The notes under the pieces: model-generated
Databases searched by the model: none
The model's input: only the letters and a program-made list of their open reading frames with translations
What the model was told of the DNA's origin: nothing
Origin: Auricularia sp. M13
Taxonomy: Eukaryota; Basidiomycota; Agaricomycetes; Auriculariales; Auriculariaceae
Assembly (NCBI GenBank): GCA_037042915.1
Contig: CM073200.1
Location: 2,910,832 to 2,974,831 of the forward strand
Direction of reading: 5' to 3'
Length of the DNA: 64,000 nucleotides
Shown: positions 1-64,000 of the stretch, in pieces
How positions within the stretch are numbered: position 1 is the first letter of the stretch
Layout of the letters: the number at the start of each line of letters is the position of its first letter
Program-made: the position numbers and the translations under genes

Positions 1-760
1 GGAGGAAGCTCGTGTCCTCAATACCGCGGAGGTCGAGGGAGACCAGGTTTGGGAAGCAGCGAAAGAAATTCTCCTGGTCCTCCTCGTCCCGCGAGAGGTA
101 GCAGCAGAGCGTTGTCAATGCGCGTAGCGGGCTGCATGAACCCAACAAACATAAAGTTGGAGCGACCAGGTGGCGGAGATTGGGCAAGAGATGTGACCCC
201 CAGTCGGAGGGTACTTCAAACTCTTCGTCTGGACTGAGGTAGTCGACGCAGCTGAAGGATATCAAGTTTGGTAATGGGATCGAATGTCGATTCGATAGTT
301 TGAATAACCAAAGAGGCCCGTCATACTCCTGTATCCTGCCAATATTTGGGTGAAGAACTGCAACCATGCGCGCCTCGTATTCGTCATAGTCACCGTAGCA
401 TGCGGGGGGCAATTGAAGACGGAACAGCAGAGGATCAGAACGCTGCAACATAGTCGCGAGTTGGTCAACCGCTCTTTCTTGGTGAAGTGGGCTGCGATAA
501 TCGCAGCAAAAGAAACCCGTCCAAAGTTGGCGGTCTTGGAGAGCAAGTGCACGCCACGAACGTGAAATGTGGCTTGCTCGAATGCGAGTTTCGGCGTCAG
601 CAGCGCGCAGACATTCCGTCAACAGTTCTAGCGGTAACCGTTGGATCATAGCCTTCGAGGTAGACCTGTTCCATGCCTCCAAGGAATCCGCGCAAGCCTT
701 ACGCGCTATCGAGAGAACGGCGCAGTTGAACTCCTCGACGTGCTGCAAACTTGGAGGCAT
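1..760 (-). CDS. F-box protein, 3' part cut by window edge
   Basis: An uninterrupted minus-strand frame runs from an ATG at 758-760 to the left edge of the window, so the C-terminus is missing. About 45 residues in is an F-box-like segment (MIQRLPLELLTECL, then an SRSWRALALQ stretch), followed by leucine-rich text (PNLRHLVAPTLCLL, FPNLVSLDLRG) typical of the expanded F-box/LRR families of Agaricomycetes. Such proteins are substrate adaptors of SCF ubiquitin ligases; the substrate is unknown. An upstream in-frame TAA limits the start; a second ATG at about 650 just before the F-box is an alternative start. Seen: frame, motif and LRR-like spacing. Inferred: function. It is the left neighbour of POLD4 and lies on the same strand. 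Confidence 0.75.
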   Translation of the reverse strand, partial: MPPSLQHVEEFNCAVLSIARKACADSLEAWNRSTSKAMIQRLPLELLTECLRAADAETRIRASHISRSWRALALQDRQLWTGFFCCDYRSPLHQERAVDQLATMLQRSDPLLFRLQLPPACYGDYDEYEARMVAVLHPNIGRIQEYDGPLWLFKLSNRHSIPLPNLISFSCVDYLSPDEEFEVPSDWGSHLLPNLRHLVAPTLCLLGSCSPLRALTTLCCYLSRDEEDQENFFRCFPNLVSLDLRGIEDTSFL

Positions 761-1267
761 CAATACGCAATACGGCGCACAAGAACGTATGGCGTGGCGC
801 ACGATTGAGCAGACGCGTTAAGGTCGTCTACAACACCGCGTACGAAGTCATAGATTCTGGACTGGACCTGTTCTGCCAGGATCATCCTGGTGGCGGGTGC
901 GGAGAAGAACAGATTTAGAAGCAAGTCAAAGCACGACAAACAAACAAAAAATTGGGCAGGACCCGCACCTCAGTCGAATCCTGTTACTGACGAATGGAAT
1001 TCACAATTCTGCACTGCTGGCAAGAGGAGGAACGAAACGAGCAATGTGTGACTAAACCGTGCGCCTGAAGCCCAAGTCCTACAGATTTCCAGACATACGC
1101 GCTCGATGGTAACATGTATCCACACAAGGTAACAGGACATGGTGTTGTATTGAGTACTAGCGTTGCGACAGACGAGAATGAGTACATGATACATGGGAGA
1201 GCGACATGCGACGTTGACTAGAAAGCAAGACGATGACTGAACAATGTGCTATGTTCTGGCAGACAAA
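761..1267. other. intergenic, no gene seen
   Basis: About 0.5 kb between the F-box start and the POLD4 stop. Only short overlapping frames without motifs occur. It should hold the F-box promoter and the POLD4 3' UTR. Confidence 0.5.
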
Positions 1268-1908
1268 TCAGACCTCGCCGTGGAAGCAAGACTGCGATAG
1301 ACGAGACTCTTCCTGACCCTGACGAGTCAACAAAATATCGCGAATCTGTAAACGCGGTGTTGGTGAGTCAGACAGACACACACACAGTAGCATACCTCTG
1401 GCGGAGGGTTGAGCCCCATGGCGTGCGCGCGCTCCCAACGCTGAAGGCGGGGCATGCCCACACAGGGACCATACTCGTGCGAATTGTCGAACACACGGAG
1501 TATGTAGTCGAACTTGTCTTGGCCTTCGCCATGAACTGCGGCAAAATCTGAGCACGCGTACACGGTAAATAACAAGAAAAAAAAGGACACACTGGGCTTG
1601 AGGTGGTTGTTCTTCCCACGCGCCCATTGCATCGGCTTCGTCCACCGCTTGTCGTTGGGTTTCAATTCCTCGACGACAGCGGGTTCACGGCGCTCCTCAA
1701 CAGCGGGCGTCTTGGGCACGTCCGCATCATCGTCACCGTCGACGCTGGCCGCCTCCGACACGGACACAGAGGCGACGGAGGACGTCCTGCTGGCAGTCCG
1801 CTTGTCTTTGGTCTTGCTGAAGGCCGACGACTTCTGGGGCGCAAAGCCGAGCGTGCTCTGCTTCATGGCGCTGCTGCCTGTCTTCTTGGTCGATTTCGAA
1901 GTAGTCAT
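1268..1908 (-). CDS. POLD4: DNA polymerase delta subunit 4 (p12/Cdm1 family)
   Basis: Three exons (1268-1345, 1396-1547, 1593-1908) join to 181 residues with GT-AG introns of 50 and 45 bp. Near the N-terminus lies a PIP-box-like KQSTLGFAP motif for PCNA binding, followed by a Ser/Thr/Asp-rich linker. The C-terminal half carries the family block FDNSHEYGPCVGMPRLQRW and GLNPPPEIRDILL, and ends with FHGEV. The family is the small accessory subunit that stabilises the nuclear replicative polymerase delta. The second intron falls exactly inside the conserved PPPE/IRDIL stretch, which is why the unspliced frame seems to lose the domain end. No frameshift is needed. Confidence 0.93.
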
Positions 1909-2137
1909 TTGGCTGGTAAACTTGGTGAAGATGCAATGGGGTCCAAAGGTTCAAAAGTGTTCTGAAGAAGGCGGAAAGCGGGGTTTTAATCTAGACCGCG
2001 TCGATCTTGTCCGAACAGATAAATTTCCAGGCACCTTGCCACAAGCCAACACCCTGGCCAACCAAGAAGCGATTCAACTCGTATCATAGCTACCGTCGGG
2101 ACATAGTACATGTATATGTGTCAGCGTCCGTGAGTAA

Positions 2138-4961
<2,824 letters not shown>

Positions 4962-5720
4962 GGATGCTGATGCTGTGTGGTCGTGGTACGCGGAAGAGTG
5001 GTATGGAAAGGGTCACTGTTTGCTGCTCACGCTGTGTGAAGCCATGCTCCGCAAGGTCCGGGCTGCCACAGGTGTCACATGGGGAGCCAATACCGTATCA
5101 CGGCGAACGCGCGCTAGCTCGACGGAATCCAAGGCCAACGCAGCCGTGGGATGTGCAAGCACGGATTGGGGCCCGACTTCGAATTGCTCGTGCCCGACGA
5201 ATTGCCTTTCGTAGCAACCGTGCGGAAGCAGCGGCGAGATGATACGGCTACTGTCGCAACTGGCTGCACGACCTTTCGCAGCATGTGCGGTACCAGAACC
5301 CGTGAGGTAAACTTGACAAACAGTGCACCTCACAGCGGATTGACATTGGCAGGCCTGGGCGTCAGCTTGAGCGCCTGCGACAACCTCGTGTGCGTATTGC
5401 TCTGTACAGTCGAAGCCCTTTTTAACTCATAGTATTTGGGACGACCCAAAAGCTATGGGTTGTAGGAAGTATGGCCTAAGAGGGCGCGTATTTGTATGCA
5501 AATCTCTATTCCGGAGGCAGCCAAACACTCTGGCCGGCTATGGGTTATGGGCGAAGAGGGCTATGGGTTATAAGGGCTTCGACTGTATTGTACTGTTACT
5601 TACATCGTCGCGCTGCATGTGGGGGATCGACAGGCTCGGGATTCCGGCGCCGATGTACCGACCTGGCGCAGAAATGACGCCCCGGAGTATGGCGGTCCGA
5701 ATATACACGTCTCTTGCACC
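4962..5720. promoter_or_regulatory. shared promoter region of monooxygenase and ADH
   Basis: 759 bp between the two divergent starts. Three direct copies of GCTATGGGTT lie at 5452-5461, 5537-5546 and 5560-5569, the last two only 23 bp apart. They could be a regulator site but this is inference. No credible coding frame is present. Confidence 0.4.
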
Positions 5721-7316
5721 ATGTCAATCCCAAAGACAATGCGAGCAGCTCGTGTTGTGCGTCAAGTTTCAGACCTTTTGGGCAGCGCTTGACGGCTTGA
5801 AGCTCGAGCCAGGCACCCCTTACAAAATCCAGGAGATCCCTGTTCCACAGATTGCTGAGCCGCACCAACTTCTCCTGAAAACTGGCGCCGCGGGTTTCTG
5901 CCACACAGGTATAGTATTGGCGCTCAGGAAAGCAAGGTACCCTTGCCTTGAGCGCTAACCTTCATATAGACACTATGGTCCGAAGGGGCGAAGGTCATTA
6001 CAACGTCCACCCAATCACAGGTCAGTCTGGAAGCCATTATTGTTCAGCAATACTCCCTTAATATTCCTCTTCTCCAGGCTCGCATGAACCTGCCGGCACG
6101 ATTGTTGCGCTCGGAGAAGCCGCCGTCCAGCAGGGATGGGCAGTCGGCCAACGAGTCGTCGCCATGACCAACATCGGATATTGTGGTTCGTCCTCTCCTA
6201 ATGCCGTCAATTTTCTCTCATTTTCCGACAGAAAAGTGCCCCGATTGCATGAGTGGACGCGACAATCACTGCCCTGTAATGAAGTGGGTTGGTCTCTCCT
6301 GCGATGGCGCCTTTGCGGACTATATTCTCGTCGGTGCGTCTGGCTGTGACATTTTCTGACCCTGCCATCTCCGGATCCCTCATTGATAAGTCCCATAGAC
6401 TGTCGAGCATCCGCTCACGTACCTGATGACATGCCATTCTCGTATGCAGCACCACTTGCATGCGCGGGAGCAACCATCCACTCGGCCATCCTCACGGCAA
6501 ACCTCCCCGCCGGCAGCGTGCTCGGAATCGTCGGTCTTGGCGGGCTGGGGCACATCGGCGTACAATTGGGGACGCTCATGGGTTACAAAGTCGTCGGCGT
6601 CGACGCGCGGGAGGCGCCTCTCGAACTCGCGAAGAGCCTCAAGTTCCCGCCCACTCTGCTCATAAACTCCAAAGAGAGCGCCAACGCCGTGCAGCGTATC
6701 AAAGACCTAGTGCCAAGAAAAGAGTTCCCTGGTAAATGCGCGTGTCATTGCGGTCCCCCCCAGTGCTGAGGAATTTCGTAGGCTGTGATGCGGTGATCGT
6801 GGCTACAGACGCCGTGCCCGCCTTCGAATTCGGCATCAAGATACTGGCCAAACATGGCACACTGGTCATGGTGCGTGGAGCACGTCGTTCCGTCCGCCGC
6901 TGGCGCTGACCCTGTGCGCGCGTAGGTTGGCCAGCCCGGCACGCCGGTGCCCATTACGTGAGGACACGCAATGCCCGTGGCCGTCGCACTCGGAGCTCAT
7001 CATTGCCACAGCTATGCAGACATTATTTTCAGAGATATTACGGTGCGTGCGTGCTGAACGGCGTACAGTGTACTTGACGACGCGTTTTCAGGTCAAGGGC
7101 AGCGTGCTCTCCACGCAGGAAAACTTCAGAAAGCTTGTGCGCCTGGTCACGCAACAGCGCATTGACATCCATGTCCGATTTTGTACTGACGTTCCTGCCA
7201 TGCGAGACTGACCTTTGTCGCAGACCAAGACATACAAACTGGACGACATCATGCAGATGGTGCATGATCAGGAGGACGTAGGCATGAAGGGCAAGTTTGT
7301 GATTGCATTCGAGTGA
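5721..7316 (+). CDS. zinc-dependent alcohol dehydrogenase
   Basis: Eleven exons (5721-5765, 5809-5908, 5970-6020, 6078-6185, 6232-6333, 6399-6731, 6782-6870, 6926-6957, 7012-7042, 7092-7172, 7224-7316) give 354 residues, the usual size of medium-chain ADH. Seen in order: catalytic zinc ligands in GFCHTDT and GSHEPAGT, the structural zinc lobe CEKCPDCMSGRDNHC, a proton-relay and cofactor region with APLACAGATIH, the Rossmann glycine motif GLGGLGHIGVQ, and VDAREAPLELAK. The family oxidises or reduces alcohols and aldehydes with NAD(P). All splice phases agree. It is transcribed away from the aromatic monooxygenase. Its 3' half (from exon 6 on) is nearly identical to an inverted copy at 53.87-55.11 kb. 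Confidence 0.93.
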
Positions 7317-7781
7317 GGTGTGTCAATCAACGAAACGATTATCTTTCGAGGACAAGTCTCCAAGGGAGCTACACTTTCCGAGACAACTCGTTTTGTGACG
7401 TCTCAGTTGAATTCGGTTGAAATGCGCGGTCTCTGCAGGGTTATGATGCATCTGGAACTGATGGTGTGGGGCAATGCATGGCTGTGAGACAGTAACAACG
7501 ACCGTAGGAGTGAGAGAGCGCTGATTTGAGAGGGAGAGAGAAAGAGTCGGAACTGGGCGGCAGTGCATATCATACGCAGTGACGGCCGGCCCTGTGTACT
7601 GCATCTGGTGGATGCCATGTCTGTCCACAGCGCGAGCTGGACCAACATATCGACGCCCGAGTCAGGACCCGCCTCTTCGCGCTCCTGGGTCATGCTCCCG
7701 CACGCTGCTGCACGCGACTCGGACGGGCCCCCGACGCCGGGCCCGTCGTCGCAGCCGGGGCCGTCGCGCCAGGCGATGTAG
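6532..7781 (+). repeat. inverted segmental duplication, copy 1
   Basis: This stretch, from inside ADH exon 6 through the 3' UTR and into a fragment of RhoGEF exon 1, matches the reverse complement of 53867-55106 nearly base for base. Differences noticed: a few substitutions, nine bases missing from copy 2 in the glycine motif, and a C-run of five here against four there. Homology ends exactly at the left terminus of the candidate transposon. Confidence 0.9.
7563..7781 (+). pseudogene. truncated copy of RhoGEF 5' coding region
   Basis: An ATG-led frame here reads through SDGPPTPGPSSQPGPSRQ and stops at a TAG at 7779-7781 beside the inverted terminus. At 53.87-54.08 kb the same DNA leads directly into the first exon of the RhoGEF gene, in the frame read here, so this is a fragment of that gene's N-terminus. 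The five-C run at 7728-7732 keeps the frame; the RhoGEF locus has four. Confidence 0.65.
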
Positions 7782-7803
7782 CCTAAGGCATCACTTTCTG
7801 GGG
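7782..7803 (+). repeat. left terminal inverted repeat (candidate)
   Basis: 22 bp, CCTAAGG plus CACTTTCTGGGG separated by three bases; pairs with 21668-21689. Followed to about 7917 by five or more GGCCCC/GGGTACCC blocks, and at 8001-8013 by a run of 13 C. Confidence 0.6.
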
Positions 7804-8082
7804 AGAGGCCCCTCACTACTCGGTGGCCCCTTCAAGCTGGGGCCCACATATGAGGGTACCCGATATTGAGGGCCCCAAGTACAAGGTGTACCCAATACTT
7901 GGGGGGCCCCACATTCGCGCACCTCACTGTCGTGAAGCCCCATCTTGAGCCCGCCGGACGCGGAACCAGAGCCCTTGTACTTACATGCCGGAACCAAAGA
8001 CCCCCCCCCCCCCGCCGCGCAAAGTCTACTGAAAAAAGTACCTATCGTAAATACATTTTCTGGTAGGATCGGAAAACTAAGT

Positions 8083-11000
8083 CTAAGAGCCCGATTTTCG
8101 TTCGGCAGAGAGACGGCACTCCCGGTTCCAAATTGCAAAGTAGGACTGCGTAAACAAGATTGCGTGGCGCTGAGTCATATAGCTGAGCGGGCGACGGATT
8201 CTGAGGAGACCTCGATTACCACACTCTGCGGCGCTGCAGTTCACCGGGCGAGTTCGGGGTCGTTCCTGTAGCTGCTGATCTTGCAACACTTCGAACAACG
8301 AGTATGGCCCTTGCCGTGAAATCCGTCGATAACAAATCGGGTGTTCTTGAAGAACTTCGGCTCGCGGAGCATGCAGTAATGAGCCAATGCGCACGCGAAA
8401 TCGTAGACAACGGTCTTCGGTGGAGTAGCCCATCGAGTAAAGAGCGCCGAGAACACGTCGTTGCGCCCTTCGCCGGATGGAATGCAGTGGAACCCGAGGC
8501 ATACGAGGTGCGGACACCACGCGGCCATGATGCCGCCAGTCTGGCCCTCGATGCCGTACGCTTCGAAATACTTGGAGCACCCTATACCGCCCGCGCCAGT
8601 GTCCGTGATAACAGACCTGTCGACCTTCTTGTCGCCAGGTAGATGAGGATACTCTGGGCGAAGGCGAACCTGCGGACGGCCATAGAAGCAGCCTGTCTAC
8701 GACGAATGAGTGTCATTCTCGTGACCGAGAGCACGAACGTACCTCCTCCCAACAATCTTCCCCCTCGACAGGTACGGCCGATTCGAAATCATGATCGCTG
8801 AGGCTGGCAGATACACGCATTGCCCGTCCGCGAACAAATTGAACAAGGCCACGAAGAGACGCGGAATACGAGCCCGATTCCCGCCACTCCTGCTGGGCGA
8901 CGGCACCGAGCGCGGGCACAGCGCGACAAAGAACATCGGCGGCGATGGCCTCATTCTTCTCGAGACTCAGCAAGGCAACCCACGTCGGCGCGGGGGCAAA
9001 CAGTAACACAGATTCGTACGCAAGGACCTGCGCCCCGTGTTAGACGCAGACCGTAGGAGCAAAATACGACATACGACATACCTGATTCAACAACTCGAGA
9101 TACGGCTTGCGACGGTCCTCGTCTGGTTGTAATTCGGCGTTACGAAAACCTCGAACAGCGCACCCAACGACCAGTGGACGAGGCTCAACTCCTTCGCGAT
9201 AGCAGGCAGACTCGCGCGCATCGCGCGATCCGCCAAATCGCGTTTCGAGACCCGCACATCAGTTGCACGGGCAGCGCCAACACCGTCCGCATCCGCATCG
9301 GGGACAGCCCGCCCACTGTCGTCGTCGTCGGGATCGTATGCTATCCCGTCCATGGCCGAGGAGTTGGTCTTGGTCAGGCCCTGGCGCCAGCGTACCGCCC
9401 TCTGGCCGCGCTGGCGAGCGAGACCCCACACAGCTGATACAGACTCGATTGGCGGTCTAACAGTATGACGAACAGGTGCTCCGGGAGAATGGTCGTCGGC
9501 GGCGTCATCGTCACTGTGCAATGTTTCTTGTTGAAGCCTGCAGTGACACCATCGAAGATGACCGTCGCGGGATCGGGACCACACGTTGTACAGAGGAAGC
9601 TGTCCCCTAGTTGCTGGATGCGGCGGAAAGAGAACCACGCCTTACGGAAAGAGTCGTCAGAAACGAATGCCACCGGGCTCTGCTGCTCGATGTAGGAACG
9701 CGCGATGACAGTGGCGTGCGCATGGAACGGAAACTCGTGAGCCGTGAACGACGATGTGAAGCCGTTCAGCAGTTCGTGAGTATAGATGCTGTGGTTGTTG
9801 AAGTTGAACAAGCCCAGCTCCTGCAAGTCGGGACCAGCAAAGACACGAGTGCGCGGACAAGACGAACAGTCCTGAACCTCTATGCGAGTCTTCCAGGCAC
9901 GTTGAGATCCATATACCGTGCACGGCATGGTGCGCACAGACGCACTCCTCGGACCAACAGATCCACAGCAACATCGCGCCTCGCCCGTGATGACGAGGAT
10001 ATCCGGTATAGGAGACACCAGAGCAAAGGTCGGCGCGGTGTCGCTCGGTAGTCGACACCAAGCAGGGGGACCGACAGGCAAGCCCGAGATGCTGCGTTCC
10101 TCGAGCTTCTCTTCGCCACTGCGCGCATTGACTGCGCTCGTCGTCAACACTTTGATGCCCAGACAAAGATAAGACGTACTTTTCTGACGCTCAGCCTGGA
10201 TCGACTGCTCGACAACCTGCTCCTCCGTGAGCGGTGCTTCGCCCACTCCAGCCGGTGTTCCTGGGATTTCATCTGCGGCGTGGGCCTGCTCTCCAGCTCG
10301 AACCCAACGGCGAATCCTGCCAATATGTTGGCAATTGGTGGACCGGTCGCGGCTGCACGCCCAAGCACCTGAATCGCAAGATGGACCGACGAGCGTAACG
10401 ATCGCCGGAGGTCCGTCCTTTGATATCATAGCGAAGGTTCTTTGAGGTTGACCGCTGTCCGACTCGGCACAGGTCTCGAGCGGCACGAAGTCACAATCAT
10501 CTGCGTCGAAACTATTTAGCATGAACACCTCTCGATCAACTCCAGGACGCTCACGTTGTTCGCACAGCACCGCGAATGGTGGAGGCTCCGAGTCCGTTAC
10601 GACACGGGTATGCACGCACGCACTTCCGGCTTTGAAGTCAGGGCAGGTGCAGTAGTGCTTGACGGTACCGTCCAGCTCGTTCGGCTTGTACGACGACCCA
10701 GCCATGTATGCCGGGATGGACGTGACATTTATTGAAGTCGTAAATTTGAGCCACCCAGAATTTCCGGTCCAGCTGCACGAAGACCACAGCTTGCTCGTCT
10801 ACCAAGTCACGATACATGGGATAGAGATCGTTGACGGGCACACGCGACGCGGACGGGACCACTCTGCGCACAGTGGGACGTGGCGATCCCTGAGGAGCAG
10901 CGTCGTGTAGCATTCCCATAGCACGACCTTTAACGGGAGACGTTGGCACCTCCTGCGCATGGTCCACTCCAGCTGCCGCCGTCAGCGGCACCTGAGATGG

Positions 11001-11135
11001 CCTGCTCGACCCTGCTGCAGGTGCCCGAGCCTTCTTACTGGCACTCTGTGCCAGCAAAATTTCATTCTCTTCGTCTTCTTCTATCACACGTCTTTTTTTT
11101 CCACGACCTCTGGGCGGCGGGGCGTCACGGAACAT
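8083..11135 (-). pseudogene. KDZ transposase-like gene, frameshifted
   Basis: Minus-strand pieces line up with the KDZ-associated cysteine-cluster proteins of Agaricomycetes. From the N-terminus (ATG at 11133-11135): a basic Ser-rich leader, a SWIM-like HYCTCPDFKAGSACVH knuckle, a second cysteine block (CCCGS, CSSCPRTR), the family stretch LGLFNFNNHSIYTHELLNG with FVSDDSFRKAWFSF, and the RNase-H-like core TGGIMAAWCPHLVCLGFHC, EGRNDVFSALF, VVYDFACALAHYCM and FVIDGFHGKGH. One clear intron lies near 9020-9080 and another near 8700-8750. Single-base losses at about 9143 and 8244-8248 break the core and the NCSAAECGN continuation, and another frame change lies near 10735, so it is probably inactive. 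A transposase role is inferred from the family. Confidence 0.75.
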
Positions 11136-11150
11136 GGGGCCCAGCACTAC

Positions 11151-11216
11151 ACGGTCACAATCGTGAAAGCGTGTTGGCCAAGCTCCAGTGCCCGACGGTC
11201 ACAATCGTGAAAGCGT
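11151..11216. repeat. 22-bp direct repeat upstream of transposase-like gene
   Basis: Two exact copies, 11151-11172 and 11195-11216 (core GGTCACAATCGTGAAAGCGT), begin 16 bp upstream of the ATG of the KDZ-like gene, period 44 bp. Confidence 0.8.
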
Positions 11217-12366
11217 CGGGCAGCGAGTGGAGGACGCGGGACAGAAGCGCGGCTAGAAAAAAAAATAGTCAATGAGCAAGTCCGGGCGCGACGACGCGCG
11301 CCCGGACGTCAACGAGTGGACTCACCTGGAGGCCACGGCGGTCTAGACGACCAGCCAGTCAGCGCGCACGAACAGAAATAAAAGGAAAAGGAAAAGAAAA
11401 CGCACTTGGTGGTCGTCGTCGTCGACGACGACGATGACGTGCGGCCCTGCGCTGGTGGAAGCGCGCGGTGTGGGAAGAAGGAAAGAGTGTGGCGGGACTT
11501 GGAACACCGCTCGCGCTCAAGTCCGTTTCAAAGTCCGCAGCAGGCAATAGCCGGCGGCGGGGTTCCAAATGCCCCCCACCTCTCTCTCTCCGCCGCCCGC
11601 CTTCACGACTGTGACCGGGCAGCAGCGAGTACCGCGCCGCGCATTTGCACGATTGTGCCTGCGTGGTAGGTGCTCGTGAGGGGGGAGGGGTCACACCTAA
11701 TGATTTTGTAAAGCGCGGCTCCGGCCCAGCGCCCATCTCTAGATACGTCGTCGCCCACAGTGTGCTCAGTGTTCGTGTGTTTTTTTTGCCCGGTGCATAT
11801 CTTGGTCAGTGTGTTTCTTGTCGTCAAATCCTGCCTGCCAGTGTTCTTCCCTCCTCTCCTCGCCGTCCACGCCAACTCTCTGTCGCCTTCCTCTCTCGCT
11901 CGTCGTCCTGCTCGTCGCACCCTCTCATCCGCCGCTCTCCACCGCTCTTCTTCGCTTTGCTAACTATTTGTATCCTGTGTTTTGTTGTCTGCGCTTGAAC
12001 GTTGGTTTTTTTCTCTGGGTCTTGAACTTCGTCTGGTGTGATAAAAACAATTACCCAAAGGTGAGGTCGCGTGAGAAAAATGAGAAAATCTTTTTTTAAG
12101 TTGTATCTGTTTCAGTGTCTATCTCCTGCTGGGCGTTACAGGCCGTGCTCGCCGCCTCAAGTAAGGGGCGTCGAGGACGGTCGTGGACGAATGCACGTCG
12201 CCGTGAACCCGAAAGGTGTGTACTTCGTCTTCTGCGTTGAAGTGAATTAAGGAGTCGAGCACAGCAGTAGTCTAAATTATTGGCCGCGCTCGTCGCCCAG
12301 AACCGTGGCGCCGTGGACGGCCGTGACAAAGACGAGGCCCGAACTACAATGAAGACCAGTACTGCT
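11217..12366. other. gene-poor spacer inside the element
   Basis: No recognisable gene. A perfect 22-bp palindrome of GTC/GAC repeats lies at 11413-11434, and 11820-11960 is strongly pyrimidine rich on the plus strand. Short frames on both strands carry no motifs. Confidence 0.4.
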
Positions 12367-13660
12367 CTACTTTCCAGGCAGGTACTTCGCCTCCATCATG
12401 TGGAGCCGCGCGCGAAGCATCACATTCGCCTCGTTCAACTTCTCGTTCCTCTCCTTGACGTCGGCGTTCTCCTTGCGCAGCGCGTGCACCTCCTCCTCGT
12501 AGGCCTTGTTTTTCTTCTCCACCTCCTTCGTGTATTGCTCACGGAATGGCCTCAGTTTCTCCATGATGGTCGTCCTCACCTCTCCAATCAGCTCCGGCAC
12601 GTCACTCTCAACCTGCTCGGAGTGCCACGTGCGCATAATACCAGAGCCTGTGCGTGGAAGGAAAACGCAAATTGCCCAGCCGTTGGCACGAGAGGCGAGC
12701 GTATCGGCCTTCTGCGCCACGGCCTGGAACATACGAGGGATGCGCTTCGCCTTCTCTGCTTGTGTCGGGTATTTGGCCTTGCGAAGGATGTTGCGCTCGA
12801 GATCTGGCCCATGTGAGTGAGGGAAGTACAAAAGTCAGGATTAATACTCACCGAGGGGCAGAATGCCGCGCGGTTGCCTTCCACCCGTTCTTCAGGCGAT
12901 ACGTTGGACGCTTGGGCTTGCTCACGGGCTTCTTGGACTTGTCGGTGTCGGCTTTGATCGTCGCAGTGTCGGGCTCCGTTGGTGTGCCGTTCGTCGCGTC
13001 GTGGGGAATGTCGACATCCATGTCTTGCGTGTCGCATCCGTGAGGTGCCTCGGTGGCCGTGGCGGGCGCGTTGTCCTGCTCGTCGGCGACCTTCAGGCCC
13101 TCCTCATCCTCGTCATCACTGTCGTGGGCAATGTCGGCGGGCAGAAAGTCTTGAAGAGTCTTGCCGTCGGGAGCTCAAGGCCGGCGGCTTCGAGTGCGGC
13201 CATGATTTGCTCGGCATCGACCTCACCGTCGTTCTCGTCGATGGCGAGTCCGACTTCGCGATCGATGCGCTGTGACTGGATGTCGGTATGGGCAGCGAGC
13301 ACCGTCTCCTCAATCGCAGCCGCCTTGGCAGCGAGGGCCGATGGCCCGTTCTTTCCGTTCTGCGACTTGTCAGCTCGCGTTTCATACGTCTTCAACGTTC
13401 GGGAACGTACTGCACATGCCGTGGCTGCGTGTCCCTTCATGGGCGCGCCGCAACTCTTGCACTTGGGTGATTTGCGGACAGACGGCGGCTTTGTGGGAGC
13501 GGTCGTGTCGGTCGTGCCAGTCGAGGTGCGCGTGCTGCGCGTGCCGTGCGCTTTGTGCGACGGCTGCGGCGGAGCATTCTCCTCTGAGACCCAGGTGAGC
13601 AGGCACGGCGTTCACAGACGAACGAGACGACGACTGACTGTTCTTCTTGCTGCGGGCCAT
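12367..13660 (-). CDS. unknown zinc-knuckle/coiled-coil protein (frame breaks)
   Basis: I do not recognise the family. From the ATG at 13658-13660 the frame starts MARSKKNSQSSSRSS, then carries a Pro/Thr-rich region and a small zinc-binding motif KCKSCGAPMKGHAATACA, an Asp/Glu-rich acidic part, a KPKRPTYRLKNGWKA basic stretch, and ends in a clear coiled coil (KEVEKKNKAYEEEVHALRKE onward) with stop at 12367. A segment just before the coiled coil (RIPRMFQAVAQKADTLASRA) faintly recalls a MADS-type DNA contact helix; this is weak. The reading frame changes near 13590 and 13170, each explained by loss of one base in a C run, and near 12845 at an intron. Either a decaying gene or sequence error. 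It sits inside the candidate transposon. Confidence 0.5.
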
Positions 13661-14440
13661 GCGGTTGCAGTCGAAGCCGAGGGAATTGGGAAGACTGTTG
13701 AGGGCGTTCCAGTGAGTATTCTGGGGCCCCTTATAATGCACTGGGCCATGTAGACGCCCGTCGGCGTAGTGTCTGGCCCCGTTCGGGAAGAAGTTGGCAT
13801 GAGTCTTCTGCGAGTGATTGGCGTCGAGGCTTCTCGAGTGATAGGCGTTAGAGATTCTGCTTGAAGACTTGGCGCTTCGAGAGCCTGGCCGTCATGCTCC
13901 TGTTCCAATGTGCAATGGGAACTTCAGCTGATCCACGCACCGGCGCAGGGTCTGCAGTTATGTGTTTGCATAAACTGGCCACCTGGAGGACATTGAGTTA
14001 ATGCCCATGTAAGCTAAGTCTGTTCCCAAGTGGTGATGGGCACTTACGTTGTGTTGTACAGCCCTCGTCTGACAGCCGTGTGAATTCTTCGCATGATGCG
14101 GGTGGGAAGCGCACAGACTGGAGGACTGCTCACCCAGGCGTTTGAGCTGGACTGTGCCCTCGCTATTCGTAGTCTGTTGTCGCGCCGATGCATTGTCCTC
14201 GTTGTGTCAGACTTGGTATGCATGTTCCGTATCGAGGTGTGGCAATTGTCGACTGACACCTTCGCAGTCATTCGATCATGGCTGTGTTCTTCGCTCGCGT
14301 GCTGAACCACTTTCACACATGCACATGGTCAGCATGTCTGACGATGCGCAATCCCAGATTATACGGATATCCTATTGCCTCGTAGGCAGGAACGCGTCTC
14401 GTCTGTCGAATCCTCTCAGCCCAGTCTCGTCAAGCCTCCA
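13661..14440. promoter_or_regulatory. divergent promoter region of two cargo genes
   Basis: Lies between the minus-strand coiled-coil gene and the plus-strand zinc-ribbon gene. A GGGGCCCC block at about 13731 resembles the blocks near the element ends. An alternative start of the plus gene, ATG at 14334 with a 38-bp intron, would shorten the region. Confidence 0.35.
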
Positions 14441-15933
14441 ATGTTCGCAAACCGCCGCACCGTGTCGTCTCCGCTGGCTCGCAAGGCCATGTCCTCGTCG
14501 CGTCAAACAGCACAGAAGCCCAAGACACGCTCTGTTTCAGCTCGCGGCAAGAACGCCGTTCCCAGTCCCTCGGAGCAGCTCGACATGGCCGACATCGCGC
14601 ATCAGCACTCCCTCCGTGACTGCATGACTGCGTATATCGAGCTCAGGCGTTCGACTCACCCCGAGGAGTTCGCGAAGGATCCTACTCATCAGCCGACATA
14701 CATCTGTGGCCCTTGGGAGCCCAAGCTCGTCTTGCGCAACGTTCGGCCGCCAATTTGGGAGCAACTCATGTGCCCGCAGTGCGGCAGCACTTCGCCCTCA
14801 CTATACACGTTCACTGGGCGTCAAGATCCGGGCTGCACTTGGGTGAAGGTGCGTATCGCTGTTGCGCCGTCGTCTCGTCCGAGATTGAGCATGTTGCAGT
14901 GCTCGCAGTGCAACCAGGTCGAGAATACTCCAGGCACCACGAAGTCCTCGGGCGACATTACGAAGACCCCGCGAAGCGTCGACTCTCATGGGCCATTTGC
15001 CGTATACGATAGCAACAAGTGTGAGTTGCGTGTATGGGTGACTAGGCTGGCCTCAGAGCGCGAGGCCGAAGTAGGTGCGCGCGCTTCCTTTCCATTGGTG
15101 CATAGTACTCATTATTTGACAGAGGCTGTCAAAGCCCGCGGGTCACGCACACCGTCAGGATCCAATCCAGCGACGATCCGCAGAGCAAGCGCTGCGCGCG
15201 CGCCGCGCACTCCATTGCGTCGTCCCCGCAAGCCTTCCTCGGCGGCTACCAGCGGCTTCTTCTCTGACGACGCGGACGATGACGGCGAAAGCGCGGACAA
15301 GGACGGCAACGACTCCGAGTTCACCAACACCGAGTCAGACGCATTCCGCCAGTTGATGGCGCGCTCTCGTGGCCCACTCGCGGACCCTCCTCGCAACAAC
15401 AAGCAGCGCCGCAGCAATGCAGCGGGAAAACGCGCGGTCGCGGCCTCGTCGAAGACTCCATCGCCGCCGCCACAGTCTGACACGCAGGCCCAGCAGCGCG
15501 TCGTTGCCAACGTTCCACTATCTCGCACCTTCGCGTTCAAAACTCGCGAGGTACAGGTCTCAGTTGAACTCATGGTGAGTTGCCGTTAAGCATCTCTGCA
15601 TCGGCTCGAGTTCAAACGTCGCAGAATCGCTCGTATCGCACGGTCAAGGTTGCTATCACCGACAACAAGTTGACGTGGGCCGTTCTCAAGTGCTCTCTCT
15701 CCAGTCTCTTCGTCGACGATTCCGTTGGTCTTGAAGTCTTTGACACCGTCAGCAACCAGTGGCGCCGGTTTGGCCTTGGCACCCAGCTTGGTGTGCACGT
15801 CTCGTCGAATACCATCGTTGCACGCGTCGTGCATGGTCGGGCTCTCTCACTGGAAGTCATCGAGATCCCCTCCACAACGGAGGATGAGAAACCTTCCAAG
15901 GTCGGGATAAACGCTATTACCCCAAGCCGCTGA
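14441..15933 (+). CDS. unknown zinc-ribbon protein
   Basis: The frame from ATG 14441 gives a basic Ser-rich leader, then a conserved-looking block with LMCPQCGSTSPSLYTFTG and, after a likely intron (14849-14899), KCSQCNQVEN: two C-x2-C pairs that would form a zinc ribbon. A long Ser/Arg/Asp-rich disordered middle follows. A second intron (15575-15624, GT-AG) joins the last exon 15625-15933, which encodes a compact beta-rich-looking domain (VKVAITDNKLTWAVLKCSL). I recognise no named family; no enzyme motif is seen. Its place inside the inverted termini suggests transposon cargo, perhaps DNA binding, but that is inference. An upstream ATG at 14334 is possible. Confidence 0.6.
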
Positions 15934-16382
15934 CTTTCATCACCAAGTCCAATAAGCGGGCAAAGCACCTTTAATTCCTTTTCCTATTCCCGAGTTTTTG
16001 TTTCTTGATAGAGTTCGCGTCCTCGAGTTATTCGCATAGTCTGAATTGGATTCTCGTATTCGCCCGTTTTGGCTTTGTCACATCAACCGGCTGCACTCAG
16101 GACAATCCCGGATAGTCTAATCGCGAGATCCGACGATCCAAGATATCGGATCGCCGGATCCTGCGATCTATCCTGCCGGATTATCGTTTGCGCAGCGTCG
16201 TCCGCAGCCGTCACCACTGGCCAATTTCATTGCTTATGCGTTGCACCGGACTCCACTTCACTCCTGCGTCACTTTCGCGGTGCTCTTGCTTCAGAGTCTC
16301 AAGGCGCTCTATCCCGTTGCATGAGATCTTTACGGGCTCTTCATATCTGGCTATTTGATTACGTCGAAGAACAGCCTGCACT

Positions 16383-16540
16383 ATGTCCGAACTGTACAAT
16401 TTCATCATGAAACGGTCTACATTGTGAGTATTCTTTGTGAGGTTTACGCTCAGAGCTAACCTGCACCCCGGTCGAAAGGTCTATTGCACTATGTCTGAAC
16501 TGTACAATTCCATCCTGAAACGTCAAATTTGTGAGTATGC
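16383..16540 (+). repeat. tandem duplication of a start-codon/splice-donor block
   Basis: Two similar blocks begin at 16383 and 16491 (period 108 bp). Each opens with ATG-TCNGAACTGTACAAT (MSELYN) and ends in a GTGAGTA donor about 40 bp later. It could be a duplicated 5' exon of the large downstream gene; not proven. Confidence 0.6.
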
Positions 16541-17156
16541 ACCTGATAGTTCTGCGCTCAAAGTACTCACGTCTTTGAATTCGACGACCTGATTATCCGT
16601 CTCAGGAGCAGCACCTCGCGCACCGCAATGCTCACTGACGACTCGCGCTATTCGATTCTGCAATCGCGCCAAGTTCCTGGTCGCACGCCGAGTAGCCGGT
16701 TCGTAACTGTGCAGGTGTCGGAGCACCGGCGTCAGATCGATCAACCGGCCAATCCCGCGTCCGTCTTGCATCTTGTCTTCCGACCGCGACCACCCAATTC
16801 TCTCCCCATTCCCATCCACCAGCTTCGTGGCGGAGGGACTCTGCGATTGCAGCTCCCTCTGGACGTCGTTGGATCTTGGTGGCGCCGCTATTGTACGATT
16901 GTACCTAGTGGTGGACCAGCTCTCCTGATCGCCCGCTTATACTCCCCTGATCGCCCGCCTATCGTCGACGGATCACGATGTCGGCCAAGGCGTGCGTGTC
17001 GTCAGGCTGATCGTGCAAGATCGCTGTGCTGATCATGCATTACCAGTGCCACGTCCCGCACCAACGCGACCCGCAAGCAGACTCGCGGCGCTCGCGCGCG
17101 TCTGCCATTGCAGCGCGAGCATCAAAGCCAGTGCGTAGTCGTCGATGCCATACCAT

Positions 17157-20100
17157 GATGCTTACAGTAGACAGTACTACATCGGACACTGTGGACGAAG
17201 CACCCCGCAGCCGGCCTCTAGTCGATTGGCACGAATTCCCCGACGCTTGGAAGAAAGTCTACGAAGACGCTCGTCTTGGACCGTGAGTCCGCGCTCTGTT
17301 GTTGGGTCCAGCGCGTGTCTGATTCTCTCCAGTGCAGAATACTGGGCCCATTCCCCCCCCTTCTCCTCCCCGACGGTTCAAGAACCGTAAGTCACTGGCT
17401 CCCAGCCAAGATATGAACTCACTGATGAGTCTAGATTCAACGCCTCTCAGCTTCTCTTCCGATCGGAGGACCCGGATGCCTCGCCGGCGCACGAACAGGT
17501 TGAGCTCTGGGTCGACTTCTTCATCGAGTGTCTGCACCTCGAACGGGACATGGCGGCAGAGCGGAAGCACATGCGCGCACCACATTCTGTGCGCGGTCGA
17601 TTCTACCTCGGTTATCATCCCTCTCCTCCACGACCGAAGTTGCCTGTGAACAATGAGTTCCGCGAATGGATCCTGCCAGTCCTCCGCGAACAATCGCCCA
17701 ACCCGCTCACGAGGATCGTGCCTGATCAGACGGACGACGAGGAGGCATGGTTCGCATCCATGAAACTCTGGCACAAGCAGGCCGTCCAGTGGCTCACGCT
17801 GCGCAAGAACGAGGACCTCTACGTTCGATTGTTCGATAAGCACAACCGCGACGAGTTCTTGCAGAACTTCCCACGTTCGCACAACATACTGGATGTCGTT
17901 ATGCCTCAGCGTCTCAGCAGAGAGCTCTATGCCGCTGACCCCACGGCCCCGAAACTCATGCGCCACCATCGCTGGTGGAAGTACGCGGACCTGGATCCAC
18001 CGCCAGGCTATGCGGCTGCGATACGTGTCGTGACGAATGTCAATTACATCCCCCTTTGCCGCCAGTCACTAAACCCGTCATGCGCATTGACGGCCGCTAC
18101 GGCGTGCAAGAAGAATCACGCTTCCCGACGTGGCACGCTATTGGGAAGTGGCACATGGCGTTCATCTCGACTGAATTGCATGGTCATGTAGAAGAACTCG
18201 AGCACAGCTCCATCCACAAGCCGATGCAGTTCTATATTCCCGACTTTGAGCGCGATTTCTGCTCATATGACTTCGACATCTCCTTCGCGCCGAAACCTGC
18301 CCTTAAAGCTGCAATGCAGAAAACCTGGGAGGAAGTCTTCAAGTCCATCGAGGACCTGGGACTCGGGCCGTCTCATCTGGTGCATCGGCCTTTCGAAGCA
18401 GAACAGCGCGGACGTGCTGCAATGCGGTTCTTTTTCAACCAGCAACTGTCCAAGCGGGACTTGCGCGAGACTCTGGCTTCGTGGCAGCGGGCCGTAGCGG
18501 AGATCAAGGGCTGGATCGACTACATGAAGTTCAACAATTGGCTTACCAAGTGGTCGCAGAGGTCCAGCAGCCGAATTTTCCCGTTGCCATGCGATCTGCG
18601 TATGAAACAAAATCGCCAGCCCGCCCGCGGTGTCTTCACAGACGACGAAGCTGTCGCTGCTCATTACGCCCAGTTCGGTGTTCCTGTATGGTTGGTGCGC
18701 CCGCGCGACGACTTGGGCAACGTCTGGCTTGCGGGAGGCGACGAGGACCGTATCGACATCACGCCGTTTGTCTGCGAAACTCGTGCATACAACGAGGAGC
18801 CAGGACATCGCCCGGCTTACCTATCTTCGACGTATGAGACGCGCTCGTTCCCCACCAACAATTTCGACTTCAACGAACAGGACAACGACTTCGGCGCACA
18901 GGACATTCCTTACCATGCGTCAGGTGCGAGTCTGGCTCGGTTTATCGTGTGTATGCTGATTTTTTGTAGGCGCAAGCGAATCGGCTGTCCGTCTGCCAGA
19001 TAATCCTCGGAAACGCGCAGGTGCGATCTTCAAATTCGGACCTGTCGCCGTGACTTACCCATAGTAGTTGATCATGGACACAAGGACCAGCCGGCGGCAA
19101 AGAAGTCCAAGCAGGCCAGCAGCAGGGCTGAGGCGCTCAAACTGCCGAGGTTCCCAATGCAGCGGCTGTTGAAGACTTATCCCTCATGGTGGCCGAAGCA
19201 TTGGAAGGTCGCCTTGGACGTCGTCTCGTCGATCAAACTCGATCCGACTCGCGTCCGGGAACTGAGGACGGCCGCACAATATCCAGTGCCAGGCGTCGAG
19301 CATCTAACCGGGTACTTTGCTTCGCCCGTCGCTGCCCATTTCGCTGGGGAGGGGTCCAAAGTCCCGATGAATCTCACAACCATTTTCGCTTCGTATGTCA
19401 TGCTGCGCCCACGTTTGCTCTATGCTTTGAGCAGCTGTGCTCCCGGCGACTTTCAGACTTTCTCCGCGGTTCACTGGAAGAGAATTCTTACCAACCACCT
19501 CGACGAGAAAGACCAGGTTCTCTTCGCCCGGCAACTCGGCCTATCTGCTGTGTCGCTTCCAGAGGTCATGGAAGTCGACAATTCCACGCTCGATGTCCTT
19601 CATGACAGCGTTCCCGCAAGCCTTGCACCGCGAGTAACGGGCGATGCAGCGAACTCGTCAGCCCAGTCCGCTGTGTCTACTTCAACGACTCCCAGCTCGC
19701 TTGCGTCGCGACTTCCTCCTACTGCGCCGCCTTCTACCGCGCCGACTTCGCGTAACGCGTCGCCATTCGAGGACGTCATGTCGGACGATGACATTGACAT
19801 GACTCCCGTTCACGGCAACGCTCAGGACGAGAGCCTCAAGCATCGCTGTTTCGTGCCAGAGACTGAGCCACTTGAACCGCCTCTCGCACGTGAAGAGCAG
19901 CGTTACCTCTATGAGCCCTCCGCGTGGCGTAATACGGCTCGCAACAAGCTGCGCGCCCTCAGCAAGTTCACCTGGTTCGTCGAGACCGATACCGAACCCA
20001 ACGAACCACTGCATTTTGTTGTTGCGGGCGAGAAGAAGCGCAAGGAGTACTTTGAGGATAACGAGGATGCAGATGTGTGGTGGGATTATGACCGCGGCTG

Positions 20101-21221
20101 GTGTATCGTCTTCCAGGAATCTCCAGCGGTGTCCGAAGGCAGCCTGCATGGTCAACGACTGACGCAGCCCTTGCGTTTGTTTGAGTGGGGTGGGCAACGA
20201 AGCGTGCAGAAGTATATCCATGGTACGCAGGATGGGAATACCATCCAGCTGCGGCTCTGGCACCGTCAGTCGTTCAACCACAGGTGAGTTATATCGATTG
20301 TCTGTTGGGTGTCAGCTCGCTAATTCTTCTCAGAGTGCAGGTTCCTATGGAGCCGCTCGGCCCTGTGGGGTGTTTGTCAAAACTGAGGTGGGATCTTGAC
20401 GAGGAGGATTATAACTTCTTCTTCCCCACCGCGCCGCGTCGGCTTCCAGTTCCTCGAGCAGATCAGCTCGTGCCGCCGCCGCCGCCGCCGCCGCCGCCAC
20501 CGCCGCCACCGCCGCCCTCCCAATCAAATCCTACGCAGGCGCAGGTGCCGGTCATGAACACCATCGTCACTGCGTCTTCCTCGACAGCGCAAGCGTCATC
20601 CGGGTCATCGAGTGTGTCATCTGCGCCTTTGGGTTCCGTACCGCGCTCGTCGTCATCTCTTGTGTCGACGGTGCGCGACGCGCGCTCAAGCCGCAGCGCA
20701 TCATGATGTTCAACGACAAGGAGCTCACGCCATATGATCCGCCGGACGATGTGGAAGCCAGTCGTGCATATTGCTGGCCGTCCGACAAGGAGCGTGCCCT
20801 CATTGCCTGGGACGTAACGGAGCTGTCGTTCCGGCTGGAGCTCGCCCTGCTTGACGACAAGCTGCGTTTACTTTATCGCGACGACGTCAAGCTCAACGCA
20901 CAGTCGAACATGGAGCGCCAGGAGATGATCTTCAAGATCTGGGGCTCAAATAGTTTTGTGCCAACGACGGCGAGCCCGCTGACCGCGCCGGAGTGGACTC
21001 TCCGCATCGACTCGTTGCTTGCATTCCATGCTTTGGTTTCCACCTGGCCCCGCGTCTCAATCACGTCGCCGCCCGCTGTTTTCCCCGGTGAAGCCGAGTT
21101 CCTCGCGTTTGAGAAGGAAGTCTGGCGGGCTTACGCGCAGACTCATGTGGACTACCTGTTTCGTCAGGCCATGGTGCCACTAGAGCATCCTGAACACTCC
21201 GAAGATGTCGAAATGTCTTGA
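17157..21221 (+). CDS. very large lineage-specific protein
   Basis: A series of exons in one direction codes for well over 1,100 residues. Clear junctions: 17283-17332, 17389-17434, 18924-18969, 19021-19064 and 20284-20335 (GT-AG, phase-consistent). Two frame changes near 18020-18061 and 20640-20699 can each be bridged by a plausible 41- or 60-bp intron, so the gene may be intact. The protein has no domain I can name: Trp/Tyr-rich blocks (WAHSPPF, HRWWKYADL, FGVPVWLVRP), Ser/Thr/Pro linkers, an uninterrupted run of about 15 prolines at 20472-20517, and a C-terminal AWDVTELSFRLELALLD segment. From memory it resembles multicopy unnamed Agaricomycete proteins; this needs a search. It ends 450 bp before the right inverted terminus. 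Confidence 0.6.
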
Positions 21222-21476
21222 TCTCGCTTGCACCTGTAATACTTTGATATGTTCTCGACCTGATTGTTTGAAGGTAGTTTGAACTCTTCCCGCTCAGTCA
21301 ATGGTACGTCTTTACACTTAAGTCTTGCCAGTAAGTCTTGAAAGGTGTGCAAACTCTTAACTTAAGTTCAAGTCATCCCATGGATGAGCTATGCCAAGTG
21401 GCAAAGCAAACGACTTAGCTCGGTGTGCTCAGTGGTACTCATGACTTGGCGGGTTCCGACGCTGTTCCGCAGTTTG

Positions 21477-21556
21477 CTTCCGGGATTCTTGCACTGAGGC
21501 TTCTTGCACCACCTCCGGGCTTCTCGCACTAGCTCCGGGCTTCTTGCACAGCTGTC
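21477..21556. repeat. short degenerate direct repeats near right end
   Basis: Four imperfect copies of a CTCCGGGCTTCTTGCAC-like unit follow one another about 120 bp inside the right inverted terminus; subterminal transposase sites are one possibility. Confidence 0.55.
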
Positions 21557-21667
21557 CGCTGTTGCCCGCTCAGCACCAATAGTGGTATCACATGGGCACC
21601 AGTAGAACTGGGCACCCTCAAGCATGGGGTACCTCTTTACAGGGGCCCCTCTTACTTGGGGGGGTTG

Positions 21668-21689
21668 CCCCAGAAAGTGCATCCTTAGG
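21668..21689 (-). repeat. right terminal inverted repeat (candidate)
   Basis: Reverse complement begins CCTAAGG and ends CACTTTCTGGGG, matching 7782-7803 at 19 of 22 positions. Adjacent 21590-21667 carries GGGGTACC and GGGGCCCC blocks. Confidence 0.6.
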
Positions 21690-21919
21690 ATATCCGCGTG
21701 GTCAAGCGCTTCGGGCACAGCGACTACGCCGCGCGCGATCACATCGCGCATTTCGAGCTGCCGATGCGTATGGAGGGAGATTCGGACGATGACGGCACGG
21801 ATAGCGAGGCGGACTGGCCGTCGGCGGCCTGGGACCGTGGTCGCTTGGCTCTCGAGGAGCGGGAGGAAGAAAACCAGCGTCAGACGAGGGTTATGGATTG
21901 GGTTTCTCCTAGTAAGTAG
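21690..21919 (+). pseudogene. orphan 3' exon at transposon border
   Basis: Directly outside the right terminus an open frame reads DIRVVKRFGHSDYAARDHIA, then an acidic stretch, and stops at 21919. It has an AG just before it and no upstream exon, so it looks like the 3' end of a gene whose remainder was lost or displaced by the element. Family not recognised. Confidence 0.45.
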
Positions 21920-22690
21920 TACCTCGGCTTCTCGGTCTGTTACATTCTGTACTTATACCCTGTCGGAAATTTACGAAATCGAAGGGCGGCCCGGCACGGT
22001 CTGTTCTGCAGATTAATATTGCGACTAGCGCGGCACTCCGCCGCGGTATAGGCTACGGCGCGCACTCTGCGCCATCTGCCTTACGCACGGTTTGGTGTAC
22101 ACGGACGGCATGTGGCTATAGCGAGCGTTAGCGCTATATATTTGTGGAGCAAATGCGATCCGTAATAGTAACCTTCGCAGCGAGCTGTGGGATTTCCAGG
22201 AAACTGAAAGCTTTACCCTGACGGTGAATAGGCTATATGCGACATAGGACCGTGGTGTCGTGCTAGTTGACCTTTCTGTCCTGTATGTGTTGAATGCGAA
22301 GTACTGATTTGATGGCTGTCACGGTGGACGCCGTGTGGAGCCACCGAAACGGTCAAACCGCCATTAAGGATGCCCAGTGTAGTCTACCAACTATTCCCTC
22401 ACCCTCAAGACGGTATTCATCCGACTTTTTCTGACGACCAGAAAGACAATTCGCGGGAGCTCACTCATTGTTTGTCCGAAGAACAACAGGATGATAACGT
22501 GGCTGTGCAGGGGCTCCGCGTCCGACGCTCCGCACCGCGACCATGCGCACGCCGAAAATACAATCCCTGACACTGGGACACCCGCAGACAACGCGGGCAT
22601 GGCCGTTCATTAGCGGCTGGTCGAGTGGTGGTTAAGGTGTTTCTGTGCCGTGTGGCGGGTGTGCCTTGCCGTGGTAGGACAATAGGGTCG
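21920..22690. other. gene-free stretch with clustered short hairpins
   Basis: No coding signal. Between 22028 and 22145 several small inverted repeats occur close together, for example GGCGC-n7-GCGCC and TATAGCG-n8-CGCTATA. Confidence 0.4.
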
Positions 22691-22740
22691 CCGCTTCGCG
22701 TGCCGACTAACGATAGATCACCGCTATATAAACGAAGCGG
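22691..22740 (+). promoter_or_regulatory. GH16 core promoter with flanking inverted repeat
   Basis: A TATATAAAC box at 22725-22733 lies about 210 bp upstream of the GH16 start codon. It sits between the two arms of a perfect 8-bp inverted repeat, CCGCTTCG (22691-22698) and CGAAGCGG (22733-22740). Confidence 0.5.
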
Positions 22741-22938
22741 TGGTGCCCCACGCTTGCTCTCCCCGATATAAGGCGCTGCCTTTCGCCGTCAAGGCCCTAT
22801 CTCCCGCCCGGTCTCCCACTTTCTTGGCTTGAGCTTGCGCGCCAGCTGCCACAGAGCCTCAGCCGCAGAGTACTTGAACGCCCTCTTGCCGCACTCGCCT
22901 CTTCCTCCACGAACCTACCCAACACGCTTTTCCAAACC

Positions 22939-24056
22939 ATGTTCATGCCCGCAGGACCGGCCTTCATTTCTCTCTTCGCGCTCGTCGGCCTCGTGGTGGC
23001 CGCCCCGCACCCCACTGGCCGTGCTGCGCACGCTAGGCGGCAGGCCGGGCGTCTCCAGACCCGCGACGGCGCCCTGAAGCTTGTCGACACTTACGCCGGG
23101 GATAACTTCTTTGAGTGAGCCGCACTTTCTTTAGCTTATCTTTCGTCGCTAACTTCAGGGCCTCAGCGGTTTCCACTTTTTCGACCAGGCGTCGCCCACC
23201 CATGGCCTCGCCGACTATGTCAACAAAGACGTGGCCATGGGCGAAAACCTCACCTACATCAACCGGCAGGGCCAGGCTGTCATCCGCGTGGACAGGACCA
23301 CGCACATTCAACCCGGCCAGAAGCGCAAGTCGTGAGTCTGTCCTATTTTTCGCTCTCTGCATGAAGGCTGAGACGTGTCTCAGCGTGCGCCTCGAGTCGA
23401 AGAAGACCTACGGCAACTCGCTGATTGTCATTGACCTCGCGACGATGCCTCATGGGCCCTCGATCTGGCCTGCATTCTGGACGACGAGCGCCGGGAAGCC
23501 CTGGCCGTCTGGCGGCGAGATCGACATCGTCGAGGGTGTGAACGAGATGACAAACCAGATGACTCTGCACACCGACCCGGGCTGCCATCTGAACGACGGC
23601 GCGGGTTTCAAGAAGCTGTTCAGCGGCAAGGTGTTGCAGACGAACTGCGACGCGCGCGCGAACGGGAACGCCGGGTGCGGCATCCTCGACGAGGACCCCA
23701 AGTCGTACGGGCATGAGTTCAATGTCAACGGCGGTGGCGTCTTCGCCACGCTTACCAACGACGACGGCGTTAAGATCTGGCGCTTCGCGCGCGACGCTGT
23801 CCCCGGCGACCTCACTGACCCCAATGCGACGCCGAACCCCGACAGCTGGCCCGCGCCCAAGGCGTTCTGGAGCTCGAACGGCTGCACGCGCGAGTTCATC
23901 GACCAGAAGCAGCAGATGATCCTCAACATTGAGCTCGGTGGTGACTGGGCGGGCAATGTTTTCCCCGGGCCTGGACGCATCGAGGACTTTGTCGCCAACC
24001 CGGACAACTTCCAGTGGGCGCGCTTCACCGTCAACTGGCTGCGTGTCTACCAGTAG
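22939..24056 (+). CDS. secreted GH16 endo-1,3(4)-beta-glucanase
   Basis: Three exons (22939-23114, 23167-23331, 23384-24056) give 337 residues. The N-terminus is a signal peptide (hydrophobic FISLFALVGLVVAAP) with a likely dibasic processing site AHARRQ. The mature protein begins with the family pattern DNFFDGFHFFDQASPTHGL and carries the catalytic E-x-D-x-x-E motif in GEIDIVEGVN. The family hydrolyses beta-1,3/1,4 or 1,3/1,6 glucans outside the cell, either for wall remodelling or for degradation of foreign laminarin-type glucan; it resembles the Phanerochaete Lam16A type. The first acceptor is the CAG at 23164-23166, chosen because it restores the DGFHFF block. Two membrane protein genes of unknown function follow downstream. 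Confidence 0.93.
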
Positions 24057-26186
24057 GCGTCGTAGACGATCCTGCTTTTTCGTGCTTCGATCTTTCCTCT
24101 GAGATATGACTACTAGACTGGATCTGGGATTTCTCTGGGTTTTACGCCACTAACGCACGGCACAACACGCTCATTGTATTACTGTAGGTAACCAACACAC
24201 TCGTTCTCGCTCTCCCCTGTAGCACTTGGTACGGTTCGAATGAAGATCATATAGATGTGCTTCAGCTTCTACTAGAGGTTCTAGGGCTCACCGTTTGCAC
24301 CTCGACTTGTGTATCACGAATACTTTTCTTCCTATATTTCGTTCTGAACTCATTTTGCGTGTTGACATGTGGCTAAAGCTCCCTGACAAGTGGTCGGAGC
24401 GTGAAATTGATTTGCACTTTGCCGTTGGCCACATCCACCTCCCTTTACGCGACCGGATTTCCTCGACACATGTTTGCCAGCACTGAATATCTATTTCCCC
24501 AGGCAATTCTGACTTCTGGAGCGAATACACTGGATGGTCGACCGGCAAGGGTGGTCTTGACGGTGCCACCGCCATGCTCGCCGTGCGCTTGCTCAGACAC
24601 TGTGTCTATAGCGCTCGAGGTGCTCGTTTCGCACTCGTGCACGCAACACCCTGCTTCTTGGCTACCACATGGTCCACATGCGCATGCACCATCTGGAGGT
24701 CTGGCATTCACACCCGGTGACAGGGTCCTCGCGCCGCTCTTGAGACTTGCATACGCTCGGACAGCCGTCATCTATGCTCAAGGCACTGGCTCTGCAATTC
24801 TGTTGTCTGACCCTAGCACCTTGGATGTCTAAGTCCCAGAAAAGCTCCTTGCCAACGCTGGGGACATGCTGGAATTCTGCGGCTCAGCAACATCGCGTTG
24901 CGCGCTGATTTCTTCCTTGCGCTCTGTGGCCTGTGCTCCTCGCACAGCTCCAACGTCGACAGCCTTCGGATCCTCGAGTTGTACCCGTGCCTTGAACAAT
25001 CATACGCTCGTACGCTGACCCTCATCTCCAGTGGGCAATAAGTTCCTGCGCATAATCTCAAGCTGCTTAACATTAACGCGGCCGTAAGCGCAGATGCGGT
25101 GGTCTCACTTGTCTGTGGTCAGATGCGCTGCGTGCGGTCTCTTATGGTCTGGGTTCTGGATGGTCATAACAGTTCAACTGATGTGCTTCGATTATCTGGC
25201 CTGCGGAGCGCCCCAAAGCACACCCCGCGCTACTTATGGCTCTACATTTATTTGGATGCCCTAGTTCTCTGCTTCGAGCTTGGCTACGATCCTGGAATGA
25301 CATGGGTGTCAGTCAGCACGCCCGTCACAGGGCTGGCTCTGCAGGACGGGGCGCTGACTGCTAACATCACAGACTCACTTTCGCTTCACGAGCTTCAGTG
25401 ACCTTTACAGCTTTCAACGCAACGCCCATGGTACCGAGTCTCCAGCGCCTTACGCAGGCTTCGACAGCTTTGCCGCGCCGGAAGCGGCGACAGCGACTAG
25501 GACAGCGCAGGTCTGCTGTATGTACGAGGAAAGTCTGTCCGAGTCAACATTGCACTGCCCTGACTCGAGGAGCTGTGCATTGCTTCTACCACCTTTATGC
25601 CAGCTGCGAGCATCTCAGGAACCCAGCCCTGGCCGTGGATCTGCACGATGTCCGCGCATTCATTGCTACATGGCTTCGTTTTGCAGATCACTAGCTCTCA
25701 TGGTTGACTCTGCGGAGTGTGCTCCTCAGCGACTCCACGCGCGGGATCGGTATGCAGGCGCTGACCGCCGTTGTGTCTACGATCGATTACAGCTCTGCAA
25801 GGCAACCAAATTCCGTATATTCATCCGAAAGGCACTGGGTACGTAATAGATTGGGTTTGAACGACCAATTGCGAGTGTTTGATCAACGAGTGCGCAGGTT
25901 CATCGCCCAGCGCACATGTCCACGGACGAACATCGAAATTGACGGCGATGAGCAGCACTTCCATTGATCCTTAACGTCCGAGCTGGAATAATTCTCCGCG
26001 CTTCAGGGGTCTTGGGCTTGTGCATAGCTGAACGATCAACAGCTTCATGATCAGCTGAGCTTTCGGCGGCGGCGACCGCGCTAGGAATCGAAGGTCGGAA
26101 CGCCTAAACACTGATTGTGGAAGCGGTGTAAAGCTTTTATACATCAACGCAACAGGTGAGAACCTTACCCAAGCTCCCTAGTCCTC
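24057..26186. other. 2.1-kb stretch with possible decayed F-box/LRR gene
   Basis: No intact gene. On the plus strand, disjoint frames between about 24400 and 25970 show leucine-rich phrases (SLRILELYPC-like, WLTLRSVLLSD) that recall the F-box/LRR proteins common in these genomes, interrupted by stops and frame changes. This could be a relic; support is weak. Confidence 0.25.
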
Positions 26187-27258
26187 ATGAGCAACAGTGG
26201 CATCCTACCAACATCAACTGACGTTCATGTACCGAACGACGATCCGACCAGTCAGTATGCCTGTTTCTGAGTCTGTGTCCTCAGCTCACGACATTGTGGC
26301 ACCGAAGTTACCTACTCGTCAAATCTGTGGTGGAGTTACAGCGCCAAGGACCAAGGGAAGACATACATGGTCACAAACGGCTACCTTGCGCAGTTCACCT
26401 ACACCTTCGTCGGTACGAGTACGACATGTCATCGACGAAGAGCACAGATTGATGACTCCGCAGGTTCCGAAATTTGGTATTACAGCGACGTCAGCAAGGA
26501 CCACGGCCCTTTCAGTGCCGCAATTGACGGCGTGATGCATGGGGTGTCCACATCGGCGTGGCCGATGGAGCGGCCAGAGATGGTCCTCTTCCATGCGAGT
26601 GTGTCACCGGGAAAACATGCCCTTACGGTGACAAATATGAGCCTCAATTATACATCTCTGGAATACCTCGTGTGGGTACTTGGTTTTTTCGTCGATTTCC
26701 CTCTCATTACATCTGTAGATATCGACCATCGACTGAGGAGTCCGTCCCACGCGAATCCGGTTCCTCTCAGTCTCTAGCCCAGAACATCTCTTACTCGAGG
26801 TGAGAGAATCTCCTAAGGCCCATTCTTCGTACTTTTGACAGCGTACCAGTACTCCTGCGCCATTCTCACCGCTTATAACTGCTACCACCCCATGGAATCC
26901 CGTGGAGACGCTAACCTCCTCGTCGGCTGCACAAACCACGTTCTACATTAGCATCGCTCTAGGCGCAACTTGCTTCTTGTTGCTGCTCATCATCGCCGGC
27001 CTAATATTCTTTGATTGTAGACGGCGACGCCGGAGTGCAGGGTGGTCGAAGAGCATTGCGCCGAACCTGGACGTGGACCACGAAGACCACGAAGAGGCGC
27101 TCCGACCATTCCCCATCTTACAGCCGACGTCCACGACTGTCATTCCCGAACCCTCCCTCCTCGAGCGAAAGCTCGACATTCTGAGCTTTTCACATGTGGG
27201 CAAGGAAACTACCATGCCGTCTTCGAGACCTGCGCCCAGAAGCATCATCTTGGAATAG
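26187..27258 (+). CDS. type I single-pass membrane protein, paralogue A
   Basis: Five exons (26187-26250, 26308-26412, 26464-26671, 26719-26799, 26850-27258) give 288 residues. An N-terminal ectodomain of beta-sandwich look (VPNDDPTITYSS, GYLAQFTYTFVGSEIWYYSD, HALTVTNMS) is followed by a Ser/Thr-rich stalk, one transmembrane helix (ISIALGATCFLLLLIIAGLIFF), a stop-transfer RRRRRS cluster and a cytoplasmic tail of about 75 residues. There is no evident cleavable signal peptide. Architecture matches unnamed Agaricomycete membrane proteins; ligand and role are unknown. It is followed 265 bp later by a paralogue with identical intron positions, so the pair arose by tandem duplication. Confidence 0.85.
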
Positions 27259-27523
27259 CAGAAAACCAGTATCATTGCCTACTTAATAGACATATATTTA
27301 CCCGCTACACAGTACGCGCGACGTGGTCGAAGCAGAATCGGTGTGGTCACGACTGTTTATCACTCGATCTGCTGTACAGAACTAGGCAGTGCCAGCACTT
27401 CGGACCCGAGTCATCAGGCCCTTTCAGGCGCGGACGCCCAATGCTCAAACATACGGATACGGTACCCTTAAAGCTCAGTAGGCAGCGCGCATTCCATGAT
27501 GGCTCGCCCCCTTTTGATCGCCC

Positions 27524-28648
27524 ATGGCGCCGGGAAACTACACGACTCCGGTGGCGACCAAAGACCATCTCATCGTCCAGGACGATGATCCCGCGGGTCA
27601 GTACCTACATTATCATCTATTTTGCTCTGCGACGCATCGGTTGTAATGCTTCGAATGGATGCCAGTCGTATACACGCCACCGAGCGACTGGTATCAATTC
27701 GGCGGCGATGGTGGCAATTACACCGTGACGAATGCGTACCTCGCACAGTTCTCGTTCACATTCGTCGGTATGATGCCTTTCCCTCGTTCTGCTGGATTTT
27801 ATGCTGACTCTCCAAGGTTCGGAGATCTGGTACTACAGCGACGTTAACGGTGACCACGGGAACTTCAGTGTTGCAATCGACGGCGTGCAGCAGGGCATAC
27901 GAACGTCTACTGCGCCGCAATGGAAACCACAAGTAGTCCTTTACCACACGACTCTGGAACCAGGACAACACACGCTCACGGTCATGAGTATGAACCAGCA
28001 AGGCAACGTCCTGTCGTTGGATTACCTGGGGTGCGTCAATCACGTCACATGCTTTCCGCCGACTCACTTTGGGAGACAGATACAAACCAGCCGTTCTCGC
28101 AAGCTCAGCGCCCTCTAACACAGTGAGCAGATCGACGGACAGCGCCAGGTGAGATTCGGATCCAGTGCATACTGCGGTTAGAGAGCAACTAACACTTCCA
28201 CAGCCCGAGCTCTCCGACGCAAACGCCATCACACCCATCCGCTTCTCTAAGTGATCCCTCAGATGTGTCGAAATCAACGACGGCTGTCATTTCAGATTCG
28301 CCCACGGGAGGCCCTTCCTTTCTTTCGGCGTCGGACACTAGTCCAGCGCTATCCACGGTACTGCTGCCATCGTCAGCGCCGGCCCCGGCTGCAGCGCACC
28401 GCTTGAATAAGCTAGTCTACGTCTGCATTGCCCTAGGGATAATGTTCTTCCTGCTGCTTTTGGGCGTGGCAGCGCTACTATTCGAGAGGCGCAGACGGCG
28501 CCGTTTCGCGAAAGGTGTCGACGCTACGATCGACGGCCGCTCTCGCCCCCCGGCCTCGCAGGCAGTGATTCGACCTTTCCCTATATCCCGGCCAGGCTCA
28601 GAACCCGCACCCGGGTACTCCAAATTGGAAATAGAAAAGGTGCGATAA
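27524..28648 (+). CDS. type I single-pass membrane protein, paralogue B
   Basis: Five exons (27524-27596, 27666-27767, 27817-28030, 28080-28148, 28204-28648) give 300 residues. Start is the ATG at 27524 (MAPGNYTTPVATKDH). The ectodomain parallels paralogue A (VQDDDPAVVYTPPSDW, NAYLAQFSFTFVGSEIWYYSD, HTLTVMSMN), then a longer Ser/Thr/Pro stalk likely O-glycosylated, one transmembrane helix (VCIALGIMFFLLLLGVAALLF), an ERRRRRR stop-transfer cluster and a short tail with the shared phrase RPFPI. All intron phases equal those of paralogue A. Function unknown; cell-surface sensing or adhesion is only a guess. Confidence 0.87.
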
Positions 28649-29016
28649 GGGTAAACGGTCTGCAATGGTGTTTGTCTAGGTGTCATGATCTGTTTGCATT
28701 ATTTGCGTATGTATGTTTCGTTGCCTGTTTGAAATCCGAGCGCGTGTAATGTATCCCTAGCTTAGGCACAGATGATTAACAGCGCAGGCTCATTGCAACT
28801 GCTGTCAGGTCAAATAAGGGACTCTACTGGAAGTGCAGAATAAAGCATCATTGTCCCACTCTCGCAAACGGCGAAGTGAAACTCACTAATACATGTATTG
28901 TAAATCTAGAACGTACAGTTTCGGAATGAGCAGTGGAAAATGAACATGCATCCGCCGGGTCATGCGTCGTGAATGATGATCATTACCATGGTCCACTGTC
29001 CTAATACGTACCATAT

Positions 29017-30292
29017 TCATCCAAGAATCCGACCAAGGCCGCCACATGCGGGGCACTGCGCAGTGTCAAATATAAAGACACTGATAGTGCCCTCGCCCAT
29101 ACAGCGATAGCACAGGCGGCCGCCGATGCGCGGGTCGCCGGGCTGAACGACCGTCGCGCCTGGTGGCGGCGCGGGCATCCATGGGCGCGACGGGTACGCG
29201 CCCGGCATGTGGCCGTGCACCGTCGCGGGCGCAGAATGCGGGGGTGCGGGCCCTGGTGGGGGCTGCCGTGGTAGCGGGCGCTGCAGCGAGATTTGCGAGT
29301 GCGATGAGCCGCCGGCGGTAAACGGCGCGTATGTGATCGCGCCCGTATACGGCTTGCCGTACTTCTCCCAGCACTGTGCAATGAATGTAAGAATAGGTTT
29401 AAATGCGCTCGGTTCACTGAGACGCACGCCTCGGCAGGGATGATGCGGGTCGAAGTTCTTGTAACCGGTGTTCAGACCTGCCAAAAAGCACGCGTTAGCC
29501 ACGTGCGGATTCGCAGACGAGATGACGCATGCGCACATTTGTGGCACTCAAACGAGGATGGGTATACGAGGATCTGGCCGTTGCGCAGGAAAGGATGACC
29601 AGGGACTGGCGAGGTCGTCGGCCGTGCATCCTCCAATTCCGACGAGGCACTGCCAGTGCCAGTGCCAGTGGCAGACGGCGCGGCATCCTTGGCGTTCTGC
29701 GCAGGCGGCGCCGTCGACCCGCCGCGCGTCGGGCTGGGGGGAATCTGCGAGCCGCGCGCAGGGGCGCCGTCGCGAAAGACGCCGTATATGGACGGCCGGG
29801 GCTGCAGCCCGGGGCCGGCAGTCGGCGGGCCCCATTGCTGCTGCTGTTGCTGCGGAGGCGGCCACCCGCCTGGGATCTGGTCGCGTCGCATCGCGCCCGG
29901 GTAGCCTGCGTTGCCTGCCCAGCGCTGCGGTGGAGGCGGAGGCCTGTACTGTTGCTGCTGGTGTGGCTGAGGCGGCGGCCAGCCACCTTGTGCGCCATGC
30001 TGCGGAGGCGGCGGCGCGGCCTGGAACGGCCTTGCGGGCCCATACTCGACGGTCGCCTCGCCCGTGCGCAGGTCGGGGCGCGGCGTGTATGGCGGCGGCT
30101 CCTCGACAGCCTGGAGGATGTCCTGGGCGGCGCGCGTCAGCATCGGCACGGTGACGGTGGCTCGCGTCCAAGAACGCCGCGGCGGGCGGTGCTGCAGCGC
30201 ACCTGGTTGGAGAGGGCTGGAGTGCCCGTTGGGTTGGGAGCAAGAGACGAGGCTTCTCGATTGGGCACGCTCGGGTCGGTTGTCGGTGACAT
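29017..30292 (-). CDS. HUA1: HUA1-like zinc-finger protein
   Basis: Four exons (29017-29373, 29428-29477, 29537-30122, 30203-30292) give 360 residues. The start at 30292 gives MSPTTDPSVPNREASS and, after an 80-bp intron, the PPPYTPRPD motif of fungal HUA1 proteins. A long low-complexity region rich in Pro and Gln follows. Two cysteine modules close the protein: FECHKCLNTGYKNFDPHHPC with GCWEKYGKPY, and GDPRIGGRLCYRC with CPACGGLGRI. The yeast homologue is a cytoplasmic protein tentatively linked to actin patches. The introns interrupt both zinc modules, so the unspliced frames hide the family. It is adjacent to and codirectional with the UCH gene. Confidence 0.88.
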
Positions 30293-30462
30293 GGCGAGTC
30301 TCGCGGGACAAGTCGCGCGCTCGTCCAGATGCGGTATCGCCCGCGTTTGCCAATCTCAGCTTGAGCAATCATCCAGGCACACATAACACAGGGCTTTATA
30401 TCCAAGAAAGCACGACAGCGATGTTGGTATATCCAAAGATGAAGCAGCACGGACTGCTACGT

Positions 30463-32530
<2,068 letters not shown>

Positions 32531-33129
32531 GTATCGACTCGCGTCAGCTGTCCTCTGTCTCTTGTCCATGGGCTCATGCGCTATGTCTGCTCTATGTTAT
32601 GTTCTGTATTCCATTCGCCGGCAATCCATCCACTGTAACTCTGTGAAGCTTATTCAGCGTTGTTGTTGTCAGTCTTGGCCACCGATGCTCTGAATCACTG
32701 GCCCAGGTGTCTGACAACCGGTGCCACAGCGGCCGTGGTGGTCAATTGGAAGCGGCAGGAAGCCTACAGTTGGCCTACAGCAGTTGCTATCATCTAGCCT
32801 GTAAACCTATTGGGTTTTTGCGCCTTCCAGGGACGTGACCTTCCTGCTGAATGTACGAACTCGGCTGAGGTCAAAAATCGACATTCTGTCCCAGGTCGCA
32901 TCCCAGTTCGATGTGAAGCAGCCAACCCAGAAAACTCGTAAGATTCAAGCGCCGCCTTGATAGTGCTTCCGTATTTGGTTACGGCATCCAATGTCAGACG
33001 ATCGTTGGACCCGACCTCCGCTCACAACCTGCGTGCTCCTCGCGTCGTTGCGCGCAGAAGGCCGGTCGAAGCCTGAGCCGTGCGATGAATAACCATATTC
33101 CCGAGCACGACGTCGGCGTCAATCCTGCG
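32531..33129. other. intergenic, no gene seen
   Basis: H4 3' region followed by sequence without coding signal up to the small spliced gene. Confidence 0.4.
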
Positions 33130-33753
33130 ATGGCGCCTGAGCAGTATCATGTACGCTGCAAACCTCTGAGCTTCGGACTAAGGCGCGATCTAACGTTGTT
33201 CCCAGAGGTACATTTGTACTATCTAGATGCTGTAGGAATGCTGTAGCTCACCCGAATAATATAGGCCGCGGCCGACGAGTTATAAAGACAAGTGCGTGCC
33301 ACATTTGCGTCTGCCGACCCCGATTAACCAAGTCCTAGATACGATCACGTGCGGGCCAGATACGACCATGCCATCCGCGTGAGTACTCGCAGCGTCTGAA
33401 CGATCGAACTGATTCCGAGTGTGACTTCTTTGCTGCCAGACGAACCAGGACTACGCCAAAGCATATGAGGCCGCCCACGCGAAGCAGTCCTCCCTACAGA
33501 ACGAGATAGAGTGAGCCATTCCCGACGGTGCCAAGTATCTCTCTGAACCTCCCGTCGCAGCTGCCTGGTAGACTACATGTTGAGCCGTGCGCCACCGCCA
33601 TCCCAGCCACCGCCCGCGCCCGCGCCCCCGCCACGCGCTTTCTACCCGCCAGCGCCAGCACCAGCCCCGGGCTCGTCGGCGGCACAACACACTAACGGCG
33701 GCGGCGCGGACGACACGAACGGCCACTCCAGCAAGCGCCAGCGGCGCGCGTAG
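33130..33753 (+). CDS. small coiled-coil protein with proline-rich tail
   Basis: Recovered by splicing five short exons (33130-33143, 33265-33291, 33339-33378, 33440-33510, 33561-33753) with consistent phases into 114 residues starting MAPEQPRPTSYKDKYDHVRA. The N-terminal half is a heptad-like helix (YDHAIRTNQDYAKAYEAAHA, QSSLQNEIDCLVDYML); the second half is Pro/Ala-rich and the end is a nuclear-localisation-like SSKRQRRA. I do not recognise the family; the layout is that of a small subunit of a nuclear complex, which is inference. The 121-bp first intron is the least certain part. It lies downstream of histone H4 on the same strand. Confidence 0.7.
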
Positions 33754-35012
33754 CCCGTTCCCCGCAATCTCAGTCCTCAGTGCGTGCGGCCCCTGTGCAT
33801 AAACCCATCGCGCGCACTCGCTCTCGTGCTTTCCCGTCTGAGTTCAAGTCCGCGCTGTACTGCTACTACGTTGGCTCGGAAAAGAAATCAAGCTTCGTCG
33901 AGCTTTGCCCGATGCGATGCGAACTGCCGGCAACTGGCAACTGGTACTGAACGCTGTCGCAAGTCTGACAGCGCGAAGGCTGGTCGCCGATAGCCTTACT
34001 GGCCTAGCTAGTCCTTTCTCGGACAGTCCGGTCGTGCCAGCGCTATCTCACTGCACTCCTCGTCTGTCCACCGAAATCCTTGACAAGTGTCTGAAGCAAG
34101 CACATGCCGACCATCTTTCTTACGACATGCAGCAAAAGAGTGGGTCATTCTTGCGCGGTCGCGTCCACGAGGCGAATATTTCGCACGCCTTCTGCTCATA
34201 TGAGCGCCCTGGCTTCGCGTGCAGCCGGATAAAACGTCACGCGAGCAGCGCGACATCGACGCGCGAGAGACTAGGCCGGCCGCCAAGCGGCGGGACGCGT
34301 TGATAAATGCGTTTTCGCGTGCGACCGTGCGACGCGATCACGATCCCGTATCTCGGCTGCAGATCCACGCTGCTCCCATGCCTCTTGAGTGAATGCGCAG
34401 AACCGAGGACTGAATGGCAATAAGATGAATGAATGGTCGTCAAAACGGGACAATCGAATTTCTTCTTCTTTCCTACACAATCGACGTCAAACGTTCCGCG
34501 GAGGCATGAGATGGAGAAAAAAAAGTGAGAAAAAGATGAGTGGAGACAGATGGGCACGAGCGAGATGTATGTGTGGGCTTTCGATGGATGCAGCATGGAT
34601 AGATAACAGATAGAGAAGACGCGCGAGGAGGGAGCGTATGGGTGCAGGGCGAGAGATACAAGGCAGAGCAGAGATCCGATACGGGCGACACCCCAAAGCC
34701 GTCACCGGCAGCCCAAGAAACGAAGCGGGAACAGCGGCAGCGCACGCACGCACACACCCTCCCTCGTGCCCGACCATTCCGAGAACACGAGGGAGCGGGC
34801 GGCGGGAATGCCAGATGAGGAACAGACACAGACAGTGGACAGCGAGAACGAACCGAAGCATGTGCAAACGAAAAACCATGGGGGAGGGGAACATGTCCGG
34901 AGAACAGAATGCTACCTTATTTTACAGCACGCCAGGGCGCGACCGGCGTACCAAGCACCCGCTTAGAGGTGGCAAGGTAGGTCAGGCCGCAGCCTGACAG
35001 GGAGTTAAGGCG
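33754..35012. other. intergenic and 3' UTR of the HSF gene
   Basis: No coding motif. 34460-34850 is purine rich on the plus strand, thus a pyrimidine-rich 3' UTR for the minus-strand HSF-type gene. Confidence 0.4.
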
Positions 35013-37232
35013 TTACAGGCCACGCATGGACTCGTCTTTGACGCCGTGAGATGGCGGCATCACCGACAGCTGTTGCTGTTGCTGTGGCGCCGAGGGTGGG
35101 CTGATCCCTAACGAGTTCATGCCGTTCATCATGCTGCCCACGCCGACCATGCCGCTGACTGTATAGTCCGGGAGCGGGGGCGCTGCGGGCCGACGCGTAG
35201 ACCCCGACCGCGGGCGGCCGACGTCCCATGAACTCCCGCTGCCCAGGCCATAGCCCAGCGGGGCAGAGTCCGAGCGCGCACGGGAGAGCTTGCGCATCGA
35301 CTGCGGGAGTTCTGGCGGGTGCTCGAGCGAGGGGGCGTTGTCGTTTGTCCTTTGCCGTTTGGGGATCCGCGGACCGACGCCAGGCGCCGTCGTCGGGCTG
35401 TGGCCGTACTCAGCCTCGGACGCAGCGCTCGGCGACGAGGGCAAGGTGGGACCGGCCGAGTCGTGGCCCGGTCGTCGGCTCGACTGGTATGCGCCGCTAA
35501 ACGTTTGGCCGGCTCCGTGATCAAAGGACATGCGATGCACGACTGGCCGGCGCTGCGGCTGCTGGCCAGAGACGCCATTGCCTTGTCCAATGGGCCCCCC
35601 GTTGACAGGCGCCTGGCTGCTCGACGATTGGCCACTGTTTGAGGAAGACGCAAACTGGGGAGGGGGGAAGTCTGCTGATGTGGGACTAGAGCTGGGGCTG
35701 AGCGTGTGCCCGGTCATGGGTCTGGCGTAGCCCGAGGGCGCTTGAAGGCTAAACTGGCTCTGCGAGTGAGCGTCGGTGGGCGACGTCACGTAGATCGGAG
35801 GATGCGAGTCCAGCATATCGTTCGGGAATGGCATGGACACTGAAAATTGCGCATTAGCGCAGTTCGCGCGGCGCGTAATGATGCTCGGGGACGCACGCTG
35901 GCCGGGGAAAGTATTCGATATGAAGTCGTACAGAGTCTTGACTACGCCGGTGAGCCGCTCGACCTTGAGGCGCTCGGAATGAAGGTCCTTGACGACGGCA
36001 CGATACTCGTCTGAAATGCGGCCCAGCTGGTTTGCGAATTCTGCGGGCAGCTCCACGCGCTGTCGCACTATGGGATCTGGCTCGAGCGCTTTCCTCTTGA
36101 TCTCGTCAAGCAGATCTGGACGCCCACGCAGGAACTTGTGATGCGAAAACTCCCACGTTTGTGCGTCCGTGGTTGTGCGCTGAGCGCGAGGCGTCTGGGG
36201 GCCGGATCAGGGGGGTGCGCACGGTACGCGGGTTCAGCGCTGGTGCCACTCACACGATTGATTTTATGAAAGCCGTACATGTTTAGCTGCCGGACAAAAC
36301 TCGAGAACTAAACAAGTCGTGTCAGCGAGAGGGGGTCAAGCAAGGGTGCAGCGGTGGCAGGGTGCCCACGTTGTTGTGCTTGAAATGGGAGCCTAGGATG
36401 GTCCTGCTGAACTCGCCGACCGAGCTGACGACAAAACTGAGTGGGAAATGAGCCTTGTCTGCTGGATCAGGGGGACGAGAAGCGCACGAACCTCGTGCCG
36501 AGCTCCGTCCAAGTGATAAACTGGGCCGCGTTCGGGTCGTTGATCATGCTGGCAACATAGTCTGAGTGCTGGACAGATGATGGAGGCTGGGGACGCATAC
36601 TGATAGAGTTTTGAGACGAAATTGTTGGACGTCGGGGCCTTGCTAGCGCCCATGGCACCGTAGCCGTATGCGCCGTTAGAGAGAACACCGTCCATGGGCT
36701 TGCCAGCGTCGTCAAGGTGGTCGCCGCCGCTGCTGCCGCTGCCGTCTATGGGGCTGGCGGAGGGGTCCTGGGCGTAGACCATGTCCTGGTCGTCGAACGG
36801 GGCGCCGTTGGGCGTCCTGAGGTCGACGGCGGAGCCCGGGGGGTCGTCGTACGACGGCGGCTCCTCGATGCTGACGGAGAGCGGGGTGATAGTGCTGAGC
36901 GAGCGCTTGTTGTGCAGCGATTTTTCGGACGAGCTCGTCGAGCGGGACGAGCCCGGCGGGCGGCGCTGCTGCTCGAACGGGGCCGTCTCGTACGAGTGCC
37001 ACCCGCCGCCGTTGACCGCGGCGTCGCCGGGCGCGTTGTACTGGAACTGGCCGTACTGCACGTGGGGCGGCACGGGCTGGGCGGGCTGCCCGGGCTGGGC
37101 AGCGGTGGACACGGTGAGGCCGATGCCTGCGTACGAGGCCGGGTCGTAGTGCTCGGGCTGCATGTGCCACTGCACGTGCTGGCCGCCGTCGTGGGCTGCG
37201 GCGGGCCCGGCGTACTGGCCAGCGCTCTCCAT
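35013..37232 (-). CDS. heat-shock-factor-type transcription factor
   Basis: Six exons (35013-35839, 35897-36194, 36254-36307, 36370-36436, 36492-36548, 36601-37232) give 644 residues. After a roughly 200-residue Gln/Pro/Ser-rich leader comes a full HSF DNA-binding domain split over five exons: NNFVSKLYH, DPNAAQFITWTELGTSFVV, FSRTILGSHFKHNNFSSFVR, QLNMYGFHKINR and WEFSHHKFLRGRPDLL. A hydrophobic-repeat helix follows (ISDEYRAVVKDLHSERLKVE), then a long disordered Ser/Pro-rich activation region with KRQR and a Gln run. The family binds nGAAn repeats in the nucleus and drives stress genes. There is no receiver domain, so Skn7 is excluded. Whether it is the HSF1 orthologue cannot be decided here. 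Confidence 0.93.
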
Positions 37233-37320
37233 CTCACGGACGAGGGGGGGCGAAGCGCAAGTCGGCCAACTCCGCTCGCGGGCTTAAGGTCAAAGGCCAC
37301 TACTGATTCCGAATCCGTGT

Positions 37321-38617
37321 TCAAACAGCCCAAAACTCTGTCCAGCCCACTCCCTCCGCGCGCTCGCTGCGCCCGACGATGGCGGCCGCGTTCTGCACAA
37401 CCCGCAGCTCGCGCGCCCGCATCCGCCGCACCCGGCGGTCCGCGTCGGCCGCGTCCAGCTCGTCGTCCGTCGCCTCTAGCACCGCGCTATGCGCCGCCGT
37501 GTCCCTGAGCACCCGCTGCGTCGTGCCGACGGCCAGCGCGGTCGCCTCCCGCAGGCTCTCGGCGCTATCGGCGCCAAAGTGCGCGAGCACGAGCGCGGAG
37601 AACAGGTCGCCGACGCCGCTGAAATATCCGTCGAGGCGGGCAATCCCGAACGCATGCACGACGCTCGGTGCCTCCGAGTCCGGCGTGCGCGACGAGCACA
37701 CGCACAGCAGCAGATCTGCCTCCGCGCCGAACGCCTGGGCCGCCGCGGACGGCACCGACGCCCGCAGCGCCGCGCTCAGGGGCACCGAGCTCACCACGAC
37801 GTGCGGGACGCCGTGATCGAGATGCAGAATTCTCAGCGCAGCCCTCAGCGACGCCGCGTCTGTCAGCGGCACTCCGGTTAGCACCCTAAACAGAAATATA
37901 GACGTCAAAAAAGCACCGCGAGAGGTTCGCAAATCAAATTGGAGGATTGGCAGCTCACTCGACTTCGAAGTAGTTCGGCGTGATAATCGAGGCGCTCGAC
38001 AGAAGGCTGCGGTAGATGGGCACCACATCCTCCGCGACGTACAGTTTTCCCGCGTCGCCCATTACAGCTATCGGCATTGCGAAGAAGGTGAGAACGGGAC
38101 GTCATGTGGCCGCATACACTCACGGTCCAGCAGATAAACGACCTCGGGCTTCCGTGCCTTGAGCTTCCTGACCACTTCGGCGACGACCTCGAGGGATTTT
38201 GCATTGGGAATGTAGCCTGCGCCGCCCATTCAGCAAATCGCCCTCCCGCGCGACGACGAGCAGCGCCGCACCCGTCAGGACTCGGGACGGCTGCAGAAGC
38301 CCGTTCTGGTCGAGATACGCAAAGATGTTTGCGAGATCAGACGGCTCGGTCCTGGGTCCGCCGAATCGCCCGTAGCCTGTCGCAATACACGCGAGAATCG
38401 AGCATGAGCGACGTTAATTTTTGCGCCGGGGCCGCCGTCGCGCACCAGAATGGTTGGAAAACTGGACGGTGTTGACGACGTCGACGTCCCAGCCGAGCAG
38501 CTGCATGGGGAACACGGCAGCCTTCCCGCCCACGTAGCCGGACACGACGTGCGACTGAATGGACAGCACCCGCCGCGGCTCTGCGGGCTCCTGGGAGCTT
38601 GCGCTTGCACTGGTCAT
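37321..38617 (-). CDS. pyridoxal/pyridoxine kinase
   Basis: Five exons (37321-37885, 37959-38067, 38124-38216, 38272-38376, 38446-38617) give 347 residues. The N-terminus [20 protein letters not shown] and [17 protein letters not shown] are the substrate-binding blocks of [24 protein letters not shown] and [13 protein letters not shown] follow; [16 protein letters not shown] holds the GxGD anion hole with the catalytic Asp. It phosphorylates vitamin B6 vitamers with ATP to give pyridoxal 5'-phosphate, in the cytosol. Start chosen at MTSASASSQ; an in-frame upstream ATG at 38656 would add 13 residues. It is tandem with the HSF gene, whose start lies only 88 bp downstream of its stop. Confidence 0.93.
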
Positions 38618-41600
38618 GGGGCGATGGGCGCGATGGGCCTGGTCTCTCTTTCGCACAGTGACACTCGAAGCTGGATCGGCTGATGGGCGGGCTCAGATAA
38701 CGCGATGCGCGGCCCACCAGAAGCTCCCTCACAAACGGCCGTCTTAGCCCTCCGGCGCAGAACTCAGAAGGTCCTGGTCAACGTCCGCTCGGTCTCTGAC
38801 TCCGCCCGTCGGCGCTGCCCGTCCGGGCATCGATCTTCACACTTCAACCTTCAGAGTCAGACTTCTCGCACCCCTTGATGACCACGCCGCCCGTCACAAA
38901 CTGAACACTGCAATGCCTTGTCTGCCGTGTCCCTACCGCCGGCCTGACATCATACTCGCCCAACATGTCAGGGATGTACCAATTCGAAGCTGTTTACACG
39001 GCACCGTTTCCTTCCTCCCAGGCACGCGCGCGCATTATCTGCTGCTTCGCGGCGGAATGTGCTCATCTGTAATTGCTCATTTTATCCATGGCCAGCTCCG
39101 AGCTCGCCATTTCTCGGGTCCGCAGCACGGGGGCCGCCCTGCCTCACTCGGCGGCGGCTCATTGCAGCCGCGAGGCGAGCGCATGCCCGTCCGGTCGCGG
39201 CTGCTAATCAGTGATTAGATCATGCTGCACATATCAACACATGATATGCATCACGACTCAACCTGCGCACTGACTGAAAGAGGAAATGAGCTGCGGGGCG
39301 ATCGCCGCTTTAAAAGCGCGTGCGACTCAGGGACCACGACGCAGTAGCGATGGAGGGAGGTAACGGTGTCGTTGTGCGCTTCGCCGTCGCGCTTGCTGTC
39401 AGTTGTGTGTGTGTGTCAGCGTCCGTCTGCTTGGCCGGATCAGCGCAAACGTCGGGTGCAAGAACGGACACGGATGTCCGTCCGTGTTTGTTACGTCCTG
39501 TTATTAGCTGTTAGATCCAGCGCCTCCCGCATGTTTGCTGTGCAGGCCGCAAGCGGAGCCGTCGACCCAATAGATTTCGAAGGGCCGCGCCGCCGCCGCC
39601 GCCGCCAGCGTTGCATGCGGCGACACGCTTGATACGCCGCAGCTGTGCATTGTCCGACGTCCGGCTCCCAGACGGTCTCTAACTGGATTTTCAAATGCTT
39701 GTGGGTCGTGCGGTGCCACGGGCGGCTTTGTCAGCACGGCCGCGAGCAATAGGAACCACCGGGGACATGACGGAACTTCGGGCCTGGGATGGACATGTGC
39801 GACGCAGTTTGGGAACGGGAAGAAGCCGCAATGTCCAAACTGAAGCCAGCTGGCAGAGAACGTCATGCTCGGGGCCGAAGAGCGGCGATACGAAGACAGC
39901 CAAGGCGCCCGGGCGATAGGCCCAAAAAACTCAGACCGCTGCTAAGCACGAACTCCGCAGTCGTGGCAAACGACCCTGACCGAGGACGAGTGAGTGGATG
40001 CTGGAACGCGTGATGTGGCAAGCTGTCTAGCGATGTCCCAAGGTCCAGTGAATACCTAGCATCCCGGAAATGTCACGTGAACAAGAACGTCCGCGAAATG
40101 GGCTGGAGCAGTAGCGTCAAGGGAGGTCCTTCCCTGTCAGCCAGCACGAGATCTCTGTAAGCCTCTGCCTGGCACTAAAGCTGTCGCTGCCGCCAAGACG
40201 AGTCCGAGGGATAGCTTCCACGAGCCTTTCGCCGCGAAGCCATCCCTCGAGCGCCCAGCTGCAACGTGCCCAAGTTTGCCTGATGACTCAAGCGTGTGAA
40301 TCCTATTGATACCGTGGGCTGGAGGCAGGAGACCTTCGACGATCCCTAGGACGTAGCAAGACGGTGGGAGCAGCAGGGAATGTGAGCGAGACGTCTTGCC
40401 AGCCTAAGCGAAAGAACAACAGCGACCGACGGCTGGAGAGAGGCGGGCCCTCAGCGGTCGGACGTCCGGGAGAAACAGCAGGTTGCATTGAGCCAGCCAC
40501 GCCTCAGAGTCCTAGCCGCCGTGCCAGGAGCATCGTCCGGCTGCTCCTGAAGCAGCGGCCAGCCCTGATGCGTGGGAGCGCGGACAGCCACAGCAGGTGA
40601 GTAGTCGACAGTGACAGGGCTTCCCAGCCAAGGCGGGCAGCATCTGGATGGCGCAGCAGACCCCAAATCAATGTAGGCCTGTATTCCCGACGAGCTGGAG
40701 ACGCCGCCCATGCCTGGCGTGTGAGAACTGTGAGCGCGGCCGCACGGTGACCGGCGCGGCGATGCTTCTATTGCGGCCTGGGCGAAGGCGTCCACCATTT
40801 CGCTAGAGAAATAGCCAGATCAGTCTCACTGTCCAGCGCCCAGATGGCAAGTTCTCGCACCAGCGCCCTCCGCCACAAAAGCCAGTGCGGCAACAGGCAT
40901 CTGATCCCGCGCGCGTGACCATGACGCAGTGCGGCGCAGAGACAGCGCGGACGGTCTGTGGGATGCAGTAGCAGCGTTGGAGGGGGGTGGGGGACGAGAG
41001 TTCAGAAGGACCTGTAAATGAAGTGCCAGGTCATATAGAGAACAAAGAGAGCGCAAGCAGCCACCGGATCGCCGACCGGATGGCAACGAGCCGGCCATGC
41101 GAGGCGAGAATCCTCCCAAGCCGCGTGCTCGCGAACCTTACGTAGCTCGTCCCTGGCAGCACGCGCGTCGCGTTGTGTCCCTGCAGTCCCGGGGAAGTGT
41201 TTCCTGGCTGGATGGGGAAGGTGGGGGAAGGGAAGAAAGTGCCGCTCGATGGGAGCCCGAGATACTTGTACCTTCTGCGGAAGCTGCAGCTTCGGAAATA
41301 GATCGCATCTCATGGAGAACCGTGCAACGTGAAAGAACGTCAGTACGTTCCATAGAGACGATGCGCTAGAACACGTTGCGCTCATGCTCCGCCGCCGCGC
41401 CCCCAAACAATACCGCGCGCCCCCAGCCCCGCCGCAGCTCTGAGATACTGACCCTGAGGCTGGTAAATACCGTTGCGCCGTCCCAGACGGCTCGCAGACG
41501 CGCTAAACACCGAGCTGGGAATTGTGTACAAGACATTGTGCCCTCGGTGCCTTTCCGAAACGGGATGGGGCTTCGAGAACAATAAGTCAGCACAGCTTTT

Positions 41601-42529
41601 CACATGCCACAGACCGTCTTGGGAGTCCAATGGGCTTTCGGCGTCGTCCTACGTCGCCATATGGAAGGATCTTGTGCTCGGATTTGCTATCAGAACGCGG
41701 CTAGTGAATGCGTTCAGGCTGCGATTGCATGTACCCCGAAATGACACCTAGCGCGCCACACCGCGTGCTCGTAGGGACCCGACGGTACTCCAGGGCCGTG
41801 TTTCGTCCGTTCGAAATGGAGAAGAATGTCCTGGTATGAATTGTAGACCCATCGGGAACGCGGCAACGGCCCTTGCCCGCGACTCTTCCGCCCGCCATGG
41901 CCGGAGATGGCTTCAGTAGAACGGAGCTCCGACCGTCAGCGCCGGCGTGGGGACGGTGAGTGGCCGCGTATGTCGCAGAGAACTCCAGCGATGCCTCGGC
42001 TCCGTAATGTTATCGGTGACAACGATCAGAGGAATTCGCATTCCACACTCTACTTTGGGTTTGAGAGATTGACGAGAAGGCCAGTCGCAAGGTTCGCCAT
42101 CATCAAATCGTGTTCATCTCACCCACAAGCCCGCAATGCTTGAGAGCCTGTGCTGGGAGCGTAGATGAGAGCCAGATCCTGATGCCCACAGCGTTGCCCA
42201 GTAGATGATAGCCTGTACACGACCGGTAAGCTGCCGCGCGGGCAAGTACAGCACACACACCGGCAACAGTCCATAGTGCCTCCTTCCTCCCTTCTGGTGC
42301 GCCAGTCATCGGTCGCCGACACATAGACTTGGACGAGCCTTGTGAAGACGCATCGTTCATCCGGAATAATAACAGCAGGCTCCCTTCTGCCAGGATGTCT
42401 CGACAGCGTGTCGAGGCCAAGTACTGACCGACAAAATAATTAGCACGTAGTACATACAGCTCGTTTCTGAACGTACACATTATGCAATGTGATCCGCAAA
42501 GCAGAATGCGGTCCGCAGCGTGAGAGGGG
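38618..42529. other. 3.9-kb gene-poor stretch
   Basis: I found no recognisable gene. Minor features: a TTTAAAAG box at about 39310 before a short frame (ATG 39350) beginning with a hydrophobic, signal-like stretch; (TG)n at about 39403; (CGC)n at about 39585-39605; and a 115-codon minus frame at 40451-40798 without homology I can name. It may contain the PDXK promoter on the left, and on the right the 3' end of the kinase-like gene. Confidence 0.4.
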
Positions 42530-43130
42530 TTATCCCAGAAGCTTCCTCATTTTTCTCAACTCATCGCAGCGGTCGAGACCCGGACACCGATGTTGAAGTT
42601 CTGCATACCCGAAATCCACCAAACGTAGCACGCCGTCCGGTCCGCGGACGACGTTACGCGGCTCGAGGTCGCGATGCGCGATGTGCGCCTCGTGCAGTTT
42701 CGTGATCATCGACCACAGACTCGAGCTGCAAATGTGTCAATGCTCGACGCCGAATGACGCCCTGGTTCCCGAAACCGTACCGATCAGCAAGGGGTAGCTT
42801 GTCCAGGCCGCAAGACAGACTCGAACCCCCGTATTCTAGGAGAAGGATGTCGAATCGTTTGCCGCGGAACCGACCGAAGACCCTGGGTGCAACGTCGCCG
42901 CAGCGCTCGCGGACAGTCCGGATGGCCCGATACTCGCGGTCGAAGAACTCGTTGGGGGGTTTGAAGAGCTTAGCCACGTACAACGCGGCGTCTGGCCCTT
43001 CAAGTAGGAAGGTCTGCGCGTCGGGGCCCTGGTGAAGAAGCTGGCGCAGCCGAAGCCTCATCGCGCCAGACGCGTCAGACCACAGCGGTGATGACGACGC
43101 TGGAAGCGTTGACTGTGACTGGCGGGCCAT
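42530..43130 (-). CDS. short protein kinase-like protein
   Basis: Two exons (42530-42725, 42781-43130) give 181 residues. The N-lobe has a lysine in LYVAKLFKPP and a glutamate in DREYRAIRTV; the C-lobe has a catalytic HRDLEPRNVV loop and a metal-binding VDFGYAEL. The polypeptide ends soon after with CDELRKMRKLLG, so it lacks most of a normal C-lobe, as in a family of mini-kinases of basidiomycetes related to APH/RIO-like proteins. Catalytic residues are kept, so activity is possible; substrate unknown. The intron lies before SSLWSMITKLHEAH. Start is ATG 43130; another frame start 17 codons upstream exists. Confidence 0.82.
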
Positions 43131-43189
43131 AATAATAAAGCTCTTCGAATGTATGAGTAAAGCGGCACGAAAGCGAAGCATATTTTTAC

Positions 43190-44321
43190 CCCAGGGATTC
43201 CAGCAGGCCTTCTTGCTATCTTGCGTCGTGAGACCATCGAGTCAGAACTCCCGGCCGCGCTCTCTGGATCATACGTTGCGTTACTGACCTCGTCATCCAC
43301 CGCGTCTTTATCCTGATTCACAAAAGACGAGATTTCCTCATCATCAGCAACAACCTCGTCAGAAACAGGTATCTTGCCTGCGTCGCGCGCAGCTGTAATT
43401 TTGACGTCAGGCAAGCAGAGCGCGAGCATGACAGCCAGAATTGGAACAGGTTTCCTTTGATCGTCGGACGCGAGAGAGAAGCAACTATGCATCTTGGACA
43501 CGCGTAGGCAGTTCTCCGGCGAGCGGTCTCCATGAGGTCCCACCCAATCCTCTGCAGGGCGCGATATCAATGCCAATAAAACGACCATAGCACGATGCCT
43601 ACCTTTCTCTACAAAGATTACATAGTGAACTCCGTAGATTATCGCGACTCGCTCGGTGGCTTCGCTCATCTGTAGATAAATCTGACAGACTCTTCAGACC
43701 ATGCGACGGGACGGCACGAGCAGATTTGCTGACGTTGAACAAGATGCTTTCTGCGCCGCCGGGATAGTAGCGAATGGAGTAGCGGTGGGGCGTCTCACAA
43801 AGGTCCTGCTCGAATTCGCGCAACACCGAGGGCGCCTTCCTCTCCACAGCCGTTGATCTCAGCTTGTCGTGCGAGACCGCCATATTGGACATCATACCGT
43901 CACCTTGGACGGAGTAGACCATAGGGGCGTCGAGCACCACACACTGATGGCCGGGGGCGAGATACGCGACGCACGGCCGGACTACGGCAGCCAGCAAGTC
44001 CAGCATTGTCCTCGTCTTGCCCTCGCTCTGAATTGGGCAGTCACACTCGCGCTCAAAGGCGGAAATGGCGTCCAGTACGGATGGGGGCAGGGGGTCATCG
44101 AGTTTGTCGCCGACATGGGCCTCGAGAGCGGTGATGGCACGACGCCAGAAGGGGTCGTCGGGGGCGGAGTCTGGGGCAGACAGTCTCAACGCTTCTAGAG
44201 GGTCTGGGCGGTCTATGCAACGGTAGCTGGCCGTGGTTTGCTGCGTAGACAGGTCCATGGGAGGAGTGGGCGTCACATAGTTCAAGAGACCCCTAAACGT
44301 GGTCGGTCTGTTTTGCGCCAT
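43190..44321 (-). CDS. unknown fungal protein
   Basis: A single frame from ATG 44321 runs to about 43690 and contains TMLDLLAAVVRPCVAYLAPG and HRYSIRYYPGGAESILFNVS; at least three further exons on the same strand (about 43613-43680, 43310-43559, and 43200-43292) keep an open frame with an acidic SDEVVADDEEISSF segment. The 3' end is unresolved. I recognise no domain; the charged, low-complexity C-terminal part suggests disorder. It is immediately upstream of the kinase-like gene on the same strand, and the two could be functionally paired, but nothing proves it. Confidence 0.5.
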
Positions 44322-44631
44322 GGTGGTTGAGAGCGATGTGGCGGAGTTTAAGATTTAAGTCTACTTCGAAATCTTCCACTTGCAGTACTTGAGCGCAGCT
44401 GTGCTGTCATGCGCGCAGGTGAACGTACTACACGAAGCGCAACTTGGCGCTCAAAGGAAGAGGCGGCGAACGCGATTGCCACTGAGGGTCGGACACGAGT
44501 GAGCCGTCAGTTCGCGAACCCTCGCGTCTTGCAGCCCGCACGAACAGACCAGCATCACACATCTATTAGCTACACAACGCAGGAGCACAGCGCAAAGAAT
44601 GTCCCGGGCCACAGGGAAACGTACAAGTGGG

Positions 44632-45080
44632 TCACTTGGCAGACATGGTGTACATGGAGGTGTCGAGTATCGCCTTGCCGCAGATCGCGCAGAGTCCTTT
44701 CTTGTACGCGCATCCTGTAGCCGGTACACGCATTAGTGCTACCGAAATATTTCAAACGGTTGACACGGAGAGGGCGTACCGTGACAGTATCTGGCGTCGT
44801 TCTGCGTGACCGTCTGCTTGCAGTCTTTGCATTTCCGCGCGTAAGGCTGCAAGCCAAAGCCATTGAGTTGGGAGTCAAGAGGAGGGTTATCAGGCAAAGA
44901 CTGACCTTGAACTTGGGCTTTGCGAGCTTGTTCTCGCCCACTTTGCGCGTGCTGCTCGACGACGCGGTGAACGGGTCGGGCGCCGCGACCTTGGACAGTT
45001 TCTGCGCGGATATATGAGCTGAGTCGAGGCGCAGGGACGCGAAGACAGGTGCTTGCCTTGGTGCACTTCTGGCAGACCAT
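44632..45080 (-). CDS. CRIPT: CRIPT family cysteine-rich protein
   Basis: Four exons (44632-44714, 44780-44846, 44906-45001, 45057-45080) give 89 residues. All cysteine pairs of the family are visible: MVCQKCTKKLSKV, RKCKDCKQTV, ARYCHGCAYKKGLCAICGK and the LDTS end. Known: first described as a PDZ-binding protein in animals and later seen as a component of the human minor spliceosome; it is conserved in fungi, where the role is less clear. The first intron (45002-45056) starts with GC, AAG/GCAAGC, a good GC-AG donor; without it the frame fails after eight codons. It is convergent with nothing; the Zn2Cys6 gene starts 735 bp upstream in the other direction. Confidence 0.95.
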
Positions 45081-45814
45081 GACGCTACAGCAGGTGCGAG
45101 GTGGTGGACAGAGCCAAGAGGCGCCGCCGGTTCGGCGGCTTCCGATCCGAGTCCGCAAGGTCCGAGGAAATTGACAATGGCGTTCAGTGACAGTCTGACG
45201 CTGGGAGAATGCAGTGACTTTTGACAGCAGTGCAGTCAGAATTGCAATATGGAATTTTTTAGTATGGCTATGGACAATTCAACGGCTTCTTCGCGGTTAC
45301 ATGAAACCCTTCAATTCTCTCAGTCAAAAGACAGTAATATACAGAAGTAACTGGTCATTGAACACTGGACGCACACAATGTCAAATCATCTCTGATTGAA
45401 TCGTGGATGAGGGAACATGCTCTGCCGCGATTGACAAGCCGGAGGCTAGAACGCTGGAACGACGAGGAGCAGGTCAATCGAAACGACAAACCAGGACTCA
45501 GACGGAGCCCAGAAGCCTTGCAGAATGGTCAGTGTACAATATGAGAGCCGTACTTGGGGCTGGCTGGAGCCCAGAGGCATTGGGACTTGTGCGGGTACGG
45601 TCTTGCCCGGTGGAAGGGCGCGGCAGTCAGCGAGCTCGCGGGGAAAACCGACCTCCCCTTGATGGAGCCCGCCCGCGGCCGTCGCAGTGTGCTCGCCGAT
45701 GGAGACGATGAGCTCTGTTGCGCAGTGTGGGGCGGCGGGTGTCGAAGGGCCGCTGACGAGGCCGCGTGACGGGGCGTGACTGCGTGACCAACACTCTTTC
45801 TTCCCCCCAGCCCG
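45081..45814. promoter_or_regulatory. intergenic region between CRIPT and Zn2Cys6 gene
   Basis: Divergent promoter region. 45230-45420 is AT rich without coding signal. A CCCCCCAG acceptor-like site just before the ATG at 45815 suggests a 5' UTR intron of the Zn2Cys6 gene. Confidence 0.4.
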
Positions 45815-46858
45815 ATGTCGCAGCACAGCGCCAGCCCGCCCGCCGCCGAGCACAGCGCGCACGAGGACGAGGGCGGCGCCGCCATCGCGATCCCCGACGG
45901 CGCCGTGCCCGTGCACCCGATGATGGCGGCGCCGCTGGGCCAGGAGTACCCGCAGCGCAAGCGCGTCCGGCTCGCGTGCTCCAACTGCCACCGCGGCAAG
46001 ATCAAGTGCGACGGCGAGCGGCCCTGCGACCGCTGCCTCAAGAAGGGCCTCGCGCCCGAGGAGTGCATCGACTTCCAGCGCAAGCGCACCGCCTGCACCT
46101 CCTGCCGCGCCGTCAAGATGAAGTGCGACGGCAACAGGCCCTGCAAGCGCTGCGTCAAGAAGGGCAAGGGCGAGGAGTGCACTGACGTCGACCTGCCTGG
46201 CGTCCGCCCCCGCAGAGAGCACAGGCTCAAGCACAACGGTGAGCAGAAATTATTTTATTTTATATAATGTCTCACCCCGTTCCCGCAGACGGCAGCGTCG
46301 ACGACGAGCACCGCCCGGTCCCTTACAACTACGAGGCCGCCGCTGCTGCCGCCGTCGCCGGCTACTACTACGGCGCCCCGCCGCCCTGGGCGTACCATCC
46401 GCACCACCCTGCAGGTAGGCGCCTGCAGCCCGGTGCTCGTCATGTCCTGTCTCACCTCATTTCCTACAGAAGGAGCCCAATGGCATCCGTACATGTACCC
46501 GTATCCCCAACCGCCCCCGGGCGGCGAGGAGGACGGCCGCCGCGGCGAATACACGGCGCCGCTGCGCTCGTCCTACCCAGACATGCCTGTCGACCCCGCG
46601 CTCGATCCCGAGCTCATCCGCCAGGCGCAGCAGTCCGGCCAGGCGCCCAACATGCCCGCCGGGGCGACAGAGGGCTGGAACAGCATCCTGCGCACTGCCC
46701 AGGCGAACGGCTTCTACAACCAGAACGGCGAGGGCGAGGGCGAAGACGGCGAGGGTGCTGGCGAGGGCGAAGGTGAAGGCGAAGGCGAGGGTGAAGGCGA
46801 CGGCGAGGGTGCCGGCGACGCCGAGGTCAAAGACGAAGAAGACAACGACGAGGAATAA
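45815..46858 (+). CDS. transcription factor with two Zn2Cys6 clusters
   Basis: Three exons (45815-46238, 46289-46414, 46470-46858) give 312 residues. Two complete binuclear zinc clusters stand in tandem: CSNCHRGKIKCDGERPCDRC plus a final Cys, then CTSCRAVKMKCDGNRPCKRC plus a final Cys, separated by only nine residues. A Tyr/Pro-rich stretch (GYYYGAPPPWAYHPHHP) and a C-terminal run of Gly-Glu repeats ending DEEDNDEE follow. Family members bind CGG-type DNA sites in the nucleus. There is no fungal-specific middle homology region. The long antisense frame over exon 1 is a GC-content artefact. Confidence 0.92.
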
Positions 46859-47470
46859 ACGTCGCCGTTCTAAATGCACTCCGTTCCCTCTGACGCTTTC
46901 TCTGTACATTAGCGCCCCTCCTGGTCTACTGCTGTCTCCTCCCTCTTGATCATGACTTTGGTTTCTTCTTTGTGGTCGTGGCCAATATAATCGCGTGCGC
47001 CCGCTCGCGCGGGTTCATAGTAAACGTCGTGTGCTTCTGCATGCTTACGGGTTTGTCGGGACAGTGCTGAATTGTTCAGGACCCGGGCTGCCACCGCATC
47101 GCCTCGAGCAAGGCAACTGTTCCCTAGGCTGCACGTGGGTTTTTTAATAAGGATGCGGAGGCTGTCGACGTCACGGAGGGCGCTGTCCCGTGGGTGCAGT
47201 TGAGCTTGTTGTCAGCTGGCAGCGATTCAGTGGACGGGCAGCGAAGTGATATGCAAATTTTTAACCTAAGAGAAACAGTTTGAGCGGGAGAAGGCTGGCA
47301 AGTGCTTGCGAACCGGAGTCCGACTCTTTGGCATTTGTTCGATGTTGTTAAAAGTTGTTTGGGCGCGCGTTGCCAAGCTTCGACTCAGTTCATGTCAGCA
47401 ATGCGGCGGGCCTCGAGCTGCCCACTCCCTCATTCAGCCTTGCACCCACACGGGCTTCAAGCAAACTGGC
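46859..47470. other. intergenic, no gene seen
   Basis: 3' region of the Zn2Cys6 gene and upstream region of the kinase pseudogene; no motifs found. Confidence 0.4.
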
Positions 47471-48885
47471 ATGTCCGACGGCGACAGCTTCTGTTACTCC
47501 TCGTATGAAACGACGGAGGACATGTTGCGCTACGTTCCAGTGGGCTCTCACCACATCATCGTGGGCGACATCCTGCGGGCCCTCTCAGAGCCGGCGGTCC
47601 TGGCTATCGAATCATGCACAAGCTGGGCTGGGCGCGTTTGCGACTGTGTGGCTTGCCCAGCACACCGAGGCGCAGGCGTTCGTGGCCGTCAAGGTTGTCG
47701 TGTCCGAGGTTGTGTCGCCCAACCAAGCCGCTATGCTCGAGGCCGTCGCGAAGTCTGTGCCTGGAGAGACTCGGAGACAACAGACGAATGTCGTGACACT
47801 GCTGAACTCGTGGACATTTTGGACATTCCATGGCCCGAACGGCACGCACGCCGTGCTCGTCACTGAGGTCGCAGCTGCGCCCTCGACGTTCCGCTCCTCG
47901 CCGCGCTCGCCGCAGTGGAGGAAGACCGTCGCTCGTGGGCTTTTCCGCGCCGTCGAGCAGCTGCACAGTGCTGGCGCAGGTATCGTCCGCGGAGGTGCGA
48001 TGTGCGTTTTGACTGCAATGACAGAATTGTATTCAAGGAGAGGCTCAAGATCTGCACCTAGGGAACGTCGGTGTCGCCGTGCCCCACTGATCGCACAGCA
48101 GGATACCTGGGATGTCATGGTGGACCTCTCCCATCCAGAGGTCACCGTTGTCCTGCCCGCGTCGTCGAAGAAACAGACGCCTTCGCTTCCCGCGTACCTT
48201 ATCACGCCGTGCAAACTGCAATCTCGCCGCGGAGTACTACACCAAGATCAAGATCGAGGAGCCGCCACGCACTTTGATCTTTCGGCGCAGGTCTGCCCGC
48301 GTCCCTTTGCAGCGTTCAGTGTCGGTCCTTACTAATAGTTGTTCTTCGCAGCTCACGAGGTCGGAATGCCGCCCGCCAGTTTCCAATGTAGAGTGGACGT
48401 CTGCGTGCACGAAGTCGCATTCGCCTTCTCCCACGAGAACAAATCGAATCCCACGGTCGACCGCACAGCAGACATCTGGGCGCTAGGAGCATGCGTGCGT
48501 TCGCCGCCGACCCCTCACGAGCCCTGGTGTGACCCGCCTCTAAGTAGATATTCGAAATCTTCGCGGACTCGCCGCTCTTCAATATGGGATGTCCGTCCCT
48601 GACGCTGCCCCGCTTGCCTGGTACGTCCCCGAGCGCTGGATGGACTGCCAGAGCTTTCGGGAGCTCATGGCGCGACGCCGAGGAGCCGACGCGTCTCCCG
48701 AGGCTGCAGAAAAACTCTGGTCCGAAGAACGCAAGTTGATTTGGCTGCATTGTGTGGACGATGCAGATGCAGACGCGCTTCGTCAATTAGTGAGGAAGAT
48801 CCTGGTGCTCGACCCTGCAATGCGACCGTCTGCTGCAGACGTCGCTGGAGATCCGTGGTTCGCGGAAGCGCCTATAGTTTCCTGA
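47471..48885 (+). pseudogene. decayed SRPK-like protein kinase
   Basis: Pieces in all three frames assemble into an SRPK-type fungal kinase: HIIVGDILR, GYRIMHKLG, GAFATVWLAQH, FVAVKVVVSE, a degenerate catalytic loop reading DLHLGNVGVAVPH, then HENKSNPTVDRTADIWALGA and the C-terminal LVRKILVLDPAMRPSAADVA. Frame changes fall near 47590, at 47630 (loss of one G inside the glycine loop), at 48085 (loss of one C), at 48205 (a 7-base duplication TGCAAAC/TGCAATC) and near 48600. The canonical H-x-D of the loop is gone. Introns at about 48001-48044 and 48496-48547 remain visible. With this many lesions it cannot make a full kinase. Confidence 0.8.
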
Positions 48886-49133
48886 CAGAGCTGCTTAGCG
48901 AGCGCCTGCTGTAGTAAATCCATCCCTTCAGCATACAGTATGTACATTGCGTAATATACTCTGATCCAAGGAAAATGCAGCGGGTCTAGGATAGCTAGGT
49001 ACATTACAAACAGATGTGACAGATTACACTTTCGCAGAAAGATCCAGCGTCCAGTAACAGTGAGTGCGTGGTGGTACAGAAGAGATGCATGTGTGCTCAA
49101 ACATAACCAATTGCCGTCCAGAATGCGCAGTCT

Positions 49134-52100
49134 TCAGAGCGGTGTTGCGACGTACGGCAGCGTCGGGAGCAGCTCGTACACCTGCAGCACCTGCTGTTGC
49201 GGGCGCTCGCCGGCCTCGCGCACGGCGACGTGCACGCGTGCCTCGGGGCTCCAGCCCTCCTCGCCGGGCGCGATGGGCCCGCCGGCGAGCGCGTTCGCCT
49301 TGGCCGCCCAGTCCGCGTCGTCCCATATCGCATGGCAGTCCGTGCCGGAGATGACCTGCACGATCTTGCACGAATCCAGCAGGCGCACTTCGATAAAGCG
49401 CGTCGAGAAGAGCAGGACGTGCGGCGGGTGGCACGCCACGCGCTCGATCGCGCCTTCCCACTCGATGAAGATTTCCCCAGACTGCGCGCCGTTGGAGCCT
49501 GTGCGCGAGAGATGTCCGTGCCGATTTATGTAGATGCCAAAATCATTGTAACAGAGCAGGAACTCGGCTTCAGCCTGCCCTTGATTAGTCGACCGCGTCC
49601 GGAAGATGCCCAGTGGCTTCGCGGCGTCGATGCGTTTGGCGATAGGCGCGAGTGAGGGGTCGGCCTGAGTGTTCAACACTGGAATCCGGATGCCCTCGCA
49701 TCTGTATGATGACGTGAGCACGTGTCGCGCAGCCAGAGCAGATAGCAGGCGTACGTTGGGCCATCCATGATCATGATCTCGAATCCACGTGCGCTCAAGA
49801 CAACCATGAAGTTGTTGTTCAGGAAGTAGACATCATATCCTTCACAAGGCAGTTGGAACTCCTGCAAAGAAGAGATGAATCGACCTCGCATGGACTACAA
49901 TTCAGAAAACGCACGGTGTATGGCCTGAACCACTCCGTGCCCCGCCCGTTATTGGAACCAATGATACTTCCACGGAAGCCGCGAATGGAGGTCGAGTGCC
50001 TCAGGCTCGATTGGCTAGGACTTGTCAATGCGTGCGTTGCTGCCACAGGCTCCAGCACATGGAAAACGCTGTCGAGCTGTTGCGCTCGTCAGAAAGATCA
50101 GATTGGGAAAGCATCCCTGCTCACCAGGCGCTTCGTCATGTAAACGAGTAAAGTACGGTTGTTGTAATGCCCCACCCGGAACCAGAAGACGTCGCGCTTA
50201 TTGAGCTTTTCACGCGGACGAGCGGTCGCCTGCTTCTCCGCCGAGGAAGGAACCATGGACTCGATGTCGTATGCCCATAGATCCTGAAGCGCGGAGTCAG
50301 CGTCGACGCGAGAGCCCGCAATCTGAGCTTGCCTTGTCCGCCAGTACCAGGAAAGTACCGAATTCGGGCAGCAGAGCGCATTGGGTCACATTGCGGATGT
50401 GCAAAACCCGGCGAAGGGCTGGTGAAACTGTCAGACGTCACGGTACCATAGAGCAGCTAGACGCATACACCGTGCTTCTCTCCGCAGGCCGATCCATACA
50501 CCGTCAGAACATCCTATGGCAATGAGACTGCGTCCATCAGGCAATGCTGGACAAAGCGTCAGTCAATTCTCCACCACCGTTCTGCGGCGCCGAACACGCA
50601 CCAAAGGGAACCGAACAAGTTATTTTGCTTGCAATCGGAGTATCGTCAGGCGTGTGCATAGTGATGTTGCCGGGGATAAAAAAGCGTCCTGCAGCGATCG
50701 GTTCCAGCTCAAAAGCCTATGCGCAGCGTCAGCGAATAGCCAACGGTGGCGAAAACTAGAGCCCACCTTGTCGCTCTCGGACACCGCGACACGCAAACCG
50801 ATAGCCTCTTCCAGCTTCTGCTGCCACTCGCGCCGAGCTTGGAGGTTGTCGGTGTAAAGCGTAAGCTTCTCGTCGACCCGGCCTTTGTGGAAAATAGTGC
50901 AGGGGAACATCATGCGAAAGTCTTCAGATGTGGAGCTGCGGTCGGCCGCGGGGGATAGGACAAGGCGCGACTGGGAGGACAGCTTATTAAATCGCACGGG
51001 CTGCTCAGTATCGAAGTTGTTGATCGTTACGAGATCAAGGAGCCAGGGCTGCGAATAGGTGTCAGAATAGCCTCAGAGCTGGGTATTTCGCGCCCACCCT
51101 TTGCTTTACGATGTATTTGGTGGCACCGCTAGGCTCTTGTTGCTTTGCTGTGACGAGGACTACGGAGCGATGAGCGGGATAGAGGAGCCGCGGGTGTACT
51201 ATTAGAGCTTACTGTAGTGATCAAAGAGAATGATAAACACCTCTCGCCACCCGGAGCCGGAGCGCGGCTCCAGGTACATCTGGCTGGAATGAACGATAGT
51301 CCGGGTCTTGTCGTTGAGGTCAAGATCCTAAAGAAAGCTCGTTTCATCGCGCGCAGTATACACAGATATTTATCACTTACCACATAGTCGCCTGGCGTGA
51401 ACACCAAATCTGCCGAGTATCGCCACAAATCCACCTTGCGCTTGGACGCGACGGCGCCGTGTTGGGACGCAATGCCCAGGTCGCGAAGGATGTCGCACAC
51501 TTGGGTGAGCTCGAACTGGTCTGGATGATCCTGCGGCGTATCCTGAAGCATGTTCTTCAGGATGAGCTCATACTTCAGCAGGCGCGGAATGGGGCGATTG
51601 ATAAAGCTACGAATGTCGAGCTTCCTCGCGTCCGGGTGGTTCTTGGCCTCCTCGACGAAGCGCTTGAATGCCGGGTTCACGACGATTTCCTCCTCGAGGT
51701 GGTACAGCGCGATAGGATAGTGCGTGATGTATTCCATGTAAGCATCGCGCCAGTTCAGCGCAGCGTCGAGCATCGGGACCGAGATACTGCGAATGAAGGG
51801 ATGTTCTTCGCGCTGCAAATCGTGCAGGTCGTCGAGAAGCTTGCGGTGGTACTCCAACAGCTCGTTGATGTTGTAAAATACGGCTTGTATAAACTCCATC
51901 GTCCGCTCGCGCTGGATTATAGGAGGATTGATCGTGCAAAGCGGCCGAATGAAGAGCTGTCAAGGCGTTAGGACACGCAAACGAACTCAAGCTGTGCACA
52001 CCGATGTAATCAGCTCCAGGTCATGAACATAATCCGACTCGGTTTGTATTAGCTCAAAGATGATCCTGCACGGTCGCGCAATCAGCGACTTTACAATGCG

Positions 52101-53755
52101 ATGTAGAGTCAGTCCAACTCACGATTGCCGCTTTGCTTCCTGTCTCGACACCGTTTGCTTGATCTCCGGTGAGACTAGCTCGTGCCAGGACGTGCTGATC
52201 TTGCTGCCGTTGAGCTGAATCGTCCGGAGAAGCGCAACTGTGCCGACGCGTCGCAGAAGTTGGATTGCTTCATGAAGCGAGTCGACGTCCGGACTTTGTT
52301 TGTCTGTCACTTTGAGAACACTGTCCAGGATCTCTGGATACTGGCTCAGCCGTTTCGAAGGAAGATGAAGCAGCGTATGCAGTGGAGGCGCGTCGGGTTC
52401 CAATTCCACGCATTCCTACAAACATCGGTGTCAGCAAAACACGTCCCGCAAGTCTCTAACAAAGTGCGCACGTCAATATAAGCCTTGAAGTTTTCGTTGG
52501 TCTTGAGTTCCTCCTGCAATCGCTTCTCTGCTCGCTCAATATGCGAGATGTAGACGGGGTACTCGTTGCGGAATTCTTCTGCGACTGCGACGAAGACGTC
52601 GCCTATCCACTGAATGAGCGGCGCAGACTCGCGTTTTCGAATGGCCAGCATTTCGAGCAGCGTCCGATTGCACCGCCGCAACTCGGAGATGTTCCCAAAG
52701 ACTTCCTCAAGGAACTCTTCATGATCGTCTGGGGCAATTATCCCCGGTTGTGAAAGGCCCTTGAGATAGACCTGCGCAGCACATCGCGTGTCAGCCAACG
52801 TAGACCCTCAGCCTGCACCACGACACGTACATCTTCTATGACCTCCAGGTTGCTCACGTATTGCTCCTCGTCGCGTATCATCTCGCGGATAAGGCTGCAG
52901 AGGCAAAGACATTAGAAACACGAGCGGGCGGCCACGAAGAGCGAAATGTCTCACTCTTGCCGCCGCCGCTCCGAGTCCGTCAAGCTCTTCAATTGGGATG
53001 GTGTGAGCCTCTCTACCCAGTCATCAATAACGGGCTGTGTGCGAAGCGTGAGCAATTGCAGCCTGGGAGGGATCGCAGCACAAACTTTTGGAGGTTCTGG
53101 TGGCAGATCGTCGTCAAGCACGATCTCCGTCTGCTCTTCTGCCTGTTGTTACACACAGAGTCAGCAGTAACCCATCTGAATTGTACGCGCACGCACTATT
53201 CTGTATGGACAAGATATGGAGTAGCAGCGGCGGCCTTCCTCACATGTAATCGAATAGCATTGCGTGAGCACGGTGTTGACGCCGGTGGGCAACGCCTCGC
53301 CGTAGAGGCCCGCAGAGTCTTCTGCATCCTCTGGAAAGCGAAAGAGGTCGTCGACATCGTCGCAGAGCGGCTGTCCCGAGTATTCGACGTCGTAGAACCA
53401 AAGCTGGCTCTGCAGACTGCGTGCCACTTGCAGCGCTAGCCTGCGATCGTTCGTGGTGATCCCGTACATTAGCATGAGCTCGCGTTGTATGAGCGACTGG
53501 ACCGTGGACTGCGCGCCGAGCTTCAGTAACGTGGTTCAGAGCAGCGAGTATCCCAGGACTCACCACCATGTCCTTGCCAGTGAACGCGCGTGGATACGGG
53601 ATGCAGCCCTTGACGTGCATGGCGCGGGGCACGTCGTCGCGCACCTTGACCGCGATATGCGACAAGAACTGCAGGTTGAGGAAGCGGGCCTCGTCGTCGT
53701 CGCCGTTCAGCCCGTCGTCGTCGTCGTCCTCCTGCTGCTGCCGCAGCGCGGCCAT
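49134..53755 (-). CDS. RhoGEF with DEP, two DH-like, PH and CNH domains (ROM1/ROM2 type)
   Basis: Eighteen exons: 49134-49701, 49755-49861, 49915-50076, 50125-50283, 50333-50427, 50469-50527, 50598-50716, 50767-51048, 51098-51159, 51213-51327, 51381-51956, 52002-52065, 52123-52415, 52472-52771, 52831-52894, 52955-53142, 53197-53520, 53564-53755; 1,242 residues from Met 53755. DEP first; then DH-like 1 (IREMIRDEEQYVSNLEVIED) and DH 2 (IIFELIQTESDYVHDLELIT, PIPRLLKYELILKNML), PH (LYTDNLQARREWQQKLEEA) and CNH (LIAIGCSDGVWIGL). The family activates Rho1 at the plasma membrane in cell-wall integrity signalling. The frame stays open upstream of 53755, into DNA shared with the 7.6-kb fragment; the true start may lie there but a 4-C run at 53916-53919 breaks it. 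One intron (50284-50332) is GC-AG. Confidence 0.93.
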
Positions 53756-53866
53756 CGTGCGCTCCCAGTCGGCGCCCACGCGCAGTCCGCTCGACGGCCG
53801 GCGCGGCGGCTGCGACTGCGACACTAAGCTTTGCCGGGGGCCGCGCGGCCGGCTGGCGGTCGAGCG

Positions 53867-55106
53867 CTGCGTCGCCTGGCGCGACGGCCCCGGCTGCGAC
53901 GACGGGCCCGGCGTCGGGGCCCGTCCGAGTCGCGTGCAGCAGCGTGCGGGAGCATGACCCAGGAGCGCGAAGAGGCGGGTCCTGACTCGGGCGTCGATAT
54001 GTTCGTCCAGCTCGCGCTGTGGACAGACATGGCATCCACCAGATGCAGTACACAGGGCCGGCCGTCACTGCGTATGATATGCACCGCCGCCCAGTTCCGA
54101 CTCTTTCTCTCTCCCTCTCAAATCAGCGCTCTCTCACTCCTACGGCCGTTGTTACTGTCTCACAGCCATGCATTGCCCCACACCATCTGTTCCAGATGCA
54201 TCATAACCCTGCAGAGACCGCGCATTTCAACCGAATTCAACTGAGACGTCACAAAACGGGTTGTCTCTGAAAGTGTAGCTCCCTTGGAGACTTGTCCTCG
54301 AAAGATAATCGTTTCGCACCTCACTCAAATGCAATCACAAACTTGCCCTTCATGCCTACGTCCTCCTGATCATGCACCATCTGCATGATGTCGTCCACTT
54401 TGTATGTCTTGGTCTGCGACAAAGGTCAGTCTCGCATGGCAGGAACGTCAGTACCAAATCGGACATGGATGTCAATGCGCTGTTGCGTGACCAGGCGCAC
54501 AAGCTTTCTGAAGTTTTCCTGCGTGGAGAGCACGCTCCCCTTGACCTGAAAACGCGTCGTCAAGTACACTGTACGCCGTTCAGCACACACGCACCGTAAT
54601 ATCTCTGAAAATAATGTCTGCATAGCTGTGCCAATGATGAGCTCCGAGTGCGACGGCCACGGGCATTGCGTGTCCTCACGTAATGGGCACCGGCGTGCCG
54701 GGCTGGCCAACCTACGCGCGCACAGGGTCAGCGCCAGCGGCGGACGGAATGTCGCGCTCCACGCACCATGACCAGTGTGCCATGTTTGGCCAGTATCTTG
54801 ATGCCGAATTCGAAGGCGGGCACGGCGTCTGTAGCCACGATCACCGCATCACAGCCTACGAAATTCCTCAGTACTGGGGGGACCGCAATGACACGCGCAT
54901 TTACCAGGGAACTCTTTTCTTGGCACTAGGTCTTTGATACGCTGCACGGCGTTGGTGCTGTCGTTGCAGTTTATGAGCAGAGCGGGCGGGAACTTGAGGC
55001 TCTTCGCGAGTTCGAGAGGCGCCTCCCGCGCGTCGACGCCGACGACTTTGTAACCCATGAGCGTCCCCAGCTGGTGCTTCAGCGCGCCGAGACCGACGAT
55101 TCCGAT
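53867..55106 (-). repeat. inverted segmental duplication, copy 2
   Basis: Reverse complement of 6532-7781. Contains the RhoGEF 5' region and the 3' half of an ADH gene in the same order and orientation relative to each other. The left side continues into RhoGEF exon 1; the right side stops at 55106 and runs into tandem repeats. Confidence 0.9.
54321..55106 (-). pseudogene. 5'-truncated ADH copy
   Basis: Matches exons 6-11 of the complete ADH gene, including introns and stop (TGA at 54321-54323), but exons 1-5 and the start of exon 6 are missing. The glycine motif has nine bases deleted (GLGALKHQLGT instead of GLGGLGHIGVQLGT). Both catalytic and structural zinc ligands are gone, so no active enzyme can result. 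The break lies at the edge of a tandem array. Confidence 0.9.
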
Positions 55107-55199
55107 ACTGAATGGTCAAGGAGAGGGAGTGGCTAAGTACACCAGTTTTTTCACGTCTTGCCCCCGCTCCCATTGGTCCAGCGTATCAACGGGCTCTTA

Positions 55200-56600
55200 T
55201 TTCCTATCTACGCGAGGGACGGGACACGGGAACTGGGCGGAATGCGAGCGAAACGGCCGTGGGGGCGACATTCGACGATTTGGCAGCAAAACAGTGTATT
55301 CTCGACCAACCGCTGAGAGCGCGGGGACGTAATTTGGACGGTGCGATATGGTACATGGACCCATCCCAGCGCCCAAGTTTCAGGGCATTCGGACGAGGTT
55401 GCGGTAACCGTGAAATCGGCTCGTCTGCATTCCTCAACGCCCGTTGGCCCGATCCAGGCGCCGGTCTGCGCGCGAGTCGGTGTATGTGTCGGAAGCCCAG
55501 GTGCAAAATTTGACGGGAAACGGACGCGGTCGCGCAGAAGCTCAAAATCGCCTCTCAGCGCGGTCAACGGCACAAAATGAGCCGCAGCTCACCACCCGCT
55601 CCACCGCGGACCGTGTCGACGCAGGGCATGGTTTGTGTATCGTGTGCGATGTCCCGTGCCGATTTTCGCGCCAAACGGCCGAGGTCGCGTCAACGCTGAA
55701 AATCGAGTTTCAGCGCCGTCCCGCAAGAAAACAGGACATTACTCACGCACCGCTGCGCCGCTCCGCGTGAAATTTGGGCGGCGCGTTCCCATGTACCGTC
55801 CGATACCGCGCGAGAAGTTTGAGGGCGCGCCGATCGAAATGGCTGGAGCGCTGAAATGGCCGCTCAACGCCGCGAGCGGAACAAAATGCGACACTGCGCG
55901 CGCACGGCAAAGCGCCGCGACTTGCGACTTGGCGCTCGAGCTGGCGCATGTGGTTGCATTCCCCAGCCTAGCTGCCAGGCCGAGCGGTGCAGGTCTGGGT
56001 CGCGCTGGAAATGGCTGGTCAATGACCGCAGCGGAACAGAATGTGCGATGGCTCACCAACCATTGACTGCCCGAGCGCGATCGACTGCCATCAAGCTTTC
56101 ATGTACCACGGCACATCCTCTGCCAAGTTTCAGAGGAAACGGTCAAGGTCGCGGGAACGCTGAAAATGAGCTCTCAGTGTCGCGAACGGACAAAAAGAGA
56201 TGCTGCTCACCAGCGGCTCGGGCAGACGGCGCGTGCCTTGGCCAATGGGTTTGCATGCCTGACGCGATTTCGAGTGCGCGGTTTCGTGGCAAACGGTCGA
56301 GGTTGCGCTGGCGGCAAAATGGAACTTCAGGCTTCAGCGTCGCGGAAGGAACAAAATACGACGCGGCGCACCAACGGCTGGGCCAATCCACGCCAAAATT
56401 GGTCACCGCGCCCCGGTCGGTAATCGCATGCTGTGTGCCCGCTTAGGAGCCAAACGCCGCTGCTTGCGTGGGCCTTGAGAAACGGCTCGTCAGCGTCGGG
56501 GCGGCACAAAAATACAGCTTACTCACCGCGCGTGCGGCCGCTCATCGCGAATTTTGGAGGCAGCAATCCTGCACAATGTCGGCAGATGATCCTCGAGTTT
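55200..56600. repeat. degenerate ~155-bp tandem array
   Basis: A motif of the form GCTGAAAATNG...CTCAGCG...GGAACAAAAT returns at about 55539, 55694, 55848, 56002, 56158, 56312 and 56470, spacing 154-158 bp, with weaker units before 55539. An AAACGGTCGAGGTCGCG-like block precedes each by about 30 bp. The many overlapping short frames here are by-products of the repeat. Confidence 0.8.
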
Positions 56601-58170
56601 CAGCGCGAATGAGATAGGTACGGCGGCGCTGCAAGCTGCGCGAGGTCAGCACGGAGAAAAAGTTGAACGAGATCGGGATTTACACACCAGTCCCCATGAC
56701 GCTGCGAGAAACGGAGAGCGTGCTCGCACGCATATCACAATGCAGGCACCATGTTTTGCCGCCAAGTACAAGGCGGCGCCGGTGCTGAGAATCGCATGCT
56801 GGGCGCAAGGTGGTCGTCGCCCAACGTCGATAGCGCCAGAGACACCGATAGCGCGAGAGAATCCGGCTGCAGCCCTGGCAAATTGGGATAATGCGTGCCG
56901 GCCAGGGTCGAGATTTTCGACGCGGGGAACGTGCGAGGCGGTCGCGAAGCGTGATGCACTGCGCGAGCGTTCCGCGGGCCGTTATGCACTGCAGCGAGCA
57001 ACTTTGAGCAATTGCACAACGGAAGGGAAACATTAATTGACATACCTCTTGCACTGAATGAGCCCCGCGGCGCAGTTTTTGAAGCGCGTCGGGCGGCCAG
57101 TTTCGTGGAGCGGAAAGAGCCTGGTCCAAATATGAGCAAAGCCGCCGACAAGAGGGAGATCTGAGGTAAGACTCACCATGTGCGCCGAGCATGAGTCCTA
57201 TTCACCCCTTGAGAGGTGAATTACGCTGGTTCCAGTGAGATGGAGCACGGAAAAATCGCAGCGCGTGAAGATCACGTGATCGCGCTTGACGAATAGGGAC
57301 CGTCAGCAACGACGGGCATGCGCTAGACGAGTAAATCACCCACCTCCGAGTGATGTCAGAGATGTGCGAGTGGCAGAAAGCATGCTCCCAGCTGCTGTCT
57401 CGAGCAGAACGGTGGTCCAGCGTCGACGGTGGCAACGACTCAGGAAACGGGAATAGCGAGGAGATGGGTAGGGCTGACGCTGAGTATTTGTGGACCTGGT
57501 GGTGTTTGGAAAGAAAAGATGCTGCGGGGATTCAAAGCAAAAACCTTGTGCGGCGGTGCGGCCGCGGCCTCGGACTTCTTAGCAAGCGAAAGAAGACCGT
57601 CGGAAATACCGTGAAAGTGATCTCATCGAGCTTAGGCGCTCCTCGAGCCATCTGCCAAACATAGCGTCGGCTGACAGCTCTATATGCAGGTATAGTCGCA
57701 GCACTCTCCGAGTGTTGGCGCTGTCTGACTGCTCAGAAAACCGATTCCCCAACTGACAGCGCCGTTCTCCCGTCCACGTGAGCTGGGGCGACGTTCAGGA
57801 TCACTCTGGGCCAGCCATGTATCATAGACAACGTGAATGCAGCTCGTACGCATTGAATGAAAGCAATTTACAGCTTGCACGCATTTGGCCTACCATCATT
57901 TCTACTGAAATCAGAATCGTCGGTCAACGTCATAGGAGTCGAAGCTCGCATGCAGTCACAAATCCCAGAAGGCTTTTCACTCGCCAGCTTTATGAATCCA
58001 TGTAAAACGCGGGACATGCGATCTGTCACCTCTCTGTCGCATGCTTCGCGACTGTTCAGAGTTTCGGGTGCACCTAACGCGTTTACTTGTCATCTCAGGG
58101 CTCACAGTGTTACTGAGGTGTATAGTTTGCTTGAGGAGACCGCGGGAAGCCCGCAGTGACGAAAAAAAAA
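56601..58170. other. 1.6 kb without supported genes
   Basis: Several frames of 60-170 codons on both strands, none with a motif or convincing splice pattern. Confidence 0.35.
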
Positions 58171-58181
58171 GGATGAGATCG

Positions 58182-59030
58182 TGAGCACGGGGCCAGGCGG
58201 ACACGTTCGCAACTCCGCTCGGCGGAGACAACGCGCGCGCAATATCGGTACCCTAGGCCCTGGCACAGCAGATCTTGCAATCAAACTAAGAGTTCTGTGC
58301 TTTCTTTGGCTAACTGAGACGATTCCGGCAGAAATTCACACGAGAGGCCCAGAAACGTCAGAGATCGCGGCGACCATTCAGCGAAAAGGATGTGTATCGC
58401 GTTGACTCACGCTTCACAGCATTAATACAAACATTAGAAGCGTGATGGCGCGTAGACTCTGCCGTGCGCACGCGATTACGAGGTGCTCACCTGCGGATGG
58501 AGACGAAATTGAACGGTCAGGGGTCTTCCTCACCCTCATCCTGCGCGCTACGGGCGCTTATGTGGGTTACATGGGCACTTGAGTAACAATATTTGTGGTT
58601 GAGACTGCGGGAGGGGTCGGAGAGGTTGTAAAATTCGTTGAGAACGCGTGCACGGGACCAGGCGGACGCGTTCAAAACTCCGCTCAGCGGGAACAACGCC
58701 GCACGAAATCGGCGGTCCAGGCGGCGGCACGGCGTTTGAAGTGGCTGACTGTGCTATTCCCGCAAGAATTTCACGCGGGCGAGGCCTGGAAACGCGCCGG
58801 AGGTCGGGGAAGCGATTGGGCCATTCAGCGAAAACGACGGGTATCGCGCTTTCTCCTCGTTTCACGGCCATCAGCTGTGAATTAGAAGACTGATGGCGTG
58901 CAGATCCCGCCGTAAGCAATCGATTACGGCGCGTCCGCTTGTAGATACGCAAAAAATGCACCTTGGGGAGGGGTATGGGACCCCCCTGGCCCATACCCTG
59001 GCTGTCACGGGCGCTTAATCTAGATGGGAG
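58182..59030. repeat. diverged direct repeat pair, ~430 bp each
   Basis: Blocks starting at 58182 and 58648 share in order CCAGGCGGACNCGTTC, ACTCCGCTC, CATTCAGCGAAAA, TATCGCG, AGACTNTGATGGCG-like and CGGGCGCTTA. Offset 466 bp. The second copy holds an inverted repeat GGTATGGG/CCCATACC near 58974-58998. Confidence 0.65.
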
Positions 59031-59112
59031 CATGAGATTGTGCAGAAAAATTGAGGGTGAGAGGGATGGATGAACGAGGTATGCGCAAAAATGCGATCGG
59101 GAGGGCGAGGCA

Positions 59113-59709
59113 ATGCCCACATCACCACATTCAACCGCATGCCGACCAGCCCTGCTTCTTCGCCCGGTGCTTCGCGGTCACTCTGTCGTACGATACGCTG
59201 ATCACAGTCAGCGCTGCGTCATTCCCACTGCCGGGAAGGTGTTCTGGGCGGGTATAAAGGCGGGCAGGTTTCGCTGCAGCCACAATCATCTCGCCCTTCC
59301 TTCCGCTACTCTCCCACTCTGCCTATCGCAACTTGTGCACGCGGATTTAACGACCGCGGACGCCCTCGACACCTCGCTGCCATCGCTGTGTCCGTCGTAC
59401 TCGGCCTTCAAGTCGACACTGACGTCGTGCTCACCAATTCCTCGTGGTGCGTTCGTTCCTCGCAGCCATGCAGTTGCATTGCTAATTCAGCTGCTGCACA
59501 GCGAGACACGACCATACGCTGTATCGCGCGTTCGCGGCCTCGCCAGGTTAGTGTACGCATCCCAGACCCATGTGTCATGCCATGCTAACGATCGTAGCGC
59601 CGCTAGTTTCGCGGCAGTCACCGACTCCTTGGGGCATAAGGCAATGGTAGATGAAATGAGAGCTTTATGTTACCATACAAGTCGTCAGGGACAGCTGAAC
59701 TGTCTTTAG
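59113..59709 (+). other. long open frame of doubtful coding status
   Basis: A 198-codon frame; a TATAAAGG box at about 59254 lies inside it, so transcription may begin within. An ATG-led protein without recognisable domain. Low support. Confidence 0.2.
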
Positions 59710-60540
59710 AGCAGTGCATCTGATGAACTCGTGCTGTCTACATAGTAAATCACCCTCCTGTGTTCGCGGCGCTCTCCGTTACAAATGCGCGCGGAGATGT
59801 AGATAACGGATTCATTGGCGAGAAAATCGGGACCGACGGCATACGAGTATGACAGCGAACCATGGGTGACGAGGTCGCACTCATGGCGAGGGTACCATAA
59901 TCGTCCACCCGTCATCGTAGGACCATGTGTACCCTCATAGTCGAACATGAAGCCGTTGATCCTGTACGGATAGTCAGACTCAACTGCCATAACCTCGAGC
60001 TCGCCGGAATAGGGATCAATGTCTCTGATGAGTCGCGCAACGTTGAGCTTGATCGTCCAGCATGTGCCGTCCCCGATCTATCGACTCGGATAACCGGGAT
60101 GGAAGGAGCCTCTGAAGCCATCTGTCGGCCCCTCGTTCCACTGTAGCATCAAGTAACCGCACCCCGAGTACTTGTCGATGCAAGTGTGGTTGTTCTTCAG
60201 CCGCAACACAAGTCCGCGGTTATTGATGAGCGTCTCAACGGGGAAAATGCAGAAAGCGTGACTGCACGTAATGAAGTTCTATTACGACCGCTGCAATTTC
60301 GGGTGAGGAAAAGCTCGGCAAGATGGGAGAAGGACGTACTGGAGTGGAAACTGGAGACGCAATATACCGGCGTGCAGGTCGTGCACACTACGTCAATGTC
60401 CCCCCGTTCGTACCGAACGACACATCCGCCGTAATAGCATGGCTTGCGGCAGGGAATGCCTGCTGGATATAGCGGGTAAGCCAGCGTGAGCTGACTCGAG
60501 CCAGTGAGTGCGATGACATTCTTGCCGTCGCCACAAGTGA
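59706..60540 (-). pseudogene. unknown cysteine-containing protein with in-frame stop
   Basis: A conserved-looking frame reads IPCRKPCYYGGCVVRYERGD, then after a gap NNHTCIDKYSGCGYLMLQWN and GFRGSFHPGYPSR, meets TAG at 60078-60080, and continues in the same frame with GTCWTIKLNVARLI and YRINGFMFDYEG to a stop at 59706. Spaced cysteines suggest a secreted or surface domain. I do not recognise it. The stop cannot be removed by an intron of normal size, so I call it a probable pseudogene. Confidence 0.4.
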
Positions 60541-61114
60541 GAAGCTAATTATGTGTTGCGCCAAACGGCACCTCGTTGCTGTTGACGCTCATGATGCTTC
60601 GTGGATCATCGTTGTGCTTTATTCTGCCCGAAGCTGGAACACCACCGTCCAGAGCGCGTGCTGCACGGAGGTGGGCGCAAATAGCATGACCCAGCTTCTT
60701 TTCAACAACGAAAGCCAGGGCACCGCTGGCAAAAGTACTCAGGGCGTCAGACTCTCGGACTCGACATCGAGCGAACAAGAAGAACGTTTGACTCCCTATA
60801 AGCCCGTAGCCCGCACATCGTCATCCGCATCGTGGCTGCGTTATGGTTGGTGAAGGCAGTGCGGTCGCGGCACTCGCGCGAGGTCGCTCGCGCCTCGCCG
60901 CTCGTGCCGCTCCAATAGATAGCTGTAAGATGGCAGGCCACGAATCCAGTACCCCACAGCTCATAAAAGGCAGACAGATTCCATGAAACCGACTGAATAG
61001 ACCCAGGCTCGTGCAACAGAAGAAGACACATACGATAGCATGGCGCCTGCCATCGTGAACCAGCACAACTTTGTAAGCTGGATTAAACAGGAGTGATAAG
61101 CCTCGATGCACTGG

Positions 61115-61640
61115 TCATAAGTCGTAGTTACGCGACGGCATGAGAGTGCTTGCGTACGAAAGTGAATCCCCTGAAAAGAGATTGTCGCAGACACGAATAT
61201 GCGAGCCAAGCCGCCTGAAGATTGTGCGAGTGCCGTCGTAGCACGGCAGTGAGGAGAGCACGCCGCAGTCGCCCGTGTCGTGCCGCTCCAGCTGGAGCTC
61301 CAGCACCGGGGACCGCAGCTCGTCGGGCACGGGCAGCGTAGGTGGCGGCGGCAGCGGTGGATGGAGCCGGATGAGCTTCGCATTCAGCACGTTCACGCTG
61401 ATAAATCCGCCGGCAACTGCAGCGACGACGACGGTGACGGAGCCGCTGGTGAAGCAGCGCCTGTACTCCAACTCGAGCCTGAGCTCTCGACGGGCCCGGC
61501 CGGCTCGACATCCAAAGCTCGAGATAGTGATCAGTTCTGAGAGTACGCCCCGAGGTTCGAGTGGTGCAAGAACCTCGTGGCGCAAACATAGCGCCAGTTA
61601 CTGGAACTGGAATGCCGACCGATGCAGTCCCGGTCAGCAC
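61115..61640 (-). other. unassigned open frame
   Basis: A 156-codon minus frame with a hydrophobic stretch (VTVVVAAVAGGFISV) followed by a proline run; may be an exon of the gene to its left or spurious. Confidence 0.2.
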
Positions 61641-62481
61641 GAGCGTAACGGGTCATAAATGTTTTTGGTTAGATTGCACAAGGTGCACCGTGCAATAAAC
61701 GTGCTGGATCTGAATAGAGCGCAGCATCGAAATATGAATTCAGAATGAAGGGCGGTGGGTAAGAGACTAAGAGTCGTGTTCGGAGTTTGACCCGACGGGC
61801 CGTAATTACGAACAGATCATCTCGAGTACTCGATTGACTGACAGAACTTTGGTATGCAAGTTAAAATCAGTAAGGCCCGCGGTAGTAGACACCATAAACG
61901 CTTGCCTCCGAAGGTGTCTGCCAATCGGAACAGTTTGCAAGACCTTCAGGTTACAGTACAGCGAGTCAAGACAGTCATGGCCATCCTCAGCGAAGGTGAT
62001 ATGCACCTTCAAGATTTTTTTTTGGCCTGAAAAAACTCACACAGGCGCTGTCTCTATGTATGTGGTCAAGTTAAGGTAATTATGAAGAGTAATCGATCTA
62101 AGGCCGTCAACATTCTACCTTCGAGGTACATAGCTTCCAATACAGCTTCAGAACTTCGCTGAGGGGCACAAATCATATGAAGTAGGCCCGTAAAAATGCT
62201 GTTGTGAATTCGATGGGCAGTCGTCGCAGCTTTACAGGCATCCGGAGGAGCGAAGCCGTTATGAAAGAAGGTGACATTATGCCGCCGTGAAAACAGTGTG
62301 AGACAAAATGTTAGGTTTTTATAGGAGCTGCCGTTAGGTAGCGGTAATGTGAGAGAAATGGGGGCGCGAGCAAGAGCGTGATTAGAGGTCGGTTACCAAA
62401 GAGGCAATCCTCCCGGAGGCTGTTTGCAAAATCCCATTGGACCGGCATTCGGGCCGAGATTTTTCACTGTTTCAACGGAAG
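61641..62481. other. no gene seen
   Basis: Mostly non-coding. On the minus strand near 62393-62480 the phrase GPNAGPMGFCKQPPGGLPLW recalls retroelement ORFs of Agaricomycetes. Confidence 0.35.
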
Positions 62482-62578
62482 CTAATGGGCTACGTGCCCT
62501 CAATCGCAACAAATGAGCTTTTAGCGCGGGTGTACTGGGCCGCGTGCCCCCCGCAGTGTATTGGAGTGGTAGAAGAGC
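62482..62578 (-). repeat. 97-bp direct repeat, copy distal to gag
   Basis: Identical over 97 bp to 62856-62952 (begins CTAATGGGCTACGTGCCC on the plus strand). Period 374 bp. Confidence 0.95.
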
Positions 62579-62855
62579 GCCGTAAATACACTGGGGTACA
62601 TGCAAAGGATGGAGAGATGGGGAGGACGGTGGGTAACGCAACGATACGATACGGCGCGGCGAGCGCAAAAACGGATGGAGAGCAAGCGAGGCGCGACGTG
62701 CGCTTAAGAAGTGGCCGATGCGCTGTCGGCAGCGATCGGGCTGCAGCGCGATCATCGGGCCGAGGAACGTGCGCATCGGGCGCGGTGCATCGTGCACATT
62801 GTTGCAGGTGGGCCGCGTGCCCATTAGACTGCTGAAACATCCTGCTTAATCACGA

Positions 62856-62952
62856 CTAATGGGCTACGTGCCCTCAATCGCAACAAATGAGCTTTTAGCG
62901 CGGGTGTACTGGGCCGCGTGCCCCCCGCAGTGTATTGGAGTGGTAGAAGAGC
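62856..62952 (-). repeat. 97-bp direct repeat, copy proximal to gag
   Basis: Exact copy of 62482-62578, starting 92 bp downstream of the gag-like stop codon in the minus orientation. Confidence 0.95.
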
Positions 62953-63044
62953 TAATAGATGGGGAGTGGTTGGAGAGGCTATAGTGAGAGAGAGGAAAAC
63001 CGAGTGAAAGGAGGTGGAGTGATGTGAGAAACCACGACAAGAAA

Positions 63045-64000
63045 TCACGAGGAAGGTTCGGGGGTGAGGTGCTCGTCGAGAGCTGTGGCATGGTCCACGG
63101 CCGAATGACCAACGTTGTGGCAGATGCTGCAAACGTGCGCATGGCGGCACTGCGGGTGCGCGCAGCGATTGCCGTTGAAATTCTTGCAGATCTGGCCCGA
63201 CGGTCTCCAGCGAAGATTAGACTGCGGGCCAGGGACACTGGTGTTGGCGGTGCCGAAGGCACCCTGGAACGGAGCGAATGAGGGTTGGACGATGGCCGCC
63301 TCAGCGCCGAACGACCCTAGCGTGCGGTCCGCTGTCGAGCGGTGACGGTTCGTGTCTGCAAAAGTAAGATTAGCATGGTTTGCGACCTCGCTCCGGATCG
63401 CGGCATCTGCGGCGATGACGCGAGCGTGATGATCCTTGTGCGTGGAACGGAAGAGGTCGCCGATGAATTGCCGGTATGTGTCGAGCTCGGACTGGCGATG
63501 GGGATAGGCAAAGAGCACCGCAGCGCACCAGTCGTCAAACGCGTTCTGCCAGTCGGATTGATCGGCGACGACTTTGATGAGCTCTGGGGCATTGAGCATG
63601 ATGGAAACATTGTCGTTGAGGCGGTGCGAGGTACCGTCACTCGCGCGTGTGGCGAATCTGCGCGCGAGGATCTTGCCGAAATCAATGAATCGGTCGGCGA
63701 GGATGCCTTCCCAGAGGTCGTCGGGGAACGGTGGGGCGAAACCGATAAGCAGGAGGTCGCGTTTGGCGCGCTTGAGATCCGCTAAGTAGTTGTCGCGGAT
63801 TCGGAGGGTTTCGCGGACGCCGGGTGCGAGAGTGCCGAACGTGCGGGCGTGTCTGAAGCCGGCAGAACTGCGCTTGTATGGGCGCCTGTCGTCATCGTCG
63901 GGGTCAGAGTCGTCATCGGAGGATGCCCCGGCGTCTGCGAGCGCACGCGTGCGCTTGCGAAGCTCGTCAAGGCGAGGCGGCGGTATCGGATTTCCGCCTC
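63045..64000 (-). CDS. gag-like retroelement protein, 5' end outside window
   Basis: An open minus-strand frame enters at the right edge (PPRLDELRKRTRALADAG) and stops at 63045, over 315 residues. It contains IRDNYLADLKRAKRDLL, DDLWEGILADRFIDFGKIL, WCAAVLFAYPHRQSELDTYR and a zinc-finger-like CKNFNGNRCAHPQCRHAHVC with CHNVGHSAVDH. This layout is that of gag-like proteins of basidiomycete retroelements, probably the DIRS/Ngaro tyrosine-recombinase group (family assignment from memory). No reverse transcriptase or recombinase follows downstream within the window, so the element looks internally deleted. Confidence 0.75.
   Translation of the reverse strand, partial: GGNPIPPPRLDELRKRTRALADAGASSDDDSDPDDDDRRPYKRSSAGFRHARTFGTLAPGVRETLRIRDNYLADLKRAKRDLLLIGFAPPFPDDLWEGILADRFIDFGKILARRFATRASDGTSHRLNDNVSIMLNAPELIKVVADQSDWQNAFDDWCAAVLFAYPHRQSELDTYRQFIGDLFRSTHKDHHARVIAADAAIRSEVANHANLTFADTNRHRSTADRTLGSFGAEAAIVQPSFAPFQGAFGTANTSVPGPQSNLRWRPSGQICKNFNGNRCAHPQCRHAHVCSICHNVGHSAVDHATALDEHLTPEPSS

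Follow-up and report, generated by a model that had tools for sequence, protein, structure and literature searches.

What kind of element is the segment of about 13.9 kb that lies between short inverted ends in this DNA, and what part do the three genes that accompany its transposase play? The window, that is, the whole stretch of 64,000 nucleotides of the Auricularia sp. M13 genome that was analysed, contains one copy of it. Taken together, our results make it very probable that this copy belongs to a lineage of large KDZ (CxC4) transposons with a conserved four-protein module. Comparison of copies places the DNA transposon at positions 7775-21696 of the window. A sequence-only reading had set 22-bp inverted ends at 7782 and 21689; the pairing of these ends and their 19/22 identity stand, whereas the boundaries had to be moved, since the element extends 7 bp beyond these positions in both directions. 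The end regions are the following.

7775..7803, + strand: left terminus, GATGTAG-CCTAAGGCATCACTTTCTGGGG; inverted repetition with the right end does not extend to its outermost 7 bp
7804..8024, no strand: left subterminal region, rich in GGGCCC/GGTACC, with 4 blocks in the element's first 250 bp
21447..21667, no strand: right subterminal region with GGGCCC/GGTACC blocks, 2 of them in the element's last 250 bp
21668..21696, - strand: right terminus, CGGATAT-CCTAAGGATGCACTTTCTGGGG when read inward

The termini are fixed and asymmetric (GATGTAG.. versus CGGATAT..), with the 22-bp inverted repeat inside them. When every 22-mer of 7201-8400 was compared with every 22-mer of 21101-22300, 18 or more matches occurred only in the 19/22 inverted register and its one-step shifts. 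The blocks inward of both ends, to which attention had been drawn earlier, are indeed enriched over a background, per 250 bp, of 0.075 inside the element and 0.12 elsewhere in the window; they are absent from the ends of a distant family member on C6 (counts 0 and 1). In the 52-Mb genome the end pattern CCTAAGGNNNCACTTTCTGGGG, with at most two mismatches allowed, has 18 matches versus none for the reversed control, and 16 of the 18 form eight inverted pairs, with a ninth pair completed on C2. A chance repeat was rejected because of these counts and the pairing found with a wider pattern. The expectation that such pairs would enclose the same four genes is mainly borne out: five of the nine pairs do so, and the other four are elements without a transposase. 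Single scattered ends, named beforehand as counter-evidence, amount to one left end on C6 and, with the wider pattern, 8 of 34 matches that have no partner among the matches listed. The four genes are also found away from these exact ends, in two further families, where the ends are diverged but related.

All four genes announced for the interior are present, and they contain introns:

8083..11135, - strand: KDZ transposase gene, five exons at about 11135-10555, 10500-10180, 10131-9082, 9027-8743 and 8696-8083
12370..13660, - strand: gene 2, exons at about 13660-12852 and 12803-12370, with a zinc knuckle C-x2-C...G-H-x4-C recognised by eye
14441..15971, + strand: gene 3, four exons, about 460 amino acids, with a CxxC...CxxC zinc-ribbon-like motif recognised by eye
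17155..21222, + strand: gene 4, about 1,270 amino acids in a six-exon model

The transposase combines a SWIM-like finger (below the Pfam cut-off), a CxC4 cluster and a KDZ catalytic domain, and on these profile matches it is a member of the KDZ superfamily, CxC4 type. The match to CxC4 (PF18717) is strong (E 3.8e-40, 137 bits versus a cut-off of 26.9), and the KDZ profile PF18758 (cut-off 26.6 bits) is matched by the copies C8b, C1a and C4 with 28.4, 28.3 and 26.8 bits, the window copy scoring slightly below the cut-off with 25.7 bits. Only positions 75-217 of the KDZ profile are matched, and therefore this is a divergent member; the same profile has at least 149 exon-wise matches in the genome, in which KDZ elements are therefore plentiful. 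The D of (V/I)YDF, the D of IDGFH and the E of SAAECGN, which may form the acidic catalytic triad, are conserved in the copies and in two other aligned families, and the D of VITD is replaced by Q in the C6 element. The KDZ names and the CxC clusters reportedly originate with Iyer et al. 2014 (PNAS). Together with the 8-bp target duplications described below, the two profile matches uphold the original designation as a transposon with a KDZ transposase. Starships and Cryptons, which use a tyrosine recombinase, and Helitrons were dropped because of the inverted ends, the 8-bp duplications and the KDZ domain.

Among characterized elements, KDZ1, KDZ2 and KDZ3 of Cryptococcus neoformans, which are about 9-11 kb long and have been shown to move, resemble the present element in having a KDZ catalytic domain with a CxC cluster, inverted ends and 8-bp duplications (4-8 bp for KDZ2/3), but their cluster is CxC1 rather than CxC4, their inverted repeats are 139-241 bp long rather than short and imperfect, and no three-gene module such as the present one is mentioned in the available text of that account (PMC12810828). 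The fungal Zisupton/Dileera elements are alike by description in their KDZ transposase and 8-bp target duplications, and some of them carry a TET/JBP gene, an accessory gene of another kind than those found here (PMC12730594, as far as its available text goes). That KDZ elements with accessory genes are already known, as had been remarked, is correct. In the same source the Kyakuja elements of Agaricomycetes, also of the KDZ superfamily and in some cases with an accessory gene, are described as lacking inverted repeats and as having CA..TG termini and duplications of 7 bp, in contrast to the 8-bp duplications and inverted ends of the present element; with GATGTAG../CGGATAT.. ends and a 19/22 inverted repeat it is not a Kyakuja.

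The proteins of genes 2 to 4 agree with what had been said of them, namely a zinc-knuckle/coiled-coil protein, a zinc-ribbon-like protein and one of more than 1,100 residues. Gene 2 has a conserved C-terminal region and probably contains a coiled coil, the matches for which are weak and below the Pfam cut-offs. Gene 3 has a conserved C-terminal domain; in gene 4 the regions at residues of about 60-560 and 575-985 and the C terminus are conserved. All Pfam matches of the three genes were below curated cut-offs, and no Pfam match to a TET/JBP dioxygenase was obtained in the 10 exon-sized frames and three gene models scanned. Profiles of both conserved regions of gene 4 retrieved nothing from the PDB with an E value of 1 or below, nor did the gene-3 protein with one of 0.1 or below, and the viral contigs scanned with region 1 of gene 4 contained no relative. 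Structure predictions of the two gene-4 regions were poor (mean pLDDT 50.3 with 11 sequences and 43.1 with 12).

Near-identical copies at independent sites, together with uninterrupted homologues of the targets, indirectly indicate that the element has moved. Both ends were located in 15 elements, and in 13 of these the 8-bp target duplications are identical. The other two are the window copy and a sister copy on C8 (C8:2978705-2992624), which is inverted relative to the window copy and lies 46 kb away; here the duplications match but are swapped.

7767..7774, no strand: 8-bp target duplication CGCCAGGC, its partner at the right end of the sister copy (element orientation)
21697..21704, no strand: 8-bp target duplication CGTGGTCA, its partner at the left end of the sister copy (element orientation)
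53427..55069, - strand: empty site, an uninterrupted homologue of one of the targets, in which the counterpart of the left flank of the window copy continues directly into that of the right flank of the sister

The empty site agrees with the joined target at 1414 of 1448 bases (98%) and contains CGCCAGGC only once. The second joined target has an uninterrupted homologue at C8:3001407 (1054 of 1217 bases, 87%), in which the target octamer is not identical. At both sites the joined sequence is open across the junction in several reading frames; therefore the frames alone prove little, and it is the uninterrupted homologues that carry the argument. Truncated coding fragments do abut both ends, as had been reported, but the flanks rejoin at the ends of the sister copy and not at the opposite end of the window copy. 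The displacement of the window copy from its original flanks was not visible to the sequence-only reading.

The swapped duplications arise because either recombination between the two copies or the assembler has inverted the DNA between them. We consider it probable that the inverted C8 copies recombined and turned round the intervening 46 kb, so that the window copy would now lie between halves of two target sites. That the swap is an assembly artefact without any genomic inversion is a realistic alternative of somewhat lower probability, since inverted copies of 13.9 kb with 99.86% identity are a classic source of falsely inverted segments. The three copies of subfamily A have 15, 15 and 12 private indels versus 10, 10 and 32 private substitutions, and 27 of the 42 indels are single-base; in the two copies where indels exceed substitutions, this excess points to flaws in the long-read consensus. 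The contigs, on the other hand, are chromosome-scale, the one point that speaks against the artefact. With its preserved empty sites and an apparent inversion, this region illustrates how such an element breaks genes and reshapes a chromosome.

The copies are 99.7-99.9% identical within subfamily A, 99.8% within subfamily B and 70% between the two. The window copy has frame breaks, also in the transposase, that are absent from some sister copies, and no copy with all four genes open was found among those compared. Were these breaks real mutations, the window copy would be a dead relic of a family that is now immobile. Frame breaks in the transposase, gene 2 and gene 4 of the A copies, and the first exon of gene 2, which in each of the three A copies is frame-shifted with respect to B, agree with such a fate; nevertheless we regard it as rather unlikely, considering that copies at independent sites diverge by just 0.14-0.31% in aligned bases, that the private indels are mostly the single-base events mentioned above, that C8b and C3 have a gene 3 frame open over its full length, and that dN/dS between A and B is low.

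That ratio is 0.10 for the transposase (750 codons, excluding the exon 9027-8743 and short stretches near frame breaks; the first segment includes one stop in C3), 0.26 for gene 2 (284 codons), 0.21 for gene 4 (1042 codons) and 0.16, 0.26 and 0.11 for three exons of gene 3 (0.11 for the last one), the remaining exon being saturated; synonymous sites are close to saturation in several segments. On these alignments, purifying selection between the two subfamilies is seen in each of the four genes. At 14 of 39 CxC4 loci all three partner genes are present in the same order and orientation, and outside subfamilies A and B the gene-4 matches of these complete loci have 33-49% identity. The table of loci was built from 42 of 57 gene-4, 17 of 44 gene-3, 32 of 53 gene-2 and all 39 CxC4 matches, the omitted rows being, as judged by eye, extra exon matches of places already represented; the gene-4 query was the first 1,025 residues. 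That the three partners are kept together in many related elements of this genome suggests working parts rather than chance passengers, and the label of cargo given to them before should be abandoned in favour of conserved partners of the transposase lineage. It is very unlikely that they were captured by chance and have no role in transposition, even if Pfam scans recognised no domain of known transposition function and the accessory genes of KDZ and other giant elements elsewhere are mostly of unknown function (PMC12477816, available text), for in 14 of the 39 loci the three genes have a common order and orientation, also in families in which gene 4 has 33-49% identity, and purifying selection acts on all of them.

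We propose the following model. The element is very probably a large cut-and-paste DNA transposon, in which the GC-rich subterminal blocks would serve as binding sites of the transposase; the latter would cut as supposed for other KDZ transposases. Genes 2 to 4 would contribute to the element's own working, and their products would most likely bind DNA or act as bridges, either in the transposition complex or in an escape from silencing. The short elements with the same ends and no transposase may have been moved in trans. A bolder proposal, which we put forward tentatively and hold unlikely in this full form, is that CxC4-KDZ elements are multi-protein machines, in which the transposase works only with its three partners, these sharing out among themselves the recognition of ends, the bridging and either target choice or an escape from silencing, and being kept in a fungal lineage while the giant protein diverged to about one third identity; such a division of labour would be similar to that of bacterial multi-subunit transposons. 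A conserved three-gene set, with no function recognisable from its sequence and under selection together with a transposase, offers a testable case of a eukaryotic multi-protein transposition or counter-silencing device.

Accessory genes are frequent on fungal KDZ elements, and the giant KDZ elements of Ectocarpus and Chlamydomonas, which exceed 10 kb and carry extra genes, have relatives without transposase that were presumably moved in trans, as proposed here; they occur in other hosts and no conserved three-gene set is stated for them (PMC12477816, available text). A fixed accessory module in KDZ elements was not found in the literature searched, as far as the available texts go (including PMC12730594, PMC12810828, PMC9297572 and PMC12477816). 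An account of the present gene set was likewise not found in the literature searched.

Beyond the 14 complete loci, 19 of the 39 CxC4 loci have one or two partner genes and 6 have none: either the module is not universal among CxC4 loci, or a single query per gene misses the more diverged partners. Gene 2 is the only partner at 13 of the 39 loci, gene 3 at two, where it lies at an unusual distance, and 8 gene-4 loci have no CxC4 neighbour at the expected place. All partner matches assigned to CxC4 loci are in the expected orientation.

The 22-bp inverted ends proposed in the sequence-only reading, at window positions 7782 and 21689, stand: they are identical at 19 of 22 positions, and this is the sole register of at least 18 matches between the two flanking stretches. 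Genome-wide (14 contigs, numbered with the prefix C; 52 Mb in total) the end pattern gave 18 matches versus 0 for a reversed control, and 16 of the 18 are accounted for by eight inverted pairs; one left end, on C6, is without partner. The pairs, and a ninth, are:

13.9-14.0 kb, three pairs: window copy, C1:7599659 and C8:2978712
14.1 kb, two pairs: C3 and C4
15.4 kb, one pair: C10
4.7-5.4 kb, two pairs
4.9 kb, the ninth pair: C2

A wider end pattern gave 34 matches versus 1 in the control; 22 of them form 11 pairs within the list, four are right ends of a distant family and eight are unpaired in the list. Comparison of copies extends both reported ends outward by seven fixed bases, GATGTAG or GGTGTAG on the left and CGGATAT (read inward) on the right, and the element therefore occupies window 7775-21696. 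These outer seven bases are not inverted repeats of one another.

Outside the fixed bases, identical 8-bp flanks are present in six of the eight pairs. Identical 8-bp duplications border 13 of the 15 elements with both ends located, which comprise the eight pairs, the C2 element, two elements from a sister family (C9:1418072-1432143 and C3:793821-807900) and four from the distant family (C6, C11 and two on C9, including one of 28.8 kb). In the distant family the left ends were located by searching for the 8 bp of the right flank. All four of these searches stopped at the same left sequence. The element belongs to the KDZ superfamily, for which published sources describe 8-bp duplications in mobile Cryptococcus elements of 9-11 kb (PMC12810828) and in Zisupton and Dileera, and 7-bp duplications without inverted repeats in Kyakuja (PMC12730594).

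The window copy is flanked by CGCCAGGC on the left and CGTGGTCA on the right, and the sister copy (C8:2978705-2992624), inverted and 46 kb off, carries them the other way round. The left flank of the window copy joined to the right flank of the sister copy exists uninterrupted at window 53427-55069 (98% over 1.45 kb), with a single copy of CGCCAGGC; joining the other two flanks yields an open frame of 133 codons across the join, and C8:3001407 carries an uninterrupted homologue of that joined sequence (87% over 1.2 kb). The original flank partners are thus identified, and relative to them the DNA separating the elements is inverted. Recombination between the inverted copies would account for this arrangement, and mis-assembly at the repeats would do so too; the sequence by itself is compatible with both. 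Window 6567-7782 and 53866-55069 form an inverted duplication (97% over 1.2 kb), the second copy being part of the uninterrupted target homologue.

In about 13.9 kb, 20 substitutions separate the window copy from the sister copy, and 42 separate it from the copy on C1. Among the private indels of these three A copies, 27 of 42 are single-base, and about half of the short ones adjoin single-letter runs; we think that many are consensus errors. The C1 copy (C1:7599652-7613648), otherwise 99.7% identical, has a 92-bp insertion in the first transposase exon. The two B copies (C3, C4) are 99.8% identical to each other, and A and B share 70%. Four genes are carried:

Transposase, minus strand, five exons: SWIM-like finger, CxC4 cysteine cluster (PF18717), KDZ domain
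Gene 2, minus strand: zinc knuckle (by eye), probable coiled coil
Gene 3, plus strand: CxxC...CxxC motif (by eye), conserved C-terminal domain
Gene 4, plus strand, about 1,270 residues: two conserved regions

The CxC4 cluster is matched at E 3.8e-40 and the SWIM-like finger at E 0.016, under the cut-off. The knuckle of gene 2 is retained in both other families read, and its coiled coil is proposed from weak matches. The sister family has both halves of the gene-3 motif, the distant family just the first; the gene-3 frame is open throughout in the sister copy and in C3. The conserved regions of gene 4 have no Pfam match above cut-off and none in PDB, and no TET/JBP match turned up among the frames and gene models scanned.

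A genome-wide profile search found 39 CxC4 loci, and a single catalytic-domain query gave 71 matches at 47 loci. Genes 2, 3 and 4 lie downstream of CxC4 at 14 of the 39; others have genes 2 and 4 (three), 2 and 3 (one), gene 2 alone (13), gene 3 alone (two) or no partner (six), absences being soft with one query per gene. No assigned match has an unexpected orientation. Of 31 loci with gene 2, 28 have it 2.7-3.9 kb from the CxC4 stretch and three have it 5.4-8.7 kb away; at both gene-3-only loci gene 3 is unusually close (0.65 kb). Between A and B each of the four genes evolves under purifying selection, with dN/dS of 0.10 for the transposase, 0.26 for gene 2, 0.21 for gene 4 and 0.16, 0.26 and 0.11 for three gene-3 exons, a fourth being saturated. 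That genes 2-4 are recently captured cargo is argued against by the fixed order and orientation and by selection across such divergence. Algae are known to host giant KDZ elements, and fungal KDZ elements are described as often having accessory genes (PMC12477816); this conserved three-gene module was not found in the literature searched, a scope outside which the founding KDZ paper lies.

Eight gene-4 relatives, most with long open frames, have no CxC4 transposase in the expected place (C9:3220-3223k, C1:8887k, C12:675-678k, C6:655-658k, C10:2873-2877k, C3:57-60k, C6:4218-4221k and C12:598-601k); a transposase fragment lies at C3:64104, near the relative at C3:57k. KDZ transposases are very numerous genome-wide, with at least 149 profile matches counted exon by exon.

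GGGCCC/GGTACC blocks number 3-8 in the first 250 bp and 2-3 in the last in the window-type and sister-type elements tested, and 0.04-0.12 per 250 bp between the ends; the C6 element of the distant family has 0 and 1. We infer that the blocks may be transposase binding sites in the window-type and sister-type families. Short elements (C10:3614057, C1:7909188, C2:2429691, and C10:295137 minus a 9.3-kb stretch) resemble the window element in their ends and in a segment close to where the transposase starts, and lack the transposase; they are probably moved in trans. The 9.3-kb stretch (element positions about 1222-10486 of C10:295137-310520) is probably a nested insertion, because it is missing from the short relative that C10 also carries and one of its frames appears to resemble a Plavaka/CACTA transposase. 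Outside the window element, host frames at window 2-817 and 51132-51959 have F-box-like and RhoGEF domains.
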